The position numbers and the translations under genes are program-made. From positions 1 through 64,000 of IMG/VR virus record IMGVR_UViG_3300036832_001373: a stretch of DNA of 64,000 nucleotides; one strand, given 5' to 3'. This document shows, one piece after another, positions 1-64,000 of the stretch (position 1 is the stretch's first letter; each line of letters begins with the position of its first letter). The notes under the pieces were generated by a model. That model searched no databases, was not told the origin of the DNA, and saw nothing but the letters and a program-made list of their open reading frames with translations. The DNA comes from a virus.

Positions 1-50
1 AAGCCCCGGCAAAGCGGCCAACCGGCCGTCCCGGTTCGAAACCACACCCA
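1..50. other. GC-rich island, truncated by window edge
   Basis: The first 50 bases are far richer in G+C than the genes that follow and contain short complementary runs (GGCC, CCGGCC). The stretch sits directly before a member of the paralogous family also found beside the islands at 4690 and 34660, so it is probably the end of a similar island. Its left part is outside the window. Confidence 0.4.
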
Positions 51-74
51 AAACTACAGAAAGTGAAACAAAAC

Positions 75-617
75 ATGGCACGTGCAGAATCTATGGTTGC
101 TTTCATTGCCCAGCTCCGCACCCACGCAGCAATCAACCAAGGGACGGAATGGGACCTTCTTCCAACTGACGATACGATCGTCGCCGATCTGATCGGGAAC
201 GGTCGTAAGATGAATCGGATCATCGAGGGAGTGGGACGCAAGTTGAGCGTCCTTCGTTCCCAAGGTGGAACGGGCGATTGGTCGGTACTCGCTGCAATGG
301 GCTACGATGAGCTTCTGGCTCATCCGGCCAATCGGGCGGCTGCTGGTCTCGCTCAGATTGCCGACGCCAACGATCCAGTCGCGAAGTTGATCGCGGCTGC
401 GAAAGCTTCCGGTGACAACGTGGTCGCTCTTCCTCCTCCAGCTCCAATCGAAGCGTCGGTCGTTGATGCTCCGGTTGAAACTGCTCCGGTCGAAGAGACC
501 AAGACCGAGGAAGCGACCGAAGAAGTTAAGGAGGAAGTGACCGAGGTTCCTTCGTTCCTCTCTGCGATCAAAGACCAAAGCGAAGAGACCGAGACCAAGC
601 GTCCTCGTCGTCGTTGA
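75..617 (+). CDS. Paralogous small protein, copy A (unknown function)
   Basis: A 180-residue protein I cannot assign. Residues 5-60 form a conserved domain with the pattern LRxHAA-GTxWDLLPT-LIGxGRK-GVGxKLxVL. It recurs at 4865-5143 and in the C-terminal half of 33867-34649, so it is a genuine paralogous family. From about residue 115 the protein becomes an Ala/Pro/Val then Glu/Lys-rich low-complexity tail ending in KRPRRR, which could bind nucleic acid. G+C is clearly higher than in most neighbours. ATG 75 is chosen over GTG 63 because the homologous copy begins at the equivalent point; no strong SD is visible. A UUCG hairpin follows the stop. Confidence 0.8.
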   Translation: MARAESMVAFIAQLRTHAAINQGTEWDLLPTDDTIVADLIGNGRKMNRIIEGVGRKLSVLRSQGGTGDWSVLAAMGYDELLAHPANRAAAGLAQIADANDPVAKLIAAAKASGDNVVALPPPAPIEASVVDAPVETAPVEETKTEEATEEVKEEVTEVPSFLSAIKDQSEETETKRPRRR

Positions 618-629
618 TCCACTAAGATT

Positions 630-655
630 GGTTGGATGGCTTCGGCCATCCAACC
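630..655 (+). terminator. UUCG-tetraloop hairpin after copy A
   Basis: A perfect 11-bp stem (GGTTGGATGGC with GCCATCCAACC) is closed by TTCG, 13 nt after the stop of the upstream gene. There is no long T tract, only TCTTC. A matching hairpin follows copy B at 5156, which supports a real terminator or 3'-end stabiliser. Confidence 0.7.
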
Positions 656-735
656 TCTTCAACCAAAAGTGGTTGCCTATGCCCTCCAGCCCTGTCTGGA
701 TGGCGTTTTAAATAGTTATTGGTTGAATTTGCCGT

Positions 736-789
736 GTTAGTTGGAAATTCTGCTCTTTTAGGGCTAATTTCCAACTAACAAGGAGATTT
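736..789. repeat. 14-bp inverted repeat in leader of 877 gene
   Basis: GTTAGTTGGAAATT at 736-749 is perfectly complementary to AATTTCCAACTAAC at 776-789, with a 26-nt loop. It is followed at once by an SD-like AAGGAG at 790 but no ATG. The 618-876 gap otherwise holds no gene. Related GTTAGTTG sequence occurs at 2036-2066 and 2502-2532. Confidence 0.6.
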
Positions 790-876
790 ACAACGAGTAT
801 TGCCCTAAACGCCCGTGGATATAGAGTTTCAAGAGGTTATTGGTTGGATTAGCCTAGGAAAAAGAAGGAAACCCCC

Positions 877-1308
877 ATGAGCGATAAAGTACGAGAGCAC
901 ACTTTCTATCTAATCCCTAGGGTTAAGATAGGATGCACTAAAGACCTCAAGAAAAGGAAAAGAAAGTATCCAGGAGGTACAGTACTTATTACAATTGAAA
1001 AACGTATGTGCGATGACCTAGAAGCTGAAGCTCGAGAAGAATATTGGCAGGACTATTACAACCTGCCAAGAGACAAACATGGGTACGCCAAGAATAATTG
1101 GAGTGCTAGAATGACTAAAGAACAGAGACAAGCATCAGTGAAGAAAGCGGCTGCCTCACGTAACAATCCAAGTAAAACTGGATTGTTACAAAAACTAGCA
1201 CTAGCTAGTCCTAACCACATTAGTAAAAAGATCTTTACTTGTCCAGTTTGTAGCTTTACCTGCAAAGGTAATTTAGGTCTTCGTAGTCATATGAGTACCC
1301 ACAAGTGA
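877..1308 (+). CDS. GIY-YIG-type homing endonuclease with C2H2 finger
   Basis: 143 residues. The N-terminus (TFYLIP, then KIGCTKDLKKRKRKY) matches the GIY-YIG nuclease core with its following Arg. The middle carries the ARMTKEQR block, and the C-terminus has the SPNHISKK linker followed by a C2H2 finger (CPVC, then HMSTH). The linker-plus-finger module recurs in the endonucleases at 20677 and 54691 and, weaker, at 36801, so this is a free-standing mobile gene. The canonical second-helix residues are degenerate, and activity is not certain. ATG 877 follows AAGAAGGAAA. Confidence 0.75.
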   Translation: MSDKVREHTFYLIPRVKIGCTKDLKKRKRKYPGGTVLITIEKRMCDDLEAEAREEYWQDYYNLPRDKHGYAKNNWSARMTKEQRQASVKKAAASRNNPSKTGLLQKLALASPNHISKKIFTCPVCSFTCKGNLGLRSHMSTHK

Positions 1309-1316
1309 AATACACG

Positions 1317-1470
1317 CCCCTCGCCCGGCGCTGAAGCGTCCATTTTTTCGGGCAACGGCGGGGCGGCCCCTTCAAAATAACGCTTCAGTGGCCTTCTACA
1401 GGCCGTGGAGGGGCCGTCTAGCGGCGGTCGGGTCTGGCGTTTTGCGTTTCCGAGAATGCCAACGTCTTTT
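1317..1470. other. GC-rich inverted-repeat island
   Basis: This intergenic stretch is strongly G+C-rich. Arms CTGAAGCGT (1331-1339) and ACGCTTCAG (1380-1388) flank a T6 run plus a GGCGGGGCGG block. The layout (arm ending GCGT, T tract, GC block, return arm beginning ACGC) matches the island at 18972-19033. No ORF fits it. Confidence 0.7.
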
Positions 1471-1493
1471 AGTTGAAATTGAGGAGAAACTTG

Positions 1494-1976
1494 ATGGCTA
1501 AGTATCGAGCAATAGTACCATTCGGAGGCAGTTACACGGAGGTCACAACCGACGCTTATAATCCAGCTTCAGCTACGAAGTGGCTTGAGCAGAGCTATGG
1601 ACAAGGCAACGTTCACTCAGTCAGTGAGATCCCTGAGATACGTAGGGGATTTGGAGGTAGCTTAATAAGCGATCTAGCTTTGATAATTAGTACGACAGTT
1701 GGTGCAATTGCCACCTACAGAGATCACCGTAGGATCAAGGAGCTTGAGGCTAGGCTTAGAACTCAGGATGAAGAACTTAGCCAGCCTCCACCTAGGAATC
1801 GAGGTAGGCCTAGCCTACGAGTTGTAGAAAATGAACCTGAAGTTCAGAAAGTTGAGCCTCAAGTTGTTCTTTCTAAGCCAGTTCAGGTTATAGCAATGTT
1901 AATTGGATGGATTATAGGTGGAGTTCCTATGGTACTGATTATGTGGTTTTTATTCCATCTTTTGGGAGTACATTGA
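1494..1976 (+). CDS. Two-helix membrane protein, unknown
   Basis: 160 residues. A hydrophobic segment around residues 55-72 and a strongly hydrophobic C-terminal segment (about 130-158, with IGWIIGG and WFLFHLLG) flank a charged, Pro-rich middle. ATG 1494 is chosen because GAGGAG lies 8 nt upstream. An unrelated-looking phage membrane protein; no family recognised. Confidence 0.75.
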   Translation: MAKYRAIVPFGGSYTEVTTDAYNPASATKWLEQSYGQGNVHSVSEIPEIRRGFGGSLISDLALIISTTVGAIATYRDHRRIKELEARLRTQDEELSQPPPRNRGRPSLRVVENEPEVQKVEPQVVLSKPVQVIAMLIGWIIGGVPMVLIMWFLFHLLGVH

Positions 1977-2010
1977 CTAAAATACAACTAGATTGACTAA
2001 AAAACGAGTT

Positions 2011-2042
2011 TTAAGGCATCCACTCAGGGCTGGATGCCTTAA
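2011..2042. terminator. Bidirectional terminator hairpin
   Basis: TTAAGGCATCC (2011-2021) pairs with GGATGCCTTAA (2032-2042) around a 10-nt loop, between the plus gene ending at 1976 and the minus gene ending at 2070. The convergent placement fits a shared terminator. T-rich sequence follows on both strands. Confidence 0.7.
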
Positions 2043-2069
2043 CAGGTTGGATTTTTCGTTGTTAGTGGG

Positions 2070-2405
2070 CTACGGCCCAGTTGATCCAGGTGCAGTTGAG
2101 GTATGAAACTCCATACCAGTTGCTCCTGAGGCTCCAGTTGCACCTTCATCCGGTGGAGGAGGTGGATAAGGGTCCAGTGGAGGCTCTAGTTCAAAAATTG
2201 ACACTGAATGGTGCATTCCACGCCAGTCTTGAACTAGAGCTACAGTTGTAGGGTCAGCTCCAGTCGGATAGTCTGGATCTCCAGGTACCGCTTGACGCTG
2301 AACTACAACTCCATGACCTCGATAGAGCCTTTCATCAGTCTCTGGATCTCTGGTATCTGGATCTTTAGATTCAGCTTGAGTTTCTTTAGTTTTTGACTTA
2401 GCCAT
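2070..2405 (-). CDS. Low-complexity Pro/Gly-rich protein
   Basis: 111 residues. A charged N-terminus (KETQAESKDPDTRDPETDE) leads into a globular-looking middle with DWRGMHH, then a PYPPPPPDEG stretch and a collagen-like tail (GATGASGATG). No function recognised. It is the last gene of a short minus-strand block. Confidence 0.65.
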   Translation of the reverse strand: MAKSKTKETQAESKDPDTRDPETDERLYRGHGVVVQRQAVPGDPDYPTGADPTTVALVQDWRGMHHSVSIFELEPPLDPYPPPPPDEGATGASGATGMEFHTSTAPGSTGP

Positions 2406-2527
2406 CTTGATTGATCTCCTTCAGTTTAGACTGAGTATAGGTTTATTTTCCTTGAGAATCCAACTAACAATCAATTTTAGGCTAGCCGACTGAGCCTGGA
2501 GGCCTTAACAGGTTGGATTTATCGTTG

Positions 2528-2749
2528 TTAGTTGAAACTTTTAGGAAAATTTACCTTTTTTAAGTTCGTAGTCGGCTTCGAGTCTAATTTATATAATTGT
2601 TTCATTTTAGCTGCAATCAACGGCAGTTGATCAACTGAGAAATTCGATCTTAGATACCTAAGGGATCTTCTTAGGTAGTGATCGACTCGATTTTCGGGGA
2701 TTTTAGCTAGCTTAGCTAGCTTTAGCCTAAAACTTTTAGATAAATTCAC
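2528..2749 (-). CDS. Small basic protein, unknown
   Basis: 73 residues, Lys/Arg/Leu-rich and probably helical (KSFRLKLAKLAKIPENRVD). No family recognised. Its stop lies inside a 31-nt repeat (2502-2532) whose other copy is at 2036-2066 after the next minus-strand gene. Confidence 0.55.
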   Translation of the reverse strand: MNLSKSFRLKLAKLAKIPENRVDHYLRRSLRYLRSNFSVDQLPLIAAKMKQLYKLDSKPTTNLKKVNFPKSFN

Positions 2750-2769
2750 TTAAATTGCCTAAATTTCAG

Positions 2770-2937
2770 TCAATCTCGGATAAATCTTTTAATTATAAGT
2801 TGATTATCGGCTAGTGACAATTGATAATTGTTGTTATTCTGAAGTTTTTCTACAATATCTCGAGCTTTAGTCTCTGAAATCTGTTCATCCAGATCAAGTT
2901 GACGTTTAGTAAACGAATCAGCTGAAACTTTAACCAT
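2770..2937 (-). CDS. Small protein, unknown
   Basis: 55 residues (MVKVSADSFTKRQLD start, RFIRD end), largely polar and helical. It fits tightly between its neighbours on the same strand. No function recognised. Confidence 0.5.
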   Translation of the reverse strand: MVKVSADSFTKRQLDLDEQISETKARDIVEKLQNNNNYQLSLADNQLIIKRFIRD

Positions 2938-2980
2938 TTCAGTCTCCGTAGGCTAAACTTTAGGTAGATTTAGAACTTTT

Positions 2981-3265
2981 TTAGGCTAATTTAGAATTAA
3001 ATTTAGATTTCGGAGGACCTCTAGAACGAATTAGCCGATAAATTTCAGTTTTCAGTTCTGAATGCGGAACTTTAGAAAGAAATTTGAAGATTTCGTCAGT
3101 GGATTTTTCAGTTAAAATCGCTACTTCAGAACTGAGTTCGATCAAGTTAGCTAAATTTTCGTAGTGCGAGGCTGAATTCCACGTTTTTAGCCTGGATTCC
3201 AGATCTGAGAACAATTTTTTAGTTTGATTTTCAGTCTCGATTGCTAACCTTGCTACCACTGACAT
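2981..3265 (-). CDS. Small helical protein, unknown
   Basis: 94 residues, mostly predicted helix (KLFSDLESRLKTWN, LIELSSEVAILTEK). It is the first gene of the minus-strand block, whose upstream region contains a perfect 32-bp palindrome. Confidence 0.55.
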   Translation of the reverse strand: MSVVARLAIETENQTKKLFSDLESRLKTWNSASHYENLANLIELSSEVAILTEKSTDEIFKFLSKVPHSELKTEIYRLIRSRGPPKSKFNSKLA

Positions 3266-3700
3266 TTAGCTACACCTCTGCCACCGGAGCTAAACACACT
3301 CCATACGTATGGAGTGTGTTTAAAGTCGTAAAAACTGACGAGATTTAGGTTGTTAACTGGTGAGTAAGAACCTTTAAAGGTAGAAAATAAAATTTAGGAA
3401 AATTTAGTGAGTTGACCTGGGGAAAATCAAGATCAGAGAAGAGTTTAGTTCTTAGATCAAGTTTATTTTCTAGGTTAGATCAACTTATAGGGTAGCCTTA
3501 GGCGAGGAGCGTAGCGACGAGCTCCATCTTTGGAGGCTCACGCGCGTAGAGCTTACAATAATTCTACAACAATAGAGTTACCTATAGTTGTAGTCACATT
3601 CTTACTCTAACTCTTCTCTTTCTTACTCTTTCTTATCTTCTAACGGAGCTCGAGGCTAGGGATCGAGGAAAAGGGCTAGACTTAGCTAAGGGAGGAAACT
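3266..3700. other. Divergent intergenic region, 435 bp
   Basis: No gene is seen here. It separates the minus-strand block from plus gene 3701, so it should hold promoters for both directions. It contains the palindrome at 3291-3322, competing short hairpins around GGAGC (3506) and GCTCC (3521), and a pyrimidine-rich run near 3600-3645. No clear sigma70 promoter could be assigned. Confidence 0.5.
3291..3322. repeat. Perfect 32-bp palindrome without loop
   Basis: TAAACACACTCCATAC at 3291-3306 is followed directly by its exact reverse complement at 3307-3322. It lies 25 bp upstream of the minus gene starting at 3265, the position expected of an operator for a dimeric repressor. Confidence 0.8.
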
Positions 3701-4093
3701 TTGAAATCTAATCAGGAGATAAATAAAGAGGCATGGAGAATATCTCAAGAAACTGGAAGAGATTGGGAGGTAGTTAGGATAGAACTTAGAAGAAAAGAAG
3801 AAGATGAGGCTAACACTCAAACGAGGGATCAAGTGAAAGATAAAGTAGAGGATAAAGAACTTGACAAAATTGATGGCTTCACAGGCTATCTAGAGACACT
3901 TCTTGGAAAGAACGTTTCTATCCTAGTTGATCTAAACTCAAAAGGTGATCCAAATCTAAAAGAAAACTACAGAGGGATAGTAGAAAAAGTTGGGAAAGAT
4001 TTTATCTCACTAAGAATGACTTTAGGTACGGATACTAGAGTTAGAGTAGTAGTTAAAACTTACCTCATTATCTCAGTTTGGGAGTATAAGTAA
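3701..4093 (+). CDS. Hypothetical protein, possible Sm-like C-terminus
   Basis: 130 residues starting at TTG 3701, 4 nt after GGAGGAA. A charged helical N-terminal half is followed by a beta-rich C-terminal half (GKNVSILVDL, YRGIVEKVGKDFISL) that resembles a small-beta-barrel pattern; this is only an impression. No family assigned. Confidence 0.6.
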   Translation: MKSNQEINKEAWRISQETGRDWEVVRIELRRKEEDEANTQTRDQVKDKVEDKELDKIDGFTGYLETLLGKNVSILVDLNSKGDPNLKENYRGIVEKVGKDFISLRMTLGTDTRVRVVVKTYLIISVWEYK

Positions 4094-4114
4094 AATTGAT
4101 TCATTAAGTTGTTT

Positions 4115-4141
4115 AGGGAAAGTAGTTTAAGGAACGTTAAC
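4115..4141 (+). promoter_or_regulatory. Bipartite intergenic motif P1
   Basis: AGGGAAAGTAG, 8 nt, ACGTTAAC; 19 nt before ATG 4161. One of eleven copies with invariant spacing. Confidence 0.65.
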
Positions 4142-4160
4142 AAGTGAGGAGAGAGAGAAA

Positions 4161-4676
4161 ATGGAGAATAGGACGAACTACAAGAAATTATTAATGGTAG
4201 GTACTGTAGTGTTAGTGTTACCTTTGGTAGGTTGTATAGAGGAAGGAGTAGGTCAGCCTAGGGAAAGGAATCCAATTGAAGTATATCCAGCGGCTATTCT
4301 AGCTGACCTATACGGCTTGCCTTACCAGAAGGGTATAGAAGTGGTATCAACAGTGGATAACGTAGAGGTAAAATCTATAACTCTCAACAGAGGAAACTGT
4401 GAGATAAAAGACACATTAAGGACTAGGGGAGTATACACATACAAAGAAGCCAAGTCAAGGGAGGAACTAGGATTTGGAGAATGGGAGTACCAGGATGACT
4501 TTACTCACTGGAGTAAAGTAACATCAGACACAGACTTTTCTAAGAACTGGACATATAGAACCAAAGGGTATAATTTGAAGTATGGAGAGGCTAAGCAACA
4601 CGCACTTTCATGTGATAGAATCTTAGAGATAGCAGTTAAAACTAATCTTGGAGAATATAAATTTGGAGGAGAGTGA
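4161..4676 (+). CDS. Putative lipoprotein
   Basis: 171 residues. A short basic start (NYKKLL) and hydrophobic core end in lipobox LVGC, with the lipidated Cys at residue 25. The product should therefore be exported and anchored in a membrane if made in a Gram-negative host. The mature part has two further Cys and no family I recognise. It could alter the host envelope (superinfection exclusion) or aid lysis; this is inference from location only. Confidence 0.7.
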   Translation: MENRTNYKKLLMVGTVVLVLPLVGCIEEGVGQPRERNPIEVYPAAILADLYGLPYQKGIEVVSTVDNVEVKSITLNRGNCEIKDTLRTRGVYTYKEAKSREELGFGEWEYQDDFTHWSKVTSDTDFSKNWTYRTKGYNLKYGEAKQHALSCDRILEIAVKTNLGEYKFGGE

Positions 4677-4689
4677 AGAATTTTTTAGT

Positions 4690-4835
4690 TGGACGTTCTC
4701 CCCGCGGCCTTTTGCCGCGGGCAAAAGAGGTTAAAAAAGGGGTTTAGCCCCAAAAGGGCCCAAAAAAGGCGTGTTTTTGGGCGAAAAAAGACGCGGCCCC
4801 GCCCCGGGGCGGAAAACGGGGTTCAAACGCACACC
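4690..4835. other. GC-rich inverted-repeat island
   Basis: The island begins with hairpin CCCGCGGC-CTTTT-GCCGCGGG (4701-4721). It continues with alternating A/T runs and G+C blocks (GCCCCAAAAGGGCCC, GGCGTGTTTTTGGGCG, CCCCGCCCCGGGGCGG). The order and wording closely match the island at 34660-34835, and CGGGGCGGAAAA recurs at the end of gene 13069. Confidence 0.75.
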
Positions 4836-4864
4836 TAAAACAGAGCGGAAAATGGAGAAGATAA

Positions 4865-5143
4865 ATGGACATCAATACTCCTCTCGTTAAAGACTTCGTC
4901 GCCAAACTTCGTGACCACGCAGCAGCCAATCCAGGAACCCACTGGGACCTGCTTCCAACTGAGTACTCCTCGGTAGCTCTCCTGGTCATTCCAGGCCGAA
5001 AATGGCACCGAGTTGTTGATGGCGTTGGAGACAAGCTTCGAGTGCTCCAAGCAAATCCTGCCATTGGCTTGGCAGGTATTTCCACTCTTGGCTTCGCAGA
5101 GTTGAAAGCTCATCTTGCAAACGACAAGAAGACCACAACCTAA
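4865..5143 (+). CDS. Paralogous small protein, copy B
   Basis: 92 residues, homologous to copy A over its whole length (KLRDHAAANPGTHWDLLPTE, then PGRKWHRVVDGVGDKLRVLQ and LGFAELKAHLAND) but lacking A's charged tail. Function unknown. GAAAATGGAGA upstream supplies the SD for ATG 4865. The gene is flanked by a GC island before and a GGTTGGAGGC hairpin after, the same arrangement as copy A. Confidence 0.8.
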   Translation: MDINTPLVKDFVAKLRDHAAANPGTHWDLLPTEYSSVALLVIPGRKWHRVVDGVGDKLRVLQANPAIGLAGISTLGFAELKAHLANDKKTTT

Positions 5144-5155
5144 GACGGTTGCTCG

Positions 5156-5180
5156 GGTTGGAGGCTTCAAGCCTCCAACC
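5156..5180 (+). terminator. Hairpin after copy B
   Basis: GGTTGGAGGC (5156-5165) pairs with GCCTCCAACC (5171-5180) around TTCAA, 12 nt after the stop. It is closely related to the hairpin after copy A at 630. Confidence 0.7.
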
Positions 5181-5209
5181 ACTTAAGTTGAAACAATGGA
5201 GAACTAAAA

Positions 5210-5407
5210 ATGGAGACGAAAAACTTCGTGGTTCAAACGTTTACGCGGGACAGCAGGCAATCCATCGAGTGGTTCGATTCACTAGAGTACGCTAGAAACT
5301 TTAGTAAGGCAAATGGTTGCTCTTTAATCTATCGAAGAGAGCAAGTTGCTTGTATCGACAACGGTTTCCTCTACTTGAAATTGGAAGACTGTAAACCGAT
5401 TGATTGA
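5210..5407 (+). CDS. Small protein, unknown
   Basis: 65 residues, starting METKNFVVQTFTRDSRQ. SD TGGAG lies 10 nt before ATG 5210. No family recognised. It starts a run of small genes sharing the TGGAGAACT leader and TGATTGATC-like sequence at their stops. Confidence 0.65.
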   Translation: METKNFVVQTFTRDSRQSIEWFDSLEYARNFSKANGCSLIYRREQVACIDNGFLYLKLEDCKPID

Positions 5408-5432
5408 TTCGCTAAACAATGGAGAACTGAAA

Positions 5433-5789
5433 GTGACACGAACGAACGTTGGAAAACTGTACGTCCACACTCCAAAAGCTGTACGAAGAGGGCTTCCTGG
5501 AGATAGCGTCTATGCAGTGGTAGCTAGTAAGGGAAAATACCTGATATCCTGGGAATGTAAGTGGAGTGGAACGAAGTTGAAGCATCCAGCGTTTCCTGGA
5601 GAGCTTCTGGAGACCAACGATGAACGGTTGTTTATAATGAGGGATAACAACTATAGGTTATGGATTGGAGGTCCTACAGCTGACGGTAAAGGGTACAAAA
5701 CTTTAGTGAAGGTAGAAAGGGTTATCAACGGAATTGCACCAAGTAAAGTGTTTTACCTCGACAGTTACTACAAGAGGTTGTGGACCTAG
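5433..5789 (+). CDS. Small beta-rich protein, unknown
   Basis: 118 residues. GTG 5433 is chosen because the TGGAGAACTGAAA leader used by neighbours lies directly before it; a longer TTG start at 5400 would read through that leader. Basic with many aromatic residues; no family recognised. Confidence 0.65.
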   Translation: MTRTNVGKLYVHTPKAVRRGLPGDSVYAVVASKGKYLISWECKWSGTKLKHPAFPGELLETNDERLFIMRDNNYRLWIGGPTADGKGYKTLVKVERVINGIAPSKVFYLDSYYKRLWT

Positions 5790-5849
5790 ATTGGTCTAAC
5801 CTGGAGGGGAGCAGCGAAAGTTGCTCCTTTCTGGGGTGGACGATCCACC
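5787..5849 (+). terminator. Double-hairpin intergenic element E1
   Basis: TAGATTGGTCTAAC at the stop codon is followed by stem GGAGCAGC / GTTGCTCC with a GAAA tetraloop and a T run. Then comes a second small hairpin GGTGGA-CGA-TCCACC (5835-5849). The same order recurs at 6087, 9109 and 9706. Confidence 0.75.
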
Positions 5850-5870
5850 AAAACCAAGAAGGAGATTAAC

Positions 5871-6089
5871 ATGCAACTAAACAATCTAGAAGCCAGAATA
5901 ACTAACCTGGAGAAAGCTGTTGTAACTCTTCTAGAGTCGAGACTTAAGTCTGTCAATGAAAGACTTAAGTCTTTCAAAGAAAGAAACGAAAGAAAAGAAA
6001 GAAGAGTAGCAGAACTGGAGGGTGCTCTTGAACAGATCCGTTCTCAGGCGTCCTCGGTCTTAGAGACATCTAAGGATAAAGCGGCCTAG
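5871..6089 (+). CDS. Small coiled-coil protein
   Basis: 72 residues, almost entirely heptad-patterned (LEARITNLEKAVVTLLESR). It includes a duplicated heptad (RLKSVNE, RLKSFKE), whose DNA contains the palindrome AGACTTAAGTCT twice, at 5940 and 5961. Likely oligomeric; function unknown. SD AAGGAGAT precedes ATG 5871. Confidence 0.7.
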   Translation: MQLNNLEARITNLEKAVVTLLESRLKSVNERLKSFKERNERKERRVAELEGALEQIRSQASSVLETSKDKAA

Positions 6090-6150
6090 ATTGGTCTAGC
6101 TGGAAGGAGGAGCTTCGGCTCCTCCTTTTGGGTGGACGATCAAGCCCACC
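6087..6150 (+). terminator. Double-hairpin intergenic element E2
   Basis: TAGATTGGTCTAGC leads into stem AAGGAGGAGC / GCTCCTCCTT closed by TTCG (6104-6127) with a T4 run, a strong intrinsic terminator. The second hairpin GGTGG / CCACC (6131-6150) follows. Confidence 0.8.
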
Positions 6151-6167
6151 GAATGGAGGGCATGGGG

Positions 6168-6380
6168 ATGCCAAAGAAATCAAGGGAAGAACTTGAGAAA
6201 GAGCTAATGAGCTTAGGGGCTAGCCTTGAGAACGTTCGAGGAATGACAGTAGAGGAGATGAAGGAAGAGCTAGTTAAGTTTGACAAGATGCTGGATGAAT
6301 TCGATAAAGATCCAAAGAAGCTAATAGAGCATGTAGGAAAACAACTTCGAGCTATGCAGAAAAAGTTACCGAGACACTAG
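6168..6380 (+). CDS. Small acidic helical protein
   Basis: 70 residues (MPKKSREELEKELMSLGAS start). ATG 6168 is preferred, 7 nt after GGAGGG; upstream GTG 6132 would lie inside hairpin element E2. Predicted helical; no family recognised. Confidence 0.6.
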   Translation: MPKKSREELEKELMSLGASLENVRGMTVEEMKEELVKFDKMLDEFDKDPKKLIEHVGKQLRAMQKKLPRH

Positions 6381-6400
6381 ACTTTAAATGGAGAAAACAG

Positions 6401-6577
6401 ATGAACTTGGAATCGTTCCTACACAAATATGGAACTACAGGAGTACCAATGACAGTTGAGACACTGCTTGAGCTGAGCACTGGAGGATCTACGGATCTTA
6501 GGTTAGAGGTTAGGGAGCAAATGGAGAATCTGAAGGCTATGCTTCAGCATGAACAGTATAAACTTTTGAAGACTTGA
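6401..6577 (+). CDS. Small protein, unknown
   Basis: 58 residues (MNLESFLHKYGTTGVPM start, EQYKLLKT end). SD TGGAG lies 10 nt upstream. It fills an otherwise empty gap in the operon, and its stop carries the TTGATTGG sequence seen at neighbouring gene ends. Confidence 0.65.
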   Translation: MNLESFLHKYGTTGVPMTVETLLELSTGGSTDLRLEVREQMENLKAMLQHEQYKLLKT

Positions 6578-6609
6578 TTGGTACACTAGACTAAACTGGA
6601 GAGCTGAAA

Positions 6610-6960
6610 ATGGACACAGACCAAAGGAAGGCAGAGATCTTAGCTAAGAACGAAAAATTGATGAGAGAAAACAAACTCAACGAGAAGGAACTAGCGATCC
6701 TAGTCGTTCCTTATATGCTTAGGATCCTTGATGAAGCAACTCCTGAAGAACAGTTTGAGCTGTCAGTGGTATTCGATGCAACTGGAAAGAAAGGTCAGGT
6801 TGTAATCGATGAGTGGATTGAACCAGATCCTGACCTTCAGGGAATCGAGCAAAAGAAACCAACTGGAGAGGTGGAAGAGGCAGTAGAAATTACCATCAAT
6901 GCGTATCCCTACCTAGTTGATTATATAACTAGGAAAGGGTGGCTTGGTAAAGCCAACTAA
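6610..6960 (+). CDS. Hypothetical protein
   Basis: 116 residues. A helical N-terminal half (ILAKNEKLMRENKLNEKE) is followed by an acidic Pro-containing linker (IEPDPDLQGIEQKKPTGE) and a short C-terminal domain. SD TGGAGAG precedes ATG 6610. No family recognised. Confidence 0.6.
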   Translation: MDTDQRKAEILAKNEKLMRENKLNEKELAILVVPYMLRILDEATPEEQFELSVVFDATGKKGQVVIDEWIEPDPDLQGIEQKKPTGEVEEAVEITINAYPYLVDYITRKGWLGKAN

Positions 6961-7001
6961 CCAAGAGAGAAATAGAGAAACTAGAAAGAGAGGAGATAAG
7001 A

Positions 7002-7208
7002 ATGCCTAGAAAATGCCTAACTCCGGGTTGCATCTATTCAACCCATTCAAGTGGACGTACCTTCTCAGTGAAGGTCCAGCTACCATTTCACCCTGGATGG
7101 GGTAGTTGGAATGCTCAGCAAGCCAAGGAACAAGAGGACTGGCTCCATGATGTGATGGAGAAAGCTATCGCTGAACGGTACAACTACCACTTTAAAAATG
7201 AGGAGTGA
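7002..7208 (+). CDS. Small protein with Cys pair, unknown
   Basis: 68 residues. N-terminal CLTPGC plus a Trp-rich middle (HPGWGSWNAQQAKEQEDWLH) suggest a small folded domain. GGAGAT lies just before ATG 7002. No family recognised. Confidence 0.6.
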   Translation: MPRKCLTPGCIYSTHSSGRTFSVKVQLPFHPGWGSWNAQQAKEQEDWLHDVMEKAIAERYNYHFKNEE

Positions 7209-7211
7209 ACA

Positions 7212-7520
7212 ATGATTCTTAAGTGGGAATCTCTCAGTACAAGATACCTAGACTTAGGAAACTTACAGTTTATGATGAATGATGAGGATCCTAGATCAGC
7301 TAGAGAGCAGTTAGACTCAGGATACAAACAATTTGGAGGATGGAATCCATTTCCAGGATTCAAACTAACTGGTAACAATAGTCTGATCTATCCTGGTGAT
7401 CCTCCACAACATCCAATAGCTAGAACTAAACTCAGAGAAGAGACAATACTTCTTTACCCTGGTGACTGGGTAGCGATTATACAACCCGATCGTTCATTCG
7501 AAGTCTGTAGGATGGATTAG
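7212..7520 (+). CDS. Hypothetical protein with YPGD repeats
   Basis: 102 residues. Two YPGD motifs (IYPGDPPQHPIA and LLYPGDWVAII) lie in the C-terminal half, and ends FEVCRMD. It starts 3 nt after the preceding stop, within the same operon. The motif looks conserved but I cannot name the family. Confidence 0.6.
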   Translation: MILKWESLSTRYLDLGNLQFMMNDEDPRSAREQLDSGYKQFGGWNPFPGFKLTGNNSLIYPGDPPQHPIARTKLREETILLYPGDWVAIIQPDRSFEVCRMD

Positions 7521-7524
7521 AACC

Positions 7525-7866
7525 ATGGGAAGTAACATTCTTCGACCAGACTTACACCTAACTACAGATCAATTCCACTGGAGTAAGAAAGAGAAAACCT
7601 TCTCAGCTGAGTGTTCAGAACTCAGAATTAACGACAGGAAAGTATTTCCAGTCGGTGGCTTCTGGAAGGCTCTGAGTAGAGCATATAACGATGCCTGTGA
7701 TCTTGGATTCACTCTTGTGAGTCAAAAGACAGGCAAAGAGTTGACTATGGTCGTTGATAAGATTGACAGATCTGAAGATTACAGTGAGGGATTCAGATTT
7801 GTCGAGTTTGTTCCTGCTGATCGTGGGTACAAAGAAAGGTTTAAGGTAGTAATCTTTAATGGCTAA
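7525..7866 (+). CDS. Hypothetical protein
   Basis: 113 residues, mixed alpha/beta in appearance, with a GFTLVSQKTGKEL segment. It begins 4 nt after the previous stop, so translation is probably coupled. No family recognised. Confidence 0.6.
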   Translation: MGSNILRPDLHLTTDQFHWSKKEKTFSAECSELRINDRKVFPVGGFWKALSRAYNDACDLGFTLVSQKTGKELTMVVDKIDRSEDYSEGFRFVEFVPADRGYKERFKVVIFNG

Positions 7867-7892
7867 CGACTATCAAACACGGAGAAAGAATC

Positions 7893-8201
7893 ATGACTGA
7901 TACTAAGACAAATCAAAAGTTGTATAATGCTCCTTCTGTGTTCCATACAGTTCTGGCGAACGCAGGATTCTACCACGAGATGACTGGACACGGTTGTGAG
8001 ATGAGTGATTCACCGGATGGTGCTACGTACAGCTACTCCAATGGTGAAATTGGAAAACCAACAGTCAAGACGATATCTCACCATCGTGTCTACGATTACG
8101 CTAGAGACGTTTTTGTGGATAAGTTCTACGTCGGTGATCTGGATGCACACTTCGAAGAGTTTGACTCAATTTCTAAAGCAATCGAGGCAGCTAAGTCCTG
8201 A
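7893..8201 (+). CDS. Hypothetical protein
   Basis: 102 residues. Starts MTDTKTNQKLYNAPSVF after SD CGGAGAAAG. The longest alternative frame (8005-8205) lacks an SD and is rejected. The stop TGA is part of TGATTGATCTAC, shared with other gene ends here. Confidence 0.6.
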   Translation: MTDTKTNQKLYNAPSVFHTVLANAGFYHEMTGHGCEMSDSPDGATYSYSNGEIGKPTVKTISHHRVYDYARDVFVDKFYVGDLDAHFEEFDSISKAIEAAKS

Positions 8202-8226
8202 TTGATCTACTAAACGGAGAAAGAGA

Positions 8227-8391
8227 ATGAGAAAGATCGTAACTAACTTGGATCCTAAGCCGATCCCAATGCGTAACTTCGATTGGTTAGCAGTTGATGA
8301 TAACTACGAGCCGGGTGATCTAATTGGTCATGGGACCTCTGAACTAGAAGCCATAAAGGATCTCTTAGAACAAATTGAAGAGTTAGGGTAG
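8227..8391 (+). CDS. Small protein, unknown
   Basis: 54 residues (MRKIVTNLDPKPIPMRNF start, LEQIEELG end), with SD CGGAGAAAG 5 nt upstream. Its stop overlaps the left half of motif P2. Confidence 0.65.
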   Translation: MRKIVTNLDPKPIPMRNFDWLAVDDNYEPGDLIGHGTSELEAIKDLLEQIEELG

Positions 8392-8411
8392 ACTCTAGCT
8401 GAAACGTTAGT
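8385..8411 (+). promoter_or_regulatory. Bipartite intergenic motif P2
   Basis: AGGGTAGACTC, 8 nt, ACGTTAGT; overlaps the preceding stop codon and lies 30 nt before ATG 8442. Less conserved than most copies. Confidence 0.5.
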
Positions 8412-8441
8412 TAGCTAAGGAAAATTACACGGAGAAAGTAA

Positions 8442-8789
8442 ATGGAAAAGTATTACTACATAGATAGAGACGAGACCGCATTCGGAGGAGAAATAGTTAG
8501 AGTAGCTGAGTTTAGTACCTGGGGTGAGGCTAGAAAAGCTTGGAAAGAAATGGAACCTGATACTGCTAGGGACGTAGTACTCTGGCTAGCTCGTGGATAT
8601 AGAAATCATGAGGACTATGGTGAGACATTGGATGCTAAGCCACCAGAAGCTCATCCGTTCCATCCAAGTAACTTTAGGGATATGTTCAGAGAAAATGATC
8701 TCAAGAAAATCGATAAGAAGTTCAAGGAGGCTAAGGGGCTAGGAGGTCCTAGTATAGACTTGTCCAAATTAAAGATTAAGAGGAAGTAA
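8442..8789 (+). CDS. Hypothetical protein
   Basis: 115 residues. Starts MEKYYYIDRDETAFGGE, with a basic C-terminal third (KKIDKKFKEAKG, LKIKRK). SD CGGAGAAAG precedes ATG 8442. No family recognised. Confidence 0.6.
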   Translation: MEKYYYIDRDETAFGGEIVRVAEFSTWGEARKAWKEMEPDTARDVVLWLARGYRNHEDYGETLDAKPPEAHPFHPSNFRDMFRENDLKKIDKKFKEAKGLGGPSIDLSKLKIKRK

Positions 8790-8817
8790 ATTCTCCCTTC
8801 TAAGGCGAGTGATCTAA

Positions 8818-9114
8818 ATGGAGACCAAAGTGGAAAACAAAAGGAAGTTTTACTTGGCAAGAATCTTGGATAAATCCAAGAAGATTAACTTCGTTTTGAT
8901 GCTAGCAAACGATAAAGAAGATACCACTTTAATTCTTCTAAAGAATAATATTCTTCAGGATGGAGAAGAATACTTAGACAGCAGAGAACTACTCGAGGAG
9001 GATAAGAAAGTTTATCCAAACCAGATCTTAGAAAAGATAAACGAAGGATACACACTTAGGTTTGGGTTGGTTAACCCAAGGATTCCAGAAGAGTTAATAA
9101 AAGGAGTAGATTGA
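8818..9114 (+). CDS. Hypothetical protein
   Basis: 98 residues of charged alpha/beta sequence. ATG 8818 is part of AAATGGAGA, which may itself act as SD for GTG 8830 in the same frame; the start is ambiguous. The stop lies within GATTGATCTACC at the head of element E3. Confidence 0.55.
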   Translation: METKVENKRKFYLARILDKSKKINFVLMLANDKEDTTLILLKNNILQDGEEYLDSRELLEEDKKVYPNQILEKINEGYTLRFGLVNPRIPEELIKGVD

Positions 9115-9163
9115 TCTACCTTCTAGAGGATCGAGAGGTCCTCTATGAGGTGGATGATCTACC
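9109..9163 (+). terminator. Double-hairpin intergenic element E3
   Basis: GATTGATCTACC is followed by stem TAGAGGATC / GGTCCTCTA with a GAGA tetraloop (9124-9145). Hairpin GGTGGA-TGA-TCTACC follows at 9149-9163. Its presence shows that a longer reading of the next gene from TTG 9111 is not translated. Confidence 0.7.
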
Positions 9164-9188
9164 GATCTCTAACACGGAGAATGTAATA

Positions 9189-9707
9189 ATGGAATCTAAG
9201 CAGATTGATATTGACATGGAAGTCTACAAGTCATTGGAGAATCGTAGGAGATCTTTTCTCCAATCCCACAACCATATCCTGAGGGAACTACTTGGTCTAG
9301 ATCCAGGAGTACCTGAGATACCAGTAGAACCACTCCCACAAGTGAAGGCTCCAGCAACGGTCATGGCTAGTGCTGTTCCTGAAGTCGGAGTACAAAAGAG
9401 TCGTCCCACAGGTCCACAAGGATGGCGCTACGGAGATTTATTTCTCCAAAATGGAACTCAAGTGAGACTATCCTGGACAGGAACAGTTTTCTCTGGAATG
9501 ATCGTTCAAGGAAACTGGGTCGTAGAGGGACAAAGCTTTAGATCTCCTTCTAGAGTAGCAGAGGTTCTCACTAAAACAAAGGCATCAATGAGTCACAAGT
9601 ACTGGGAAGTTCTAAGGCCTGGGTCTCTTCGTTGGATCAGACTAGATAAAATCGCAGCATCAAAACCTGAAGGGAAACCCGAAGAAGATATCAAGTTCAA
9701 TAGCTGA
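9189..9707 (+). CDS. RHH plus RAMA-like DNA-reader protein (tentative)
   Basis: 172 residues from ATG 9189 (SD CGGAGA). Residues 1-40 (IDIDMEVYKSLENRR, then ILRELLGLD) resemble the N-terminal ribbon-helix-helix of SeqA-like proteins. A Pro/Val-rich linker follows. The C-terminal 75 residues (GTVFSGMIVQGNWVVEGQSF, then SPSRVAEVL, then YWEVLRPGSLRWIRL) resemble RAMA/DUF2924-type domains proposed to read modified DNA. If right, the protein may bind modified phage or host DNA. The assignment rests on remembered family patterns, not a search. Confidence 0.5.
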   Translation: MESKQIDIDMEVYKSLENRRRSFLQSHNHILRELLGLDPGVPEIPVEPLPQVKAPATVMASAVPEVGVQKSRPTGPQGWRYGDLFLQNGTQVRLSWTGTVFSGMIVQGNWVVEGQSFRSPSRVAEVLTKTKASMSHKYWEVLRPGSLRWIRLDKIAASKPEGKPEEDIKFNS

Positions 9708-9764
9708 TTGATCTAACTTTGAGGAGTGGTAAGTCCCACTCCTCGGAGGTGGATGATCCCACCT
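9706..9764 (+). terminator. Double-hairpin intergenic element E4
   Basis: GATTGATCTAAC (9706-9717) precedes stem GAGGAGTGG / CCACTCCTC (9721-9744) and second hairpin AGGTGG / CCACCT (9747-9764), directly after the stop of the preceding gene. Confidence 0.75.
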
Positions 9765-9788
9765 ACTTAAGATTGAAGGGGCACAAAC

Positions 9789-9923
9789 GTGATCAACTAT
9801 AGACCCAAGGAGAGTCCAGTCAAATCTAGGATAAAGGTAGCTATCCTAGTTATAGGAGTTATGATAGCAAATATAGTTCTGGCTATCTTTTCCTGGTACG
9901 TAGTTGGGGAACTAATAGGCTAA
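9789..9923 (+). CDS. Small single-pass membrane protein
   Basis: 44 residues from GTG 9789, with AAGGGG 6 nt upstream. A basic N-terminus is followed by one long hydrophobic helix (VAILVIGVMIANIVLAIFSW). It could be a holin-like or inner-membrane accessory peptide; function unknown. Its stop overlaps motif P3. Confidence 0.6.
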   Translation: MINYRPKESPVKSRIKVAILVIGVMIANIVLAIFSWYVVGELIG

Positions 9924-9949
9924 GGGAGACTTTAAACTGAAACGTTAAC
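9923..9949 (+). promoter_or_regulatory. Bipartite intergenic motif P3
   Basis: AGGGAGACTTT, 8 nt, ACGTTAAC; 20 nt before ATG 9970. Confidence 0.6.
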
Positions 9950-9969
9950 CCTTGAAAGAAGAGTGCACC

Positions 9970-10167
9970 ATGGCAGATAAAGTTGAAGAAAAGATTAACC
10001 ATACACCATGTAAACAACATGGACGTTTGGTTTGTACAAAGTGTAATCCAGTAATGTTCGTTACTACTCAGGACGATCCCTTCTATCAGGATTATCGAGC
10101 CTATTGGCTAGAGAACGGTCGTGAGTTGTGTAAGAATCACAAGGAGCTAAAAGCTGAGCTTAGTTAA
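9970..10167 (+). CDS. Small Cys/His protein, possible zinc binding
   Basis: 65 residues. CKQHGRLVCTKC near the N-terminus and a later CKNH could form a zinc site. ATG 9970 is preferred to the in-frame TTG 9952. No family recognised. Confidence 0.6.
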   Translation: MADKVEEKINHTPCKQHGRLVCTKCNPVMFVTTQDDPFYQDYRAYWLENGRELCKNHKELKAELS

Positions 10168-10181
10168 AGAAAGGTTAACCG

Positions 10182-11309
10182 ATGACAGATCCGATCAAAT
10201 CCCTAGATATGATGGCCAGGGGAGCGTATGATCTGCAGCATCTGAGAATCTCTGCAGGTCTACGTATCTGTGCGGGTTTTAGAGAGAAACTAAAGGAAGG
10301 TGGTGGCTTGGATGTTCTTCTCGAAGACGAAGAAAAAGAATCCAAGGAAACTGAGACTAAGGAGCCGGAGGAAGAAGGACCTTCAGAGTTTGAGTCTGAA
10401 GTGGACGAGGATCCCATAAAAGACACTGACTCTGACGAGAAGAAGGAAGAGAAGAGGAAGGCTAAGGAACTAAAGAAGAAAGCTAAGAAGATTCTCGACC
10501 AACTAAAGAAAAGATACCGTAGGTTAACGGACGGAGTAGCAAGGAACCGTACTCTTCCAAAGAGAGAAGGTTTCACTGGAGACGGAATCATCTCTGAGTT
10601 CGCAGAACTTGTTCTGATTCATGAATATCTTGAATTGGAGAAGCAAGAAACAGTCCAGTTCAAGTATATTGGAGAAGAACTCCAGAGCAGTGGAATTATC
10701 GTGTACTTTGACTGGCTAGTCCACCAAAAAGGCATAGGTCCAGCATTGTCAGCAATCTTGCTAACCAAGTTTGACGTTTATCTGGCTGAGCGTCCCTCGC
10801 AGTTCTTTGCGATAGCTGGCTTAGACGTTGGACCTGGTATCGAAACTGATCCAAACAATAAACTTGCTCGGTCAAGACGAAAGGAACACTTGATCGAGAG
10901 AGAATATGAAGCTAAAGACGGTACAATCAAAACTAAAATGTCAACAACGTTCAATCCTTGGCTCCAAGCCAAGATGCTTGGAGTTCTTGGTCCATCGTTG
11001 ATGAAAGCAAAGAGTCCCTATAAAGAACACTACGATAGGTACAAGCATAGGATCTCAACTGATCCAAATCGACGAAAAGGTACTCTTGCCGACAAGAAGA
11101 GAGAATGGGCAGAAGGAAAAAAGACGGAGGAAATCTGGCACAAGAACAGAATCCATAGAGCTTCGATGAGATATATGGTGAAGCAGTTCATTGGTGATTT
11201 CTGGAGAAAATGGCGAGAGGCAGAAGATCTTCCGACGGTACCACCTTACCATGAAGGTGTGTTAGGGCACAAACATCATGGGCCAGACCCTGCTGAAGCA
11301 GCGGAGTAA
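10182..11309 (+). CDS. IS110 C-terminal (HhH)-like protein
   Basis: 375 residues. Residues 40-110 are an extremely acidic then Lys-rich segment. About 185-225 carry a helix-hairpin-helix block (KGIGPALSAILLTKF, then FFAIAGLDVGPG) typical of the C-terminal domain of IS110/IS116 transposases, followed by a basic region and a conserved tail (ASMRYMVKQFIGDFWRKW, LGHKHHGP). The N-terminal RuvC-like DEDD catalytic domain of real IS110 transposases is not evident, so this is more likely a DNA-binding relative than an active transposase. It directly precedes the 1.7-kb alternating array and may bind it; that link is inference. A strong hairpin follows. Confidence 0.65.
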   Translation: MTDPIKSLDMMARGAYDLQHLRISAGLRICAGFREKLKEGGGLDVLLEDEEKESKETETKEPEEEGPSEFESEVDEDPIKDTDSDEKKEEKRKAKELKKKAKKILDQLKKRYRRLTDGVARNRTLPKREGFTGDGIISEFAELVLIHEYLELEKQETVQFKYIGEELQSSGIIVYFDWLVHQKGIGPALSAILLTKFDVYLAERPSQFFAIAGLDVGPGIETDPNNKLARSRRKEHLIEREYEAKDGTIKTKMSTTFNPWLQAKMLGVLGPSLMKAKSPYKEHYDRYKHRISTDPNRRKGTLADKKREWAEGKKTEEIWHKNRIHRASMRYMVKQFIGDFWRKWREAEDLPTVPPYHEGVLGHKHHGPDPAEAAE

Positions 11310-11320
11310 CTGAAGAGATT

Positions 11321-11355
11321 GGGACGGGAGTTTTGTCTCCATTTTCTCCCGTCCC
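11321..11355 (+). terminator. Strong hairpin between HhH gene and array
   Basis: GGGACGGGAG (11321-11330) pairs with CTCCCGTCCC (11346-11355). The 15-nt loop contains TCTCCATTTT, and TCTCCATTTTC at its edge recurs in a hairpin loop at 37522. There is no T tract. It may terminate the gene or begin an RNA that includes the array. Confidence 0.65.
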
Positions 11356-11356
11356 G

Positions 11357-13063
11357 ATAAAGCCGGATACAATAACAGACCTGAACCCCCTTTAGCGAGC
11401 CGATACCAGTAATAGACCTGTTGGAAGATAGCGAGCCGATGTTGGCCATAGACCCGATCAACGACAGCGAGCCGGAGTGGAAAATAGACCCGTTCATTGT
11501 TAGCGAGCCGACCCACGACAGAGACCCGGTCACTACTAGCGAGCTGAGAAGTCACAGAGACCCGAGCCCGAGGAGCGAGCCGTCAATATCTAGAAACCCG
11601 AAAACCCGAAGCGAGCCGGATGTACCTAGAGACCCGAAATCGTGCAGCGAGCCGACCTGATGAAGAGACCCGATGATCTCATAGCGAGCCGTGCCGTATA
11701 AGAGACCCGAAAGCGGTTAGCGAGTCGATGACACTAATAGATCCGTAGAGGAGGAGCGAGCCGGGTTTTCCAATAGATACGGAACCAAGTAGCGAGCCGA
11801 CAAGTCGAATATAGATCCGATGAGAGCAAGCGAGCCGACCTGATTCAGAGATCCGAACCGAGATAGCGAGCCGACGCTATGTATAGACCCGAAAGCGGTT
11901 AGCGAGTCGAGATCAGGAAGTAACCCGTCGACGACCAAACGAGCCGTTGCCACGAAGTGACCCGAGAGGTGAGAGCGAGCCGGAGCCAATAAGTAGACCC
12001 GTGCGTACATAGCGAGCCGAAGCGAAGAATAGACTCGTCTAATGCTAGCGAGCCGTACTTCCATATAGATCCGATGACCGACAGCGAGCCGATGTGTGGA
12101 AGAGACCCGAGTGAGTGTAGCGAGCCGTATATTTAGAGTGACCCGAATCAAAATAGCGAGCCGGAACGAGGAGGAGACCCGATGAGAATTAGCGAGCCGA
12201 ACAGTGACAGAGACCCGATGGTGACAAGCGAGCCGACCGAAAGAAGAGACCCGAGCTCCCGAAGCGAGCCGAAGTTCCACAGTGACCCGTTTGCGGATAG
12301 CGAGCCGTGTTCCACAATAGACTCGACGAGCAATAGCGAGCCGAGCGGTGAAGATGACCCGAAGTGATAAAGCGAGCCGAACTATCTTAGAGACCCGAGA
12401 TTCTCAAGCGAGCCGAGATCGGGAAGTGACCCGGATAGAAAGTAGCGAGCCGAAAAGGAATAAAGATTCGACATGTACAAGCGAGCCGATGCTATGAAGA
12501 GACCCGTAAGAAGCTAGTGAGCCGAAACGCTCAAGAGACCCGAAAAATAATAGCGAGCCGTGAGTTCGGAGAGACCCGAGGTACGACAGCGAGCCTAGAA
12601 TGGTGAATGACTCGATATAGCACAGCGAGCCGATGACTACCAAAGACCCGACGAGAAATAGCGAGCCGATGTCAGTTAGTGATACGTAACCTTGAAGCGA
12701 GCCGAGAAGCTCTAAGAGACCCCGGTGTCATGTAGCGAGCCGAAGGAAGGGAGAGACCCGTAATGTTTCAGCGAGCCGAAAGAGGTCATTGACCCGTTAT
12801 GCGAAAGCTAGCCGACCTGATTCAGTGACCCGGATCGACTTAGCGAGCCGTAATCGAAAATTGACCCGGTCAATAGTAGCGAGCCGAAAGACGCGATAGA
12901 ACCGGATAGTGATAGCTAGCCGTGGTGTAATAGTGACCCGAACACAGCTAGCGAGCCGAGGAACGGAAGTGACCCGATTAGAGTTAGCGAGCCGGAGCGA
13001 CGGAGAGACCCGTTCATGTCAAGCGAGCCGAGAAACGTGATAGACCCGATCTAGACTAGCGAG
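11357..13063. repeat. Alternating 9-conserved / 9-variable array, 36-bp period
   Basis: About 47 super-units of 36 bp: AGCGAGCCG, 9 variable nt, AGAGACCCG (or AGTGACCCG, ATAGACCCG), 9 variable nt. Both conserved 9-mers fit AGNGANCCG, so the base unit is 18 bp with alternating flavour. A few units have 10 or 11 variable nt. The first unit (11357-11365) is degenerate, and the last is cut to AGCGAG at 13058-13063. Variable parts are mostly unique and contain about 13 in-phase stop codons, near the random expectation, so the array is not one coding region. Some ORF fragments (SEP-xxx-RDP) arise by chance from the 18-bp unit. Confidence 0.92.
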
Positions 13064-13068
13064 GTAAA

Positions 13069-13479
13069 ATGAAGAAAATCGACCAGAAACTAGTTGATCT
13101 TTATCAACAAATGCATGAACTAACTCTCCCTGAGTGCAAAAAGTGTAGGGCACCTTTATCTTGTTGTGACAACTTGTATTGTCTGATGGCAGAAGGTTGG
13201 GCAGCCGAGTTTGGAGTAAAACTGGAGCCTACTGGTCATACTGAGCTAAAATTTATGGGACCAAATGGTTGTACAGTACCTCCACATTTTAGGCCCAATT
13301 GTACGTTGCACGAGTGTAGTATAAACTCACTTGGATTCAAACCAAGAAAATCTAACTGGACTAAAGAGTACTTTAAGTTGAGAGACAAGATTATGGAAGT
13401 TGAATACGAAAACGAAGAAAGGGAATCTCGGTTGGGAGCCGTTAAACCCCGGGCGGGGCGGAAAAACGCCGATGAATGA
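13069..13479 (+). CDS. Cys-rich protein inserted in the array
   Basis: 136 residues. At least eight Cys lie in the first two thirds (CKKCRAPLSCCDNLYC, NGCTVPP, NCTLHEC), suggesting metal binding. The tail (ENEERESRLG, then KPRAGRKNADE) is charged. The SD (GAGGT) is provided by the truncated last array unit. The 3' end crosses a GC-rich GGGCGGGGCGG stretch like the islands, and array units resume right after the stop. No family recognised. Confidence 0.75.
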   Translation: MKKIDQKLVDLYQQMHELTLPECKKCRAPLSCCDNLYCLMAEGWAAEFGVKLEPTGHTELKFMGPNGCTVPPHFRPNCTLHECSINSLGFKPRKSNWTKEYFKLRDKIMEVEYENEERESRLGAVKPRAGRKNADE

Positions 13480-13480
13480 A

Positions 13481-13507
13481 AGTGACCCGAATCCGCTGAG
13501 CGACACC
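13481..13507. repeat. Array remnant beyond the inserted gene
   Basis: AGTGACCCG, 9 nt, AGCGACACC keeps the 18-bp phase of the main array one base after the stop of 13069-13479. This shows the array once extended further or that the gene was inserted near its end. Confidence 0.8.
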
Positions 13508-13556
13508 ACTGCTTAAATCTAAGTTGTACAATACAAATCTAGCTAAGAGGTTAAGC

Positions 13557-14042
13557 ATGAAAGAGACGTTTGAAGAGTTTTGCGAAACCGCAGTTGAAGT
13601 TGTCAAAGAGCCATTCAAGTCAATGGGAGAGTTACCACCAACCTGGTTCTTGCAGAGACCTGATGGAGAAGTAGGTATGTTTGTAACTCCTTGGGATGAT
13701 TTTAGAGAAAAGGAGGCAACTAGTCAAAAGATGAAACTTCTAATGAAGGAAAACGATATTATAAGGTACGCTTTGATTACTGAGGCTTGGATGGTTGAGA
13801 GAAAAAATCCAGATGGAACTAAGTTAGCCAAGGATTGGAAAGGACCACTTCCAAGTCAGTCCCCAGACCGTGAGGAAATTGTTATGATTGTTGGAGGTGA
13901 TCTAGAAGGGCATTGTGTTGAGGGTATGGCAAGTGTTACTCGAGACAAGGAAGGTAAACCAATACTTGGAAAGTTCGAGTTAAAGTACAATAAGTTTTCA
14001 ATGGAAGGTCGGTTCGTCAACTTGTTGAGAAAGGTTCATTAA
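13557..14042 (+). CDS. Hypothetical protein
   Basis: 161 residues from ATG 13557 (AAGAGG 8 nt upstream). Contains PPTWFLQRPDGEVGMFVTPW and a beta-rich C-terminal half (EEIVMIVGGDLEGHCVEG). The pattern looks like a conserved phage protein but I cannot name it. Confidence 0.65.
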   Translation: MKETFEEFCETAVEVVKEPFKSMGELPPTWFLQRPDGEVGMFVTPWDDFREKEATSQKMKLLMKENDIIRYALITEAWMVERKNPDGTKLAKDWKGPLPSQSPDREEIVMIVGGDLEGHCVEGMASVTRDKEGKPILGKFELKYNKFSMEGRFVNLLRKVH

Positions 14043-14055
14043 AATGGAGAGAAAG

Positions 14056-14331
14056 ATGACTGGAGGAAAACCAAAGGATATCACTCTAGTGGAAGCTATA
14101 ATGATGACCGATGAACTAGCTAGAAAAGGATGCAAAGTTTACCAGAAGTTCACATGTAGTTTGTGTGGCTCACGACAGACAATAGATTTACCAAATGTAT
14201 TCTACAAAACTTGTAAATGCGAGTTATGCGGAAGCATTACTAATGTGGAGAAACAAGGATGTGGAATAGCTGTTGTCGGTCCTCCTGAAGTTATTCTGAA
14301 GAATCTAGTCGGAGGAGGGTCTGATGACTGA
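14056..14331 (+). CDS. Small zinc-ribbon protein
   Basis: 91 residues. CSLCGS and CKCELCGS provide four Cys for one zinc ribbon. ATG 14056 is preferred to ATG 14044 because TGGAGAG at 14045-14051 would then serve as SD. Function unknown. Confidence 0.65.
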   Translation: MTGGKPKDITLVEAIMMTDELARKGCKVYQKFTCSLCGSRQTIDLPNVFYKTCKCELCGSITNVEKQGCGIAVVGPPEVILKNLVGGGSDD

Positions 14332-14355
14332 TAAGGAGGGTCTGATGACTGATAA
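14314..14355 (+). repeat. 21-bp tandem duplication of an RBS and start codon
   Basis: GGAGGGTCTGATGACTGATAA is not written in full elsewhere: it occurs twice in tandem (14314-14334 and 14335-14355). Each copy has GGAGG and an in-frame ATG (14324, 14345), giving the next gene two identical initiation sites. Confidence 0.85.
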
Positions 14356-14539
14356 TGAGTGTAGAGAACTATTAGTAGGAATAATTAAAGCTTGGGAGTC
14401 ACTTCCTGGAGGTCAGAATTATAGACCTCATGCAGTAGCAGAATGGCTAAGCAAGGAAATGTCTCCAGAAATAAATAAAGCTAGAACATTTCTAGGGATG
14501 TCAAACAAAGGTGGTAACTTCAGGGAGAGATCTGACTAA
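14345..14539 (+). CDS. Small protein, unknown
   Basis: 64 residues from ATG 14345, or 71 from the duplicated ATG 14324. Helical (ECRELLVGIIKAWESLPGG, AVAEWLSKEMSPEINKAR). Overlaps the preceding stop if the first start is used. Confidence 0.6.
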   Translation: MTDNECRELLVGIIKAWESLPGGQNYRPHAVAEWLSKEMSPEINKARTFLGMSNKGGNFRERSD

Positions 14540-14540
14540 A

Positions 14541-14894
14541 ATGAAGCTAGGTGAGAACGTTACTAGACTACCAAAGAATAAATGTCTCAATTGCAAGAAA
14601 GCACTAGACAGTGCTACTGGAATTGGTACTGACGCTTCTCCATCTCCAGATATCACAGTATGTCTTAGATGTGGTCATATAATGGCTTTTAATAAACAAC
14701 CTAGATTTAGAAAATTAACTGATGAGGATATAATAGCTGTAGCAGGAGATCCTAGAATCATTGAGTTTCAAAAAGCACGAGGAAAAGTTTTTCCAGAAAC
14801 CAGGAAGTCAGGGAAAATCGGCTCTAGACCGTTAACTCTTGGAAAGAAAAAACCACCATTTCCAGGAAAGAAAGAGAGGAAAACTGAAAACTGA
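14541..14894 (+). CDS. Zinc-ribbon protein
   Basis: 117 residues. CLNC (about residue 15) and CLRC (about 42) form a probable four-Cys zinc ribbon; the C-terminus is Lys/Pro-rich. ATG 14541 is chosen over GTG 14511. A copy of motif P lies inside its last 30 codons. Function unknown. Confidence 0.65.
   Translation: MKLGENVTRLPKNKCLNCKKALDSATGIGTDASPSPDITVCLRCGHIMAFNKQPRFRKLTDEDIIAVAGDPRIIEFQKARGKVFPETRKSGKIGSRPLTLGKKKPPFPGKKERKTEN
14810..14836 (+). promoter_or_regulatory. Bipartite motif P4 (inside a CDS)
   Basis: AGGGAAAATCG, 8 nt, CCGTTAAC within the 3' end of 14541-14894, 151 nt before ATG 14988. Spacing matches the intergenic copies, but the coding overlap makes chance more likely. Confidence 0.35.
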
Positions 14895-14912
14895 CCTTTA
14901 ACAGATCTAGAA

Positions 14913-14945
14913 TAGACTTGCTGTAAGAGTAGACTTTCTGTAAGA
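14913..14945 (+). repeat. Direct repeat TAGACTTnCTGTAAGA, two copies
   Basis: TAGACTTGCTGTAAGA (14913-14928) and TAGACTTTCTGTAAGA (14930-14945) lie 17 bp apart upstream of gene 14988. A third copy is upstream of gene 33867. Confidence 0.7.
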
Positions 14946-14987
14946 ATATAGTCACTAACAAAAAGTTTAGGTTTTAGGGGGACTCTT

Positions 14988-15860
14988 ATGTCAGCTCAAC
15001 GGTCGTTGCTACGGTTTTCTACAGCTAAAACAGAGGTTATCTCGCCATTCGGTCAGATTCTAGGAGAGTCGGTAAAGTTTAAAGAGGTCCACGAGAAACT
15101 TTCTCTTTATTTGGGAGAGAAACTTCCAGATAAAGAGATATGTCTAAGACTTAATATAAGTGAAGACCAACTTAGTAGATTTAAGCAACGAGTGAAACCA
15201 GTTGTTCCTCCCTCAAATCCGGAGGACTTGGTTATGTACAAGAATCGAGAAGTTGAGTTTTGGGATTTTGTAAGAGACACTGAGGGAGACATCTATCTCC
15301 TATCTTGGTGGTCTTACTTTCAGGTATTGAAGAGTGTAGGAGAGGAAGTGGACCAGACGCTACATGCTGTAGATAAAAGGATCGATAAATGGAAGATTCC
15401 TCAGTATCATGAGGAAAAAGCCTATGTTGAAGCAGCCCCAACTTCACTAAAGGTAGGAGGTAGCGGTAGAGGAATGTATTTCCTCAAGTCAGATTTAATA
15501 AGACTTTTACGTTTAGCTTTCAATAAACAGTATCCAAAATTTATTCAAAACTTTGTAAAGGAAAGAAATGCAAAAGTTTTTGCTATAAAAACTCTAGCAG
15601 TAGATAAGACAACGTTGTTACCACCTGCAGTTAAGGGTCAGGAAAGAGTACCTGGTAGAAAGATTATTTTTGTCGAAGTGTCAATCTTATCAGATGTATT
15701 TAAAGACTACTATCGTTCTAAAGAAAGAGAGCTAGAACATAATTACTCCCAGTTCAAGGATATGAATATACGAGACGCCTGGGAAGTTTTAGACTTAATA
15801 CGAACTGAGAAAGTCAAGGAACTAAAAACGAACGGGAATGGGGAGAAAGCAAAAGGATAA
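14988..15860 (+). CDS. Hypothetical protein with HTH-like segment
   Basis: 290 residues. A segment near residues 40-65 (LPDKEICLRLNISEDQLSRF) looks like a helix-turn-helix. The centre is Trp/aromatic-rich, and the C-terminal part is basic and helical. Preceded by a 17-bp direct repeat. A DNA-binding or transcription role is possible but unproven. Confidence 0.6.
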   Translation: MSAQRSLLRFSTAKTEVISPFGQILGESVKFKEVHEKLSLYLGEKLPDKEICLRLNISEDQLSRFKQRVKPVVPPSNPEDLVMYKNREVEFWDFVRDTEGDIYLLSWWSYFQVLKSVGEEVDQTLHAVDKRIDKWKIPQYHEEKAYVEAAPTSLKVGGSGRGMYFLKSDLIRLLRLAFNKQYPKFIQNFVKERNAKVFAIKTLAVDKTTLLPPAVKGQERVPGRKIIFVEVSILSDVFKDYYRSKERELEHNYSQFKDMNIRDAWEVLDLIRTEKVKELKTNGNGEKAKG

Positions 15861-15861
15861 A

Positions 15862-16056
15862 ATGTCTAATAGCGTAGTTAAAATCTCTGACCTTCAGGTA
15901 GAAAAAGATAGGGAACTTCTTTTGAAGTCCCTTCAGAGGTATACTGAATGCATGACTGTAGTTGACAGATATGGAAGATCCTTCAAAGTTGATAAGTATG
16001 GTCGTGAAATAGTAGATCTAACAACTCTTCTAGAGGAGAAGGACGAAAAGAAATGA
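15862..16056 (+). CDS. Small protein, unknown
   Basis: 64 residues from ATG 15862 (AAAGGA upstream). Contains DRYGRSFKVDKYGREIVDL. Starts 1 nt after the preceding stop and overlaps the next gene by 4 nt, so translation is likely coupled. Confidence 0.6.
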   Translation: MSNSVVKISDLQVEKDRELLLKSLQRYTECMTVVDRYGRSFKVDKYGREIVDLTTLLEEKDEKK

Positions 16057-16463
16057 GTCCTCAGAATAAAGATAAACAGAATCCAGGTCAAGAGACTAAG
16101 ATTAATAAGGATACTGAGGACTACCTAACGGAGGCTAGTCAAATTCTTCGTAACTCTGGAAAAATCTCTAGAGGACGAGGTCCTCCTAAAGATGGAATAA
16201 GAATTCCTATGGAGTCCGCAAACCACATAGGAGCTCTTTGGTTATGTAAACCAATAAAGAAATCTTCAGTTTTTAGATTTAAGTTTATAGTGCCATTTCA
16301 TCCTCATAAGAACAATTACTGGTTTAGTTTCTACTTACTCTCTAGAAAGTTAAAGAAGAATGACGACCTAGACTGGCTGGAAGTCAACTATCCAGGACTT
16401 CCAGATAAGATTAATAAAGTGATTCTTAGTTTTCTAGAATTTCTAGAGGGCTATGGTGCCTAA
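16053..16463 (+). CDS. Hypothetical protein
   Basis: 136 residues. A disordered, polar first third is followed by an aromatic alpha/beta core (FRFKFIVPFHPHKNNYWFSF). Overlaps the preceding gene (ATGA). No family recognised. Confidence 0.6.
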   Translation: MSPQNKDKQNPGQETKINKDTEDYLTEASQILRNSGKISRGRGPPKDGIRIPMESANHIGALWLCKPIKKSSVFRFKFIVPFHPHKNNYWFSFYLLSRKLKKNDDLDWLEVNYPGLPDKINKVILSFLEFLEGYGA

Positions 16464-16489
16464 TACCTTATCCCTGATAACAGATGCCC

Positions 16490-16532
16490 CGCCGGCCTAC
16501 CCCGCTGCCGTACCCCGCCGTAAACCAACAAG
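16490..16532. repeat. Short GC-rich tandem repeat
   Basis: Three imperfect copies of a CCCCGCNGCC-TA unit sit between two A+T-rich genes, just before SD AAGGAG of gene 16544. Its composition resembles the longer GC islands of the window. Confidence 0.55.
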
Positions 16533-16543
16533 GAGATCTTAAA

Positions 16544-16822
16544 ATGGACGATACCAGTGAATCTAAGAAACTTCTTCAAGAATACTTAGAGATACATACC
16601 AATCTATGTTGCTCTGAGTATCTAGAACAAGCAATTGAAAATATTATATCTGATAAATTCCAAGAGATCCTATCAGATATGATAGGAGATCGTCTAGATG
16701 ACTTTATCAGAAAACTCATAGAAGACCAGTATGATAGTGTTATAGAAAACATGAACATGAAACAGGAGTTTTCACCTGAAGATATTTCAGAAGACGTCGA
16801 AGACGAGGAGGAAAAGAAATAA
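16544..16822 (+). CDS. Acidic helical protein
   Basis: 92 residues from ATG 16544 (AAGGAG 9 nt upstream). Long amphipathic helix pattern (EQAIENIISDKFQEILSDM) ending in EDVEDEEEKK. Probably oligomeric; function unknown. Confidence 0.65.
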   Translation: MDDTSESKKLLQEYLEIHTNLCCSEYLEQAIENIISDKFQEILSDMIGDRLDDFIRKLIEDQYDSVIENMNMKQEFSPEDISEDVEDEEEKK

Positions 16823-16884
16823 TTCTTTAGGTAATTACTGAAAAGTTATTACCAGACTGTAACACTAAACTAAGGACTGTAACA

Positions 16885-17154
16885 ATGAAAGTATCAACTA
16901 AGGATCTAGCTAAGGAAGTTGAGGAACTCAAGAAAACTGCAACTCCTCACCAGGTTGAGGAGTTTATAAATGGACTATGGGTAGTGTTATTCTCAGATGA
17001 TGCTTTCTCAAAAGAAGGACGGAAAAAGTTAATCGAGATCTTTAAGAAACTAAAGTACCTAGCTAAGAAGGAAAAGAAGAGCGAGTTGGAAAAGAGACTT
17101 AAGAAACAAAGAAAGTTAGAAAAACAGGAAAAGGCGGCTAAAAAGGCAGCTTAA
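16885..17154 (+). CDS. Lys-rich helical protein
   Basis: 89 residues. The C-terminal half is a basic coiled coil (ELEKRLKKQRKLEKQ) ending AAKKAA, suggestive of nucleic-acid binding. GGACTGTAACA precedes the ATG. No family recognised. Confidence 0.6.
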   Translation: MKVSTKDLAKEVEELKKTATPHQVEEFINGLWVVLFSDDAFSKEGRKKLIEIFKKLKYLAKKEKKSELEKRLKKQRKLEKQEKAAKKAA

Positions 17155-17164
17155 AGATTAAACG

Positions 17165-17386
17165 ATGACGATTCTAGTGCTGAGGTTAGTTCTAGTAGCG
17201 ATATTGGTTCTAGCTTCAGCACACTTAATAGCATTTGGAGTTAGAGCTATTGTAGTTTCAGTGTTCGTCCAGGCTAATAGAAACGACAGGAGGGCAGTAA
17301 ATGAGCTAATGATGAAATCTGGCTTTATGTTCGCGTTAGCAGTTATAATACTATTTGTGGCAGGTGAACTTATACGGCAACTATGA
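17165..17386 (+). CDS. Two-helix small membrane protein
   Basis: 73 residues. Hydrophobic helices at about 3-27 and 50-70 are separated by a short basic polar loop (NRNDRRAVNE). The size and topology would fit a class II holin, but no endolysin is recognised nearby and the function remains open. Confidence 0.6.
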   Translation: MTILVLRLVLVAILVLASAHLIAFGVRAIVVSVFVQANRNDRRAVNELMMKSGFMFALAVIILFVAGELIRQL

Positions 17387-17387
17387 A

Positions 17388-17786
17388 ATGAAAAAACTAG
17401 CTATAGGAGTTTTGTTGCTTAGCGCAACGGTAGCCAAGGGTGAGTTTGTTCAAACAAAGGAGTACTTAGATACATGTGCAGCTAAAGACGAAGGTCACCA
17501 TATCGCATGTGTTGGTTATGTAGCCGGAGTTGTTGATAGTTACATTCATTCAGGTCAATTCTGTGTAGATCCTAGAACTGATACTAAAGAGATAAGTACT
17601 TTTGTTATAGACTATATTTTGAGAACTAAACAAATTCAAAACTATCCACCAGTTGGTATGATAATTTTAGCCCTAAAAGCTAGGTGGCCATGTATCAACT
17701 CAGGACCTGGATTTAAATTTAACTTCCAAGGACCTCAGTTTCAACTCAACGGTAGACAGCTTAACTTTAACTTCGGGAGGTTCTAA
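17388..17786 (+). CDS. Rap1a/Tai-like secreted protein
   Basis: 132 residues. A signal peptide (MKKLAIGVLLLSATVAKG) is followed by a Cys-containing domain with DTC, ACVGYVAGVVDSY, QFCVDP and RWPC. This matches the Rap1a/Tai immunity-protein pattern (conserved GYxxGxxD and C-terminal WPC). Known members protect against type VI secretion effectors in the periplasm; in a phage it could protect the infected cell or act on a host periplasmic enzyme. A Phe/Asn-rich tail (FNFQGPQFQLNGRQLNFNF) is extra. Start at ATG 17388, 1 nt after the preceding stop. Confidence 0.65.
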   Translation: MKKLAIGVLLLSATVAKGEFVQTKEYLDTCAAKDEGHHIACVGYVAGVVDSYIHSGQFCVDPRTDTKEISTFVIDYILRTKQIQNYPPVGMIILALKARWPCINSGPGFKFNFQGPQFQLNGRQLNFNFGRF

Positions 17787-17788
17787 CT

Positions 17789-18010
17789 ATGTTCTTAAAA
17801 CTAACAGATTGGGAATCTGATGATAGACGTGTTTTACTTAGGATAAAAAGTATACAATATATCTATGATATGATAAGTCATAGAACTATATACTTGAGAG
17901 AAAAATCAGATTCAATTCGTACTTTTAAAGTTATAGAAACTATGAATGAGATATGTGAAGCTTTAATAGAGGGACTTTCAATAGATGACAAAACCGATAG
18001 TTCCACTTAA
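17789..18010 (+). CDS. Small protein, unknown
   Basis: 73 residues of alpha/beta character (RVLLRIKSIQYIYDM, YLREKSDSIRTFKVIET). Starts 2 nt after the preceding stop and overlaps the next gene by 26 nt. Confidence 0.55.
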   Translation: MFLKLTDWESDDRRVLLRIKSIQYIYDMISHRTIYLREKSDSIRTFKVIETMNEICEALIEGLSIDDKTDSST

Positions 18011-18158
18011 AAGTGGTGATGAAGTAGATGCTTTCAGCCGTAAAGCTAGAAAGTGGCTATCGTTTAAACCAGGCACAAGGAAAGAGATAAAACATAGATT
18101 CTGGAGAAGAGCAAGAAAAATCCTAAGGCTAAAAAGTAAAGATGAAGGTGATCTTTGA
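17985..18158 (+). CDS. Small basic protein
   Basis: 57 residues (MTKPIVPLKSGDEVDAF start). The C-terminal half is very basic (HRFWRRARKILRLKSK). Overlaps its neighbour upstream and shares its stop region with the next TTG start. Confidence 0.55.
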   Translation: MTKPIVPLKSGDEVDAFSRKARKWLSFKPGTRKEIKHRFWRRARKILRLKSKDEGDL

Positions 18159-18238
18159 GTGTAGTTCTTGATATTGTTATCTTTGTATCAGTATTTAGTC
18201 TAGTCTATGGACTAGCTGTAGCTATGAGAGATGGATAA
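18155..18238 (+). CDS. Tiny membrane peptide
   Basis: 27 residues from TTG 18155 overlapping the previous TGA. One hydrophobic helix (VVLDIVIFVSVFSLVYGLA). Directly followed by the ATG at 18239. Small size limits confidence. Confidence 0.4.
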   Translation: MSVVLDIVIFVSVFSLVYGLAVAMRDG

Positions 18239-18631
18239 ATGAGAGACCTACGTCAACTTGACAATAAAGAATCTTATGGAATTCGAAGATTAGATGTAGA
18301 GCTACCTGATGAGTGCTATAGGAATAAAGATGCTCCAATAAATCCTAGTACGGATGGTTGTTTTGAAATTTTACGTGAAGGAGTTATATTATGTGTTATT
18401 GCTTCAGTAGGAAGTGGGTGGGATCACGTCTCTGTTTCAACTCAGTATAGATGCCCTACCTGGGAAGAAATGGAATTGGTGGCTAAGTTATTCTTTAAGA
18501 ACGATGAAGAAGCTATGCAGTTACATGTACCTATTAAAGATCATATAAACGAACATCCTTTTGTGCTTCACTGGTGGAGACCAAGAAGTAAGCTAAAGAA
18601 GATACCACTACCACCTAAGTATATGGTCTAA
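18239..18631 (+). CDS. Conserved phage protein, DUF7694-like
   Basis: 130 residues. The core GWDHVSVSTQYRCPTWEEM, then LFFKNDEEAMQLHVP and HPFVLHWWRP, matches a widespread small phage protein family of unknown role (DUF7694). Starts immediately after the preceding stop. Confidence 0.65.
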   Translation: MRDLRQLDNKESYGIRRLDVELPDECYRNKDAPINPSTDGCFEILREGVILCVIASVGSGWDHVSVSTQYRCPTWEEMELVAKLFFKNDEEAMQLHVPIKDHINEHPFVLHWWRPRSKLKKIPLPPKYMV

Positions 18632-18650
18632 TGATCAAGGAGACGAGACT

Positions 18651-18941
18651 ATGGATGATACAATTAAGTTAATAGTAAATCCACTAGAAGGTTCTCCAGG
18701 GATCTTCGAAGCTAAAGTAGACGATAAACTAATAGTCAAATCTAGACAACCATTCTTAGACAGTGCTAGGAAACTAGTTGAATTAGGATACAGCCTAGAG
18801 TCTACATTAGCTATATACCGTAAAGGATCAGACGTTTTAGCACTAAAGTTAAAACTAGGAGCTGCGGCCAAACTCACAGTAAATGAAAGTGGACCAAAGT
18901 TTAGAAAGTTTAAACCATTCTCAGGAATTACTGAGAAATAG
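18651..18941 (+). CDS. Hypothetical protein
   Basis: 96 residues with the pattern GIFEAKVDDKLIVKSRQPFL, then ARKLVELGY and a basic end. The first segment is beta-rich. AAGGAGA precedes ATG 18651. No family recognised. A GC island follows. Confidence 0.6.
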   Translation: MDDTIKLIVNPLEGSPGIFEAKVDDKLIVKSRQPFLDSARKLVELGYSLESTLAIYRKGSDVLALKLKLGAAAKLTVNESGPKFRKFKPFSGITEK

Positions 18942-18944
18942 AGG

Positions 18945-19100
18945 CGAGAGCGAAAAAGCGGGCGGGAGGGCCGTACAGGCGTCTTTTTTTGCCCCGCCCC
19001 GCGGCCCGGCGCGCCGCGGTAAACGCCTGTACGAGCCCCTCAGGGGGCGTGGCGGGGCGTCCAACGCGTCTCCCGCCGCGGCCCGGCGAAAAGCGTTAGT
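18945..19100. other. GC-rich inverted-repeat island
   Basis: Perfect 11-bp arms CGTACAGGCGT (18972-18982) and ACGCCTGTACG (19023-19033) enclose CTTTTTTTGC and a CCCCGCCCCGCGG block. The 15-mer GGCGTCTTTTTTTGC (18978-18992) is identical to one at 34779-34793. The rest to 19100 is also very G+C-rich. No credible gene. Confidence 0.8.
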
Positions 19101-19134
19101 TTGGTTGGTAAGACTGATCTAGAAAGGTAAGACT

Positions 19135-19350
19135 ATGAAAACACCACGAGGTTATCACGACGGAACTAGACTGAAAGTGTCGGTAGCGTTCGATCCTGAA
19201 CTGTTTCGAGCAATTTGTAGACGTTGTAAGGATACCAACAAATCGTTTAACTTCATAGTTAACGATTTGATTAAATGTGGTATACTTTGTGTAGAAGAAT
19301 CTGAACGAGACGAGTATATGGAGAGTGCTTCTATAGCAACTCCTCACTAA
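19135..19350 (+). CDS. Ribbon-helix-helix-like protein
   Basis: 71 residues. LKVSVAFDPELFRAICRRC, then KSFNFIVNDLIKCGI, fits a strand-helix-helix RHH DNA-binding fold, so a small repressor is likely. AAGGTAAGACT precedes ATG 19135. Targets unknown; an auto-regulatory role is only a guess. Confidence 0.55.
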   Translation: MKTPRGYHDGTRLKVSVAFDPELFRAICRRCKDTNKSFNFIVNDLIKCGILCVEESERDEYMESASIATPH

Positions 19351-19359
19351 CAAAGTTTG

Positions 19360-19490
19360 GTCACGGCTGAGCATGCGGTTTTCCGGGTCGGTTAGCGGTG
19401 GGATCGGTCTATCCCAGAAAGATAGCCTGCGGGCATGCTTGGTTGTGTGGGAATGGTCATTTTCCCGTTCAAGGCTATCAGCCACCGCAC
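19360..19490 (+). ncRNA. Pseudoknotted structured RNA candidate
   Basis: Several perfect complementary arms: GCGGTGG (19395-19401) with CCACCGC (19482-19488), and GATAGCCT (19421-19428) with AGGCTATC (19472-19479). Local hairpins are GGGAT / ATCCC (19400-19415) and GGGAA / TTCCC (19449-19466). AGCATGC (19370-19376) can pair with GCATGCT (19433-19439), crossing the nested stems. It lies 25 nt before gene 19515, so it could be a cis-regulatory leader. No known riboswitch class recognised. Confidence 0.5.
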
Positions 19491-19514
19491 CCTTTCTATT
19501 TAAATGGAGAAACC

Positions 19515-19901
19515 ATGAAAATCCTAGTTTGTGGAGGAAGAGATTATTCAGACAAAGAACTCATATTCAAGACTCTTTACGATCTTTGTATTAAGCATTC
19601 AAAATTTTATAATCCAGATGACAACTGGCTTCCGTCAGATATTAAGATAATAGCTGGAGGTGCGGCTGGAGCTGATAGGATAGCGATATCATTTGCTATT
19701 CAACATTATACTCAGTACAAAGAGTATCCTGCTCAATGGCAGAAGTACGGTAGAGCTGCTGGTCCTATGAGGAATCAACAGATGCTTGATAAAGAGCATC
19801 CAGATTTAGTTGTAGCCTTTCCAGGAGGGAGAGGTACAACTGACATGATTAGCAGGGCTAAAAAAGCAGGAATCAAAGTTATGGAGATCGAAAATGACTA
19901 A
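19515..19901 (+). CDS. SLOG/DUF2493-family protein
   Basis: 128 residues. VCGGRDYSD at the N-terminus, then IIAGGAAGADRIAISFA, PAQWQKYGRAAGPMRNQQML, and FPGGRGTTDM are the hallmarks of the SLOG superfamily DUF2493 group. These bind nucleotides or nucleotide-derived ligands; members are common in phages with no settled role. TGGAGAAACC precedes ATG 19515, below a structured leader. Confidence 0.8.
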   Translation: MKILVCGGRDYSDKELIFKTLYDLCIKHSKFYNPDDNWLPSDIKIIAGGAAGADRIAISFAIQHYTQYKEYPAQWQKYGRAAGPMRNQQMLDKEHPDLVVAFPGGRGTTDMISRAKKAGIKVMEIEND

Positions 19902-20151
19902 GTATCCTATACCTTTATGCGGTGACCACTTCGAGTTCGAGAAAGAGATGGAAGGAGTTCCGGATAAAGAGCGTCCTGACTGGCCACTTCCATCGTTTGA
20001 TGCCCGTGACTGGGCTGAAGCTTTTTGTAAGTTAAATCCTAGTATAGAGGAGGACTTGATGATAACTTGGTTTGCAAATGCTCTTATGAGAGGCTACGAT
20101 CAACGAGTCTCCGAAGAATGGAAAGATAGAGACACAAGAAAGGATGAGTAA
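19894..20151 (+). CDS. Hypothetical protein
   Basis: 85 residues, acidic, with ARDWAEAFCKLNPSIEEDL and WFANALMRGYDQR. Overlaps both neighbours by 8 nt, so is co-translated with the SLOG gene. Looks like a conserved phage protein; function unknown. Confidence 0.65.
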   Translation: MTKYPIPLCGDHFEFEKEMEGVPDKERPDWPLPSFDARDWAEAFCKLNPSIEEDLMITWFANALMRGYDQRVSEEWKDRDTRKDE

Positions 20152-20674
20152 GATGTCGCAGTCAGTTCTACAAGATTGGGTACAACAGAACCTAACGATG
20201 ATGCAACAGTCGGTTTTGATCTCTGCTATTCGAGGGCCAGATACTCTTAAGAAAGATCACGTTAGTCACAAACTGTGTAAATGGCTTAGAAGGAATATGC
20301 TTTTATCAGCTTTTGAGAAAAAAGTTTTTATGAACCCATTTGAACCAGGTGGAGGGTCCTTCACTGGACCCAGCTGCAAGATGGCTCAGAATCTTGACTG
20401 GCAGAGCCAAATGTTTCACATACTAAATGAGTACATACGTTCTATAGATGAAGTTCCTCATCACTTTCAAGTGCATTTCATGCACGCAGCAGAAATCCTT
20501 GGATATTGCTACCCCGATCCAGACATTAGAGAGTGGTGGGAAGAGTGTTATCATCGTTTGTGTTACGATATGCATCTTATGCCCGAGGATTATGATCAAA
20601 TGCTCTACAGATTAGGTGACAACGAAGAGAATTGGCGAAACTCCGAAATAGTCCAAGAAGGAAAGGATACATAG
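20144..20674 (+). CDS. Conserved phage protein, unknown
   Basis: 176 residues. QDWVQQNLTMMQQSVLISAI, then RGPD, KLCKWLRRNMLLSAF, and GGGSFTGP are motifs I associate with a widespread phage protein of unknown role. Helical, His/Cys-containing C-terminus. An endonuclease gene begins 2 nt downstream. Confidence 0.65.
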   Translation: MSKMSQSVLQDWVQQNLTMMQQSVLISAIRGPDTLKKDHVSHKLCKWLRRNMLLSAFEKKVFMNPFEPGGGSFTGPSCKMAQNLDWQSQMFHILNEYIRSIDEVPHHFQVHFMHAAEILGYCYPDPDIREWWEECYHRLCYDMHLMPEDYDQMLYRLGDNEENWRNSEIVQEGKDT

Positions 20675-20676
20675 AA

Positions 20677-21237
20677 ATGTATATAATCTATCGTATCGTT
20701 GGAATCAAAGTTGGGTGCACGATTAACTTCGAGCTCCGATGTATACAAAACAAATTAGCATACGGACAAGAAATTATAATCGAGATTCTGGATACTTGGC
20801 CTTTATCTGTTGGGGACAAGTTTGCAGGAGATCGAGAGTGGGAATGGGCAGATGCTTACGGATATCTGAGAGGTCCTCACTACTCCGAGAAGAATTGGAA
20901 CGTAGTTCTAACAAGAGAACAGCGACTGGCTGCTGCTTCTCGTGGAGGAAAAATCGGAGGGAAGAGAACAGCAGAACTTGGGAAAACTGCGTTTCACACC
21001 ATGACCTTTGAACAAAGGTCAGCAGCTGGAAAAATTGGGTCGAACCATCCAAACAACGTAATAAAAAACGGATCTGCGCATAGAAAAACTATAGAACAAA
21101 GGAAAACTGGATTTCAGACCGGAAAAGCGTCTAGAAGTCCTAATCACATAACCAAGAAATTACTAACATGTCCAAATTGTGGACATACTGGAGTAGGTCC
21201 GTCTATGTATCGTTGGCACTACGGAAACTGTAAGTAG
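20677..21237 (+). CDS. GIY-YIG-type homing endonuclease with zinc finger
   Basis: 186 residues from ATG 20677. N-terminal YIIYRIVGIKVGCTINFELR is a degenerate GIY-YIG core. Two EQR-type NUMOD-like blocks follow (LTREQRLAAASRGGKIGGKR, TFEQRSAAGKIG). It ends in the SPNHITKKLL linker and CPNCGHTG zinc finger shared with 877. Probably an inserted mobile gene. Confidence 0.75.
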   Translation: MYIIYRIVGIKVGCTINFELRCIQNKLAYGQEIIIEILDTWPLSVGDKFAGDREWEWADAYGYLRGPHYSEKNWNVVLTREQRLAAASRGGKIGGKRTAELGKTAFHTMTFEQRSAAGKIGSNHPNNVIKNGSAHRKTIEQRKTGFQTGKASRSPNHITKKLLTCPNCGHTGVGPSMYRWHYGNCK

Positions 21238-21258
21238 CAGAATGAAAGGAGAGTAAGA

Positions 21259-21459
21259 ATGGAAGAAAAAGACTGGATTGTTATAACTGGCTATCTAATC
21301 AATACTGGAGTAGGTGGAGGATTAGAATTTTTTGGTCCTTTCACAGAAGAGCAAGCCAAGAAATTCCAATCAAAAATATCCCTTAATCGACCACCAAACT
21401 GGGTTTCACCAAGCTGGGTTTCTCTTGCAGTTCAGTTACTAAGAGGAGAAGCATCATGA
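21259..21459 (+). CDS. Small protein, unknown
   Basis: 66 residues. VITGYLINTGVGGGLEFFGP then EEQAKKFQ suggests a small alpha/beta fold with a glycine-rich loop. GGAGAGTAAG precedes the ATG. Overlaps the next gene by 4 nt. Confidence 0.6.
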   Translation: MEEKDWIVITGYLINTGVGGGLEFFGPFTEEQAKKFQSKISLNRPPNWVSPSWVSLAVQLLRGEAS

Positions 21460-21626
21460 ACGAGAATCGAATAGCAACTCTACTTGAGTTAATTGCTGAG
21501 GCGGTTCAAGGTGACGGTACCTGGAGGGAGAAGGCTCAAGCAATCTTGGCAGAAGCCACCGAAAGTGATAAAACAAATCTGCAAGAGTTTGCAACTTGGT
21601 TCGATCCAGAAGAGATGGAGGACTGA
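21456..21626 (+). CDS. Small acidic helical protein
   Basis: 56 residues (MNENRIATLLELIAEAVQ start, FDPEEMED end), starting with an ATGA overlap on the previous stop and preceded by GAGGAGAA. Function unknown. Confidence 0.6.
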   Translation: MNENRIATLLELIAEAVQGDGTWREKAQAILAEATESDKTNLQEFATWFDPEEMED

Positions 21627-21630
21627 AGAC

Positions 21631-21912
21631 GTGAAGATCAAAACCGTAGTTTTATATTCTTGTAACTCTGATAGTGATGGTTACAAGGTAACCAAGTTTA
21701 TCGATGAAGTTTACAATACACACTACCATGTTATCAACAACGAGCAACAGGTTTATTGCGATTGCCTCGGGTTTACCAATCGCAGTAGCTGTCGTCACTT
21801 GAAGATAACTGATAGGTTCAAAAAAGAGGGTAAAGTCGACAAAGGATACTTGTTCAATCTGGACACTGGAGAGTTTACAAAACTAGAAGGCACAGAGACA
21901 GAAGAAATCTAG
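21631..21912 (+). CDS. SWIM zinc-finger-like protein
   Basis: 93 residues from GTG 21631, 4 nt after the previous stop. YCDCLGFTNRSSCRHLKI fits the SWIM zinc motif (CxC, then CxH), known to bind DNA or proteins. A longer frame from 21493 overlaps the preceding gene and is rejected. The last codons adjoin motif P5. Confidence 0.7.
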   Translation: MKIKTVVLYSCNSDSDGYKVTKFIDEVYNTHYHVINNEQQVYCDCLGFTNRSSCRHLKITDRFKKEGKVDKGYLFNLDTGEFTKLEGTETEEI

Positions 21913-21937
21913 GGAAACTAGTCCCCGAGACGTTAAC
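21911..21937 (+). promoter_or_regulatory. Bipartite intergenic motif P5
   Basis: AGGGAAACTAG, 8 nt, ACGTTAAC; consensus copy, 32 nt before ATG 21970. GGG and CCC can also form a small hairpin. Confidence 0.7.
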
Positions 21938-21969
21938 TCCCGGAAGGGGTTGGAAAAAGGAGAGTTTCA

Positions 21970-22224
21970 ATGAAAAGTTTGAAATCAAAGTTAAAGAGTG
22001 AAACAAGTAGTCCAGAAGAGTTGTATCTATACGTGTTAAAGAACAAGGAGGGAGAGATCTACATGGTTGATCAGGAGGATGGTACTAAAGCACCTCTAGC
22101 ATTTCCTACTATGGAAGCAGTAAATCACTTTATAAAGACTTACAAGTTTCCTATGGAAGGTATAATAGTTGGAACAATCAAAGCTAGCGACTATCTCTCC
22201 CCTCACGAAAAATGGAGTCACTAA
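21970..22224 (+). CDS. Hypothetical protein
   Basis: 84 residues. LYLYVLKNKEGEIYMVDQED and a C-terminal EGIIVGTIKASDYL. AAAAAGGAGAG precedes the ATG. Function unknown. First gene after motif P5. Confidence 0.6.
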   Translation: MKSLKSKLKSETSSPEELYLYVLKNKEGEIYMVDQEDGTKAPLAFPTMEAVNHFIKTYKFPMEGIIVGTIKASDYLSPHEKWSH

Positions 22225-22225
22225 G

Positions 22226-22525
22226 ATGAACGTTGCAGATAGAGCAGGTCTTGGACCCAAAAGAGAACTATCGAAGAACGAAGATGAAACTTGGACTTTG
22301 AAGGTTTCACCTCCTGCTTGGGCAGGATTTGATCCTGATTATTCATCTTCGATCGTTCTAACCGAAGATCAAGTTAAGAGATTTTGCGAGTGGCAAGATA
22401 CAGGAATCTTGATCCAGAACGCTTTTCCAGATTTAAACGCTAGTCAACGAGAGATTATTCTAAGTGGTATCGGAAACAATGAGTTTCAGAATCTAGCAGA
22501 TGACGAAGACGAAGCTTCCTTCTAA
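22226..22525 (+). CDS. Hypothetical protein
   Basis: 99 residues from ATG 22226, 1 nt after the previous stop, with AATGGAG upstream. Contains KVSPPAWAGFDPDYSSSIVL and an acidic end. Function unknown. Confidence 0.6.
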   Translation: MNVADRAGLGPKRELSKNEDETWTLKVSPPAWAGFDPDYSSSIVLTEDQVKRFCEWQDTGILIQNAFPDLNASQREIILSGIGNNEFQNLADDEDEASF

Positions 22526-22703
22526 GTTATATGTTGTAACGAGTTATAAACCGCGTTCTTTTGTAGCGCGGTTTATAATACGAGAAGATGTTGTCCAGGC
22601 TCCGAGTCCTGTACTTAGATTCATGTACGGTTGGAGCCTGGAAGCTGTTAGAATACACTGTAAGATGAAAGGATGGAGTCTTAGAGAATCGAAGAGAGAA
22701 TAA
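22500..22703 (+). CDS. Small protein, unknown
   Basis: 67 residues. Basic and aromatic (RFMYGWSLEAVRIHCKMKGW). The coding sequence starts inside the previous gene and spans two strong hairpins (22544-22641), so translation may be regulated, or the first part may be a terminator with a shorter gene downstream. Confidence 0.5.
   Translation: MTKTKLPSKLYVVTSYKPRSFVARFIIREDVVQAPSPVLRFMYGWSLEAVRIHCKMKGWSLRESKRE
22544..22641 (+). repeat. Two hairpins within the start of ORF 22500
   Basis: TTATAAACCGCG (22544-22555) pairs with CGCGGTTTATAA (22567-22578), a 12-bp stem. CCAGGCTCC (22595-22603) pairs with GGAGCCTGG (22633-22641), with a GTAC/GTAC pair inside the loop. Confidence 0.65.
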
Positions 22704-22704
22704 G

Positions 22705-22908
22705 ATGGAATCGAACCCTAGAGCAGATGCTAGAGACTTAATCATAAAAACTTCTAAGGAAATCGTTGAAGCTATAATGAATGCTGTTGACAACAACTAC
22801 ACTAGGGAGGTAATGGAACAGATAACAGAGTATCGGATAAACCAGTTTATGCGAGAGATGGCAGCAATTGCTAGAACAATAAAGATTTCACCTGAACAAA
22901 AAAGTTAG
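22705..22908 (+). CDS. Small helical protein
   Basis: 67 residues (ARDLIIKTSKEIVEAIMNAV, then TEYRINQFMREMAAIA), almost fully helical. Starts 1 nt after the previous stop. Function unknown. Confidence 0.55.
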   Translation: MESNPRADARDLIIKTSKEIVEAIMNAVDNNYTREVMEQITEYRINQFMREMAAIARTIKISPEQKS

Positions 22909-22919
22909 GGAGGGGAGGA

Positions 22920-23786
22920 ATGAAAATCTGTGTCACAGGCTCACGTGGTTACATTGGAACTTTGGTTACTGATGCTCTAAGAAAGAATCTTTATGAAGTT
23001 GACGAAATTGATCTTAAGATCGATAAAAATTACAGTATGTCTAAATCAGATTCTAAGGTACTTGTTCACCTAGGAGCACATACGTCAGTTCCAGAGTCAG
23101 AAAAGTTTCCGGATATGTATTATAACAATAACATCACGGATTACGACTTATTTCTAAGACTCAATAGCTTTGATAGAATAATCTACGCTTCTAGTAATTC
23201 AATCTATGATGGTAACACATTGATCAATCCTAGTTCAGTTTACTCTATATCTAAATTAACTGGAGAGTATATCACTAGGAAGCATTGTCAAAACTATACT
23301 ATTCTACGGTTTTCCAATCCAATTGGAATAGACAAAATTCTTCACAAGGATATAGTTAAGGACATAATCAAAGGATATCAAAGTTTGGCTTGGACATTAG
23401 CTAAATGTGTTGTCAATGAAAAAGTATTTACTTTACACGATCTACCAGGTATGGCAAGAGATTTTTATCCAGTTGAGTGGATAGTTAAAGCAGTAATTGA
23501 TTTAGTCAAGAGTCCAGCTCCAGGTAAAATTTACCATATAGGATCTGGTCTGGACAAGGACGTAGCTAGTCTAGCGAGAAAAGTATGTGAAGTTTTTAAA
23601 ATCAAATTAAAGACAGTTCCTCCACCAATGGGTACAAGCCGAGGTTACGTGAGTGACAATCTTGATTTTTCATATATAAGCTATCTAATCGGTCCTAACT
23701 GGGACCAGTTTAATCAAACTAGTATGTTCATCAGCTCAATGAACGATTACTGTTCTCTCCTTAAGAAGGAACTCAAATGCGTGTAG
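22920..23786 (+). CDS. NAD-dependent sugar epimerase/dehydratase (extended SDR)
   Basis: 288 residues. TGSRGYIG (residues 6-13) is the NAD-binding glycine loop. HLGAHTSVPES is typical of UDP-glucose 4-epimerase-like enzymes, SSNSIYDG precedes the YSISK catalytic YxxxK, and RFSNPIG follows. Probably converts a nucleotide sugar for the three adjacent glycosyltransferase-like genes, with which it overlaps or abuts. GGGAGGGGAGGAATG gives a strong SD. The substrate cannot be told from the sequence. Confidence 0.8.
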   Translation: MKICVTGSRGYIGTLVTDALRKNLYEVDEIDLKIDKNYSMSKSDSKVLVHLGAHTSVPESEKFPDMYYNNNITDYDLFLRLNSFDRIIYASSNSIYDGNTLINPSSVYSISKLTGEYITRKHCQNYTILRFSNPIGIDKILHKDIVKDIIKGYQSLAWTLAKCVVNEKVFTLHDLPGMARDFYPVEWIVKAVIDLVKSPAPGKIYHIGSGLDKDVASLARKVCEVFKIKLKTVPPPMGTSRGYVSDNLDFSYISYLIGPNWDQFNQTSMFISSMNDYCSLLKKELKCV

Positions 23787-24859
23787 GATTTATCTATAAT
23801 GGCAACGATGAAGTTTCTCATATCGCAGCTACGGGTGGATCAGGAACACATATATTCCTTTTACTTAAAACGTTAGCAGAGATGGGATGTGACATAACAC
23901 TATTTGGTAATGGAGACGCTAATACTCACTCTGACCTAGCTGCGATAAAATATACTCTAATACCTCTAAGAGATAAACGTGGTGGGAAAGGCACAATAAA
24001 AGCTTTTGCTAGGGAAAAGTTTAGACTAGACAATCTAGATTTATTAATAGTAGTTGGGATGGTCGGAGTTGAGATAATAGCAATGATGTGTGAGCACAAA
24101 GTACCTATAGCATATGTTCCTTTTGGTCCTCATCCTATCTATGTAAACTCTATAGGTCTGCTTCTAAAGCGCAATCCATCCACAGTTCTGATATATTGTG
24201 ATACATCGGCAACATATCAACATTATAGTGGATTGTATCCTGCTCACAGAGATCGTTTCGCTTGGCAGTATACACCAATTGTATTCTTTGGAAGCAACTT
24301 CAAATATACTGACAAGTATTATACGTTTTCTAGAATTTTAACATTAAAATCAATACATAATGCATCAGATTTAGCAGATAGATTCGGCTTAGCTCTAGAG
24401 ATTTATGGAAATATTAGAAATAACCTTTATATTAATAGGATTACAAAGTTTAAAGAGAGATACAAAGGATACTATGGAGTTAGTAACTTTTATAGCCAGT
24501 CTGTTCTTCCAGGTATACATATGCAAACTTCTTCGTTTGAAGGTGGACTAGTTACTCCAGTACAAGCTATGGCTCACGGAGTTCCAATAATAATGAACAT
24601 AGAACTACATCCTCTGATTAGATCAGATGTTTTAGGAAAAGTTTTGTACAAAGGTTCAAACTATGAATTATATAGGACTGGGGCTAGTATCGACTACCAG
24701 AAAATAGACGCGGAGAATTGGAGCAGAGTTGAGGCTTATGTTAAAGCTCTTTGTAATCAAAGAGAGGATATAATAGAATATGCTAAGCAGTTTCACATGG
24801 ACAACTATATAAAACGCTATCTTTGGGATCTCTCCATCAAATTGAAAGGAGTCTTCTGA
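23777..24859 (+). CDS. Glycosyltransferase, GT-B fold (GT4-like)
   Basis: 360 residues. N-terminal MRVGFIYNG with ATGGSGTHIFLLLKTLAEMG is the acceptor-side pattern of GT4 enzymes. C-terminal HMQTSSFEGGLVTPVQAMAH, then GVPII, corresponds to the conserved E-x7-E sugar-nucleotide region (here SSFEGGLVTPVQAMA). Overlaps the epimerase gene by 10 nt. May glycosylate modified DNA bases, virion proteins or host surface sugars. Confidence 0.75.
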   Translation: MRVGFIYNGNDEVSHIAATGGSGTHIFLLLKTLAEMGCDITLFGNGDANTHSDLAAIKYTLIPLRDKRGGKGTIKAFAREKFRLDNLDLLIVVGMVGVEIIAMMCEHKVPIAYVPFGPHPIYVNSIGLLLKRNPSTVLIYCDTSATYQHYSGLYPAHRDRFAWQYTPIVFFGSNFKYTDKYYTFSRILTLKSIHNASDLADRFGLALEIYGNIRNNLYINRITKFKERYKGYYGVSNFYSQSVLPGIHMQTSSFEGGLVTPVQAMAHGVPIIMNIELHPLIRSDVLGKVLYKGSNYELYRTGASIDYQKIDAENWSRVEAYVKALCNQREDIIEYAKQFHMDNYIKRYLWDLSIKLKGVF

Positions 24860-25974
24860 TGCGGATCGGCGTGATATTCAAAGATTATCTATGGAACTAT
24901 AGTAAAAACTTTTATCCTTTTGGACTGGCAATCTCAGTTTTGCACCATGAGCTAGCCAAGAGAGGGCATAAACTTTCTCTAATCAGAGTTGATAAGAATT
25001 CACAGTTTAACTTGAACAAACGAAAGCATCTAGTTGCATATACACAAATGCTAGATTACGATTTTGTAGATATAGACGACCAATCAATTGACAAGTATCA
25101 TCTGGTCGAGCTATATACTGACCAAAAAGATCTTGAGATTTTAAAACCAGCGGTGGATAAGATTCTAAAAAGTAAAAAGCCAGTTATTTATACGGATAGC
25201 GACGGAGAGATTATGTCTCACTTACACGGTTATAGAAAAAGACCTCCAATTCTTTATGAGTTTAAAGACATCAAAGATCTGGTAATCCACAATACTAGCA
25301 GAGAGTTTAGTTCTATCTGTCAGAAAGAGTTTCCAAAGGCTAAGGTAATCTATATTCCATATTTTCTAACCAAGTCTGCTATGGTTAAATTCTTACCAGA
25401 GCTTTTCGAGGAAAAGCAAAAGGACTTCGTTTTCGTTGGAAGAACTATAGGTCGTCCACATCTTCGTAAGTTCTTTGAACTTGTTTCTCAGGAAGAGCTT
25501 ACAGGTGACGTTGATCTGTGGATGTACGATCGTATGGATTGGAAGTCTAAGCCAGTTCCAAACATAGATCTAGTAAATGACCTAGCAATCTTTTCGATTA
25601 CACGAAAGCAATTTTATCAACGAATGTCTAGATATAGATATACTTACATAGGAGGTACTTGGCATACCAAGAGAACACGTCCACATGTTATAGCAAATCC
25701 TCCCTACACTACATTTAGAGTATTCGAGACGGTTCTGTCGAATCAACTATTTCTATCGTATAAAACGCCAGAGCTTGAAGAGTCAGAAGTTGATAAGAGA
25801 TTATTGATGGACTGGTCTTGGAATAGTCTAACAGAGGAGCACAGAGCAATTCAAGGTGTCAAGGGACTAAGTACTAGAGAGTATGAAGAACTCAAGAGTT
25901 CTACACATAGAAAGATTCTAACTTGTTTAGGACAAACTGTAGCAGAAAAGGCAGTTAAGAGCATTGAACTATGA
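24859..25974 (+). CDS. Glycosyltransferase-like protein
   Basis: 371 residues from ATG 24859, overlapping the previous stop. GLAISVLHHELAKRGHKLSL resembles the GT-B N-terminal region, FVFVGRTIGRPHLRKFF the start of the second Rossmann domain, and RVFETVLSNQLFLSYKTPE the C-terminal donor site. Family membership is probable but weaker than its neighbour. Part of the four-gene sugar cassette. Confidence 0.6.
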   Translation: MRIGVIFKDYLWNYSKNFYPFGLAISVLHHELAKRGHKLSLIRVDKNSQFNLNKRKHLVAYTQMLDYDFVDIDDQSIDKYHLVELYTDQKDLEILKPAVDKILKSKKPVIYTDSDGEIMSHLHGYRKRPPILYEFKDIKDLVIHNTSREFSSICQKEFPKAKVIYIPYFLTKSAMVKFLPELFEEKQKDFVFVGRTIGRPHLRKFFELVSQEELTGDVDLWMYDRMDWKSKPVPNIDLVNDLAIFSITRKQFYQRMSRYRYTYIGGTWHTKRTRPHVIANPPYTTFRVFETVLSNQLFLSYKTPELEESEVDKRLLMDWSWNSLTEEHRAIQGVKGLSTREYEELKSSTHRKILTCLGQTVAEKAVKSIEL

Positions 25975-26801
25975 CGAACGTGGCGATATGTGTTCCTTCT
26001 TACAACGACTGGGCTAGGCTATCAGATCTATGCTCTTCATTCAAGAGGCATGTGAAGGAATCACCAAATACCTATAAAATGTTCATTCTAGCTCAGGATT
26101 ACTCTGAACACGACCAAAGGATACTTAGTCATAAGATTGATCCTTCCTTGTGTGAGATTTTTCACTTTGAAAAGTATCGTCCTGTTAGGATGACTAGAAT
26201 ACGTGATGACTCAATTAAATTGTCGAAGAACTTTAGTGAATTTGTACTATGGATTGATGACGATTTCGTATTTCGTCCAGGATCTTTTCTAAAATATGAC
26301 CAAGGGGTCCAGTGGATGAAAGAGCATCCTCAGTGTTTCGGATTTCAGTTTGATGGATTTCTTGGAGGATATCGTCAAAAAGAAAAGTTCGAACTAAAAT
26401 TTGATGGGATCGTATGGACCTCAAGAGGTCTCTTATTTAGGAAACTTAATCTTCCTAGTATACCAAGAATATTTCCTCTAGATTGTCTTGATATTTTCAT
26501 CAATCACGAGGAAAGTGCAGCAGTATACCCTGCATATGCTGAAGGATTCTATACGCTAAAAGCTAAAAACTGTCCAACTCTTCACAGACATAACAAATGG
26601 GAGAATGGAGCGAAATGGGAAAAGATAGCAGGTGATATAAATCTTGGTCAAATATACCTAACAAAATTGTTAGGTACTGAGTTTAAGGTTAAGAATACCT
26701 TTCGTCCAAGCGAGAAACTATGGGAAAGGTATGTAGAAGCTGCTACCAAGAGATTTGGATTTGCTGAGGGTCAAAAGATACGTAATGAACAGGTAGGATG
26801 A
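25971..26801 (+). CDS. Glycosyltransferase, GT-A fold (GT2-like)
   Basis: 276 residues. CVPSYNDWARLSDLCSSF at the N-terminus and the metal-binding VLWIDDDFVFRPGSF (DDD, about residues 94-97) are diagnostic of GT-A enzymes. A later HEESA and HRHNKW may complete the site. Overlaps the previous gene by 4 nt. Confidence 0.75.
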   Translation: MTNVAICVPSYNDWARLSDLCSSFKRHVKESPNTYKMFILAQDYSEHDQRILSHKIDPSLCEIFHFEKYRPVRMTRIRDDSIKLSKNFSEFVLWIDDDFVFRPGSFLKYDQGVQWMKEHPQCFGFQFDGFLGGYRQKEKFELKFDGIVWTSRGLLFRKLNLPSIPRIFPLDCLDIFINHEESAAVYPAYAEGFYTLKAKNCPTLHRHNKWENGAKWEKIAGDINLGQIYLTKLLGTEFKVKNTFRPSEKLWERYVEAATKRFGFAEGQKIRNEQVG

Positions 26802-26820
26802 AAGAAAGGGAGCTAGTACA

Positions 26821-27054
26821 ATGGTAGATCATAACGAACTGTTGTCTGAAGTCAATAAAGCTATCAATCGTTTTTGGAATGACGATAGTGTCTCTATGGA
26901 AGTTCTTAAAGAGGAACTAGAAGAAGTTCTGAGTGATATTCAGTTAAAGATAGATGAACTAGAGGAGGAGATAGAGAAGGACGAATCTGAGGAGAAAGAA
27001 GAGGAAGAAGAAAAAGAGGATTCTGAAGAAGAAGAGAAAGAAAGCGATAAATAA
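26821..27054 (+). CDS. Acidic coiled-coil protein
   Basis: 77 residues. The second half is almost only Glu, Asp, Lys and Ser (runs such as SEEKEEEEEKEDSEEE). A DNA mimic or chaperone-like role is conceivable, not shown. GGGAGC precedes ATG 26821. Confidence 0.6.
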   Translation: MVDHNELLSEVNKAINRFWNDDSVSMEVLKEELEEVLSDIQLKIDELEEEIEKDESEEKEEEEEKEDSEEEEKESDK

Positions 27055-27070
27055 GGGATTTTACGGACTA

Positions 27071-27128
27071 AGGGCCTCTGGCTCTTGGAGCGTTGACCCG
27101 CGTGGAAGACTTTTCAAGAGCTGGAGGC
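27071..27128 (+). promoter_or_regulatory. Motif P6 within a 14-bp SD-sequestering hairpin
   Basis: AGGGCCTCTGG, 8 nt, GCGTTGAC (27071-27097) keeps the P spacing. The 5' arm 27074-27087 pairs along 14 positions (two G-U) with 27115-27128, which includes the GGAGG SD of TTG 27134. Folded RNA would hide that ribosome site. Confidence 0.55.
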
Positions 27129-27133
27129 TTGGC

Positions 27134-27319
27134 TTGAACAAGGAAAACAACGTTGTAAAACTTTTTCCAAAGAAAAAGAGTATATGTCCAGTATGCTTAG
27201 GACATGGATCCTATAAAGTAGTAGGACCAAGAGTAAATGTGTTTGTATTTGAAAAGTGCTACACGTGCAGTGGAAAGGGAGAAGTTTGGGAGAGCCCTAA
27301 TGAGAAACCCGTTAGATGA
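27134..27319 (+). CDS. DnaJ-type zinc-finger protein
   Basis: 61 residues from TTG 27134. CPVCLGHGSYKVV and CYTCSGKGEVWE are two CxxCxGxG repeats, as in the central zinc finger of DnaJ. No J-domain is present. A small protein- or RNA-binding zinc protein is likely. Its SD is in the hairpin described above. Confidence 0.7.
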   Translation: MNKENNVVKLFPKKKSICPVCLGHGSYKVVGPRVNVFVFEKCYTCSGKGEVWESPNEKPVR

Positions 27320-27908
27320 GTATCTAGAATCGATTCCAGTCAATCTCAGGAAGAGGAATAAAATTATGGTCTCTATAGACCCTAATGTCCTGAGAAAGTA
27401 CCCTTTTCTAGACAAATTGCAGAAACAATATTTTCCTTTGGATACATTGAATGAAATCATGAATGCTCTTGAGAAAAGGCCAGAAGGATTTAAAGTTACT
27501 TTATTAAATAATATGCTGAGGATTTCATTAAGAACAATTAATCGTGAAGGAAACGAGGACGATCTAGGACTACCTAGAATTGAAGGTCGACTTAAAGAGA
27601 TATGTGAAGTTGTGCGCGATGATACAAGATCTGATCCGAGAAAAGAAGTAGTCTTTTCAAGAAAATCCTCTATACTAGCTGGATCTAATTTATCAGACGA
27701 CGCACTGATTGTACCAAACCACTTACCAACTAAAAAAGTGCGAGTACGTCATCCATTGGACCGTGTTTCTACTGAAGAAGTGGCTAAAAGACGAGAGTTA
27801 GCAGACAAGAGGTGGTCCGATGGCTTTAAGAAGAGACCTAGAAAGCGTAATCCAGCTGAGGAAGTGGTGAGAAATGCACAAAAATTCTTCGACAAAACAG
27901 AAACCTAA
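27300..27908 (+). CDS. Hypothetical protein
   Basis: 202 residues from ATG 27300 (GGGAGAG upstream), overlapping the previous gene by 20 nt. The middle is polar with a DDTRSDPRKEVVFSRKSS segment; the C-terminal 60 residues are strongly basic (KKVRVRHPLDRV, KKRPRKRNPAEE). Nucleic-acid binding is plausible; no family recognised. Confidence 0.6.
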   Translation: MRNPLDEYLESIPVNLRKRNKIMVSIDPNVLRKYPFLDKLQKQYFPLDTLNEIMNALEKRPEGFKVTLLNNMLRISLRTINREGNEDDLGLPRIEGRLKEICEVVRDDTRSDPRKEVVFSRKSSILAGSNLSDDALIVPNHLPTKKVRVRHPLDRVSTEEVAKRRELADKRWSDGFKKRPRKRNPAEEVVRNAQKFFDKTET

Positions 27909-28059
27909 AGTTAGCAGGAGAGTACAGTCTCCTAGAGATCGCTTACAGGATATCTTCTCTAACTTCGAGAAGATTAGTAGGGAAGAGATACCCCTACAAG
28001 CTAAAGTAGACAGACTAAATTTAGAAATGTTAAGAATCCTTAGGGAGAGAATTAACTAA
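27874..28059 (+). CDS. Small basic protein
   Basis: 61 residues, basic start (KNSSTKQKPKVSRRVQSPRD) and helical end. Overlaps the preceding gene by 35 nt and abuts the endonuclease at 28061. Function unknown. Confidence 0.5.
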   Translation: MHKNSSTKQKPKVSRRVQSPRDRLQDIFSNFEKISREEIPLQAKVDRLNLEMLRILRERIN

Positions 28060-28060
28060 T

Positions 28061-28753
28061 ATGCCTGAATGCTATAACTGTGCAATTTGCGGGAAGGAAT
28101 TTTATAAGAGTTTCTTCCGTCTTCACATAGAAGATGTTCATAGTATCTCACCACAGAGATACTATCACCAATACTTAAGTCCAGGGACTATTCCTAATAG
28201 GTGTCTAAAATGTGGGAAAGAATTAAAATTTATTAAGTTATCTAAGCCTTATGGAGATTTTTGTAGTAGATCATGCAGATCATCAACTGTAATGTCTTCC
28301 TTGAATAAGGAATGGTGGACAGATCCTACTTATCGAGAATTACATTCTAAACTTTCGTCTGAGACGATGACTAAAACCTTAAATAGAAGATGGGCTGATC
28401 CAATTCAAAGAGAAGAAATGATTAAGAATACTAGAAATGGATTAATAAGAGTAATAAAAGAAGAAAATCATGTCCCTTATATGACTAAAGGAGAATTTTT
28501 AATTAGAGACTATCTGTCGAACCTAGGGTTTAATCATAGTTATCCCTATTGGACAAAGAATAAAGTTCAAATTAAGATGGATTTCTTCAATAAGATCACT
28601 AAGGTAAACATAGAAATTGATGGTACTTCTCATGAAAAATCTGAGACTCAGGAATACGACTCTTACAGAGATTGTATTCTAGAAGAAGAAAACGTGTTGA
28701 TAGTTAGGATTAAGGACGAGGATTGTAATTATATAAAGGACATATTTAGATGA
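28061..28753 (+). CDS. Vsr-like homing endonuclease with zinc fingers
   Basis: 230 residues. The N-terminal C2H2-type finger (CAICGKEF, then HIEDVH) is followed by a treble-clef-like RCLKCGKEL and FCSRSC, then repeated WADP-type DNA-binding spacers. The C-terminal nuclease domain (TKGEFLIRDYLSNLGF, then IKMDFF, then NIEIDGTSHE) matches Vsr/PD-(D/E)XK-like endonucleases of the I-Bth0305I type. It abuts the topoisomerase gene, which starts at its stop (ATGA), a typical site for a mobile endonuclease gene. Confidence 0.75.
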   Translation: MPECYNCAICGKEFYKSFFRLHIEDVHSISPQRYYHQYLSPGTIPNRCLKCGKELKFIKLSKPYGDFCSRSCRSSTVMSSLNKEWWTDPTYRELHSKLSSETMTKTLNRRWADPIQREEMIKNTRNGLIRVIKEENHVPYMTKGEFLIRDYLSNLGFNHSYPYWTKNKVQIKMDFFNKITKVNIEIDGTSHEKSETQEYDSYRDCILEEENVLIVRIKDEDCNYIKDIFR

Positions 28754-30552
28754 ACAAACCAGAGATAGAAGTTTTAACAGAAGCTGCCCACATAAGATTA
28801 AGACCAGGAAACTATATAGGTAGTACAGAAAACGCAACACACCTCTTCTCCGAGGTCTTTGATAATTCACTTGACGAGGCAGCGGCAGGATACTGTAGCC
28901 AAATTAATATATCGTATCATGAGGATCATTTTAGTGTAAAAGACAACGGTAGAGGTCTCTCCCAGGATTGGAACGAAGAGTTTAAAACTTACGATCCTAT
29001 ACTTGTGGCAACAAAATTATTTAGTGGAGGTAAATTTAATAAAAATACATATAAAATATCGGTAGGATTAAATGGTATTGGTCTTCCAGCAGTAAATTAT
29101 CTCTCAGATAAGATCTTGATACTTTCTGCTAGGAATTCTAAAGGATTTTGGGTTCAGTTTCAGGAAGGTATTCCAGGGGAACCTAAGATCCAAGATATCA
29201 GAGCTGATGAACACGGAACATACGTTATAGTATGGCCATCTAAAAAATACTTCAACTCAATAAAAATTGATCCAATCATAGTTGAGGCTAGAGCTAGGCT
29301 AGCAGCGACATTTCTTCAAAACCTTAAAATTATAGTTAATACCATAGAAGTTAAACCCTATACTGCAAAAGACTTTTGTCCAGACTGTGATACGCCTATT
29401 ATGGAAGTTAAAGTTAGTCTAGCAAATGGAGAAAGTGCTTATGCAATCTTTGGATATGATACAAAATCAACCAGAACAGAAACTGGACGAGGAAGCGTTA
29501 ATCTCCTCTCTGTTAACCAAGGCTCTCATATTAGAGCTTTCGAGAAATCTGTTGGAGAAGCATGGCAGAGAGTTTTGGACAAAGATACAGCAGACTATCT
29601 CGACTTCAGAGATACCTTAGTTGGATTGAAAGGATTTATACTTGTTAATATAAGAGAACCAAAATGGAATTCTCAAACTAAAGACAATCTTGGAGGACGC
29701 ATATCTGAGTATCAAAGTTTGGTTGATGGCCTAACTGCTAAGATAGTCCAAGCTTTAGATAAGTTACCAGTAACTGTTATGAAGGCCTTAATCCTTAAGT
29801 TTAAGGATTATCGTTCACACATTAACCAGATGACTTCATCCAAGTTCTTAGATGAAGTCCTTAGACTAGGAGAAGCAGGTGATAATAACATCAATCGTGG
29901 TATTCGTCTTGATTCTAAGCTTGTTGACTGTACATCAGTATCGAGAAGAGATACAGAACTCTTCATTGTCGAAGGGGATTCTGCTGGTGGGAACCTTATC
30001 GCTAAACGGGATCGTCGTATTCATGCTGTACTTCCTTTACGAGGAAAAACTCTCAATGTCGTGGATCGTGAACTAGAAGTTATTCTTAATAACACCGAGA
30101 TAAGATCGTTAGTTAATGCTATAGGATGTGGAGTGCGTCAGAAAGAAAATCCAGATCGAATACGTTATAGCAAAATAATCATATGTAGCGACGGAGACGT
30201 TGATGGACGAAGCATCCAAGCTTTACTTATAGGAGCTCTTGGAAGTCTTATCCCAAAGACCGTACGAAGAGGCCTCATACATATTATCGAAGCTCCATTG
30301 TTTGGACAATGGTCTAAAGACGGAAAATTTATACCAGTATGGTCTCAGGATGAACTATCACCTGGACTTAGGACTTCTAGATTTAAGGGTCTTGGTTCGT
30401 TCAACGCCAACGAATTGGCAGTATCAATACTGAACCCTTCAGTCAGAAGGCTTAAGAGACTTATAACCGAGGACACAAGAGGTATTACGAGACTGGTAGG
30501 AAACTCTGGTGCACGAAGAGAAATGCTTCTCGAGAGAGGAATTATAAAGTGA
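28750..30552 (+). CDS. Type II DNA topoisomerase, large (ATPase/TOPRIM) subunit
   Basis: 600 residues, GyrB/ParE/T4 gp39-like. GHKL ATPase: RPGNYIGS and EVFDNSLDEA near the N-terminus, DNGRGL, then GGKFNK and GLNGIGLPAVN. TOPRIM: VEGDSAGG at about residue 407 and SDGDVDG at about 480. It lacks the long C-terminal extension of GyrB, as in phage forms. With 31864-33177 it should form an A2B2 enzyme that relaxes or decatenates phage DNA. Overlaps the endonuclease gene by 4 nt. Confidence 0.9.
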   Translation: MNKPEIEVLTEAAHIRLRPGNYIGSTENATHLFSEVFDNSLDEAAAGYCSQINISYHEDHFSVKDNGRGLSQDWNEEFKTYDPILVATKLFSGGKFNKNTYKISVGLNGIGLPAVNYLSDKILILSARNSKGFWVQFQEGIPGEPKIQDIRADEHGTYVIVWPSKKYFNSIKIDPIIVEARARLAATFLQNLKIIVNTIEVKPYTAKDFCPDCDTPIMEVKVSLANGESAYAIFGYDTKSTRTETGRGSVNLLSVNQGSHIRAFEKSVGEAWQRVLDKDTADYLDFRDTLVGLKGFILVNIREPKWNSQTKDNLGGRISEYQSLVDGLTAKIVQALDKLPVTVMKALILKFKDYRSHINQMTSSKFLDEVLRLGEAGDNNINRGIRLDSKLVDCTSVSRRDTELFIVEGDSAGGNLIAKRDRRIHAVLPLRGKTLNVVDRELEVILNNTEIRSLVNAIGCGVRQKENPDRIRYSKIIICSDGDVDGRSIQALLIGALGSLIPKTVRRGLIHIIEAPLFGQWSKDGKFIPVWSQDELSPGLRTSRFKGLGSFNANELAVSILNPSVRRLKRLITEDTRGITRLVGNSGARREMLLERGIIK

Positions 30553-30887
30553 TGTCAGAACATAAAATCAAAGATAAAGCTCGTAAGTTAGCTGAGACTT
30601 TGACAAAAGAGTTTACTGACAAAGGACTTATAATCGAAGCTGGGTGGCAAAGTTTAAAGATCATGTCTATTCCAGAGGATGCTCCAGAAATTCAAATTGA
30701 TGAAATGCGTAACGCATTCTTTGCTGGAGCAAGTCACTTATTTTCATCTATTGTAGTGATACTAGATCCGGGGGAAGAACCTACAGAACGTGATATCGAA
30801 CGTTTGGATTTAATCAACAAAGAACTAGAAAGATTTATGGAAGATTATAAACTTAAACACTTGATAAGACCAGAAGGCTCAGCCTAA
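30552..30887 (+). CDS. Tandem paralogous protein 1
   Basis: 111 residues. AGWQSLKIM, then IDEMRNAFFAGASHLFSSI, then IERLDLINKELERFM and RPEGSA. The same arrangement occurs in the next gene, so the pair arose by tandem duplication. Function unknown. Starts in the topoisomerase stop. Confidence 0.7.
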   Translation: MSEHKIKDKARKLAETLTKEFTDKGLIIEAGWQSLKIMSIPEDAPEIQIDEMRNAFFAGASHLFSSIVVILDPGEEPTERDIERLDLINKELERFMEDYKLKHLIRPEGSA

Positions 30888-31223
30888 ATGAGGAATAATC
30901 AAATGAGAAAATCTAGAAGAAGGAGACTAACCAAGGAGGAAGCTTATATCATACTTAGAAAAGCTCTAGCTGAGGAAAAGATTATAGAACTTGGATGGAA
31001 GAGTATTGAGAGGAATACTTTACGAGGAGTACCTGGATATCAGGTTACTGAGATGAAGAAAGCATTTTATATGGGAGCTTATCACTTGTTTAGTGTTCTA
31101 TCAACTCTTGTAGATCTTGAAGAGAAGGAAAATTTTCAAGATCTAAATCCTATGGACGCTATAAGCAGAGAGTTGGGAGAATTTAAGCTAGAGTATCTTA
31201 CGGAGACTGAGGGAACAGCATGA
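30888..31223 (+). CDS. Tandem paralogous protein 2
   Basis: 111 residues. LGWKSIERN, then VTEMKKAFYMGAYHLFSVL, then MDAISRELGEFKLEYLTETE mirror the preceding gene, with a more basic N-terminus (RKSRRRRLTKEE). Starts directly after the previous stop and overlaps the next gene. Confidence 0.7.
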   Translation: MRNNQMRKSRRRRLTKEEAYIILRKALAEEKIIELGWKSIERNTLRGVPGYQVTEMKKAFYMGAYHLFSVLSTLVDLEEKENFQDLNPMDAISRELGEFKLEYLTETEGTA

Positions 31224-31807
31224 GTGAAGTACGGAAGCTAGAGGAACGAACCCATAAAAGATCAAATGTACCTCTTCAAGGAGAAGTTTACGTAAAAGGA
31301 TACAATGTATACAAAGTTGCAGCATTCAACCAGGATGAGGATACTGTGTTGTTTGCTACAACCAACGATGTGATCCAGAGTTTTGGCCAGATACCTAGAT
31401 TGGAGGTTAGAAGGAGAGGTTTTTATCTTTGTCCAGTTCAACTACAGGAACCAGCTGTTCAGGTTTTCGAGTTAGATGAACAATTTACTAATTCAAGTTT
31501 TAACAAGCTACATAAATATAGACTTGACAATCATAAGCTTTTTTCCAAACTTGGATTAGACTATATAATGTTAGATATAGCTCAGAATACGACTAGAGTA
31601 TATACACCTCCTAAAATTCAAATTGAACAATTTCCAGAACTAAAAAATAAAGAATTTAACGTACTTATTCCTTTTTATTGTCTAACTAAGAAAGAGTTCA
31701 AGAATCGACTTTTTGGAATGCTACATTCAAAAGCGAAAGACTATTACAACGAGGGTATGAAACATTCACGTTGGCCACTTTTCTATGTACCACCAAGGTT
31801 CATGTAA
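31220..31807 (+). CDS. Hypothetical protein
   Basis: 195 residues, beta-rich first half (GEVYVKGYNVYKVAAFNQDE) and aromatic C-terminal half (ending FYVPPRFM). Lies between the two topoisomerase subunit genes. No family recognised. Confidence 0.65.
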   Translation: MSEVRKLEERTHKRSNVPLQGEVYVKGYNVYKVAAFNQDEDTVLFATTNDVIQSFGQIPRLEVRRRGFYLCPVQLQEPAVQVFELDEQFTNSSFNKLHKYRLDNHKLFSKLGLDYIMLDIAQNTTRVYTPPKIQIEQFPELKNKEFNVLIPFYCLTKKEFKNRLFGMLHSKAKDYYNEGMKHSRWPLFYVPPRFM

Positions 31808-31819
31808 GCAAACTAGTTT

Positions 31820-31846
31820 AGGGAAACTAGGCGGTGGGACGTTAAC
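31820..31846 (+). promoter_or_regulatory. Bipartite intergenic motif P7
   Basis: AGGGAAACTAG, 8 nt, ACGTTAAC; consensus copy, 17 nt before ATG 31864 of the topoisomerase medium subunit. Confidence 0.7.
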
Positions 31847-31863
31847 CTTTAGAGGTGAGATAT

Positions 31864-33177
31864 ATGTCTGACTTAGACGCCTACGAACATGTAGCAGATT
31901 GCTATTCTGAGTACGCTAAACATGTTAATGGTCATAGGTCAATTCCTAGTAGTCGCGATGGAATGAAACTCGTCCAGCGTAGGTTATTATCTACATTTCT
32001 ATTGAAAGAAAATTCCTCAGGAGAGATCGCCTCATCGTCGATTATTGGTTCTACAATAAAATTTTATCACCCTCACGGAGAGTCATCCATATATAGTGCT
32101 ATGGTAAAAATGATTACTGACCATCAACCTGTTATCGATGGACACGGAAATTTTGGTTCGAGATTGTTTGCTATGACGCTTGGGCCAGCAGCACCTAGAT
32201 ATACCAAGGCAAAGTTAAATGAACTTGGAAAACGTTATGGAGACCTAATCAGATTTACAGAGTATTATACCAACGAAAACGAAGAGGAAGAGCCTTTATT
32301 TGTTCCAACGTATCTTCCATACGCTTTATTAAACGGTGCTTTAGGTATAGGAATTGGTTGTGCTACTAACGTTCCTTCGTTTGAACTAGAAGACATTAAA
32401 AAAGCAGTTAAAGAGTTACTTGGAGGAACTAGAGTTGAGAATGTTACTCCTATGAAACCTTCCTCTCCAGGAGGCGGAAAGATAGAAATAGACGAGAAAA
32501 ACCTTAGATCGTTAAATTTTGAAGGAAGAGGAATGGGGTACTCTTGTGCAGATGTTAGTTGGTTTCACGATCCAATCTCACAGCAAAATGCTTTGAAGAT
32601 ATCAAATGTTCCAAACTACGTTAACTTACAAAAGTTAACTGTTATTCTTAAGTCCGAGATAACCGATGGATTGATTTTCATACGAGATGAATCACAAGAC
32701 AACATATGTGTAGTAGTTGGAAGAAATAAATATGTTAAGAGGATAAGCGACAATGAACTGGAGAAAAAAGTTAGATGGGTTTCTAGGAGACGTATATCTT
32801 GGAATTGCACTTTTAGTCATGAGGGAATAGCACAAACTATGTCACCTATTAAGATACTGGAGACTTCTCTTAATTTTGCAATCGAATGTAACACTAGATG
32901 GATGAAACATGAGAAAGAAAAAGTGGAGGAAGAAATTATCTTTGAGTCGGTCAAACACGAACTTGCTAAACTCCTTTCTGGAGGCGTATCAGATGATAGT
33001 ATCAGAAGGAGGCTTAGCCTTACTGAGGAGCAATTTAGAAATTTTGTTCAACGACCACTCTCCAAGCTTAGGTCAGCCAAAAAGGATACTGAGGAGTTGC
33101 AGAAAAAAGTTGGACGCCTCACGGAGTTCATACGTACTCCGAAGAGAGCTTACCGAGAAAGAATAGGTCTTCTATGA
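31864..33177 (+). CDS. Type II DNA topoisomerase, medium (cleavage) subunit
   Basis: 437 residues, GyrA/ParC/T4 gp52-like. IPSSRDGMKLVQRRLL near the N-terminus, FYHPHGESSIY, QPVIDGHGNFGS, then APRYTKAKL with catalytic Tyr at about 113. PTYLPYALLNGALGIGIGCA follows. The C-terminal beta-pinwheel of GyrA is absent, as in T4 gp52. ATG 31864 is preferred to GTG 31855 because GAGGTGA then serves as SD. Partner of 28750-30552. Confidence 0.9.
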   Translation: MSDLDAYEHVADCYSEYAKHVNGHRSIPSSRDGMKLVQRRLLSTFLLKENSSGEIASSSIIGSTIKFYHPHGESSIYSAMVKMITDHQPVIDGHGNFGSRLFAMTLGPAAPRYTKAKLNELGKRYGDLIRFTEYYTNENEEEEPLFVPTYLPYALLNGALGIGIGCATNVPSFELEDIKKAVKELLGGTRVENVTPMKPSSPGGGKIEIDEKNLRSLNFEGRGMGYSCADVSWFHDPISQQNALKISNVPNYVNLQKLTVILKSEITDGLIFIRDESQDNICVVVGRNKYVKRISDNELEKKVRWVSRRRISWNCTFSHEGIAQTMSPIKILETSLNFAIECNTRWMKHEKEKVEEEIIFESVKHELAKLLSGGVSDDSIRRRLSLTEEQFRNFVQRPLSKLRSAKKDTEELQKKVGRLTEFIRTPKRAYRERIGLL

Positions 33178-33380
33178 AAAAGGATCTTGAAGTAGTTTGG
33201 GTTCCTAGAGACAATATAGTCCAAGACTTGGTAGATCAGTATCTTGGTAGGAAAATTGACTATCTAGCTCTTAACGTAGCCTTCAGAAAAAGAGGTTGGT
33301 CTACTGCAGGACTAAACGAAGTTGTAACTTATATGGAACAACAAAGAAAGTGGGCTGATGAGAAAGAAGTACTCAGTTGA
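33174..33380 (+). CDS. Small protein, unknown
   Basis: 68 residues, helical and Trp-containing (YLALNVAFRKRGWSTAGLNE). Overlaps both neighbours (4 nt upstream, 23 nt downstream). Function unknown. Confidence 0.6.
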   Translation: MKKDLEVVWVPRDNIVQDLVDQYLGRKIDYLALNVAFRKRGWSTAGLNEVVTYMEQQRKWADEKEVLS

Positions 33381-33783
33381 TCTTAAAGATATACTAAACA
33401 GATTTGAAGGTTTTGAAGAAAGTTTAGGTCCCGCTGAGATGCAAGTTATGCATGACGCAGATTTGTTGCTTAAGGGTACTATACCTTCCGATGAGACGGG
33501 TAGGCTAGCTTACCTTTCCAGAAGTGCTCAAGTTCTCTCATCCTTGAATAATCTTTTATCTAGAATTTCTTTTGTTCATAGTCAATACACTATAGAGAAA
33601 AATGTTCACTGGGGTCGTTTGATTAATGAAGAAGGATATGAAGGAAGAGACAAATGGGTAACAGCATTGTCTCAAGATACTCAATTAGCTGACATGGAAA
33701 AAGTAACTACTGCACTGGCTGCAGCCAAGGATCACGTCAACAATTTACAGTGGATAATAAAAACCATATGTGGGAGATTATAA
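33358..33783 (+). CDS. Helical protein, unknown
   Basis: 141 residues, helical throughout (AQVLSSLNNLLSRISFVHSQ, TTALAAAKDHVNNLQWIIK). Might be a small structural or recombination accessory; the pattern is not diagnostic. Precedes motif P8. Confidence 0.6.
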   Translation: MRKKYSVDLKDILNRFEGFEESLGPAEMQVMHDADLLLKGTIPSDETGRLAYLSRSAQVLSSLNNLLSRISFVHSQYTIEKNVHWGRLINEEGYEGRDKWVTALSQDTQLADMEKVTTALAAAKDHVNNLQWIIKTICGRL

Positions 33784-33795
33784 GGCAATCTATTT

Positions 33796-33822
33796 AGGGG
33801 AACTATGCCCTGTAACGTTAAC
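33796..33822 (+). promoter_or_regulatory. Bipartite intergenic motif P8
   Basis: AGGGGAACTAT, 8 nt, ACGTTAAC; 44 nt before ATG 33867. GGG and CCC flank the middle. Confidence 0.65.
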
Positions 33823-33828
33823 CTTTGG

Positions 33829-33844
33829 TAGACTTCCTGTAAGA
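33829..33844 (+). repeat. Third copy of TAGACTTnCTGTAAGA
   Basis: TAGACTTCCTGTAAGA matches the two tandem copies at 14913-14945 at 15 of 16 positions. It lies 6 nt after motif P8 and 22 nt before ATG 33867. Confidence 0.65.
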
Positions 33845-33866
33845 CTGCGGTAGAAGGAGTTAAAGG

Positions 33867-34649
33867 ATGACGAAGGAGACCAAGTTAAATAGTAATGAAA
33901 GGGTAGCTCTAGCAGCTATTCTTGCTAGAACTAATCTAGGAAAAGATCCTCCAAGTCATGAGGAAGTACAAAAACTCCTAGAAGTAAAAAATCTAACTAT
34001 CGAAAATGCAGTCTCGAATGTCTTTCACGATCTGATAAAATCGGACGAGCATTTTGAGACCTTCGTTGAAGAGGGAAAGTCTTTTCTAGGGCAGATTATC
34101 AAGAAATCTCACGATATCCTAGAGAAAGAAAACCCAAAGGAGTACTCACTGCTATTTAGTAAAATATCCAGTGAGGCAGTTAGTGGATCTGTAACCCCAA
34201 AGAAGGAGGAGACTAAAATGGACTCTAAGACAGAATCAAGTTCAAAAGATGTCGAGGAACTCAGGAGTGAGCTTGGACTTGGCGAAAAGAAAAAGCGCAA
34301 GTTGAGCACAGTCTATCCAGAAGGAAACTCTCGTCAGGAGAGGATCAATTCTATTACCAAAGGTCTCAAGGAGCATGCTCAGGCAAACTTGGACAAAGGA
34401 GAGAATTGGGATACCATTCTGAAACTTAACGATGACGAAATAGCTCACCTCATTGGGACTGGTCGTACTATCGGTTCAGCTATAGCTGGAATCAAAGTAA
34501 AGCTCCAGACAATGGACGTGAAAACTATTCAGACTGAAACAGCAGCGAAACTTGCTGAGAGGCAAAATGTTCAGGCTCTCACTCCTGAGCAAAAGGAACC
34601 TGCTCCGAAGGGAGAAGGTGACAAGAATCGTCCTGAATTTCTTAATTGA
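33867..34649 (+). CDS. Two-domain protein; C-terminal paralogous domain (copy C)
   Basis: 260 residues. Residues 1-115 are a helical domain not seen elsewhere. A Ser/Glu/Lys linker leads to residues 160-215 (LKEHAQANLDKGENWDTILK, then DEIAHLIGTGRTIGSAIAGI), which match copies A and B. An in-frame ATG at 34218 with GGAGGAG upstream could yield the C-terminal 143 residues alone. A GC island follows, as for the other copies. Function unknown. Confidence 0.7.
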   Translation: MTKETKLNSNERVALAAILARTNLGKDPPSHEEVQKLLEVKNLTIENAVSNVFHDLIKSDEHFETFVEEGKSFLGQIIKKSHDILEKENPKEYSLLFSKISSEAVSGSVTPKKEETKMDSKTESSSKDVEELRSELGLGEKKKRKLSTVYPEGNSRQERINSITKGLKEHAQANLDKGENWDTILKLNDDEIAHLIGTGRTIGSAIAGIKVKLQTMDVKTIQTETAAKLAERQNVQALTPEQKEPAPKGEGDKNRPEFLN

Positions 34650-34659
34650 ACCATGACGG

Positions 34660-34835
34660 TTCGTTCTGTCCCGCGCAAAACGCGGGACAGATCAAAGTTG
34701 TCCCGCGGCAAAAAGCCGCGCCAAAGAACGTTCTTTTTACGTCTTTTCAGCTCTTTTTAGGCCTTTTGCCCCAAAAAGGGCGTCTTTTTTTGCGAAAAGA
34801 GGGCGCGGGGCGGCGCACACCCGGTGCCAAAGGGA
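34660..34835. other. GC-rich inverted-repeat island
   Basis: Hairpin CTGTCCCGCG / CGCGGGACAG (34666-34690) and hairpin CGCGGC / GCCGCG (34704-34720) are followed by T runs. Then comes GCCCCAAAAAGGGCG with the 15-mer GGCGTCTTTTTTTGC (34779-34793) also at 18978, and a GGGCGCGGGGCGGCG block. It parallels the 4690 island in order. Confidence 0.8.
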
Positions 34836-34866
34836 CACTTGAATTGCAAAGGGACGGAGACCGAAA

Positions 34867-35544
34867 ATGGAGAAGTTTCTGGACAAACCTATAAACCCTA
34901 TACCTCTTTCCGAAGACGATGAAAGGGAGACCTTTCCTCTAGCAAGAGCATATGTTCCAAGAGATCCTACTAAAAGATATGTCTCGATATGGCAAGAGGA
35001 ATTGGAGCATGAGCTCCTTATTCCTGACGCTCCCTGGCTAGCTCCAAAACCTTACTTTGTTGCCAAGCAAAGAGCGACAAGCTATTACCGACAATTCACA
35101 AGAAGGGAAATGTGGTTAAGCGACGACAACGAAGTGGTCGAGTGGCAAGAGGTTAAGCCAGACGCTTTTCTCTTGGGAGAAAGTAACTTTCTGGACGCGA
35201 ACCTCAGTCCTGAGAGTCGGGTTTTGTTCAACGATTTGGTCAGGCAGTTGCTCTTTAACTTCGTAAAAGAGTTTGAAGAGGAACACAAGGCGGTCCAGCG
35301 TGGTCTTGCTTTGAAGTTTGTCTCAAGGTTGGTAAGAATGAGCCGTTTGGATGAGATCCTAGACGAAGATCTTAAAGCTAGAATTCAAGAAAGTCTCGGA
35401 GACGCCAACCCTTTGAAATTTAAAGACCTAGCCACGTTGGCTGGATTCAAGTCCAGGGACGGAGGCCGCTACTCGAACGATATAGGTTGGCAGTTCCAAA
35501 GAATATCCGAGGAATTAAGAGTCTTTACAAAAACCATGGTTTAA
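34867..35544 (+). CDS. Hypothetical protein
   Basis: 225 residues. Begins MEKFLDKPINPIPLSEDDE; the centre is charged and aromatic (SYYRQFTRREMWLSDD), and the C-terminal half is helical (LNFV-type repeats, LVRMSRLDEILDEDL). ATG 34867 is part of GAAAATGGAGA. Its G+C looks slightly higher than that of its neighbours. No family recognised. Confidence 0.65.
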   Translation: MEKFLDKPINPIPLSEDDERETFPLARAYVPRDPTKRYVSIWQEELEHELLIPDAPWLAPKPYFVAKQRATSYYRQFTRREMWLSDDNEVVEWQEVKPDAFLLGESNFLDANLSPESRVLFNDLVRQLLFNFVKEFEEEHKAVQRGLALKFVSRLVRMSRLDEILDEDLKARIQESLGDANPLKFKDLATLAGFKSRDGGRYSNDIGWQFQRISEELRVFTKTMV

Positions 35545-35614
35545 TTTAGAGACTAGAGTGTAACAATGAAAAGACTATGATCTAATAGAGGAAGGCAACC
35601 TCTTTGGGGAGAGT

Positions 35615-35776
35615 ATGGCTAACACAGATAAGTTTGAAAGGATCAAGAAATCAAACGATGAAGGGTTGGAATGGTACGTGGTTAAGAAAAACGGTATAGA
35701 AATGTACCATTGCCAAACTATAGCTCAAGCAGACTCGTGGATTGCTTTGAGCAAGAATAGATCCAAGGAAGGATAG
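35615..35776 (+). CDS. Small protein, unknown
   Basis: 53 residues (MANTDKFERIKKSNDEG start, ALSKNRSKEG end) with GGGGAGAG upstream. Fills most of a 283-bp gap. Function unknown. Confidence 0.6.
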   Translation: MANTDKFERIKKSNDEGLEWYVVKKNGIEMYHCQTIAQADSWIALSKNRSKEG

Positions 35777-35827
35777 GATAGTTGATATGTATCAAAAGGG
35801 AAGTAAACCAGCAGAGGAGAGACTAAA

Positions 35828-36787
35828 ATGTTAAGTCCAGAAGTGTTGACTCGAGATCAGCTTATGGAAAAAGCTGCTGCTCGTGATAGAGATTTTAGGT
35901 CGATGAGTCTTAACTCGGTAAGAATCCAAGACTCTTCTAGAGGAAGAGGTATCGTCTTAAACGAAGAAACTATAGCGATTGACGATGGATTTAAGGAAGT
36001 GGTAGAGATGCTAGGAGCCCCGGTGGGTTTTGTTAAGAAAACCCATTTAGGCTTAGCCGACCAAATCGTGAAAAGACTTATAGAGGATGTTCCAGACAAG
36101 GAGATTCTCCTTCGTGGAGGAAGAATTCTAGGTCACCGTCAAAAAGGAGGAGGTCACGTTCCAGCAGTAGAAGTTTGTGAGAAAGTTCTAAGAACAGTTC
36201 CAGATATCGAAAAGGTTATGTTCTTCGATCTAGGGAAAAGTTTTGACGCACAGGTTCTGTGTCATAGTCTGGAGGTCAAGCCAAAAGTCAACGACATAGT
36301 TCGTGGAGGAGTTAGACTGTTATACTCTGAGTATATGCTTAGAGAGCCAGAGATCTCCACATTTAGCGAACGATTGGTTTGTTTGAACGGTATGACTCAC
36401 CGAGAAAATCGTGTGACTTTCAAGTTTGAGACTCACCAAAAGTTCATGGACGAACTAGAGTCCTCAGTCAACTTTTGCCTAAGTTACTTTAATACCTCGG
36501 TAGGAGAGAACCTCAAGAAAGCTGTGGAGATGAAGGCTCCAGGGGATCAGATTATACGTCAAGCGTTCTCTAGAAACCGTATAAACCCTCGGTACTATGA
36601 TGATGTACTTCTGGCTCATGCTTCCGAAAACGACGGAAGTGCTTATGGTGTTCTTCAAGCTTTCACCAGAGCAGCCAACGCACAAGACAACTATGAGAGA
36701 CGTTCTAAGCTCCAAGAGGTTGGAGGAATTGAATTGCTTGAGGTAGCTAGAGCACACTGTCCCACATGTTACTCCGCATTAAATTAG
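35828..36787 (+). CDS. DUF932-like phage protein (tentative)
   Basis: 319 residues. The C-terminal part (GSAYGVLQAFTRAANAQDNY, then RRSKLQEVGG) and the mid-region (NGMTHRENRVTFKFETHQKF) resemble the DUF932 phage/plasmid family of unknown role. It ends with CPTCYSALN. GAGGAGAGACTAAA precedes the ATG. Identification is from general pattern only. Confidence 0.5.
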   Translation: MLSPEVLTRDQLMEKAAARDRDFRSMSLNSVRIQDSSRGRGIVLNEETIAIDDGFKEVVEMLGAPVGFVKKTHLGLADQIVKRLIEDVPDKEILLRGGRILGHRQKGGGHVPAVEVCEKVLRTVPDIEKVMFFDLGKSFDAQVLCHSLEVKPKVNDIVRGGVRLLYSEYMLREPEISTFSERLVCLNGMTHRENRVTFKFETHQKFMDELESSVNFCLSYFNTSVGENLKKAVEMKAPGDQIIRQAFSRNRINPRYYDDVLLAHASENDGSAYGVLQAFTRAANAQDNYERRSKLQEVGGIELLEVARAHCPTCYSALN

Positions 36788-36800
36788 GTATGGAGGAGCA

Positions 36801-37451
36801 ATGTACTCAGGACATCCTTACTATGGTTACTTTGCTAACATGATAAAGAGAGGTAATAGGTTAGGACGTGACTTCTCTCTAGGAGAAGAGGACTTTAATA
36901 AGTGGCTAGGGATTATAGGACTCATCCCTGAAGATATGTCACGACCATCGGTCGGAAGAGTAGATCATTCCAAAGGGTACGTTTTCGACCAAGAGAAAGG
37001 TAGGTGGAACTTTAGATGGCAAGAACTTAGTGATAATCACAGCGAAGGAGGAACTAGAGGAGCCTTTACAGCGTTTTCATCCGAACAGAGAACAGCATAC
37101 GGGAAACTTGGAGGTAAACGTGCTGCAGAGTTAGGAAGATCCGGATTTCAGAATTTCACTCCTGAACAACGATCAGAGTATGGTAGAGAGTCTTGGAAAG
37201 ATAAAACTAAAGAAGAAATTATGGAGAGAACACGGTTCTTTAGATCGGAGGAACACAAACAGTGCGTGGATAGGTGGAACTCTGATCCAACGAATCCATC
37301 GAAGACAGAAGTGCTACAAGCAGCTTCGGCTGCTAGCTTAAATCATGTCTCAAAGAGGATCTACGTTTGCAGAGTATGTGGAAAAGAATGCTCAAGTCCC
37401 TTGGGTAAGTACAATCATAAGAAGATTCATCCAAGTGGATTTGATGAGTAA
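36801..37451 (+). CDS. HNH-type homing endonuclease with zinc finger
   Basis: 216 residues. The first 80 residues (YYGYFANMIKRGNRLG, then DMSRPSVGRVDHSKGYVFD, then WNFRWQELSDNHSEGG) match the HNH homing-endonuclease core in which the central acidic-His pair lies in the RxDHxxGY segment. Two EQR-type repeats (FSSEQRTAYGKLGGKRAAE, TPEQRSEYGRES) follow, and then LNHVSKRIYVCRVCGKEC as a C-terminal finger, the same tail module as in the GIY-YIG genes. Inserted after 35828-36787 and before a hairpin-rich gap. Confidence 0.7.
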   Translation: MYSGHPYYGYFANMIKRGNRLGRDFSLGEEDFNKWLGIIGLIPEDMSRPSVGRVDHSKGYVFDQEKGRWNFRWQELSDNHSEGGTRGAFTAFSSEQRTAYGKLGGKRAAELGRSGFQNFTPEQRSEYGRESWKDKTKEEIMERTRFFRSEEHKQCVDRWNSDPTNPSKTEVLQAASAASLNHVSKRIYVCRVCGKECSSPLGKYNHKKIHPSGFDE

Positions 37452-37459
37452 GAACTGAT

Positions 37460-37860
37460 TGAGTTAGTCTAGCATCTGCCACCCAAACCGCAAATGCTAG
37501 ACTGGGGGAGTGAGTGGTTTATCTCCATTTTCCGCTCACTCCTCCGACCATAGCCCAGCATGCAGGTGGCTTATAATAACAGCGTGCAGTCTGGTAGGAG
37601 ACGGGTTTTGCTATGTTCCCGGACTTTCTCTGGATGCGACACCTGAATTGTGGAGTCCCGATGGTCGGGCAACTCTGTGGACGTGGTGGATCCTGTCCAG
37701 ATTCTTCGGACCAGACAATTTATTAGGAAATTTAGTTTCTGTTCCCTGACGTGGTCAAGCTCGGCTACCAGACTTAATAGCCAGGCTCTCTAGACCCGGC
37801 CACGAGCAGGCGGGACGACTCTGGGTTGTTCTCCTATCTCTCCGAGTCGTCCCGAGATCT
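37460..37860 (+). ncRNA. Hairpin-rich intergenic region, RNA candidate
   Basis: A 431-bp gene-free gap (37452-37882), richer in G+C than its surroundings. Perfect stems: AGTCTAGCAT (37466-37475) with ATGCTAGACT (37494-37503); GGAGTGAG (37507-37514) with CTCACTCC (37535-37542); CGGGACGACTC (37811-37821) with GAGTCGTCCCG (37844-37854). Weaker CCCGA / TCGGG and GTCC / GGAC hairpins lie between. It could be a structured non-coding RNA or a run of terminators. No known class recognised. Confidence 0.5.
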
Positions 37861-37882
37861 CTTTATCAAAGGAGTTAGAACA

Positions 37883-38164
37883 ATGGAGTCTCTCTTAGGC
37901 TATATGATTAGTTTCGAAACCTGGAAGAAGTATATCAGACTTTCAACGGGTAGTGATGATATGAAATCTAGAGTCATTTCTTTCGTTGTACTACTATTTA
38001 ATAAACCAGAATTTCTTGATTCTCTTAAACTTGGTTTGTCATTCGGTGAGTTTATAGAGACTCTTTCGTATGAAGAACTAATTGACTTTGAGAAAACTAT
38101 TCTACTTGCTCGTAACTTGAATAATGTTCCAATAGTCCAAATTGGAAGTGAAAAGATTAACTAG
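37883..38164 (+). CDS. Hypothetical protein
   Basis: 93 residues from ATG 37883 (AAAGGAGT upstream). Helical (SRVISFVVLLFNKPEF, ETLSYEELIDFEKTILLARN). Function unknown. A longer frame from 37826 lies in the hairpin region and is rejected. Confidence 0.6.
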   Translation: MESLLGYMISFETWKKYIRLSTGSDDMKSRVISFVVLLFNKPEFLDSLKLGLSFGEFIETLSYEELIDFEKTILLARNLNNVPIVQIGSEKIN

Positions 38165-38183
38165 CTAGAAAGGTTGACAAGCT

Positions 38184-38342
38184 ATGACAGCAGCTAACTA
38201 CACAGTTAAAGAAGTAGTGCGTATCGCTAGAAAGTATCTTAGCGAAGACAGTCTTAGAAAGATGGTTGAAGAACTTCTTAGAGTTGAAGGGAATACTTCT
38301 TTCAAGCAAACTATCAAAATGCTACACAGGGAGCTGATGTAA
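38184..38342 (+). CDS. Small helical protein
   Basis: 52 residues (MTAANYTVKEVVRIARKY start, KMLHRELM end). Charged and helical; function unknown. GAAAGGTT lies upstream. Confidence 0.55.
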   Translation: MTAANYTVKEVVRIARKYLSEDSLRKMVEELLRVEGNTSFKQTIKMLHRELM

Positions 38343-38344
38343 AG

Positions 38345-38512
38345 ATGCAGAAGAGGGCTATTATAGGAGCCTGCGATTGTTGCGATGAACCATACGTTGT
38401 ACTTCGCAGAACTATAGCATATGGAATCGAGACTTACGCATGTGCAGTATGTCATGGGCACGACAAGGATGAGTTTGATTGTGATCTCGAAGAACTGGAG
38501 GAAATCGTATGA
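38345..38512 (+). CDS. Small zinc-ribbon protein
   Basis: 55 residues. CDCCDEPY and CAVCHGH provide the Cys pairs of a zinc ribbon; acidic end (DCDLEELEEIV). Starts 2 nt after the previous stop and overlaps the next by 4 nt. Confidence 0.6.
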   Translation: MQKRAIIGACDCCDEPYVVLRRTIAYGIETYACAVCHGHDKDEFDCDLEELEEIV

Positions 38513-38844
38513 GTAGTGATACTGATCACAGTATAGAATGGAAACCATACGATGAAATATGTACAGAGATTTACTTTGACGGAGCAATGGTTGGATTTAT
38601 GATGAAACGTCCAGGTTACTGTGACCGAGGTCGCTGGACAATTGATATCCAGATATATAAAATGTTTAATGGATTTATAGTACCTTTGATTGATGACGCC
38701 GACAAATTTCCTCGGTACTACATGAGAAAAGAAGTAGCTATATCAGAAACAGAAGAGTTTCTTAGATGGAGATTTTCGAAGGAGATGGGTCATGATCAAA
38801 AGACCAGTTTATCCAATCAACCAGAAGTCTTGGTTTCCGATTAG
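38509..38844 (+). CDS. Hypothetical protein
   Basis: 111 residues. Aromatic beta-rich core (MVGFMMKRPGYCDRGRWTID). Start overlaps the preceding stop (ATGA). Function unknown. Confidence 0.6.
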   Translation: MSSDTDHSIEWKPYDEICTEIYFDGAMVGFMMKRPGYCDRGRWTIDIQIYKMFNGFIVPLIDDADKFPRYYMRKEVAISETEEFLRWRFSKEMGHDQKTSLSNQPEVLVSD

Positions 38845-38959
38845 AGTTAAGTATGAAGACGAGGAGAAGGCTTGTATGGTCTCTTCCCCCTACCATCTTA
38901 GAGATGGAGTAGGGTTCAAAGTTCTAGCTGTAAGAGTTGTATCAGAAGATAGGAGCTAA
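38792..38959 (+). CDS. Small beta-rich protein
   Basis: 55 residues (MIKRPVYPINQKSWFPIRV start, VVSEDRS end), overlapping the 3' end of the preceding gene by 53 nt with GGAGATGGG upstream. Function unknown. Confidence 0.55.
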   Translation: MIKRPVYPINQKSWFPIRVKYEDEEKACMVSSPYHLRDGVGFKVLAVRVVSEDRS

Positions 38960-38960
38960 C

Positions 38961-39242
38961 TTGACCGAATCTTGGTATGCTATTCAACATAAAAAGACAG
39001 GTCAATTCTTAGGAATAACTGTTTCAGGAAACGGAGAAGCAGAGTTCTGCAACAGTTACAATTGCTATTTTACTGATTGCGAACCTCCGCATTTATTTGA
39101 GAAAAGAACGTATGCTGAGGAAGCTTTAACTGAAGATACTAAATGGTATAATACCGGATTGTGTTGTCCAGGTTGGAGGGACCCTTTCGATAGAGAAGAC
39201 TACAAAGTAGTTAAGATATCTCTTAAGGAGGAAAAGAGTTGA
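38961..39242 (+). CDS. Hypothetical protein
   Basis: 93 residues from TTG 38961, 5 nt after AGGAG. Contains several Cys (FCNSYNCYFTDCEPP, LCCPGW) and aromatic residues. A longer frame from 38937 would skip this SD. Function unknown. Overlaps the helicase gene by 4 nt. Confidence 0.6.
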   Translation: MTESWYAIQHKKTGQFLGITVSGNGEAEFCNSYNCYFTDCEPPHLFEKRTYAEEALTEDTKWYNTGLCCPGWRDPFDREDYKVVKISLKEEKS

Positions 39243-40822
39243 GAGAAGTATCAGTTTCAGTCCAAGGGCTTAGTGCTACACTCCATGCTGGAGTTATAGA
39301 TACTGAGCTAATGGCTACCTACGAGTTTAAAGAAAGAATCTATGGAGGACGAAGAAACGGTAGATTTAGAGATGTAGTTTCAGAAGAACCAATTTTTATA
39401 AGAAACGGTAAATACATACGATGTGGAATTGGAGCTATATTGTTTCTAGCAAGAAACAATCCGTTCCTTTCGTTTAATTTTACAGAGATCCTACCTGAGC
39501 GTAAACCTCTACCTAAGATGGAGATTCCGCAAAAGGTGTTAGATTCTCCAAAATGGAAGGTTAATGGAAAAGAACGATGGTATTTTCACGAGGCGCTAGA
39601 AGCCTGTAGCAAGAACCATAGTGGTACTATAAAATTGCCAACAGGTTCGGGCAAAACGGTAATCGAGCTTACGTTGGCTTATAATCAGCTACGAGAGATC
39701 GGTAGTGGTCTCATTATTGTACCAACGAATACGATTAAGGATCAATTTCTTAAATCCGCCAGCCAATTCGGCATAGAGCTAAGAGATTATAGAGAGTGGT
39801 TGTGTGATTTTGAGTCTGACAAAAAGTCTATAATAATATCATTACCTATAGTACTATACAACGATATAACATCTTCTACTTTAGACCCTAAAATTAAAGA
39901 AAAACTATTGAGTATACAATGGATCATCGGGGATGAAGTTCATCACGCAGGGTGTGAAACATGGAACGGAATATTTATGGGACTTCCAAACCTAAGCCGA
40001 GGATATGGTATGTCTGCATTGCCTGTAACAGAAAGTTTACAACAATCAGTGAACTTTTCAAGTGTTTCCCTGGAGGATGCCCTAACGATATCAACGGTGG
40101 GCCCTGTAATTTACGAAAAGTCGACGAAGGAGTTAAAAGATTTTCTAAATATTCCAAGTCTAATAAATTTTAAGTATACTTGGCCTAAAGATCGTTGGCC
40201 AGATCAACAAACAGACGATTGGCATAAACTAAGACAACTTCAGCATAAGAATACAGAACGACTAGAAGTAATTGCTAATGTAATTAGAATTTTAATCGAA
40301 AGAAAATATAGAACGATTATACATGTTGGTGAGAAGAAGCTCGGAACTGAATTACTAAAACTAGTTAACAGTGATAAATGCGCTACGTGGTATGGCGGTG
40401 GAGAAGTAGAAGTTTCTGAAGAACTCTATAGAAAGATAATGGAGGCTGAAGGTGTGGATTTGAGAGGATCAATGCCTAAAATCTCGACCGACCTTCTTCG
40501 AAAGTACCTGGGAACTCTGATTTTTGGGACCATAGGAACTTCACATTTGATTGAAGGTTTGGACTTAGATAGTCCTTTGAATGCTTTAGTTTTAGTTGAG
40601 GGAAAGAAAGCTAGACAGATTCTACAAAAATGTGGAAGAATTGTTCGTCCAGATGTGAAACCGTCTATTATAGTTAACATTATGGACGAGGGTCTTTGGA
40701 TTTTACCGAAACACAGCAAGGAAAGGAAAGACTGGATTCAATCAGAGTTTGACACTGACACGTACAATGCCCAGAGTTTAAGCCACTTGGAGACTATACT
40801 AGCTATGATCGAAAAACGATGA
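39239..40822 (+). CDS. SF2 helicase, UvsW-like
   Basis: 527 residues from TTG 39239 (AAGGAGG 8 nt upstream). Walker A LPTGSGKT at about residue 132, motif II GDEVHH at about 230, and motif VI CGRIVRP near residue 467 give a complete SF2 helicase. Domain order and size resemble T4 UvsW, which branch-migrates recombination intermediates and resolves R-loops. Fits the recombination-dependent replication genes downstream. The N-terminal 110 residues would be the substrate-binding domain. Confidence 0.85.
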   Translation: MREVSVSVQGLSATLHAGVIDTELMATYEFKERIYGGRRNGRFRDVVSEEPIFIRNGKYIRCGIGAILFLARNNPFLSFNFTEILPERKPLPKMEIPQKVLDSPKWKVNGKERWYFHEALEACSKNHSGTIKLPTGSGKTVIELTLAYNQLREIGSGLIIVPTNTIKDQFLKSASQFGIELRDYREWLCDFESDKKSIIISLPIVLYNDITSSTLDPKIKEKLLSIQWIIGDEVHHAGCETWNGIFMGLPNLSRGYGMSALPVTESLQQSVNFSSVSLEDALTISTVGPVIYEKSTKELKDFLNIPSLINFKYTWPKDRWPDQQTDDWHKLRQLQHKNTERLEVIANVIRILIERKYRTIIHVGEKKLGTELLKLVNSDKCATWYGGGEVEVSEELYRKIMEAEGVDLRGSMPKISTDLLRKYLGTLIFGTIGTSHLIEGLDLDSPLNALVLVEGKKARQILQKCGRIVRPDVKPSIIVNIMDEGLWILPKHSKERKDWIQSEFDTDTYNAQSLSHLETILAMIEKR

Positions 40823-41295
40823 ACGAGGTCCTTAACAAGAAGAAGGTTGCATCTCTGGTGAGACTTCTGTCTTCAGAAAACGAAGGAGAAACTATAGCTT
40901 GTGTCAGAGCCTTGCGTAAAACTTGTTCCTTAGTTGACCTAGGAAACTTGATCGAAGAAAGTGATAGGAGTAGTCTAGCAAAGAAGGATATGCAGTACCT
41001 TTACGACTCAGGGTATAAAGATGGCTTTGAGAAAGGCAAGGAAGAGGGATACAAGCTAGGTTTAGCTGAGAGTCAGAAAACTTACTATCGAGGGAGTCAG
41101 TTTGGAGACGTATATGATAATAGTCTAGAGGAACAAAGAGTAATCTATTGTAGTGACCGAAAGCGTAACCTTAAAGCGCAAGAACAAGACTTCATAGACA
41201 GTTGTGTACACAGAGTTTCAGTCATGAAGAAGTCGTTGACACCGGCACAAGCCGGTTGGCTTAACAGTATCTACAGAAGACTAGGTGGACCTTAA
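40819..41295 (+). CDS. Hypothetical protein
   Basis: 158 residues. YDSGYKDGFEKGKEEGYKLG is a Gly-spaced charged helix; the C-terminus (SLTPAQAGWLNSIYRRLGGP) is a short motif seen in some phage DNA-metabolism proteins. Overlaps the helicase gene by 4 nt. Function unknown. Confidence 0.6.
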   Translation: MNEVLNKKKVASLVRLLSSENEGETIACVRALRKTCSLVDLGNLIEESDRSSLAKKDMQYLYDSGYKDGFEKGKEEGYKLGLAESQKTYYRGSQFGDVYDNSLEEQRVIYCSDRKRNLKAQEQDFIDSCVHRVSVMKKSLTPAQAGWLNSIYRRLGGP

Positions 41296-41330
41296 GGAAA
41301 CTTCTAACGAAGAAAGTGGAGGAAATCAAA

Positions 41331-41612
41331 GTGAGGACGATGACACAGTACACACATTATAACTTCAAGGATCGTGACCCAATTTTCGATAGACTCTTCG
41401 CTATCATTGACGGTCACGGACTTTCCTTGAAGCAAGTAGCTGACGCATCAGGAGTAACATACCAAACTCTCAGAAACTGGCAATCTGGAAAGACACGTAA
41501 CGCTTACTACGCCAGTATTGCTAGAGTGGTTATCGGACTCCGAAAGTGGGACTTCAAGTTAATTGATGAGGATACTCGTCGAGGTGAGCTCAGAGTAGTA
41601 AAGGCAGCCTAA
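41331..41612 (+). CDS. XRE-family (Cro/CI-like HTH) regulator
   Basis: 93 residues from GTG 41331 with GGAGG 9 nt upstream. GLSLKQVADASGVTYQTLRN followed by WQSGKTR is a textbook XRE helix-turn-helix (residues about 33-60). Probably a phage transcription regulator; targets unknown. Upstream ATG 41340 is an alternative start. Confidence 0.75.
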   Translation: MRTMTQYTHYNFKDRDPIFDRLFAIIDGHGLSLKQVADASGVTYQTLRNWQSGKTRNAYYASIARVVIGLRKWDFKLIDEDTRRGELRVVKAA

Positions 41613-41800
41613 TGACCTACAAAGAGATCATAGCTAAGAACTCTATGCATCCTCTAGAAGCAGAAAGTATTATCCAAAGATTTAGAAATAGAGAGAAAGT
41701 CTTAATGGCTGAAAGAACTCAGCAGATCGAGGATGGTTTACGTCACGAAACTGAATCCGCTAGAAAGGACCGAGAAATTCTCGGTGAGCATTACAAATGA
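41612..41800 (+). CDS. Small helical protein
   Basis: 62 residues, start overlapping the regulator's stop (TAATG). Charged helix (RNREKVLMAERTQQIEDGLR). Function unknown. Confidence 0.6.
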   Translation: MTYKEIIAKNSMHPLEAESIIQRFRNREKVLMAERTQQIEDGLRHETESARKDREILGEHYK

Positions 41801-42093
41801 GTGGAAAGATCCTAAAAAGAAAGCCTAACCAAAACTCACAGGTCTTTAACATATCTAAGAGAGCTTCTAAAACAAGAATACCCTCTAACTTCGAGTCTAC
41901 TATGGATATTAAACTTGGATCACTTATAGGTCTTCGCACTGGATCTTACGATGATTTAATCAAACTCGGTAGAAACCAGTGTAGATATCCTATAGAAAAT
42001 AACTTTTGTGGGAATAAGTCTGTAGATGGAAAACCCTACTGTGAGGAACATTGTAGGATAGCTTACACTAAAGGTCAACCTAGGAAGGTTTAA
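41797..42093 (+). CDS. GcrA-like zinc-motif protein
   Basis: 98 residues. The C-terminal GRNQCRYPIENNFCGNKSVD, then GKPYCEEHCRIAY, closely follows the GcrA C-terminal pattern (CRWPI, FCG, PYCxxH, AY). The N-terminal GcrA DNA-binding helix-turn-helix is not obvious, so this is at most a partial GcrA. GcrA is a cell-cycle transcription regulator typical of Alphaproteobacteria; a phage copy may redirect host RNA polymerase. Confidence 0.65.
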   Translation: MSGKILKRKPNQNSQVFNISKRASKTRIPSNFESTMDIKLGSLIGLRTGSYDDLIKLGRNQCRYPIENNFCGNKSVDGKPYCEEHCRIAYTKGQPRKV

Positions 42094-42464
42094 TGCGTCC
42101 TCTTATAATTGATGGAGTAGCTAGAGCTAAGATAGCTCACGTTAAGAGTTACGCCGAGGAAAATCCATATTACCCTGGAGCTACAGGTATACCTGGAGAT
42201 GACGAGAAATATGTAGCTCGTTTAGGTACTTTTAGGTGTGTATTTACTCATACTCATCACAAAGGTAACGTATACCGTCACTTAACTATATCAGTGCCAA
42301 GTGCTAAGTACCCAAACCCAGTAGCCGCTTTTATTATAGCACAAGAGTTTGGATTTATAGGATGGGATGGTGAAACTGTTGATAGAGCACCAGACACTTG
42401 GTCGATAGATGTGAATAAAAAGGAGCATTGTATCGTTCTTGTACAGGAGGTCAAAGAAGAATGA
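42093..42464 (+). CDS. Hypothetical protein
   Basis: 123 residues. Contains CVFTHTHHKGNVYRHLTISV and FIIAQEFGFIGWDGE. Overlaps the SbcD start by 4 nt. Function unknown. Confidence 0.6.
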   Translation: MRPLIIDGVARAKIAHVKSYAEENPYYPGATGIPGDDEKYVARLGTFRCVFTHTHHKGNVYRHLTISVPSAKYPNPVAAFIIAQEFGFIGWDGETVDRAPDTWSIDVNKKEHCIVLVQEVKEE

Positions 42465-43780
42465 AAAATCTAAGACTAGCAATCTCAGCAGATTGGCACC
42501 TTTCAGACTGGAGTCAGTTCTCAGAAATTGACGGTACAGGACGTCCAAGTCGTCTACTCCAGTATAATGAACTTGCTAAAGATTTTGTAAAGTTTGCTAA
42601 GGACAATAAAGCTGATTGTGCAATTATAGCTGGAGATATTGTTGACCAGTTTGGTGTTCTAAAGCCTATGGTATCTGACGTTCTAGATTCAGTAATTACC
42701 ACTATAAGTGAGAAATTTCCTCTATTTATAACTCATGGTCAGCACGATATAAATACAAAATCCGAAGAGATAGCTAGTTACCACAGTGCTCTTTCTAGAT
42801 TTAAAAGTAAGAACAATGTAAGTTATGCGAGCGTCCCTGTTCAATATACTATTGATAAGTATACATTATTAATAGCTCCATGGAACTCAGAACATAGTAT
42901 ACCAACTGATTTAGTTGGTGATATTTTTATAGGACATGGTGCAGTTCAAGGATCTACTAATCTTGAAGGGTATAAGTTTAGCTCAGGATTCAATCAAGAA
43001 GAATTATTCAAAAGATTTAGATTATCTATTATTGGTGACATTCACAATGGGCAGGTTTTTAGAAATACTGAAGAAAGAAAGATACTCATTCCTGGAACTC
43101 CTATTCAGTTTAATTATAAAGATAGTCCAGTATGTGGATTTTGGTTATGTGAACTCATGCCAGGAGATGTGAACTGTGAGTTTGTTCCTATTGAACGCAT
43201 TCATCCTGATTTCTATCATAGGTTTCTGCTTACTACTGACGAGAAAGCTACCTCCTCAAGACTAATTCATTATAGATATAAACCAGAAAAAGTTTCAAAA
43301 GAAAAGATCTCTAAGTCTGAGTTCAAACGAGATACAACTTCTATAATAGATATAGGTTTAGAAATTATTAAGCAATCTAAGATTTCTAATCAAGATGAAA
43401 TTGCTAAACAGTTTAGATCATTAATGGATGGACTATCTTCCTCTGATAGAAAAGTTCCTAGGTCAAGACTTCTGTATCTCAATATACAAGGATTTCTTTC
43501 AATCGAAGAGTTGTCTCTAGAGATGAAAGAATTTCCAGATAACTTAGTCCTTGTAGGTAAAAACGGACATGGTAAAACTGCCTTAGTTGAAGCTATTTAT
43601 TGGGCTCTTTGCGGTAAAACAACTAAGGGAGTTTCAGCCAATGATATTATAAATTGGTATGGAAATGGGGAATGCGTGGTAAAACTGGGTATTGAAGTAG
43701 AAGGAGTTATATATCAGATTACTAGATGGAGAAAGAATGGCGTTCCTGGTTTAGAACTTAACGTTTGGAGTCCAGACTAA
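42461..43780 (+). CDS. SbcD nuclease fused to N-terminal lobe of SbcC
   Basis: 439 residues from ATG 42461. Residues 1-310 are a calcineurin-like phosphoesterase (DWH at 11-13, GDIVD at 58-62, GQHD at 93-96, GDIHNGQ near 197), equivalent to SbcD/Mre11/T4 gp47. Residues 330-439 are the N-terminal ATPase lobe of SbcC/Rad50/gp46 (LNIQGFLSIEELSLEM, Walker A GKNGHGKT near 365, YWALCG). The polypeptide ends at LNVWSPD, where SbcC should continue; the rest is at 44490-45935, beyond an inserted endonuclease gene. The complex resects DNA ends for recombination. Confidence 0.85.
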   Translation: MKNLRLAISADWHLSDWSQFSEIDGTGRPSRLLQYNELAKDFVKFAKDNKADCAIIAGDIVDQFGVLKPMVSDVLDSVITTISEKFPLFITHGQHDINTKSEEIASYHSALSRFKSKNNVSYASVPVQYTIDKYTLLIAPWNSEHSIPTDLVGDIFIGHGAVQGSTNLEGYKFSSGFNQEELFKRFRLSIIGDIHNGQVFRNTEERKILIPGTPIQFNYKDSPVCGFWLCELMPGDVNCEFVPIERIHPDFYHRFLLTTDEKATSSRLIHYRYKPEKVSKEKISKSEFKRDTTSIIDIGLEIIKQSKISNQDEIAKQFRSLMDGLSSSDRKVPRSRLLYLNIQGFLSIEELSLEMKEFPDNLVLVGKNGHGKTALVEAIYWALCGKTTKGVSANDIINWYGNGECVVKLGIEVEGVIYQITRWRKNGVPGLELNVWSPD

Positions 43781-44487
43781 TGAGAAAAGAATGGAAAAAT
43801 CAACAATATCAATTAGTCCTTGATAAATGGGAAGAAGACTACATAATAAAACTATACACAGAAGATAATTTAAGTCCGTACACTATTTCAGATAAACTAA
43901 AGTCAGAAAAAACTTTTGGAGAAAATCCTCCGGGTAAAAGTTGGATAACAAATTTCCTCACTAGAAAAATGGTATGGACTGGATCGAAGTCAGGTCGTCC
44001 CAAAAGTAAATCCCACAGAGAAAGTATTTCTATAGCTACCATTCAGAGATACTCTGATCCGGAACAAAGAAAAGTAACATCAGAGGCTAAAATTGAATTT
44101 TACTCAAGTCCTGAGAATAGAAAACTCCAAAGTGATAGGATGAGGAAGTCTATTGAAAATGGATTTACACCCTACTTATCAAAAGGGGAATTTTTAGTAA
44201 AAGAGTTTTTAATGGAAAAAGGATTTAGACATCAGTATACATTTATTACAAGTAGATCAGAAGAAGGATTTCAAAAATCTAATTTTAGATTAGATTTCTA
44301 TCATCCAGAGTTAAGAATAAATATTGAAATAGATGGAGTATCTCATGAATGGAACAATGTTATAGAAAAAGATTTAGAGAAAGATCTAATTCTTAGATCC
44401 CTCGGAGTTAGAGTATTCAGAGTTAAAGAAGATTCAAATTTGAGATCAAATATAGAACGCTTAATAAATCAAGAACTAGGAGATTGA
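43780..44487 (+). CDS. Vsr-like homing endonuclease splitting SbcC
   Basis: 235 residues. ATG 43780 overlaps the stop of the SbcD-SbcC gene. An HTH-like N-terminus (LYTEDNLSPYTISDKLKSE) and WTGS-type spacers precede the nuclease domain (SKGEFLVKEFLMEKGF, FRLDFYHP, NIEIDGVSHEW, RSLGVRVFRVKE), homologous to 28061. The gene occupies exactly the gap between the two SbcC halves with overlapping starts and stops, leaving no room for an intron. Confidence 0.8.
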   Translation: MRKEWKNQQYQLVLDKWEEDYIIKLYTEDNLSPYTISDKLKSEKTFGENPPGKSWITNFLTRKMVWTGSKSGRPKSKSHRESISIATIQRYSDPEQRKVTSEAKIEFYSSPENRKLQSDRMRKSIENGFTPYLSKGEFLVKEFLMEKGFRHQYTFITSRSEEGFQKSNFRLDFYHPELRINIEIDGVSHEWNNVIEKDLEKDLILRSLGVRVFRVKEDSNLRSNIERLINQELGD

Positions 44488-44489
44488 CT

Positions 44490-45935
44490 ATGGGATGGAA
44501 ACCTTACACAAGTAATACTACATCAGGTACTCAAGATACGATTCATGAACTTTTAGGTCTTTCTCAAGATGAGATTAAGCTTTTGTCTTACTTCTCGGCT
44601 AAAGCTCCGTCACTTTATGGAACATTGACCAAGTCAACAAGATACGATCTCATTTCAACTATAGCAGGTATGAGCGATGTAGATAAAGCTAGAGATATTA
44701 TAACAGATCTTCATGCTAAGACTTCAAGAGAACGTATTACTTCAGAGTCAGCTATATCTACACTTAAAAATGTCGAGGCCTCAAGTAAAGCTCGTATAAA
44801 AGACTTTCTTTCTAGAAAGGACACGAGAGTTTCAGTTAATACTCAAGCAATAGAGTCTCTTAAGCTAGAAGCTGAGGAGCAAATTAAAAAGTCTAGAGAT
44901 GAAAAAGAATTACGAGAGCTTATCGGAGAATGCTATAAAAAGTATAATGAATATCAGAGGGAACTCTCTAAACTTAATACGTCAGTACATCAATTAAACT
45001 TTGAATACGAAAGTATAAACTCGTCAATAACATCTAATCGAGATAAGTTAAAGAAGGCTTTGCAGGGAAAATGTCCAACTTGTGGCCAGTCACTTCATGA
45101 TGAAAACGTAGTAAACGATCTGACACACTTACTATCTCAACTTCAAGATAGACTTCCAGATATGAGTATTGCTTTTTCTCATAGAAAGAAGATTGGAGAT
45201 ATACAAGTCAATATTGAAGACAGTGAAGCTTTGAGAGCTCTTAGAGAGAAAGAACTTGAAAATCTTCAGTACTGGAAAGGTCAACTTTCTCTTTATGAGA
45301 AGAAACTCGCAGAAGTAAATAAGGAAAAAGTTGACTACGACTCGTTGATTAACGAAGAGATGAAAAATCGTGAGGAGTTGGAAAATAAAATTAAGTTAGA
45401 GGAATTTAAGCTTGAGGAAATCTCCGATAAAGAGTCAGCACAAAATTGGATAAAACTAACATTGCTCAAACGTAATGGTTTGTTGATAACTGAACTTTCT
45501 AAGCAAGGAAAGAAAATTCTCCAGGAACAGATTAACGAGTTAACGTATGGAGAAGATATTGAAGTTTTGGTTCAAGACGATCTTAGTGTCTCAGCTAAAT
45601 TTCTTAAGAGAAAAGAGGGAGACTATGAGTCACTGTCAACTGGCCAGTCCAGAGTTGTAGATATCGTAATGATGGTAGCGTTAAATAATGTCTTTATGAA
45701 ATTCTACGGACTAGAGACGGGACCGCTAGGATTAGTTATCTTTGACGAAGTATTGTCGTTCCTGGACGAAGAGTACGTAGACCTTTGTTATGAATTAATA
45801 CAGAAAACTAATGTGCCTAAGAGAATAGTAATTACTCATGATACCAAGCTAATAAGTAGATTCAATAGTCAAATAAACGTCTCCTTGAAAGGAGAAACTA
45901 GCTCTACCTACAAGAAAAACTGGAGTTCACAATGA
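44490..45935 (+). CDS. SbcC/Rad50-like C-terminal part
   Basis: 481 residues from ATG 44490 (TTG 44484 is also possible). It starts where SbcC should resume (TQDTIHELLGLSQDEIKLL). Coiled-coil arms flank the zinc hook CPTCGQ (near residue 194), followed by the C-terminal lobe with signature LSTGQSRVVDI (near 382) and Walker B VIFDEVLSFLD (near 417). Should assemble with 42461-43780 to rebuild the ATP-driven end-resection complex. Confidence 0.85.
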   Translation: MGWKPYTSNTTSGTQDTIHELLGLSQDEIKLLSYFSAKAPSLYGTLTKSTRYDLISTIAGMSDVDKARDIITDLHAKTSRERITSESAISTLKNVEASSKARIKDFLSRKDTRVSVNTQAIESLKLEAEEQIKKSRDEKELRELIGECYKKYNEYQRELSKLNTSVHQLNFEYESINSSITSNRDKLKKALQGKCPTCGQSLHDENVVNDLTHLLSQLQDRLPDMSIAFSHRKKIGDIQVNIEDSEALRALREKELENLQYWKGQLSLYEKKLAEVNKEKVDYDSLINEEMKNREELENKIKLEEFKLEEISDKESAQNWIKLTLLKRNGLLITELSKQGKKILQEQINELTYGEDIEVLVQDDLSVSAKFLKRKEGDYESLSTGQSRVVDIVMMVALNNVFMKFYGLETGPLGLVIFDEVLSFLDEEYVDLCYELIQKTNVPKRIVITHDTKLISRFNSQINVSLKGETSSTYKKNWSSQ

Positions 45936-46180
45936 ACGATGTAGTACCGTTAAAACAAGAAACATCCTACAGAATCAAAACTAGAGTCAAGAGAGTCTTC
46001 CAGGAAGAGATCTACTCTAATTGGAGAAAGAACTCAGAAGGTAAACAAGAGTGTGATACTACTTATGGAGGATGGTTTATTTCTTTAGAAGGTAGTTATG
46101 AATCTCTTTTTCTTGGAGAAGAAAAGCCTACTCTGGAAGCTGGAATGGATGTGTACATTACAATAAGTAAAGCTAAATAG
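45932..46180 (+). CDS. Hypothetical protein
   Basis: 82 residues, beta-rich (TSYRIKTRVKRVFQEEIYSN, GGWFISLEGSYESLFL). Overlaps the SbcC stop by 4 nt; phages often carry such a small partner after gp46. Function unknown. Confidence 0.55.
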   Translation: MNDVVPLKQETSYRIKTRVKRVFQEEIYSNWRKNSEGKQECDTTYGGWFISLEGSYESLFLGEEKPTLEAGMDVYITISKAK

Positions 46181-46189
46181 GAGGCCAAC

Positions 46190-46552
46190 TTGTCTAGGAA
46201 GTTCCTTCTAGGTCAGAATACGTCTGACGATCAACAGCCTACTCATCCTCTTCTAGGAATAAGATTTATACATCTGGAAAATGGAATAGAATTTATAGGG
46301 GAAATTACATCAATTTTTGATGGGGTAGCGACTATAGAGAATCCAATGTTAATAACAAAGGATAAGAATGTTCCTGGTAGATTAGAGCTCAAGAAATTTA
46401 ATACTATAAATCCCTTAGTAAGAGATGAGATGCAAGTCCCTACAGTGTGTATGACATTTTCTTTTAAACCAGCTGATATGGTGATTCAAAACTATGTTGC
46501 AGCTAGATCTGGTCTGGTATCAGCACAATCGGTTTCCCACCAACCGGTTTAG
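46190..46552 (+). CDS. Hypothetical protein, Sm-like pattern
   Basis: 120 residues from TTG 46190 (TAGGAGG upstream). GIEFIGEITSIFDGVATIEN has the strand-turn-strand look of Sm-like folds. Its last codons overlap motif P9. Function unknown. Confidence 0.55.
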   Translation: MSRKFLLGQNTSDDQQPTHPLLGIRFIHLENGIEFIGEITSIFDGVATIENPMLITKDKNVPGRLELKKFNTINPLVRDEMQVPTVCMTFSFKPADMVIQNYVAARSGLVSAQSVSHQPV

Positions 46553-46577
46553 GGTAACCAGGGGTTGGAACGTTAAC
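46551..46577 (+). promoter_or_regulatory. Bipartite intergenic motif P9
   Basis: AGGGTAACCAG, 8 nt, ACGTTAAC; 21 nt before ATG 46599 of the ligase. Confidence 0.65.
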
Positions 46578-46598
46578 TCTTGAAAAGAAGAGGTTTAT

Positions 46599-48353
46599 AT
46601 GTTAACAGTTAGCGAACTTGAAAGGTTGATCGTTGAAGCAGCAGAAAGGTACTATCTAGATGAGTCTAGGATGTCAGATGAACAGTTTGATAAGTACGTA
46701 GAAGAGCTAAGGATACGGAATCCTTCTTCCCCTCTTCTGACTCAAGTTGGTTGGGGATGTATGAGAAAGAGTTATCGTGATAAAGTTCTTCTTCCAGTTA
46801 AGATTATAGCTTCATTACCAAAGGTTCAATACAATAATTTTCTATTAAACGGTGAGATGATAGCGTCTCCTAAAGTAGACGGTATGAGTTGTATCCTCCA
46901 CTATTCAGATGGGATACTTAAGCAAGCTGTAACCAGAGGAGACGGAGAGTTTGGAATTGATATTACTCAAAAGATGAGAAAGATAGGAGTACCAGTAGAA
47001 GTTGATTCTGTAGGAGAACAATTCATCCGAGGAGAACTTTACATAGATACAAGAACTTTTCAAAACTATCTAGCTAATGAATATGCAAACCCAAGAAATG
47101 CAGTTGCTGGAATAATTAATTCAAAAAGTTATGATAGGCTAGAGTTTGTGACTTTTGGAGCCCATCCTCAAGACGATATAACTTGCTTAAGTCACCACGA
47201 CCAAGAACTCTTAAAGATGCTTCCAGAATGGATAATTAAAACAAAGATTAATATTGAGGAGGCAAGAAGACATTCAATAGATGAAGGATATCCAATTGAT
47301 GGTATAGTACTCCATAAGACAGGTTTAGAAGATGCTATAGCTATTAAGTTTGAAACCGAGAGTATGGACACTATTGTACGTAAAATTGAGTGGGAGGAGA
47401 GACGTGGTGGTAAAATGATTCCTATAGTTTTGTATGAACCAGTTAGATTGTATGGTACTGAATGTACAAAGTGTTCTGGATTCAATTATGCTTACATAAG
47501 AGATAATCAAATTGGACCTGGAGCTAAGATACGTTTGACGAAAGCTAATGAAATTATTCCGTACATTACGGAAGTTGTCTCTCCAGGAGAGTTTACAAAT
47601 ATGGAGGACGAGTTTCATGTAGTAGAAGGAGCTCACCTATTCCATCTAAGATTCGATCAGTATAAGTACTCTTTAGAGAAGTTTGTAGCTTGGCATTATA
47701 ATATAGATGGTTTCAAGAGACCAGAAGTTATACTGTATGCACTTGGAGTTACGACTTTCAAAGGATTAGCAAGTCGCATAACATCTATGTCCAAGGAAGA
47801 TATGATTAAGGGCTTGAACAACTATGGAGTATACTCAGTAGCAGAAAAAGTTGCTGATAAACTTAAGTCTAAGATTTATATAAACAATTTCTTTCAACAG
47901 TTCGCTATAAACGGAATAGGTCCAGTTGAAGCTGGAAAGCTACAAAGGTATATACATCAATATTATACTCATGAAAGCTTTGACATGACTAGACTTGGAA
48001 TCAGAGCTAACGTTATATCTGAGTTAAGCAAGCCAGAGATAAGGAATATTATTAGAGAGTGTTTTATAGAATATCACAATGCTAACCTATGGGAAGAGAA
48101 AGTCACGGACGATATCTCTCATAAAGTTAAGTTTTGTATAAGCGGTCGTTTGCCATCTGGACTTAAGAAAGAGCTTTTTGCAAAATTGATGCCAGAGAAT
48201 TATATAATGGTCGATTATGTCGATAAAAGCGTAGTGTGTCTAATTACTAATGAGGATAGTACCTCCAAGGTTAAAACAGCTAGAAGGCTAAACGTTACAA
48301 TCCTGAGTGAAAATGAAGCCAGAGGAGCATTTAAAATTGAAACGAAGGGATGA
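46599..48353 (+). CDS. ligA: NAD+-dependent DNA ligase
   Basis: 584 residues. SPKVDGMS carries the adenylated Lys (residue 92), followed by TRGDGEFG, RGELY, NPRNAVAG and DGIVLHK, all LigA signatures. An OB-fold follows (GPGAKIRLTKANEIIPYI). The four-Cys zinc finger that normally follows the OB-fold is missing. An HhH region (INGIGPVEAGKL) and a C-terminal BRCT-like domain (VKFCISGRLPSG) are present. Seals nicks in phage replication and repair. Confidence 0.92.
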   Translation: MLTVSELERLIVEAAERYYLDESRMSDEQFDKYVEELRIRNPSSPLLTQVGWGCMRKSYRDKVLLPVKIIASLPKVQYNNFLLNGEMIASPKVDGMSCILHYSDGILKQAVTRGDGEFGIDITQKMRKIGVPVEVDSVGEQFIRGELYIDTRTFQNYLANEYANPRNAVAGIINSKSYDRLEFVTFGAHPQDDITCLSHHDQELLKMLPEWIIKTKINIEEARRHSIDEGYPIDGIVLHKTGLEDAIAIKFETESMDTIVRKIEWEERRGGKMIPIVLYEPVRLYGTECTKCSGFNYAYIRDNQIGPGAKIRLTKANEIIPYITEVVSPGEFTNMEDEFHVVEGAHLFHLRFDQYKYSLEKFVAWHYNIDGFKRPEVILYALGVTTFKGLASRITSMSKEDMIKGLNNYGVYSVAEKVADKLKSKIYINNFFQQFAINGIGPVEAGKLQRYIHQYYTHESFDMTRLGIRANVISELSKPEIRNIIRECFIEYHNANLWEEKVTDDISHKVKFCISGRLPSGLKKELFAKLMPENYIMVDYVDKSVVCLITNEDSTSKVKTARRLNVTILSENEARGAFKIETKG

Positions 48354-48624
48354 CCTTAAAAGGATAATCGACTTGGTTGTCTTAGATACAGGATGCTCTA
48401 GAGCACTTGTAGGAAAGATAGTTGGGTCTTTCCTAGGTAACTATCAAGAAAAAGTAAGTGAAGGACCCGTTTATATAAACGGGTTTGGAGAGATGATTTC
48501 TGAGATTAAAACTAGAAAGTATTTTGATATTAATAGAAGAGTTAAGGATGAGGCTTCAAATCCTAAGATTAAATTTATTCCAAGTAAAGAGTTTCTCAGA
48601 TATATGACTATTCCAAATGAATAA
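48313..48624 (+). CDS. HU/IHF-like DNA-binding protein
   Basis: 103 residues. IIDLVVLDTGCSRALVGKIV, then VYINGFGEMISEIKTRKYFD and IKFIPSKEFL follow the HU/IHF pattern (N-terminal helices, GFG, beta-arm, final strand), though the arm RNP motif is altered. Starts within the ligase gene (ATG 48313) without a strong SD. Probably bends phage DNA. Confidence 0.65.
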   Translation: MKPEEHLKLKRRDDLKRIIDLVVLDTGCSRALVGKIVGSFLGNYQEKVSEGPVYINGFGEMISEIKTRKYFDINRRVKDEASNPKIKFIPSKEFLRYMTIPNE

Positions 48625-48633
48625 GAATACAAT

Positions 48634-49572
48634 ATGCTCAGAAACAGAGGAGACTTTTTCTTTGGAGAATTTTCCGATCTAAAAGTTCTTGTCAGAAGAC
48701 AAGGAAAGGAGCACATTTACTTATGTCCCTATTGCCAAGAACTTGGAAAGAAACAAGATGACAAAGGTAAATTTTACTTTAACTCAGTTAAAAATGTGGG
48801 ACATTGCTTTGCATGCGAAACTATTATAGTATCCTCAGCTTTGAGATCACTAGAAGTTATACGTCAACAATTAAACGAGAAATCTGAGGGAGAAAAATAT
48901 CTTGAGCAAGTCTTATCAATTGATAGCTGGACTTGTCCAATTGAAGAGGAACGAAGTAGTTACCATTATATGATTAATGATAGAAAAATCTTCACAGAAG
49001 TATTGAGACTGTTTAACGTTAGGGCTTGTACTCGTCCGAGGACTGGAATAGTTTTCTGTAATAAAATTTGGAAAGACGAAATTTTAGGATCTCTAACAGA
49101 TTTTCTTACTATAAGAAATGTTTTCTCACATGTTAAACATACGATATTGCGTGAGCAGGTAAAGCCATTGCTCTGGAGTACTAAACTGTTTAGTCAGAAA
49201 CTTATAGTAGTTGAAGGGACGATATCTGGACTCTCAGCGTATCAGCATTTAGACGGAGAATTGAGTCCGATAGTTTTACTTGGAAAAACTTTATCTGAGT
49301 TTCAAAAAGGCCAACTGAGAGATCTTACTTCAAAATATTATATTAAAGAAATATACATATGTTGCGATGGCGGTTACTTTGAAAATTCTTTGAAGATAGC
49401 TAAAGAAGTTTACTCAATTATAATTGGAACAGAAGTTTTAGTAACCAAACTTCCTTGGAACAAGGATCCAAACCAGTTAACGAGAAAAGAATTCAAAGAA
49501 GCCTTCAGTAAAAGTTGGTTATACGAACCGTTACGTGCATCTTTGATAAGGAAAGAGGCATACAACAAATGA
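48634..49572 (+). CDS. DnaG-type DNA primase
   Basis: 312 residues. An N-terminal zinc-binding domain (YLCPYCQELG, then HCFAC) is followed by a TOPRIM domain (LIVVEGTISGLSAY and YICCDGGYFEN). Shorter than DnaG and lacking the helicase-binding domain, like phage-type primases. Would prime lagging-strand synthesis with the helicase at 63131. Starts 9 nt after the HU-like gene. Confidence 0.85.
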   Translation: MLRNRGDFFFGEFSDLKVLVRRQGKEHIYLCPYCQELGKKQDDKGKFYFNSVKNVGHCFACETIIVSSALRSLEVIRQQLNEKSEGEKYLEQVLSIDSWTCPIEEERSSYHYMINDRKIFTEVLRLFNVRACTRPRTGIVFCNKIWKDEILGSLTDFLTIRNVFSHVKHTILREQVKPLLWSTKLFSQKLIVVEGTISGLSAYQHLDGELSPIVLLGKTLSEFQKGQLRDLTSKYYIKEIYICCDGGYFENSLKIAKEVYSIIIGTEVLVTKLPWNKDPNQLTRKEFKEAFSKSWLYEPLRASLIRKEAYNK

Positions 49573-49790
49573 GCAACCTTGACTTCGACGTAGCTGAAAT
49601 TAAGATAGCCGAAGCTATCTCTATAGCTATGACAGGACAGGCTAGTCCAGAAGAATGTAAAAGCCTAGCTAAGGCAGCTATGCTGGCATTTCATGAATAT
49701 CTTATTTCAGTCGATTGTTGGTGGGATGAATGTCAAGAATGTGCAGTTGGTCACAAACTTAATAAATGGGTATATAAAGATGTCAAATAA
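49569..49790 (+). CDS. Small protein, unknown
   Basis: 73 residues from ATG 49569. DVAEIKIAEAISIAMTGQAS, then CWWDECQECAVGHKL near the end. Overlaps the primase stop. Function unknown. Confidence 0.6.
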   Translation: MSNLDFDVAEIKIAEAISIAMTGQASPEECKSLAKAAMLAFHEYLISVDCWWDECQECAVGHKLNKWVYKDVK

Positions 49791-50463
49791 AATGCTCCCA
49801 CCTATTTTTACAACACTTCATCAACTGTCGTCTGTCTCTAGATACTCTAGAGATTATATGACTCATAGAGAAAGTGTTCTTGAACACACTGGATTCGCTG
49901 GACTTTTTGCTCTTTTTATAGCTAAAAGATTAGATAAAGACGTACTTAGTCAAAACCAAGATTTCATAGGTCTTGACTTTGGAGAACTATTAACTAGAGC
50001 GTTAGTTCACGATATTGATGAAACAATTCTTGGAGACATAAGTCGTACTACAAAATACTACGCACCAGAGATTAAAGAAATGTTTAGTAAGATTGAATCA
50101 GAATCAGTAATTGATCTGACAAAGTTTATAGGAGTTGATATAGACAAAGCTTGGAGTAGAGCAAAAGATGCTACTCTCGAAGGTTATATACTTAAACTTA
50201 CTGATCTAGCAGCAGTTGTTTACATAGTATGGAGAGAAGTAACCCTTCTTGGAAATCTCTCAATGCTTAGAGTAGCTGAGGAAGTAGAACAATTTCTAAT
50301 TAAATTCAAACTACCTCATCATGACGAGTTGAGTAAATTCTTTGGAGGTATAGTTGAAGAATTAAAAAGTATAAACAGAATGGCTTTGGATAAGCACCAG
50401 GATCTACTTAAGAACAATCGAGATATGTTGTTTTCGTTTCCAACCTTCGAGAGGAAAGAATGA
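49780..50463 (+). CDS. HD-domain phosphohydrolase (YfbR-like)
   Basis: 227 residues from ATG 49780. RESVLEHTGFAGLFALFIAK supplies the first His, RALVHDIDETILGDISRTT the HD pair and following Glu/Gly, and KLTDLAAVVY the final Asp. The order fits YfbR-type 5'-nucleotidases acting on deoxynucleoside monophosphates. Likely nucleotide-pool metabolism, consistent with the ThyX-like and deoxyribosyltransferase genes next to it. Confidence 0.8.
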   Translation: MSNKMLPPIFTTLHQLSSVSRYSRDYMTHRESVLEHTGFAGLFALFIAKRLDKDVLSQNQDFIGLDFGELLTRALVHDIDETILGDISRTTKYYAPEIKEMFSKIESESVIDLTKFIGVDIDKAWSRAKDATLEGYILKLTDLAAVVYIVWREVTLLGNLSMLRVAEEVEQFLIKFKLPHHDELSKFFGGIVEELKSINRMALDKHQDLLKNNRDMLFSFPTFERKE

Positions 50464-52364
50464 ACCGAGAAAAAGTTAGTCAGCTAGTTAGAGATAAAAT
50501 TCTAGTCGAATTACTAGACGACAGATTGCTTTGTGCTTCTGGATTTAGTATCGACTTCTACCTAAGTAAGTCGTCCTTAAAAGAAACAATCTACCAAGAA
50601 ACAGATTTTCTAAGAAAAGAATCTAGACTTGTTGAGAGAGTCTACTGTTATGTACATGACTTAAAGGAAAAACCTAGATGCGTTATATGTAGGAAAGTGA
50701 CAAAATTTAGAGATTTCCAAGCTGGGTATCAACATACATGTTCGAGAAAATGTTTAGGCGTAGTAAAAATGAGAAATTATAACTTTGGTGAAAAGTATTC
50801 TGAATCTAGAAGACTAAGAAACATAGAAGGAGGAAAACGTTTGAGAGAATGGTCTAATTCAGAAGAAGGGATTTTAGCAAAGAGAGAACTTGGAGGATTT
50901 ACCTCCTACGGAGGAGGTTCTAAGTACGAAGACTATGCTTGGGTATATTTAGAACCATTAGGATTTGTACGAGAATTCAGAGTGAATTCTCAGGGAAAGT
51001 TTTATAAATTTGATTTCTTCAGTAAGAAGTATAATCTATTAATTGAATTAGATGGGTCAATTCATAGACATCCAAATAGGAAAACTCAAGATCAAGAAAA
51101 GACAGAAGTAGCTAAAGATCAGAAATATAACTTGTTAAGATTAATTCATAACGATAGTTTCCAGGAAATTTGGGAGTCCCTTAGAAAAGAGTTATCCACT
51201 TACTTAAGTGATGAAGAAAAAGAGGTCTTAAATATAAGATTAGTTCAAGATAAAGTTGAATTACTGTCATCTACATACGACTCTAAAATATCAGTTGAAG
51301 CCTGGGTTCATTCTAGACCAAAGGAAGAGTGGGATAATATCGATTGGCAGTCAGTTATCTCTATAGACGCACCAGTAAACGAGTTATACTCTATAGCTCT
51401 AATAATACGAGCTCCAATCTACGTAAGAGACATGATATTCTCCTTAAGAGACTATAGTGGATGGTCCCAAACAACCAGAGTATTACCAATACAAGAGATA
51501 TTAGATATCTCTTATTCTTCTAGAAACAAATTTAATAAATATATAGAGATATACAAAGAGATTCTTAAACTTAGGAGAGAAGGATTATCTCAAGATAATT
51601 TTAGACTGGAGCTGCCACTCTCATTTAGTTCAGAATTCTGTCTTAGTATCTCGTTAAGAAGTCTAGTTAAATTAGAAAAATACCTAAATAAATTTTCATT
51701 GGAAACTAAATGTTTAGGATTAAAGGAATCTCTAATCAGCATTAGTTCTCAGATAAAAGAAAGAATTCAGGAACTGCTGGAGGGTAATCAAGAGGATTAC
51801 CAGAAATGGTTTAAGAACTATTCAATACCAGAATTTTTAGGTTCTCTAGACAAAGAACTAGATATCTCTGAGAGATATGGGGATGCAATTATTATTGGTA
51901 CAAAAGTACCTCTAGCCTTAAGAGCTCAGATTATTAGACATAGAAATTTGATATTTTCAGATTCTTTTAAGAAAATTCTTCTAGAACAAGATGCAGATGA
52001 AAGACAAATTAAAGACGAAGTTCACATGGAAATATTTTCGACTGTTGAGATGTGGAACTCTATCTTAAAATCTAGACAATGTTGGATTTCTCAAGGAGAT
52101 CTTTGGTCTCCTATTATAAATAAGGCATTGAAACATACAACGATAACAGAAAAAGATCTACCATGTGCCGATGGAACTTGTCCTTATTCCAGAGATGCTG
52201 AGATACGATACACAATAAATGATCCAGGAAGTCCTTGTCCACTTTATTCTCTAAGAAATAGAAAGAAACTTACAGAACAAAAACTACAGTCATTAAGGAC
52301 TGACTTAGAGAGTAGACCAGAGTTTTGGAAGAGTATCTCAAAAGAACTAGAAAGGATGGGATAG
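50460..52364 (+). CDS. Homing-endonuclease domain fused to ThyX-like domain
   Basis: 634 residues in one frame. Residues 1-240 look like the Vsr-like endonucleases at 28061 and 43780: zinc module RCVICRKVTKF and TCSRKC, then FYKFDFF, LLIELDGSIHRHPN and DQKYNLLRL. From about residue 275 the protein changes to SVEAWVHSRPKEEW, LIIRAPIYVRDMIF, WSQTTRV and PLALRAQIIRHRNLIFSDSF. These resemble ThyX-related phage proteins (flavin-dependent thymidylate synthase; the RHR segment is its hallmark). The C-terminal half has extra Cys residues. An in-frame insertion creating a chimeric protein is the simplest reading. Confidence 0.65.
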   Translation: MNREKVSQLVRDKILVELLDDRLLCASGFSIDFYLSKSSLKETIYQETDFLRKESRLVERVYCYVHDLKEKPRCVICRKVTKFRDFQAGYQHTCSRKCLGVVKMRNYNFGEKYSESRRLRNIEGGKRLREWSNSEEGILAKRELGGFTSYGGGSKYEDYAWVYLEPLGFVREFRVNSQGKFYKFDFFSKKYNLLIELDGSIHRHPNRKTQDQEKTEVAKDQKYNLLRLIHNDSFQEIWESLRKELSTYLSDEEKEVLNIRLVQDKVELLSSTYDSKISVEAWVHSRPKEEWDNIDWQSVISIDAPVNELYSIALIIRAPIYVRDMIFSLRDYSGWSQTTRVLPIQEILDISYSSRNKFNKYIEIYKEILKLRREGLSQDNFRLELPLSFSSEFCLSISLRSLVKLEKYLNKFSLETKCLGLKESLISISSQIKERIQELLEGNQEDYQKWFKNYSIPEFLGSLDKELDISERYGDAIIIGTKVPLALRAQIIRHRNLIFSDSFKKILLEQDADERQIKDEVHMEIFSTVEMWNSILKSRQCWISQGDLWSPIINKALKHTTITEKDLPCADGTCPYSRDAEIRYTINDPGSPCPLYSLRNRKKLTEQKLQSLRTDLESRPEFWKSISKELERMG

Positions 52365-52367
52365 GAA

Positions 52368-52886
52368 ATGAGCTCACACTTCGAATGGGATGTGTACGCT
52401 GCGGGACCTTTCTTTACTTCAGCACAAAAAGTTGTAATGAATGAGGCACTAAGTGTCCTAAGATCTGCAGGACTTAAGGTTTGTGATCCGAGAGAAGTTG
52501 GACCAGTTATTACTGACATCCCCTCAGAAGAAAAACGTCCTGAACTTTTTAGACAGATTTTATCTGGGAATGTGAATGGAATCGAAAGAAGCTACGCAAT
52601 TATAGCTTGTATTGACGATCGAGATATAGGCACAGCTTGGGAACTAGGTTATAATTATGCTCTTACTAGAGCTACAGGAAAATTTCGTCCAAGAATTACA
52701 TTCTCAGCCCATGGATATGGCACCAATTTGATGATTGCACAATCTGTCAATGTGCATTGTAAGTCCTTGTCTGAACTATCATCAACTATAGGTGCAATTG
52801 GAGTCTATCTAAAAACTCGAGATGAATTCTTTCTTAGAAATTACTTTCATACTCATAAAGATACACTGGCACCTGTTACGAGTTAA
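52368..52886 (+). CDS. Nucleoside 2-deoxyribosyltransferase-like enzyme
   Basis: 172 residues. VYAAGPFFTSAQ at the N-terminus, then IIACIDDRDIGTAWELGYNY with the catalytic Glu in TAWELG, matches the PF05014 family, which transfers deoxyribose between bases or hydrolyses modified nucleotides. Sits with the HD and ThyX-like genes in a nucleotide-metabolism group. The stop overlaps motif P10. Confidence 0.8.
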   Translation: MSSHFEWDVYAAGPFFTSAQKVVMNEALSVLRSAGLKVCDPREVGPVITDIPSEEKRPELFRQILSGNVNGIERSYAIIACIDDRDIGTAWELGYNYALTRATGKFRPRITFSAHGYGTNLMIAQSVNVHCKSLSELSSTIGAIGVYLKTRDEFFLRNYFHTHKDTLAPVTS

Positions 52887-52912
52887 GGGAAAGTTAGCCC
52901 TGGAACGTTGAC
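52886..52912 (+). promoter_or_regulatory. Bipartite intergenic motif P10
   Basis: AGGGAAAGTTA, 8 nt, ACGTTGAC; 17 nt before ATG 52930. Confidence 0.65.
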
Positions 52913-52929
52913 TTTTGGAGGAAAAGAGT

Positions 52930-53142
52930 ATGACTTCAGAGGAGCTGGAGTTACTCGCTGAAGCTCAACATAAAAAGTTTCGTTCATCAAACGACTTAGC
53001 CCCTCCATGGAATGGTGTCCATGAGAAGCACCGAGAACGTATTCTAGCAGCTCTAGAATGGGCTTATAAAGATCGTTGGAGTACGTCGTCAAAGTTTAGG
53101 AGACTAGTGTCAAGTATACAAATGATGATTATCAAACTGTGA
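52930..53142 (+). CDS. Small protein, unknown
   Basis: 70 residues from ATG 52930 (GGAGGAAAAG upstream). Helical, with HKKFRSSNDLAPPWNGVHEK. Function unknown. Confidence 0.6.
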   Translation: MTSEELELLAEAQHKKFRSSNDLAPPWNGVHEKHRERILAALEWAYKDRWSTSSKFRRLVSSIQMMIIKL

Positions 53143-53149
53143 GGTAACA

Positions 53150-53554
53150 ATGGCTGAAGACAGGTCTCTATCAGGATTTATCAAAAATCAAAATAAAACC
53201 AAACTTCACCTTGAACTTGAGATGGTCAAGGAACTTGATAGTCTTCTGCAGACTAAGACTACAGACTATGGACCAGTCTGCGAAGTTATAGACTTGGTGT
53301 TCGATGTCACTGGTTACGCGAAAGCTCACATCCCAGGTGGAGAAGCTCAGGTAGCAGGTAGGTGTTTAGCGAAACTAGTTAGATATCTGAACCTCAGAGC
53401 TAAAGAGGTTAGTTCCGGAGCCCTTCCGGACACAGAATCCTTGGAAGATTCTCTCAGAGACTTCTTAGGAGAAACCGTTCGTCTCTATGGAGAGACGATG
53501 GCAAACCGTGGTGCAAAAATAGTTCATGTAACCCCTGAAAAGAAAGCTAGCTGA
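53150..53554 (+). CDS. Hypothetical protein
   Basis: 134 residues, helical (KLHLELEMVKELDSLLQTKT, QVAGRCLAKLVRYLNLRAKE). Precedes the single-strand-binding-like gene; might be an accessory of recombination. No family recognised. Confidence 0.6.
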   Translation: MAEDRSLSGFIKNQNKTKLHLELEMVKELDSLLQTKTTDYGPVCEVIDLVFDVTGYAKAHIPGGEAQVAGRCLAKLVRYLNLRAKEVSSGALPDTESLEDSLRDFLGETVRLYGETMANRGAKIVHVTPEKKAS

Positions 53555-53566
53555 AAGGAGCTTAAG

Positions 53567-54691
53567 ATGGCTGACGGTAACAATAAGAAGTACTCGTTTA
53601 CTTGGAGTGATGATGATATTAAAGGAGTAACTGAACAAGCGGAAAGATTTCGAGAGGACTATAAGAAATCTAGTAATTTCCAGGCTGGAATACCAATTTG
53701 TTTCTTTGGAGAAGGAAATTATATCTTCAGAATCTATCCAGATCGGGACCAACACGGATTTGCACGTATACTTAAGCGTGCCTATTTCCACAATAGAAAA
53801 ACTGGAGTCGAAGGACTTTATCTAAGATGTTGGGAGGATGATAGAATCAACAAACTTTTCAGAGAAGCAGAGGAAGCAGGCTTGGAGAAGATTTGGGGAA
53901 ACTTCATGTATGCATATCGTTCACAGGAACGAGGCTATATGATGGTTCATTTGTATGATTCTCCTCCAGGAAATGAATATGCTCTACCAAAGAAATCATA
54001 TGGAGCAGTCTTAGATAGACGTCAGATATTCGCAATTCAAGATTTTATAGCAGAACTTCATCCAGACGATAAACGTCAGATGCTGGATCCTAACAACGCT
54101 GCTCCAGCAATTAAGCTTAGTATTGCTAAGGGAGCTGGAAAGGCAAACGTCTCTTGCGGTATTGCGAGTATGCAGAGGTTGGAACTCCCTCCTCTAGAGT
54201 TTAAAGACGAGGATGGTGCTCCAATTGAGTACAAGGGGTTGGATCATATTTATATAACCGAGAATGATAAAATCTCGGACGAAAACTTCTTCAAGCTCAA
54301 ACAAGCGGTAACACAAGAAATCATAAACTTTAAGTCGGCAGGTGGAAATGTCAAGGATCTCTCGTCAGAAGGACATAAGATTGGGGATAGAACTGCTGAC
54401 AAACCTGAAGAAGTTAAGGAAACAAAGTCTGAGCCAAAGAAAGAGACGACTACTTCCAAGTCTGAGGCTAAACCCGTCACAGCGGAAGTAGTTCCAGAGA
54501 CAGTGAAGACAGAGGAATCTGGAGTTAGATGTCGTCTTGCAGAACAAACACTGGTCTCTCCAAGTTTAAAAGAAGCATACCCAAATGCCGCATTTGGTAA
54601 TAAGCCAGACAAGGTAACACCGTACTGCATGGTTTGTGATTGGGAAAGTGAATGTAAGATCCTAACTGAGAAGAAGAAGGCCGCAGCATGA
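53567..54691 (+). CDS. Putative single-stranded DNA-binding protein
   Basis: 374 residues. A beta-rich N-terminal domain with FGEGNYIFRIYPDRDQHGFA and KSYGAVLDRRQIF is followed by an acidic/Lys-rich linker (about 285-330, EVKETKSEPKKETTTS) and a Cys-containing tail (RCRLAEQ, CMVCDWESECKI). Position directly before RecA, length and charge pattern fit a phage gp32-like protein, but no single diagnostic motif is seen. AAAGGAGCTTAAG gives a good SD. Confidence 0.55.
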   Translation: MADGNNKKYSFTWSDDDIKGVTEQAERFREDYKKSSNFQAGIPICFFGEGNYIFRIYPDRDQHGFARILKRAYFHNRKTGVEGLYLRCWEDDRINKLFREAEEAGLEKIWGNFMYAYRSQERGYMMVHLYDSPPGNEYALPKKSYGAVLDRRQIFAIQDFIAELHPDDKRQMLDPNNAAPAIKLSIAKGAGKANVSCGIASMQRLELPPLEFKDEDGAPIEYKGLDHIYITENDKISDENFFKLKQAVTQEIINFKSAGGNVKDLSSEGHKIGDRTADKPEEVKETKSEPKKETTTSKSEAKPVTAEVVPETVKTEESGVRCRLAEQTLVSPSLKEAYPNAAFGNKPDKVTPYCMVCDWESECKILTEKKKAAA

Positions 54692-55176
54692 TGAAATATA
54701 CGATCTATCATGTACCAAAAGGTCCTAAGAAAAAGATAGGAGCCACCGATGACTACCCTAATCGCTGCTACGATCAAGGATTCAAGGACGGAGAATTCTA
54801 CGTTGAGGACCAGATATCTAAGGTATGTGGAACTGAGTTTGCAGGAAAGGTGGAAAGATTTTGGCAGTGGTATTACGGACTAGAAGAACCTAGTAATACG
54901 ATTCAGTACCATAAAAGTGCATTTGTTACAGGGGCTGCACAAAGGGCTTCGTTAGTCAGTCCAAATCACATTGCTAAAACTGGAAGGACTGGGTTCCAAA
55001 CTAGAGTAGCTAATAGAGCATCTGTAGAAAGTCCTAATCATATCTCTAAAACAGGTCGGTCTGGATTCCAATCAGGAGCTTCTAGAAGAAGGACACCGTG
55101 TCCCGAGTGCGGAAGAGTAATGGCTCTAACAAATCTAGGTCGTCATAGAAAATCTAGACATGGTATAGTTGCATGA
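54688..55176 (+). CDS. GIY-YIG-type homing endonuclease with zinc finger
   Basis: 162 residues; ATG 54688 and 54691 are both possible, overlapping the previous stop. YTIYHVPKGPKKKIGATDDY is a degenerate GIY-YIG core. Three SPNHI(A/S)K-type repeats with TGRTGFQ linkers follow, then CPECGRVMALTNLGRHRKSR as a C2H2 finger. Sits exactly between the SSB-like and RecA genes, an insertion position that leaves both intact. Confidence 0.75.
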   Translation: MMKYTIYHVPKGPKKKIGATDDYPNRCYDQGFKDGEFYVEDQISKVCGTEFAGKVERFWQWYYGLEEPSNTIQYHKSAFVTGAAQRASLVSPNHIAKTGRTGFQTRVANRASVESPNHISKTGRSGFQSGASRRRTPCPECGRVMALTNLGRHRKSRHGIVA

Positions 55177-56474
55177 TCCATAAATGGACTCATGACATAA
55201 TCCGGACTCCGATTGACACGATAAATGTCATCGGAGCCGGAGGTGTCGATCAAGGAACAATAACTGAAATAGCTGGTCCTCCTGGGTCAGGAAAATCGGC
55301 TTATGCATATGGAACCGCTTCCAATTTTCTAAAGGACAATCAGGAAGGAGTGGTAGTTATCCTTGATCCTGAGCTTTCAGTGGATCTAATTAGATTGGAG
55401 TATACATTTGAGCTAGACATGAGTAGAGTTATCATCAACAATGCTAGAACTTTGGAAGATGGGTTTACTGAGATATTTAAAATTCTTAAGGATCAGACTA
55501 CATCCTCTACTGTAGATACTACAGTTGAATCGTTCTTAGCAGGATGGAAACTAGAAGATGCAATGAAACTTCTTAAAGAAATTAAGATTGATTTTAATCT
55601 ATCTTTATTAGACGAAAACGTGCAAACTGATCAAGAAGTTATAATGAAGGCTAGGAAAGACATAGCTACTATATTAGCTTTTAGGGGAAAGCTTAAACCC
55701 AGAAAACCTGTTCCTATTTTGATAGTTTGGGATACCATAGCTGCTAGCAAACCAAAAGCAGAAGTTGAAGCAGCGATGAGCGGTAAGGATCCTATGAATG
55801 CTGGAGGGATGGGTTTAAGAGCTAGAGTTCTAGAGATTAATTTAGCAATTGTTATGGCCTCTCTTTATGAGAGACCAGTGACTGTGTTTCTTTTGAATCA
55901 GATACGAACCTCTGGATTTGGAACTTACGGAGGACCAAAGGAAGGATCTTCTGGAGGCAATGCTTTGAAGCACGCCAACCATTACTATCTTTGGTTTTCT
56001 TGGAGTAAAAAACTCTACGATGAGAAAACTAAGATGTATATAGGATCTAAAAGTAAGGTTTCAGTTTTGAAGTCTAAGTTTGGACCAACAATTGAAAATA
56101 TACCAATTTATATTAATGATCAGGTTGGAGGGAAAATAGTTTCTGACAATGAACCAGCGTTGGTGGCTATAGATATAGGATTTATTTACTCTTCTGGAGC
56201 TTGGTGGAAGATTAAAGGAGATCAATCGTCGTATAGGTGGGATAAAACTGAAAGGGGTGGGTATATAACAAATAATCCCGAGGTTAGAAAGAGGTGTATT
56301 GAAGCTATAGTACGGCACTTTAGAAAGAACTACTTTACCCTAGACATAGTTTATAAGAAATTAGGAGTAACACTTGGACAATTAACTGACGAAGAGACTG
56401 AGACTCGAAACTCTATATTCAATAAGTCCGCTTTTAAACCGATTCTTCAGGAGGAGAAGATCACAAATGACTAA
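55173..56474 (+). CDS. RecA/UvsX-like recombinase
   Basis: 433 residues. Walker A GPPGSGKS at residues 35-42, then VVVILDPELSVDL, Walker B-like ILIVWDTIAASKP, loop 2 region GGMGLRARVLE and LLNQIRTSGFGTYGG. Longer than RecA because of an insertion between residues 105 and 165. Catalyses strand exchange for repair and recombination-dependent replication. Overlaps the endonuclease by 4 nt. Confidence 0.88.
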   Translation: MIHKWTHDIIRTPIDTINVIGAGGVDQGTITEIAGPPGSGKSAYAYGTASNFLKDNQEGVVVILDPELSVDLIRLEYTFELDMSRVIINNARTLEDGFTEIFKILKDQTTSSTVDTTVESFLAGWKLEDAMKLLKEIKIDFNLSLLDENVQTDQEVIMKARKDIATILAFRGKLKPRKPVPILIVWDTIAASKPKAEVEAAMSGKDPMNAGGMGLRARVLEINLAIVMASLYERPVTVFLLNQIRTSGFGTYGGPKEGSSGGNALKHANHYYLWFSWSKKLYDEKTKMYIGSKSKVSVLKSKFGPTIENIPIYINDQVGGKIVSDNEPALVAIDIGFIYSSGAWWKIKGDQSSYRWDKTERGGYITNNPEVRKRCIEAIVRHFRKNYFTLDIVYKKLGVTLGQLTDEETETRNSIFNKSAFKPILQEEKITND

Positions 56475-57003
56475 GCAGTTTTGCTTACATGATACTTTGG
56501 CAACAAGTGTTCTGATAGATGGAATCAATACTCACTACGCATTTAAGAATCTTGGATGGGCACCAGACTATAAAAAACTTTTATCGTTTCTTAAGAAAGA
56601 AACTATTCTTAGGAAAGTATACTATTTTATAACGTTGGACAGTAATAACGATGACAATACCATAATGAAACTTCTTGATTGGTTAGACTATAACGGATTT
56701 AATGTTAGGATTACTGATTCGTCAGAAGAACGGAAACGAGGAATTGAGATAGACTTTACAGTAGAAGCAATGGCGTTAGTTCCAATTACAGAACAATACA
56801 TACTATTTACCGGAAATAGTCTTTACACTCCATTGGTTAAAAAGCTTGACGCTTTAGGAAAGTCAGTAACAATTTGCTCCACTCTTCTGAATCAGAGAAT
56901 GGCTAGTGACACTTTACGTAGAGCAGCCGACGGTTTTATTGAGCTTGACCTACTCAGGAATCTAGTAGAGAATGAGAACCACCGTGTAGAATCTGTCGCA
57001 TGA
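56467..57003 (+). CDS. NYN-domain (LabA-like) nuclease
   Basis: 178 residues. VLIDGINTHYAFKNLG carries the first Asp, YFITLDSNNDDN and NGFNVRITDS follow, then IDFTVEAMALV and LFTGNSLYTPLVKKLDALGK. The acidic residues at these positions define NYN/PIN-like RNases. Probably acts on RNA or on flap structures. Overlaps RecA by 8 nt. Confidence 0.75.
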   Translation: MTKQFCLHDTLATSVLIDGINTHYAFKNLGWAPDYKKLLSFLKKETILRKVYYFITLDSNNDDNTIMKLLDWLDYNGFNVRITDSSEERKRGIEIDFTVEAMALVPITEQYILFTGNSLYTPLVKKLDALGKSVTICSTLLNQRMASDTLRRAADGFIELDLLRNLVENENHRVESVA

Positions 57004-57021
57004 TTACATGGATCAGCACTC

Positions 57022-58053
57022 ATGCTGTTAGTTGACGGGTCGAGTGTACTACACCGCTGCCTAAATACTCCAGCTCAAGACCTACAAGATTCTAGAGGCA
57101 GATACACAGGTGGTCTACATTCATTTTTAGCATCTCTTTCTAAAGCTGTGGTCAAGCATAGATTGAGGCATTCTGTTGTAGTTGCTTGGGACTTAGGAGT
57201 CCCATTATTTAGAAGACTCTTGTATAGAGAGTATAAAGCCCACAAAATGCCTATTGGATCAGTTCAAGAGTCAGTTCTTTCAGACTATAATCTCTTGAAC
57301 AAAGAAGCAGTTGAAGAGGACGAGTCTGATTGGATGAAAAAGTATCTAATGGCTAGAAGACTGCTACATTCGCAGTTTCTTCCATTGTCAGGATGTCTAT
57401 CGATTCAAGTAGCAAATTGTGAAGCAGATGACATTATCGCATATGTTTGTAGCAAGCTTCCCGACGAGGAAATTATAGTATACTCATCTGATAGAGATCT
57501 AGTACAACTATGTACAGATAATATTGAATATTACGATGGGAGAGAGGATACTACTATTACAAAAAGTAGTTTAATTTTTGACAATGAGTTAGTGGAAGTT
57601 GTTTGGAGACAACATTGGGTATTAACTCGGGCTATAGCTGGTGACGGATCAGATGGGATACCAGGATTCTGTGGATTTGACACGGCCAAAAAGTATTCTG
57701 ATCAAATCATAAGTTTCTACTTAACAAATGTATCTCTACAAGAAACCCTCTTGGGTTTGATTAAACCTCCGAGAGCTAGAAATGACTCTTTTGAGAAAAT
57801 TAAAGTTGGAGCTGATATGATAATGAGAAATTATAATTTAATGGATTTATCATATCCAATTATTAGAAACTTATCTATCATCGAAGATATAAAGCAGCAG
57901 ATAGCTGGAGCGTTCATCTACGACATAGATCAATATACATTAGAAAGTGAACTTCATGATATGAGTATGGTAAAGGCGAAGATATTCGTTAATAATATAA
58001 TTGAGTCTAATAGGAAAAACGACGTAAAAGACTACATAAGGAAATTGATATGA
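57022..58053 (+). CDS. 5'-3' exonuclease / FEN-like nuclease
   Basis: 343 residues. VDGSSVLHRC at the N-terminus, VVVAWDLGVPLFRR, NCEADDIIAYV, YSSDRDLVQLC and AGDGSDGIPGFCG are the metal-binding Asp motifs and H3TH of the FEN superfamily (T4 RNase H, T5 exonuclease). Removes RNA primers and flaps behind the polymerase, whose gene lies 1.3 kb downstream. Confidence 0.88.
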   Translation: MLLVDGSSVLHRCLNTPAQDLQDSRGRYTGGLHSFLASLSKAVVKHRLRHSVVVAWDLGVPLFRRLLYREYKAHKMPIGSVQESVLSDYNLLNKEAVEEDESDWMKKYLMARRLLHSQFLPLSGCLSIQVANCEADDIIAYVCSKLPDEEIIVYSSDRDLVQLCTDNIEYYDGREDTTITKSSLIFDNELVEVVWRQHWVLTRAIAGDGSDGIPGFCGFDTAKKYSDQIISFYLTNVSLQETLLGLIKPPRARNDSFEKIKVGADMIMRNYNLMDLSYPIIRNLSIIEDIKQQIAGAFIYDIDQYTLESELHDMSMVKAKIFVNNIIESNRKNDVKDYIRKLI

Positions 58054-58373
58054 TCAACGATCTCTATATTCTAGATGGGCACAAACCTGTAAGATGTGAT
58101 TCATGTACTTGGGGAAAATTTATGAGAAAAGTAGATAGAATAGTTAAGAAAACTGAAGTAGTAAAAGGGATTATAGTCTCAACAGTTTTCCTAGGATTGG
58201 ATCATAGATTTGTAGGACGAGGTCCTCCAATATTATTTGAGACGATGACCTTTGGTGGTTCTAGAGATGGTCAGATGTATCGTTACTCAAGTTGGGACGA
58301 TGCTGAAGCTGGTCACGAAGCAGAGGTTAAACGAGTTGTTAAAGCACTCAAGGTACTTGAGAATAAAGACTAG
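58050..58373 (+). CDS. Hypothetical protein
   Basis: 107 residues. GRGPPILFETMTFGGSRDGQ, then MYRYSSWDDAEAGHEAEV is a pattern I associate with a common phage protein of unknown role. Overlaps the exonuclease by 4 nt. Confidence 0.6.
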   Translation: MINDLYILDGHKPVRCDSCTWGKFMRKVDRIVKKTEVVKGIIVSTVFLGLDHRFVGRGPPILFETMTFGGSRDGQMYRYSSWDDAEAGHEAEVKRVVKALKVLENKD

Positions 58374-58425
58374 GGGCGATCCTGTTGCCTACCATTCTGA
58401 CAATGGCAGTACCCCCTAGCTCTTT

Positions 58426-58452
58426 AGGGAAACTAGTCCCCCAGACGTTAAC
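58426..58452 (+). promoter_or_regulatory. Bipartite intergenic motif P11
   Basis: AGGGAAACTAG, 8 nt, ACGTTAAC; consensus copy, 20 nt before ATG 58473 of the Acb2-like gene. Confidence 0.7.
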
Positions 58453-58472
58453 AGGCAGAGGAGAGGTTTACC

Positions 58473-58700
58473 ATGAGTCTAGGTGAAGACAGAGTGAGAG
58501 TAAAGTTCAACCCGTCTGCTGACGGCATTGTAGATAAAATCAAGCAAAAGTCAGCAGAACTTATCGATTTGTGTGAGGAAATGAAACAAAATCCTCCAGC
58601 TCAAGCTAGTTCAGAGTTTATACGTCTTATTGCTTTAGCCCAGACTTCTTATGAAGAAGCAGCAATGTGGGCAGTAAAAAGTGCGACTGTCGAAAGATGA
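58473..58700 (+). CDS. acb2: Acb2/Tad1 hairpin-domain protein (anti-CBASS)
   Basis: 75 residues, two helices. VDKIKQKSAELIDLCEEM is the first, and RLIALAQTSYEEAAMWAVKS, ending AT, is the second. The AxT-x3-AAMWAVK pattern is typical of the Acb2/Tad1 hairpin domain. Known Acb2 proteins form hexamers that sequester cyclic oligonucleotides and blunt CBASS immunity. Preceded by a consensus motif P, so possibly expressed from its own promoter. Confidence 0.68.
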   Translation: MSLGEDRVRVKFNPSADGIVDKIKQKSAELIDLCEEMKQNPPAQASSEFIRLIALAQTSYEEAAMWAVKSATVER

Positions 58701-59314
58701 CAGACAACGATCTGTTTAATCCAGATCCAGAACTATTCGACCCAAGATTTGTAGGACCTAAAGGGTCGAATAGTCCTCATCTATACATAATTGGAGAAGC
58801 TCCTGGATACAATGAGGCGGAGCAGGGGCTTCCCTTTGTTGGAAAGGCAGGAATGGTTCTAGATAGAGCTATAGTAGAGTCAAAAATAGATTCATCAAAG
58901 ATACGGTTCTTTAATGCTATTCCGTATAGACCGTTTGAGTGGGTTGAAGGAAAGAAAGAGAATAGGACTCCATCTTCAGATGAGATTGAGAAATACTCAG
59001 TCTTCTTAAAGAAGGATATAGATAAAACAAAACCAAAGGTATTATTGTTGACTGGAGCATCAGCAATGAACGTCTTTGGTATTAGTATGGCAGTTGGATC
59101 AGCTAGATTAAGTAAATTTAAGTGGAAAGATATACCTACGTTGGTAACATACCATCCTAGCTTTGTTCTAAGAAAAAGTGGGTATGGAATAGTATCTTCA
59201 GGAACCTCTGAAAGCTTTGAAACCCTAGTTGGAGATCTCAAGAGAGCGTGGATCGGAGATCAAGAAACAGTTCAGACTAACAAGTTCTCGATAATCGATA
59301 TGGAGGAAGAATGA
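58697..59314 (+). CDS. Uracil-DNA glycosylase, family 4-like
   Basis: 205 residues from ATG 58697, overlapping the previous stop. GEAPGYNEAEQGLPFVGKAG is the family 4/5 active-site motif, and TYHPSFVLR is the His-containing second motif. The four Fe-S Cys of typical family 4 enzymes are absent from this start. A longer start would add only two. Removes uracil from DNA or regulates replication, as in phages that encode it next to the polymerase. Confidence 0.82.
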   Translation: MTDNDLFNPDPELFDPRFVGPKGSNSPHLYIIGEAPGYNEAEQGLPFVGKAGMVLDRAIVESKIDSSKIRFFNAIPYRPFEWVEGKKENRTPSSDEIEKYSVFLKKDIDKTKPKVLLLTGASAMNVFGISMAVGSARLSKFKWKDIPTLVTYHPSFVLRKSGYGIVSSGTSESFETLVGDLKRAWIGDQETVQTNKFSIIDMEEE

Positions 59315-62265
59315 ACGCAGGAGGAGTTACATCTATAGATGTTGCAATTAGGAATTGGGAGAAGGTAGAAAAGGAGTTAGAAGATGACAGTGAGGTCGTT
59401 CTAGACTATGAAGCTAATAGCCTAAACACATATCATAACTCCTACTTTATAGGAGGCATAGCCCTGAAAGGAAGAAAAAGTAAAAAATGTTTTTACGTTA
59501 ACTTTTATAATTTTTGGAGAACTCCAGAGGAGTGGCCTTTTCCAAAGGAACTAAGAGAAAGAATAGGGAAATGGTTATTGTCAAAGCACTTGGTAGTATT
59601 TAATCTTCAATATGAATGCTCAGCCTCTTTGAACTTTTTCAAAGTATATCTGAGAAACGTTACAGACGTAATGATGATGAATAGGACACTCGGATATTCA
59701 GGGTCTTTGAAGGAAATAGCAGCTAGACGGCTTGGTGCGACTACTTGGAACTCTGAAGTTGATGAGTATAATACTCGTATAACTGAGCTAATCAATAGAT
59801 TGAAACCGTATAGGAAGAATCCAAGAGCAGAATGGATTTTCATTAGAAATGGAGATCCAAAGAAAAACATACCTATTCCATCAACTATAGATGAGGTTGT
59901 CAATTGGCTAACTAGGGTAGGGTCCAAAAAAGAATTAATTATAGAGTTTGAGTCGTTTAACAAACTGATAAAGAAGTTTTATAGCGACGAGAAGTATACA
60001 AAGTTTTGCAAGAGATTCTTCAAGCTTATTCTGACGAGAGCAGAGGCAAAAGATCTTGAACTAAGATTCACAGATATACCAATTGAGATTATAGCTCCGT
60101 ATGCTATTGGAGATGTTGACTTCACAGATAGACTTAAAGATGATCTCTGGAAAGAGATCCAGACTATGAAGATAGAACGTGCGGCAGAGATCTATAACTG
60201 TCAAGCCAAGCTTGGATTCGAAATGGAGTCTGCTGGAATAGCTTGGGATGACGAGTTGGCGACGTCATTGGATAAAAAGTATAGTGAAACTGCAACAGTT
60301 TGCCTTAGAAACTTGTTAATGATTCCAAAGTTCCAAAAGATTCTTCCTTCTCCAACTTTGAGTACGAAGGATAAAGATGTAGTATTTATTTCCGAATGTA
60401 GCCAGGACATTTTACAAATTCAAACTGAAACTGATACGCATAACTTAATGAAGTTTTTCAATCCGAGATCTACACATATCAAGACAAGAGACCAGTTTAG
60501 TAATCTTATAGTGACAGCTCGGTTAAGAGTTACAATGATGTTATACGAAGTCTTTAAAGAATATCAGAACTCTAAAGAAGAAGCTTTTAACAATTACCCT
60601 ATTCTGGGTCCAATCTTAGAGAGCATAATAACTCTAGAACGTACCGAAGATAGAGTTTCTTGTATAGATGCCTTAGTAAAAGGGTCAGGAAAACTTGGAG
60701 CTATGATTCAGTCTCATCTAGAGAATAGTCCAGATCTCTGGAGAGACGATAAAGGGCAGAAAATTCATCCACCAGAGATTGAAACTTTTATAAACTTCGC
60801 CAAGTGGCAATTACCTGGTATGTCAGCATTTGTTATAGAAGATCTTTATAATGCGTGGTGGCACGTAGCTGGAATCAATGTTGATGATAGAGATACTTGG
60901 ACAGATGAGTTTAAGTGGATATTCTGGTTTAGAATGTTTAAGAAGGTAATGAAGAGTCATTCAACCTACGTTTGGGGAAACGTAGGTAGAGGAAATATAG
61001 CTCTGATCAATAGGTCAGATGTTCATAAGCTATCTGCGGTAAGATTTCCAGGATGGAAAGAGAGAAAGTCTGAAGATCAGATTTGGATAAAAGAAACTCA
61101 GTTCGGTGTGTGCACAGCAGCAACAAAGAGATACCAAAGTGGAGATCATACCGTCCCTTGGGAGTCTGAGCTCATTAATCTCAGAATTAGCAGATTTAAA
61201 GATGGAGTTAGAGTCCATTACGACTACTCCCAGAACGAAGTCAGAGTGCTTGCCAAGATATCAAATTGTAAGTCTCTTCTCGAGAGATTCGAGCAGGGAA
61301 TCGATATTCATGGATCTATTGCAGCAGACGTATGGCAAAAACCTCAAAATCAAATATCAAAAGCAGAACGACGATATAGTAAAATGAGTACGTTTGCTAT
61401 TGTTTATGGAGACACGTTTCAGGGATTTGCAGTAAAATTCCTAAGTGGAAATCTTACTTTGGCAAAGAGAATATTTGATAACTTCTATGGTGCTTATCCA
61501 GAGATAAGAACCTTTATTGAAGATCAGCATAGGTTCGCACTTAAACATGGATATGTAAAAACTTTCTTTGGAGATCCTATGAGAGACATCGGACTTCCAA
61601 GAGAAGCTTTAGATCTAAACGACTGGGAGAAAGAAGAGATAATCAAGAATATCTATTCTAGGAAAGTAACCTTTGACAGAGATAGAGAACGAGATAGAGT
61701 TATAAGACAGATGACAGGAAAAGCTTTGAGAAACTCTCAAAATTACCCAATCCAAAGTACGAGCTCTACATTAGCTGGACTTGGAGCATACTATATAAAT
61801 GAGTTCTTAAAAGACAACAATATGACTTCAAGAGTTGATTGTTTCACGCATGACTCAGATGACATAGACGCTCAGATTGCAGACGTTCCTAAAATATTAT
61901 CAGTACTCCCAAAATACGCTGTCACAGAACTAGTTAGAGAATTTGATCTCCCAATTAAGACTGACTTTGAAATTGGAATCTCCGGAGACGAGTCTGTGGA
62001 GTTAAAAGAATCTAGAGTAGAAGGACCGTTAGTGGAAGCTAAGTTTCACGACAGTAAAAAGACAGCCGTTGAATCTTTAGAGAAACGTCTTTCCAAATAT
62101 GGAGTAAAATGTGAAATTAAGGTCGAAGAGGAGGTTCCAAACCTACGATCTATGAGTGAATTATTCGTTAGTAGGCGAGCGTATGCCCTCGCGATGGGAG
62201 AAACAAGAATGCTTGTTAGCGGTCATATGAAACTTGATTTTAACAATGTACGGAGAGAATCTTGA
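59311..62265 (+). CDS. polA: Family A DNA polymerase with 3'-5' exonuclease domain
   Basis: 984 residues. The N-terminal DnaQ-like exonuclease has DYE at 32-34. Polymerase motif A HYDYSQNEVRVL lies near residue 638, motif B RYSKMSTFAIVYGDTFQG near 690, and motif C FTHDSDDIDA near 845. Motif C carries HDS instead of the usual HDE. An unusually long region (about 300-600) separates exonuclease and palm. No 5' nuclease domain is fused; that activity is at 57022. Main replicative polymerase of this phage. Confidence 0.92.
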   Translation: MNAGGVTSIDVAIRNWEKVEKELEDDSEVVLDYEANSLNTYHNSYFIGGIALKGRKSKKCFYVNFYNFWRTPEEWPFPKELRERIGKWLLSKHLVVFNLQYECSASLNFFKVYLRNVTDVMMMNRTLGYSGSLKEIAARRLGATTWNSEVDEYNTRITELINRLKPYRKNPRAEWIFIRNGDPKKNIPIPSTIDEVVNWLTRVGSKKELIIEFESFNKLIKKFYSDEKYTKFCKRFFKLILTRAEAKDLELRFTDIPIEIIAPYAIGDVDFTDRLKDDLWKEIQTMKIERAAEIYNCQAKLGFEMESAGIAWDDELATSLDKKYSETATVCLRNLLMIPKFQKILPSPTLSTKDKDVVFISECSQDILQIQTETDTHNLMKFFNPRSTHIKTRDQFSNLIVTARLRVTMMLYEVFKEYQNSKEEAFNNYPILGPILESIITLERTEDRVSCIDALVKGSGKLGAMIQSHLENSPDLWRDDKGQKIHPPEIETFINFAKWQLPGMSAFVIEDLYNAWWHVAGINVDDRDTWTDEFKWIFWFRMFKKVMKSHSTYVWGNVGRGNIALINRSDVHKLSAVRFPGWKERKSEDQIWIKETQFGVCTAATKRYQSGDHTVPWESELINLRISRFKDGVRVHYDYSQNEVRVLAKISNCKSLLERFEQGIDIHGSIAADVWQKPQNQISKAERRYSKMSTFAIVYGDTFQGFAVKFLSGNLTLAKRIFDNFYGAYPEIRTFIEDQHRFALKHGYVKTFFGDPMRDIGLPREALDLNDWEKEEIIKNIYSRKVTFDRDRERDRVIRQMTGKALRNSQNYPIQSTSSTLAGLGAYYINEFLKDNNMTSRVDCFTHDSDDIDAQIADVPKILSVLPKYAVTELVREFDLPIKTDFEIGISGDESVELKESRVEGPLVEAKFHDSKKTAVESLEKRLSKYGVKCEIKVEEEVPNLRSMSELFVSRRAYALAMGETRMLVSGHMKLDFNNVRRES

Positions 62266-62594
62266 AACTATCTTACGACCAAGCTAGAACACTAGCTCGA
62301 GTATGTGAAAGATATGTATATGAAGCAGAGAGATATATTAAGAACAACTTTAGAGGCCATGTGGAGTTTCCAAAGAATAAAAATCTATTGGTAGAACTTG
62401 TTCAAGATATGACACTCCTTGCAGAGATATACCCTAACTTACTAAGTCATCCTGTACTGGAGAATGGGATAGAATCTAGACTAGAAATGTTTGAGTCTAG
62501 AACTAGACCACAAGAAGTGATAGAAAATAATCTTCCTCCGACGGAAGACGATTTGTATGGACTACTATCAAACGTCGATGATACAAGAACTTAA
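62262..62594 (+). CDS. Hypothetical protein
   Basis: 110 residues from TTG 62262, overlapping the polymerase stop. Helical (EAERYIKNNFRGHVEF, LVELVQDMTLLAEIYPNL). Function unknown. Confidence 0.6.
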   Translation: MKLSYDQARTLARVCERYVYEAERYIKNNFRGHVEFPKNKNLLVELVQDMTLLAEIYPNLLSHPVLENGIESRLEMFESRTRPQEVIENNLPPTEDDLYGLLSNVDDTRT

Positions 62595-63054
62595 ACTTTC
62601 TGTATGTGGATACATGACCTTTTGTATCCCTATACCATTTTACTACTCTGGGAATCAGATGTATAAAGTGCAAAGAGCAGGTAGAAAAGTGTGGACCAGA
62701 AAGGAGGTTAAGGTATGGGAACTACAAAAATCTATAGCTGAGCAAATAAGAGATCTTGGACTAAAAGCTCCAAAAGATACTTTCTGTTACATATGTCACA
62801 CAGCCTTTTTCTTTAGTATGGACGATTGGGTAACTAAGAATAGATCTGCTCTAAGACAGATTGACTTAACTAACTTGTGGAAACCAATTGAGGATGCAAT
62901 CTTTGGAGTTGATATCTCAGGAGAGCTCCTAGGATTAGGAGCAAACGACTGTAAAGGAATCTATAATACTCAGTCTAAGTGTATCCTTCCTCCAGAGTTC
63001 GATACACCACCCTACTATATAGCAACCGATCTTACGTTCTTAAAGAAGACTTGA
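62578..63054 (+). CDS. RusA-like Holliday junction resolvase (tentative)
   Basis: 158 residues from ATG 62578. RKEVKVWELQKSIAEQI, then RQIDLTNLWKPIEDAIFGV, then a C-terminal strand, resembles the RusA fold, where the conserved Asp residues in (D)LxNxxKxxxDA chelate metal. Resolution of branched recombination products would suit the neighbouring genes. The first catalytic Asp position is present but the trailing DD motif is not clear. Confidence 0.5.
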   Translation: MIQELKLSVCGYMTFCIPIPFYYSGNQMYKVQRAGRKVWTRKEVKVWELQKSIAEQIRDLGLKAPKDTFCYICHTAFFFSMDDWVTKNRSALRQIDLTNLWKPIEDAIFGVDISGELLGLGANDCKGIYNTQSKCILPPEFDTPPYYIATDLTFLKKT

Positions 63055-63056
63055 CT

Positions 63057-63170
63057 ATGTCTAAAGCTTTAGCTAAGCGTCCTGACTGTAAAAGTACGAC
63101 TAGTGAAACCTTTAACACAAGAGGCATCTCTTGCCCGTCAAAGAATCGGAGTTGGAACCGACGATCGTAG
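63057..63170 (+). CDS. Possible small Ser/Arg-rich protein
   Basis: 37 residues (MSKALAKRPDCKSTT start, SKNRSWNRRS end). Lies in the gap before the helicase and overlaps its start by 40 nt in another frame. Weak evidence; could be a leader peptide. Confidence 0.3.
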   Translation: MSKALAKRPDCKSTTSETFNTRGISCPSKNRSWNRRS

Positions 63171-64000
63171 AAATTTTACTGGACCCCCAAGTTAGACAGT
63201 ACTGCGCTCCCTTTATAGAACCTTGGATGTTCCAGAAGACGATCTATAGGAATTTAGTAGAGTCTCTGATAAGTACGGACTTTAAGAATAGGCCAGTTGA
63301 CCTTAAAGTCCTTAGGCTGCATATGCAGCACACATACAGAGACATGTACAGTGAAGACTGGCAGATAGTGGAGAAAATATACGCATCATATGCACCAATT
63401 GCTAGTGAAGATCTCCAAGCAATCACGAGAATAATATCAGCTTTTATTAAAGACAGGATAAATTTAAAAGGAGTTGACCTCTATTCAAGAGGAGAAACGA
63501 AAGAGGCTCAGAAGCTCTTTACAAGAGCCACTACATTTAATATAACAGCGGATCCTTTTATTAATCCCTTACAAGAAGGTATTATAGACTATCTTAGACA
63601 AAAAGATATGCCAAAGGGAGGTAAAGTTATAAAGAGTTCTTTGGGATTAGTCAATGGTTCATCTCAATACGGAGGTTTTAAGAACGGTGACTTGGCAATG
63701 GTAGTTCTTCGTCCTAAGGGAGGAAAGACTACATTTATGATTCAAGAGGGAGCTGCAGCTGCAGATCAAGGGTTTAAGGTAGCTCACATATTTCTTGGAG
63801 ACTACTCTGAACTAGATGGACTTCATAAATATATGAGCTGTTTGACTGGAGACATCATTACCAATGTAGTCAACGCTCCAAACCAGTATAAGAAGAAATG
63901 TGAGAAGTGGCTAGAGCATCTTAGAGTGGCGTCATTCCCAGCGTTTGGTTTAGATTGTAATGAGATAGTTTCCTATGCTAGGAATTTAAGACGTAAGTTT
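63131..64000 (+). CDS. DnaB-type replicative helicase, 5' part
   Basis: At least 290 residues from TTG 63131 (AAGAGG 7 nt upstream), running off the window without a stop. An N-terminal helical domain (residues 1-110) is followed by a RecA-like domain with Walker A LRPKGGKTTF near residue 195 and HIFLGDYSELDGLHKYMSCL after it, as in DnaB/T4 gp41. Should unwind the fork with the primase at 48634. Confidence 0.82.
   Translation, partial: MPVKESELEPTIVEILLDPQVRQYCAPFIEPWMFQKTIYRNLVESLISTDFKNRPVDLKVLRLHMQHTYRDMYSEDWQIVEKIYASYAPIASEDLQAITRIISAFIKDRINLKGVDLYSRGETKEAQKLFTRATTFNITADPFINPLQEGIIDYLRQKDMPKGGKVIKSSLGLVNGSSQYGGFKNGDLAMVVLRPKGGKTTFMIQEGAAAADQGFKVAHIFLGDYSELDGLHKYMSCLTGDIITNVVNAPNQYKKKCEKWLEHLRVASFPAFGLDCNEIVSYARNLRRKF

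What the first reader, a model, noticed from the sequence alone, without database searches (positions are those of the whole stretch)
11357..13063. 1.7-kb non-coding array of alternating conserved and variable 9-mers
Seen directly: about 47 units of 36 bp, each AGCGAGCCG, 9 variable nt, AG(A/T)GACCCG, 9 variable nt. Both conserved parts fit AGNGANCCG, so the unit is 18 bp with two alternating flavours. Unlike CRISPR, repeats and spacers are both 9 nt; unlike ordinary minisatellites, half the sequence is free to vary while spacing is held (a few 10-11 nt exceptions). Variable parts carry about 13 in-phase stops in some 276 codons, near chance. Fixed spacing with free content suggests a binding ladder for an oligomeric protein, a replication or partition site, or an RNA scaffold/sponge. 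I know of no described phage element of this form.
Basis: partly seen in the sequence, partly recalled or inferred. Interest (0 to 1): 0.92.

Follow-up and report, generated by a model that had tools for sequence, protein, structure and literature searches.

The report
Phage TIGR guide-RNA array with TasA
The strange striped sequence is a long TIGR array, a published (2025) phage system in which dozens of small two-part guide RNAs steer a partner protein to DNA; this one has about 47 guides and its partner gene lies next door, so it is a new example of a known kind whose natural purpose is still unknown.

Summary
In detail: 11360-13063 holds about 94 half-units of 18 nt in which two 9-nt repeats (AGCGAGCCG and a looser A[G/T][A/T]GACCCG) alternate between 9-nt variable segments. 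The region is not translated. It is not an undescribed element. [quoted passage not shown] The gene just upstream (10182-11309, 375 aa) is that Tas protein. Its family profile finds the solved TasR (E 7e-28) and TasH (E 3e-21) structures, and the eleven best fold matches of its model are all TIGR-Tas entries. No nuclease domain was found, so it is of the TasA type. The same arrangement occurs in at least 39 of 51 IMG/VR stretches with the motif, and the repeats change together with the Tas clade. Inferred mechanism: the array RNA is cut into about 47 tigRNAs that guide a TasA dimer to 18-bp DNA targets, bound and bent without cutting. No target was found above chance. Unusual: array length, loose loop repeat, acidic insert in TasA.

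The parts
10182..11309 (+). tasA-type gene: 375-aa Nop-domain Tas protein without a recognisable nuclease domain; acidic/charged insert at about residues 44-122
   Evidence: PDB phmmer best hit TasH E=1e-4; family profile hits TasR 9mty E=7e-28 and TasH 21kl E=2.8e-21; Foldseek top 11 all TIGR-Tas; PHROG 4285 E=3e-26; PF02371 IS110-type C-terminal domain in 22 of 28 family members
11318..11358 (+). hairpin between the tas stop codon and the array, ending next to the first truncated repeat; role unknown (no T-run follows, so not a classical terminator)
   Evidence: inverted repeat; RNA fold -26.7 kcal/mol, z=-2.14
11360..11365 (+). 5'-truncated edge repeat (AAGCCG) that opens the array
   Evidence: sequence; such a start is typical of TIGR arrays (PMC12045711)
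11360..13063 (+). TIGR array: 94 nine-nt spacers, 47 predicted 36-nt tigRNA units; edge AGCGAGCCG, loop A[G/T][A/T]GACCCG
   Evidence: same motif in 51 viral stretches
13058..13063 (+). 3'-truncated edge repeat (AGCGAG) that closes the array; the next ORF starts 6 nt further on (ATG at 13069), so array RNA and the downstream gene are probably co-transcribed
   Evidence: sequence, unit table
13433..13507 (+). remnant: one loop-like AGTGACCCG (13481), a 9-nt spacer and a partial edge repeat, with an edge-like GGAGCCG upstream
   Evidence: and sequence

Best explanation
The locus is a TIGR-Tas system of the TasA type on a 147.5-kb phage record. The + strand array downstream of the tas gene is a precursor RNA. 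Each 36-nt unit runs from the middle of one edge repeat (AGCGAGCCG), through spacer A, the loop repeat (A[G/T][A/T]GACCCG) and spacer B, to the middle of the next edge repeat. It would be trimmed to a tigRNA bound by a TasA dimer; the AG and CCG ends of both repeats act as box D and box C and contact the two Nop domains. Spacer A pairs with one DNA strand and spacer B with the other, giving an 18-bp target. With no RuvC or HNH domain, TasA would bind, unwind and sharply bend the target rather than cut it, so about 47 guides would act as a multiplex repressor, or as an RNA-guided DNA-bending device, against competing genetic elements or host genes. Shown here: array anatomy, Tas homology and fold, absence of a recognisable nuclease domain, and co-variation of repeat and Tas clade. 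Inferred from the published family: transcription, processing, the tandem-spacer targeting rule. Unproven: what is targeted and why.
For: Array: alternating repeats, 9-nt spacers, 40 of 46 edge-to-edge steps exactly 36 nt, truncated edge repeats at both ends, as in the published definition. Partner: the adjacent protein matches TasH, its family profile matches TasR E=7e-28 and TasH E=3e-21 well ahead of IS110 transposases, and the top 11 Foldseek matches are TasH/TasR complexes. Relatives: 51 IMG/VR stretches carry the array motif and 39 of them encode the same protein family nearby. Co-variation: the window and L022, whose Tas proteins are 57% identical, share the loop AGAGACCCG and lack the G that precedes both repeats in the other clade; L039 (31%) likewise lacks it and uses AGAGATCCG. 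The characterised SpTasH phage CGphi29 is found by L022's Tas and its array reads AGCGAGCCA / AAGACAACCA. Related arrays share blocks of identical spacers and differ by whole units.
Against: No RNA data. Processing and binding were not tested for this protein. The structure model is of moderate quality (pLDDT 65; TM about 0.35-0.58). The loop repeat has T instead of the box D G in about a third of copies, looser than in relatives, so some units may be weak. No spacer-pair target was found in the phage's own genome or in related phages.
Confidence: 0.94

Rival explanations
1. A DNA-level binding ladder (iterons, partition or replication site) for an oligomeric protein; the variable parts are mere spacing.
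For: Fixed 18-nt spacing and conserved 9-mers fit a protein ladder; the paper notes TasA loci that neighbour ParB-like genes.
Against: The neighbouring protein belongs to an RNA-binding Nop family. Spacers are kept base for base in blocks between related phages and change by whole units, which mere spacing would not need. Both ends are truncated edge repeats as in processed guide arrays.
Confidence: 0.03
2. An IS110-type transposon with bridge RNA: the 10182 protein is a transposase and the array its substrate.
For: PF02371 matches 22 of 28 family members, PHROG 4285 is labelled transposase, and IS621 is a weaker profile match.
Against: The IS621 match covers only IS621 residues 106-239, so there is no sign of the N-terminal DEDD domain. 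TasR and TasH score far better. Bridge RNAs are single two-loop units, not arrays of alternating 9-mers.
Confidence: 0.02
3. A repetitive protein-coding minisatellite (SEPxxxRDPxxx repeats).
For: 18 and 36 are multiples of 3; a 187-aa ORF is open on the minus strand at 11717-12280.
Against: Stops in all six frames across the array; several single-base length changes break any frame; spacers are unrelated at nucleotide level.
Confidence: 0.01

Closest known systems
TIGR-TasH of Salicola phage CGphi29 (SpTIGR, Faure et al. 2025, PMC12045711)
   Same: Phage-borne; array directly downstream of tas; edge repeat AGCGAGCC[A/G]; alternating loop repeat; truncated final edge (read directly); homologous Nop domain.
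   Different: SpTasH has an N-terminal HNH nuclease and 8-nt spacers (16 nt in all) in a short array; here box C ends in CCG, spacers are 9 nt, there are about 47 units, and no nuclease domain was found.
TIGR-TasA systems (solo Nop domain, e.g. FpTIGR of Flavonifractor plautii)
   Same: Nuclease-less Nop protein with a dual-repeat array and 9-nt spacers.
   Different: Published arrays most often have 5-15 units, this one about 47; this TasA carries a long acidic insert. The FpTIGR sequence itself was not compared here.
TIGR-TasR (9mty)
   Same: Best profile match in the PDB (E=7e-28); same tandem-spacer logic expected.
   Different: TasR has an N-terminal RuvC nuclease and UG/CCA boxes; no RuvC domain was detected here.
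IS110/IS621 bridge-RNA recombinases and box C/D snoRNPs
   Same: Share the Nop-type RNA-binding fold (IS621 profile match E=1.6e-9; snoRNP link from PMC12045711).
   Different: No recombinase domain, no bridge RNA; a guide array instead.

Membership tests
TIGR-Tas (dual-repeat type) | Two distinct alternating repeats of 8-12 nt separated by 9-nt spacers | tested here: met
   AGCGAGCCG and A[G/T][A/T]GACCCG, 9-nt spacers, 18-nt step
[quoted passage not shown]
   AAGCCG at 11360-11365 and AGCGAG at 13058-13063; the 'typical' terminator part is not met: an ORF starts 6 nt after the array
TIGR-Tas (dual-repeat type) | Adjacent gene for a Nop-domain Tas protein | tested here: met
   10182-11309; profile to TasR/TasH, fold search
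[quoted passage not shown]
   The preceding G and the CCG end are shared by both repeats within a locus and the G is lost from both together in the window's Tas clade; in the window the G of AG in the loop repeat is loose
TIGR-Tas (dual-repeat type) | Array transcribed and processed to 36-nt tigRNAs bound by Tas | not testable with these tools
   No RNA data
TIGR-Tas (dual-repeat type) | tigRNA-guided binding of both DNA strands | not testable with these tools
   Binding itself needs an experiment; a search for matching targets in own and related phage DNA gave nothing above chance
TasA subtype | Nop domain alone, no HNH or RuvC domain | tested here: met
   No HNH or RuvC match in Pfam; PDB matches start at residue 120 of TasR and 76 of TasH; the N-terminal part is predicted helical with a low-confidence acidic insert
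IS110 transposase | N-terminal DEDD domain plus bridge RNA | tested here: not met
   The match to IS621 is restricted to residues 106-239 of that protein
CRISPR array | Repeats of about 25-36 nt with spacers of similar length | tested here: not met
   9-nt alternating repeats and 9-nt spacers

The most novel reading that the evidence does not exclude
A nuclease-less TIGR-TasA with about 47 guides that a phage uses as a multiplex, non-cutting, RNA-guided DNA-binding or bending machine against rivals or host genes, whose guide repertoire turns over between phages by gain and loss of whole 36-nt units as in CRISPR arrays.
Probability: 0.35. Interest if true: 0.65.

Novelty: new member of a known kind. 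Interest (0 to 1): 0.4.

Why it matters
It settles a puzzling sequence as a member of a recently described RNA-guided family. It adds a long-array TasA example, with 51 further array-bearing stretches of viral DNA that can be compared. The published work calls the natural targets, the purpose of TasA and the way arrays grow open questions; sets of related arrays such as those listed here (shared blocks of identical spacers, changes by whole units) are the material needed to answer the last one.

Tried and rejected
(1) Rfam scan: no family. (2) Coding reading: stops in all six frames. (3) Self-targets: spacer pairs in both possible orders with 0-2 nt gaps against the whole 147.5-kb genome gave no excess over pairs with shuffled partners. 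(4) Targets in related array-bearing contigs: 2 exact hits for 608 guides, against 0-3 per order in controls. The single hit in the window is in the order not predicted by the cutting geometry and has too large a gap, so it was treated as chance. (5) The window's Tas protein as query in viral contigs found no confirmed relatives; relatives came through the array motif instead. (6) The 78 bacterial genome stretches that match the DNA pattern are mostly chance or coding repeats; only L061, and weakly L117, show alternating edge and loop repeats. (7) Scanning IMG/VR for targets of single guides was not done: by my estimate several chance hits per 18-nt query are expected, so it would not have been informative.

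Full report
What is there. The region 11360-13063 is an array of 18-nt half-units. Two repeats alternate: AGCGAGCCG, nearly invariant, and a looser one, A[G/T][A/T]GACCCG. Between them lie 9-nt segments that are close to random in all positions but the first and, slightly, the last. Strict AGNGANCCG occurs 61 times in the array, once just after it (13481), and nowhere else in the 64 kb on either strand. In the 147.5-kb record the two-repeat pattern occurs only there. The array opens with a truncated repeat, AAGCCG, directly after a strong hairpin (11318-11358), and closes with a truncated repeat, AGCGAG, directly before the next start codon (ATG at 13069). It holds 94 spacers, or 47 units of 36 nt; 40 of 46 full steps are exactly 36 nt (from the unit table). 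All reading frames contain stops.

What it is. Two observations identified it. First, the same motif is in 51 stretches of viral metagenome DNA, nearly always as an alternation of AGCGAGCCG with AGAGAACCG or a variant at 18 nt. Second, a gene for a protein with the motif GIGPxxAxxLLAxxD...AGLDP lies beside the arrays. A profile built from the first of these finds 41 members: 40 in 39 of the 51 stretches, plus the window's 10182 gene. A family profile searched against the PDB gives TasR (9mty, E=7e-28) and TasH (21kl, E=3e-21), then IS110 transposases (E=1.6e-9 and 2.9e-8). The predicted structure of the window protein, though only of moderate confidence (pLDDT 65), has TasH or TasR complexes as its first eleven Foldseek matches, with IS621 next. 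The published description of TIGR-Tas (PMC12045711) matches the array point by point: alternating edge and loop repeats of 8-12 nt, 9-nt spacers, truncated edge repeats at both ends, and a neighbouring Nop protein, mostly in phages.

Which part is which. In the published TasR structure the edge repeat has an extra internal base pair that the loop repeat lacks. AGCGAGCCG can form such a pair (C3-G6); AGAGACCCG cannot. AGCGAGCCG is therefore assigned as edge and A[G/T][A/T]GACCCG as loop, which also fits the truncated AGCGAG and AAGCCG at the ends. The Salicola phage CGphi29 array, one of those characterised in the paper, reads AGCGAGCCA and AAGACAACCA in alternation and ends in a truncated AGCGAGCC followed by a terminator, which supports the assignment.

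Independent support from relatives. The window's Tas protein is 57% identical to that of L022 and 31% to that of L039, and 17-25% to the rest. These three loci alone lack the G that precedes both repeats in all the others, and they have their own loop repeats (AGAGACCCG, AGAGACCCG, AGAGATCCG). Repeats of both kinds thus change together with the protein, as expected if one symmetric protein dimer reads both.

How it probably works. The tas gene and array lie on one strand. The array RNA would be cut within the edge repeats into 36-nt tigRNAs, each held by a TasA dimer. Spacer A pairs with one DNA strand and spacer B with the other. From the published 8-nt 3' overhang and C-5 rule the target should read spacer B followed by the reverse complement of spacer A, with a gap of 0-2 nt (my derivation). 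No HNH or RuvC domain was found in the window protein, so binding and bending rather than cutting is expected. These steps are inferred from the family and were not tested here.

Targets and turnover. No spacer pair matches the phage's own genome above the shuffled-partner level, nor other array-bearing contigs. Within the window array, two spacers recur exactly and two recurrences have the same offset (10 spacers), which points to an old block duplication with most spacers since replaced. Between related phages, arrays share runs of identical spacers and differ by insertion or loss of even numbers of spacers in clear cases (L042/L047: six spacers; L014/L032: two spacers), which keeps the edge/loop phase. 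This resembles spacer turnover in CRISPR arrays, but the sample is small. Spacer G+C is pulled toward 50% relative to the surrounding contig (window 46% against 39%; most others about 53% against 64%), so spacers do not look like random pieces of the phage's own genome.

What is unusual. The array is long (about 47 units; most published arrays have 5-15). The loop repeat is loose at positions 2-3. The TasA carries a charged insert of about 80 residues. The array abuts the next gene without a terminator. None of this takes it outside the known kind.

Verdict. Observation confirmed. The claim of an undescribed element is not upheld; this is a new member of the TIGR-Tas family, TasA type.

Noticed in passing
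L147 (Microcystis phage Mvi-JY20, PP438412.1, about 22090-22450): A cultured cyanophage carries a TIGR-like array (TGCGAGCC / ACGAAACCC alternating) just after a hypothetical protein homologous to Tas, ending in a truncated edge repeat and a T-run terminator; nothing is annotated as an array there.
   Followed up: partly
L019:621-2747 (-): The 709-aa Tas protein looks like a Tas interrupted by an intein (CCAPGTTI ... VHNC) with homing-endonuclease-like sequence.
   Followed up: no
L042:3183-3953 and 3965-4774 (-): Two neighbouring ORFs both match the Tas family profile; possibly a duplicated or split gene.
   Followed up: no
L042/L047, L014/L032, L010/L026: Related arrays share blocks of identical spacers and differ by whole 36-nt units; useful for studying how TIGR arrays grow.
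   Followed up: partly
window array and L001-L051: Spacer G+C lies nearer to 50% than the surrounding genome in nearly all loci.
   Followed up: partly
L061 (Proteobacteria MAG contig JAJYTL010000167.1): Alternating edge/loop repeats at both ends of a 7.2-kb contig in a bacterial bin; probably a phage contig.
   Followed up: no
window 11717-12280 (-): A 187-aa open frame on the minus strand of the array; probably fortuitous.
   Followed up: no
window 28750-33177: Phage-encoded topoisomerase II subunits, with NAD-dependent ligase (46599-48353), UvsX-like recombinase (55173-56474) and DNA polymerase (59311-62265) further on: a large phage with its own replication genes.
   Followed up: partly

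Follow-up and report, generated by a model that had tools for sequence, protein, structure and literature searches.

The locus analysed here lies in a 64,000-nt stretch (further referred to as the window) of a 147.5-kb IMG/VR virus record of an uncultured phage. Between positions 42461 and 45935, three genes on the plus strand follow each other in the order ORF1, homing endonuclease gene (HEG) and ORF2 (Table 1). An earlier note had assigned this interval to an SbcD-SbcC gene split by a HEG, and both the coordinates and the split are confirmed, the former by the ORF boundaries and the latter by intact relatives and a codon-exact junction.

Table 1. Features of the split sbcDC locus (positions in the window)
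Feature	Position	Strand	Details
ORF1 (sbcDC-N)	42461..43780	+	ATG 42461 to TAA 43780; 439 aa
TAATGA, ORF1 stop / HEG start	43778..43783	+	from the sequence
Insert, 718 nt	43778..44495	+	from codon alignment with L008 and L013
HEG, free-standing	43780..44487	+	ATG 43780 to TGA 44487; 235 aa
Shine-Dalgarno AGGAG (HEG end) and ATG of ORF2	44478..44492	+	from the sequence: CTAGGAGATTGACTATG
ORF2 (sbcDC-C)	44490..45935	+	ATG 44490 to TGA 45935; 481 aa

Homology shows ORF1 to encode an SbcD/Mre11-type metallophosphoesterase followed by the first ~105 residues of the SbcC/Rad50 N-lobe, Walker A included. Residues 1-309 match PHROG 100 (SbcD) and residues 287-428 match PHROG 77 (SbcC), Pfam Metallophos and AAA_23 both score above cut-off, and the phosphoesterase motifs (DWH 11, GD 58, GQHD 93, GHG 158 and GDIH 192) are accompanied by a Walker A motif (GKNGHGK 366). 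The protein ends in LNVWSPD, as had been claimed, and SbcD is indeed present, but the whole SbcC N-lobe, which the earlier note had also placed here, is not: ORF1 holds only its first part, Walker A and the beta strands that follow, and the remainder is encoded by ORF2. The latter aligns with positions 405-953 of the PHROG 77 SbcC profile and, again as shown by homology, comprises the rest of the N-lobe, the coiled coil, the zinc hook (CPTC), the signature motif (LSTGQ) and Walker B (VIFDE), in addition to a D-loop and a THD motif.

The product of the gene in between matches DUF559 (Pfam, above cut-off) and PHROG 559 (HNH/homing endonuclease), and consists of an N-terminal DNA-binding region and a C-terminal Vsr/EDxHD nuclease domain (residues ~132-235). 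The AlphaFold2 model of this nuclease domain (pLDDT mostly 70-92) adopts the I-Bth0305I/Vsr (EDxHD) fold, with matches to I-Bth0305I (3r3p; Z 10.0, 88 residues, rmsd 2.7) and to Vsr (1cw0; Z 9.0) that bear out its description as a Vsr-like endonuclease. As candidates for the catalytic E-D-x-H-D residues, D172, E183, D185, H189 and D198 are invariant among six homologues, and E137 is present but not conserved in all. The HEG shares with I-Bth0305I the nuclease-domain fold and, putatively, the acidic/His active-site pattern, whereas I-Bth0305I is described as intron-encoded and the HEG here is free-standing, with a different N-terminal DNA-binding region.

Codon alignment with the relatives L008 and L013 delimits an insert that starts with the TAA stop of ORF1 and ends with the ATG GGA of ORF2. 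The host codons meet at GAC|TGG with none lost, and the insertion adds only two codons, Met-Gly, to ORF2. ORF1 and ORF2 together align end to end with the single ORFs of these two relatives, which excludes chance. SbcC had been thought to resume at TQDTIHELLGL; the alignment with intact relatives places this point 12 residues earlier, and nothing is missing at the join, since the W at residue 3 of ORF2 (MGWKPYTS) aligns with the residue directly following the ORF1 end. The split site corresponds to a predicted hairpin turn in the ATPase N-lobe. An AlphaFold2 model built for intact L008 from 6 sequences had low confidence over the ATPase (pLDDT about 30-50) and was left out of fold matching and geometry; its agreement with the turn is limited to two strands (422-431 and 434-442) located before the split (445/446). 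The break leaves Walker A on ORF1 and the signature motif, Walker B and zinc hook on ORF2, so that any ATPase activity requires the two products together. Extra tails or interaction domains were not seen at the break. The insert is bordered on both sides by the 5-bp direct repeat GACTA (43775 and 44486); a repeat of this length is within chance expectation and is not taken as a duplication.

The stop and start codons around the HEG were said to overlap. This holds for ORF1 and the HEG, which share one base within TAATGA and are probably translationally coupled, but not for the HEG and ORF2 unless TTG 44484 is used as start codon. Judged from the sequence, ATG 44490 is the better start: it follows the HEG stop by 2 nt and is preceded, at a distance of seven bases, by AGGAG. 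RNA folding does not sequester this Shine-Dalgarno sequence in a stable hairpin, and ORF2 translation is probably started from its own site.

The earlier note proposed a search for relatives with an uninterrupted SbcD-SbcC gene, and these were found in L008, L013 and six other, more distant phages, in all of which SbcD-SbcC forms one ORF. The L008 fusion is 55% identical to ORF1 and 46% to ORF2 (over 478 residues), and its gene sits between the same helicase and primase genes as the window locus. SbcD and SbcC in one ORF is therefore true of the relatives and not of the window, which represents a derived, split member of the family. A nucleotide search of phages gave no match, nor did single-protein IMG/VR searches with ORF1 or ORF2; relatives of the L008/L013 type required alignment-based queries, and the seven fusions, aligned together, proved too diverse for pattern scanning. 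No relative was found with separate sbcD and sbcC genes at this boundary. Stenotrophomonas phage BUCTxx99 has separate genes, one metallophosphoesterase ORF and then one AAA ATPase ORF, the ATPase being unsplit. The same gene also seems split in the partial genomes of Rhizobium phages TM39 and TM21B, but the interruptions there are N-gaps, not HEGs, and a HEG adjoining gene 46 in Cronobacter phage leB lies downstream on the other strand, with gene 46 unsplit. That the SbcD-SbcC fusion itself is unusual, as had been suggested, is less well supported, as such fusions have been documented before (PMC3175470) and are present here in at least eight phage records. It was described in 2011, with Mimivirus R555 and Bacillus phage 0305phi8-36 as examples (PMC3175470). 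Like the parental gene here, these carry SbcD and then SbcC in one chain; the known fusions are single ORFs, whereas the present one is cut again, inside the ATPase and not at the SbcD/SbcC seam.

Whether the two halves are rejoined was considered, as the insert is codon-exact apart from the two added codons and could be an unrecognised intron or a bypassed segment, yielding one full-length protein. Both occur in phages: T4 gene 60 is bypassed during translation, and some introns carry HEGs. Genes fractured around EDxHD (I-Bth0305I-type) HEGs were reportedly described in a 2009 study by Dassa et al. that PMC12350094 cites, with the same HEG fold family between two gene halves as here and the halves rejoined through split inteins or introns. 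At the sbcDC locus none of these was found (Pfam, Rfam): no Rfam intron over the locus at E<=5, only two eukaryotic chance matches far below threshold over the insert at E<=10, and no intein domain in either half by Pfam scan. The HEG ORF takes 708 of the 718 nt, so that a ribozyme would not fit outside it, and the insert RNA folds no better than shuffled sequences (z-score -0.2). These sequence searches detected no splicing element at the locus. The junction carries an in-frame stop for ORF1, ORF2 is provided with a start of its own, and rejoining at the codon boundary would still require a 718-nt jump, making a full-length product very improbable. A chimeric metagenome assembly that joined the HEG into the gene is very unlikely: the record consists of one metagenomic contig and the two Rhizobium phage records look split merely through N-gaps, yet the junctions are functional to the base (the in-frame stop overlaps the HEG start and the ribosome-binding site lies in the HEG tail), there are no Ns, the HEG codon usage agrees with that of the phage, and two related HEGs of the same type occur elsewhere in the record.

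The precedent put forward in the earlier note, Aeromonas phage Aeh1, is apt: there the free-standing HEG mobE splits the essential ribonucleotide reductase gene nrdA into two cistrons without splicing (PMC2988022). In both cases the break lies inside a functional region; in contrast to the SbcD-SbcC target and EDxHD/Vsr HEG here, Aeh1 has another target and an HNH HEG, and the sbcDC break, unlike that of Aeh1 nrdA, has no added tails. T4 nrdA/mobE shows the same TAATGA stop/start overlap as ORF1 and the HEG (PMC2988022). T4 topoisomerase gene 39/60 with mobA and Aeromonas phage 25 DNA polymerase gene 43A/43B with seg43, of which the halves co-assemble (PMC2988022), are likewise HEG-associated splits of DNA-metabolism genes, although the genes differ and the HEGs are of the HNH or GIY-YIG type. 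The order of events is uncertain for gene 43; the sbcDC site, by contrast, is fixed to the codon by intact relatives.

We consider it probable (roughly 80%) that a large phage carried sbcDC as a single fused gene into which a free-standing EDxHD HEG was inserted, and that the break is tolerated because the two polypeptides re-associate. The alternative is that the insertion broke the gene, so that fragments are translated without a working enzyme and the phage uses host SbcCD/RecBCD-type functions or does without. This is unlikely, despite the separation of Walker A and Walker B on two chains and the lack of a complementing tail or interaction domain at the break. Both frames are fully open (439 and 481 codons), the ribosome-binding site of ORF2 is good, and the ATPase, hook and nuclease motifs are all present across the two ORFs. 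The Q-loop glutamine is absent here and also in intact L008, L013 and phiXF1, so that its absence does not reflect decay. Neither half is decaying faster, as the ratio of pN for window versus L008 to that for L008 versus L013 is 2.5 for the N half and 2.6 for the C half; post-split and pre-split selection are inseparable in this comparison, given that dS is saturated and that the relatives found include no close one sharing the insert. In addition, the comparable nrdA and gene 43 splits stay active (PMC2988022). Only one Rad50-type ATPase and only one metallophosphoesterase were found in the 147.5-kb record. The insertion may also be recent, in one genome and yet to be purged, or host SbcCD may be taking over. 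Most likely, on our analysis, sbcDC is a working gene-in-pieces as in Aeh1 nrdA/mobE, with presumed re-assembly of its products. Of the earlier note's claims, that of a two-subunit resection machine is among the less firmly supported.

The I-Bth0305I/Vsr-type HEG sits exactly within sbcDC, with every host codon retained; the insert closes the upstream half with an in-frame stop and equips the downstream half with both a ribosome-binding site and a start codon. In a working gene-in-pieces, the ORF1 and ORF2 products would join through the beta-sheet interface that is normal for the Rad50 N-lobe, the zinc hook and ATP would bring two of these pairs together as a dimer, and DNA ends would be resected as by SbcCD or T4 gp46/47. 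In co-infecting relatives, the endonuclease may cut the uninterrupted sbcDC or DNA close to it, the HEG being copied in by double-strand-break repair; the alleles known are the occupied one and diverged empty ones. Free-standing HEGs need double-strand break resection for homing, and gp46/gp47 are listed as possible homing functions (PMC2988022), which raises the question whether a HEG gains an advantage from settling in a double-strand-break resection gene. We tentatively propose a naturally split Mre11-Rad50 that arose through a HEG, with the nucleotide-binding domain put together in trans by a nuclease-plus-Walker-A chain and a coiled-coil-plus-Walker-B chain. The selfish HEG would then reside in a double-strand-break resection gene on which it may depend and which it perhaps exploits for its own copying.

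What is new is the target gene of the HEG split, and not the SbcD-SbcC fusion. HEG-split phage enzymes are few in the literature considered (ribonucleotide reductase, topoisomerase and DNA polymerase), and the Mre11-Rad50 complex is now added. Here, an ABC-type ATPase is cut between Walker A and Walker B, with diverged uninterrupted relatives fixing the break to the codon, which provides a natural two-chain design for the study of Rad50 nucleotide-binding domain assembly.

Codon alignment with two uninterrupted relatives placed a homing endonuclease gene (HEG) inside a phage gene for an SbcD-SbcC fusion (sbcDC), of which the halves lie in ORF1 and ORF2.

Features of the split sbcDC locus, in positions of the window (bases 1-64000 of the IMG/VR virus record, which is 147,529 bases long)
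Feature	Position	Strand	Length	Basis
ORF1	42461-43780	+	439 aa	
HEG ORF	43780-44487	+	235 aa	
ORF2	44490-45935	+	481 aa	
Insert	43778-44495		718 nt	codon alignment with L008 and L013

Residues 1-309 of ORF1 match a phage SbcD profile and residues 287-428 an SbcC profile, positions 405-953 of which are covered by ORF2; the ORF between them gives matches to DUF559 and to a family of phage homing endonucleases. ORF1 carries the phosphoesterase motifs and Walker A, and ORF2 the CPTC zinc hook, the LSTGQ signature, the VIFDE Walker B and THD. As Walker A is thus separated from Walker B and the signature motif, each product would need its partner for ATP hydrolysis by the known Rad50 mechanism.

The earlier note had read this locus as a split fusion gene, and uninterrupted counterparts were indeed found, in L008, L013 and six further phages. 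An alignment-based scan of IMG/VR yielded the two relatives L008 (IMGVR_UViG_3300036828_000667) and L013/L021 (IMGVR_UViG_3300036798_000218), with SbcD and SbcC in a single ORF of 929 and 915 aa, respectively, in the frames used. ORF1 is 55% and ORF2 46% identical to L008, whose site we take to be the orthologous locus because the adjoining helicase (52%) and primase (51%) are conserved as well. Single-ORF fusions also occur in Xanthomonas phage phiXF1, Rhizobium TM61, Thermus phiLo, Yersinia GN1, Escherichia IME392 and Vibrio 1.031.O, and the joined window protein aligns across all six, except for the first ~75 residues, absent from the GN1 annotation. Separate genes are present in Stenotrophomonas phage BUCTxx99, with the metallophosphoesterase and the AAA ATPase in one ORF each. 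The fusion itself is not new: a 2011 paper (PMC3175470) had already reported it for Mimivirus, plasmids, eukaryotes and a Bacillus phage. In the deposited genomes of Rhizobium phages RHph_TM39 and RHph_TM21B, runs of N make sbcDC look split when it is not, or leave it unannotated.

The insert lies between GAC and TGG of the host gene (...AGT CCA GAC / TGG AAA CCT TAC...). No host codon is lost in the codon alignment, while ORF1 gains a TAA and ORF2 Met-Gly through the insert; SbcC resumes at WKPYTSNTTSGTQD and not, as previously stated, at TQDTIHELLGL. The insert brings its own signals, namely TAATGA, in which the ORF1 stop overlaps the HEG start, and AGGAG in the HEG tail, seven bases upstream of the ATG at 44490. 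For T4 nrdA/mobE a TAATGA-type arrangement has been described and taken as translational coupling (PMC2988022). That the insertion itself is real, whatever the function of the pieces, we consider nearly certain.

Compared with Methanocaldococcus Rad50 (3aux, 5f3w), the break aligns with KNGK in AKLYKNGKPYA, between Walker A and the Q-loop region, and with secondary structure inferred it reads as a turn between two N-lobe strands; the L008 AF2 model, of low confidence at the break, likewise ends a strand at 442. The SbcD/SbcC seam lies ~105 residues upstream and does not coincide with the break. The Q-loop glutamine of Rad50 is absent in the window (44574-44615, ORF2 residues 29-42), L008, L013 and phiXF1, where the region reads YFSAKAP, YFPAKSP or YFSTNSL; other phage fusions keep it.

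A working gene-in-pieces is the most likely reading (probability about 0.8), and its main rival, loss of function of the split sbcDC, is improbable. Nonsynonymous distances for window-L008 relative to L008-L013 were 0.294/0.117 (2.5-fold) for the N half and 0.390/0.152 (2.6-fold) for the C half; synonymous sites are saturated, so that the comparison covers selection before and after the split together. Given these ratios, neither half is degenerating relative to the other, which, together with the published cases of nrdA and gene 43, whose products assemble and have activity although an HEG splits the gene (PMC2988022), favours a working gene over a lost one. Pfam search of the whole, possibly incomplete, record detected one Rad50-type ATPase and one metallophosphoesterase. 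As for splicing, an Rfam search revealed no intron, RNA folding was no better than that of shuffles, and a Pfam scan of the halves showed no intein domain.

The nuclease domain of the HEG (residues ~132-235), predicted with fair confidence, matched the I-Bth0305I catalytic domain (Foldseek probability 1.00; VIA Z 10.0, 2.7 A, 88 residues), E. coli Vsr (Z 9.0) and the DUF559-like protein 3hrl (Z 10.5), and D172, E183, D185, H189 and D198 are invariant (n=6 homologues). The N-terminal part, of which structure prediction was poor, is putatively DNA-binding, judged by the architecture of such enzymes (PMC3943268).

By the tested features, and likewise in its mode of working, the split sbcDC falls among the genes that free-standing HEGs have divided, but it differs from the known cases in target gene, SbcD-SbcC, and in HEG family, which is EDxHD here and HNH or GIY-YIG there. 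EDxHD HEGs were reportedly first described in 'fractured genes' carrying split inteins, whereas no intein is present here. The papers searched gave no previous account of sbcC, rad50 or gene 46 being split by an HEG, which is not proof of absence.

Another HEG of the same family (28061-28753; 32% identity over 168 residues), with a different N-terminus that begins with a Cys-rich stretch, adjoins an intact topoisomerase gene, its end overlapping the start of this topoisomerase II large-subunit gene by 4 bases. The ORF at 50460-52364 has a further DUF559-type nuclease domain at its N-terminus (residues ~1-250), in frame with a ThyX-like protein that makes up residues 265-634 and shares 33% identity with phiXF1_88, a stand-alone protein of 395 aa; here an HEG is joined to a nucleotide-metabolism gene and does not split it. 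Putative HEGs in L008 (5320-5838, 10611-11282, 14504-15058) and L013 (5266-5982, 8761-9339) look by eye HNH-, GIY-YIG- and LAGLIDADG-type and are flanked by the same core genes, so that HEGs of various kinds seem to abound in this neighbourhood across the phage group.
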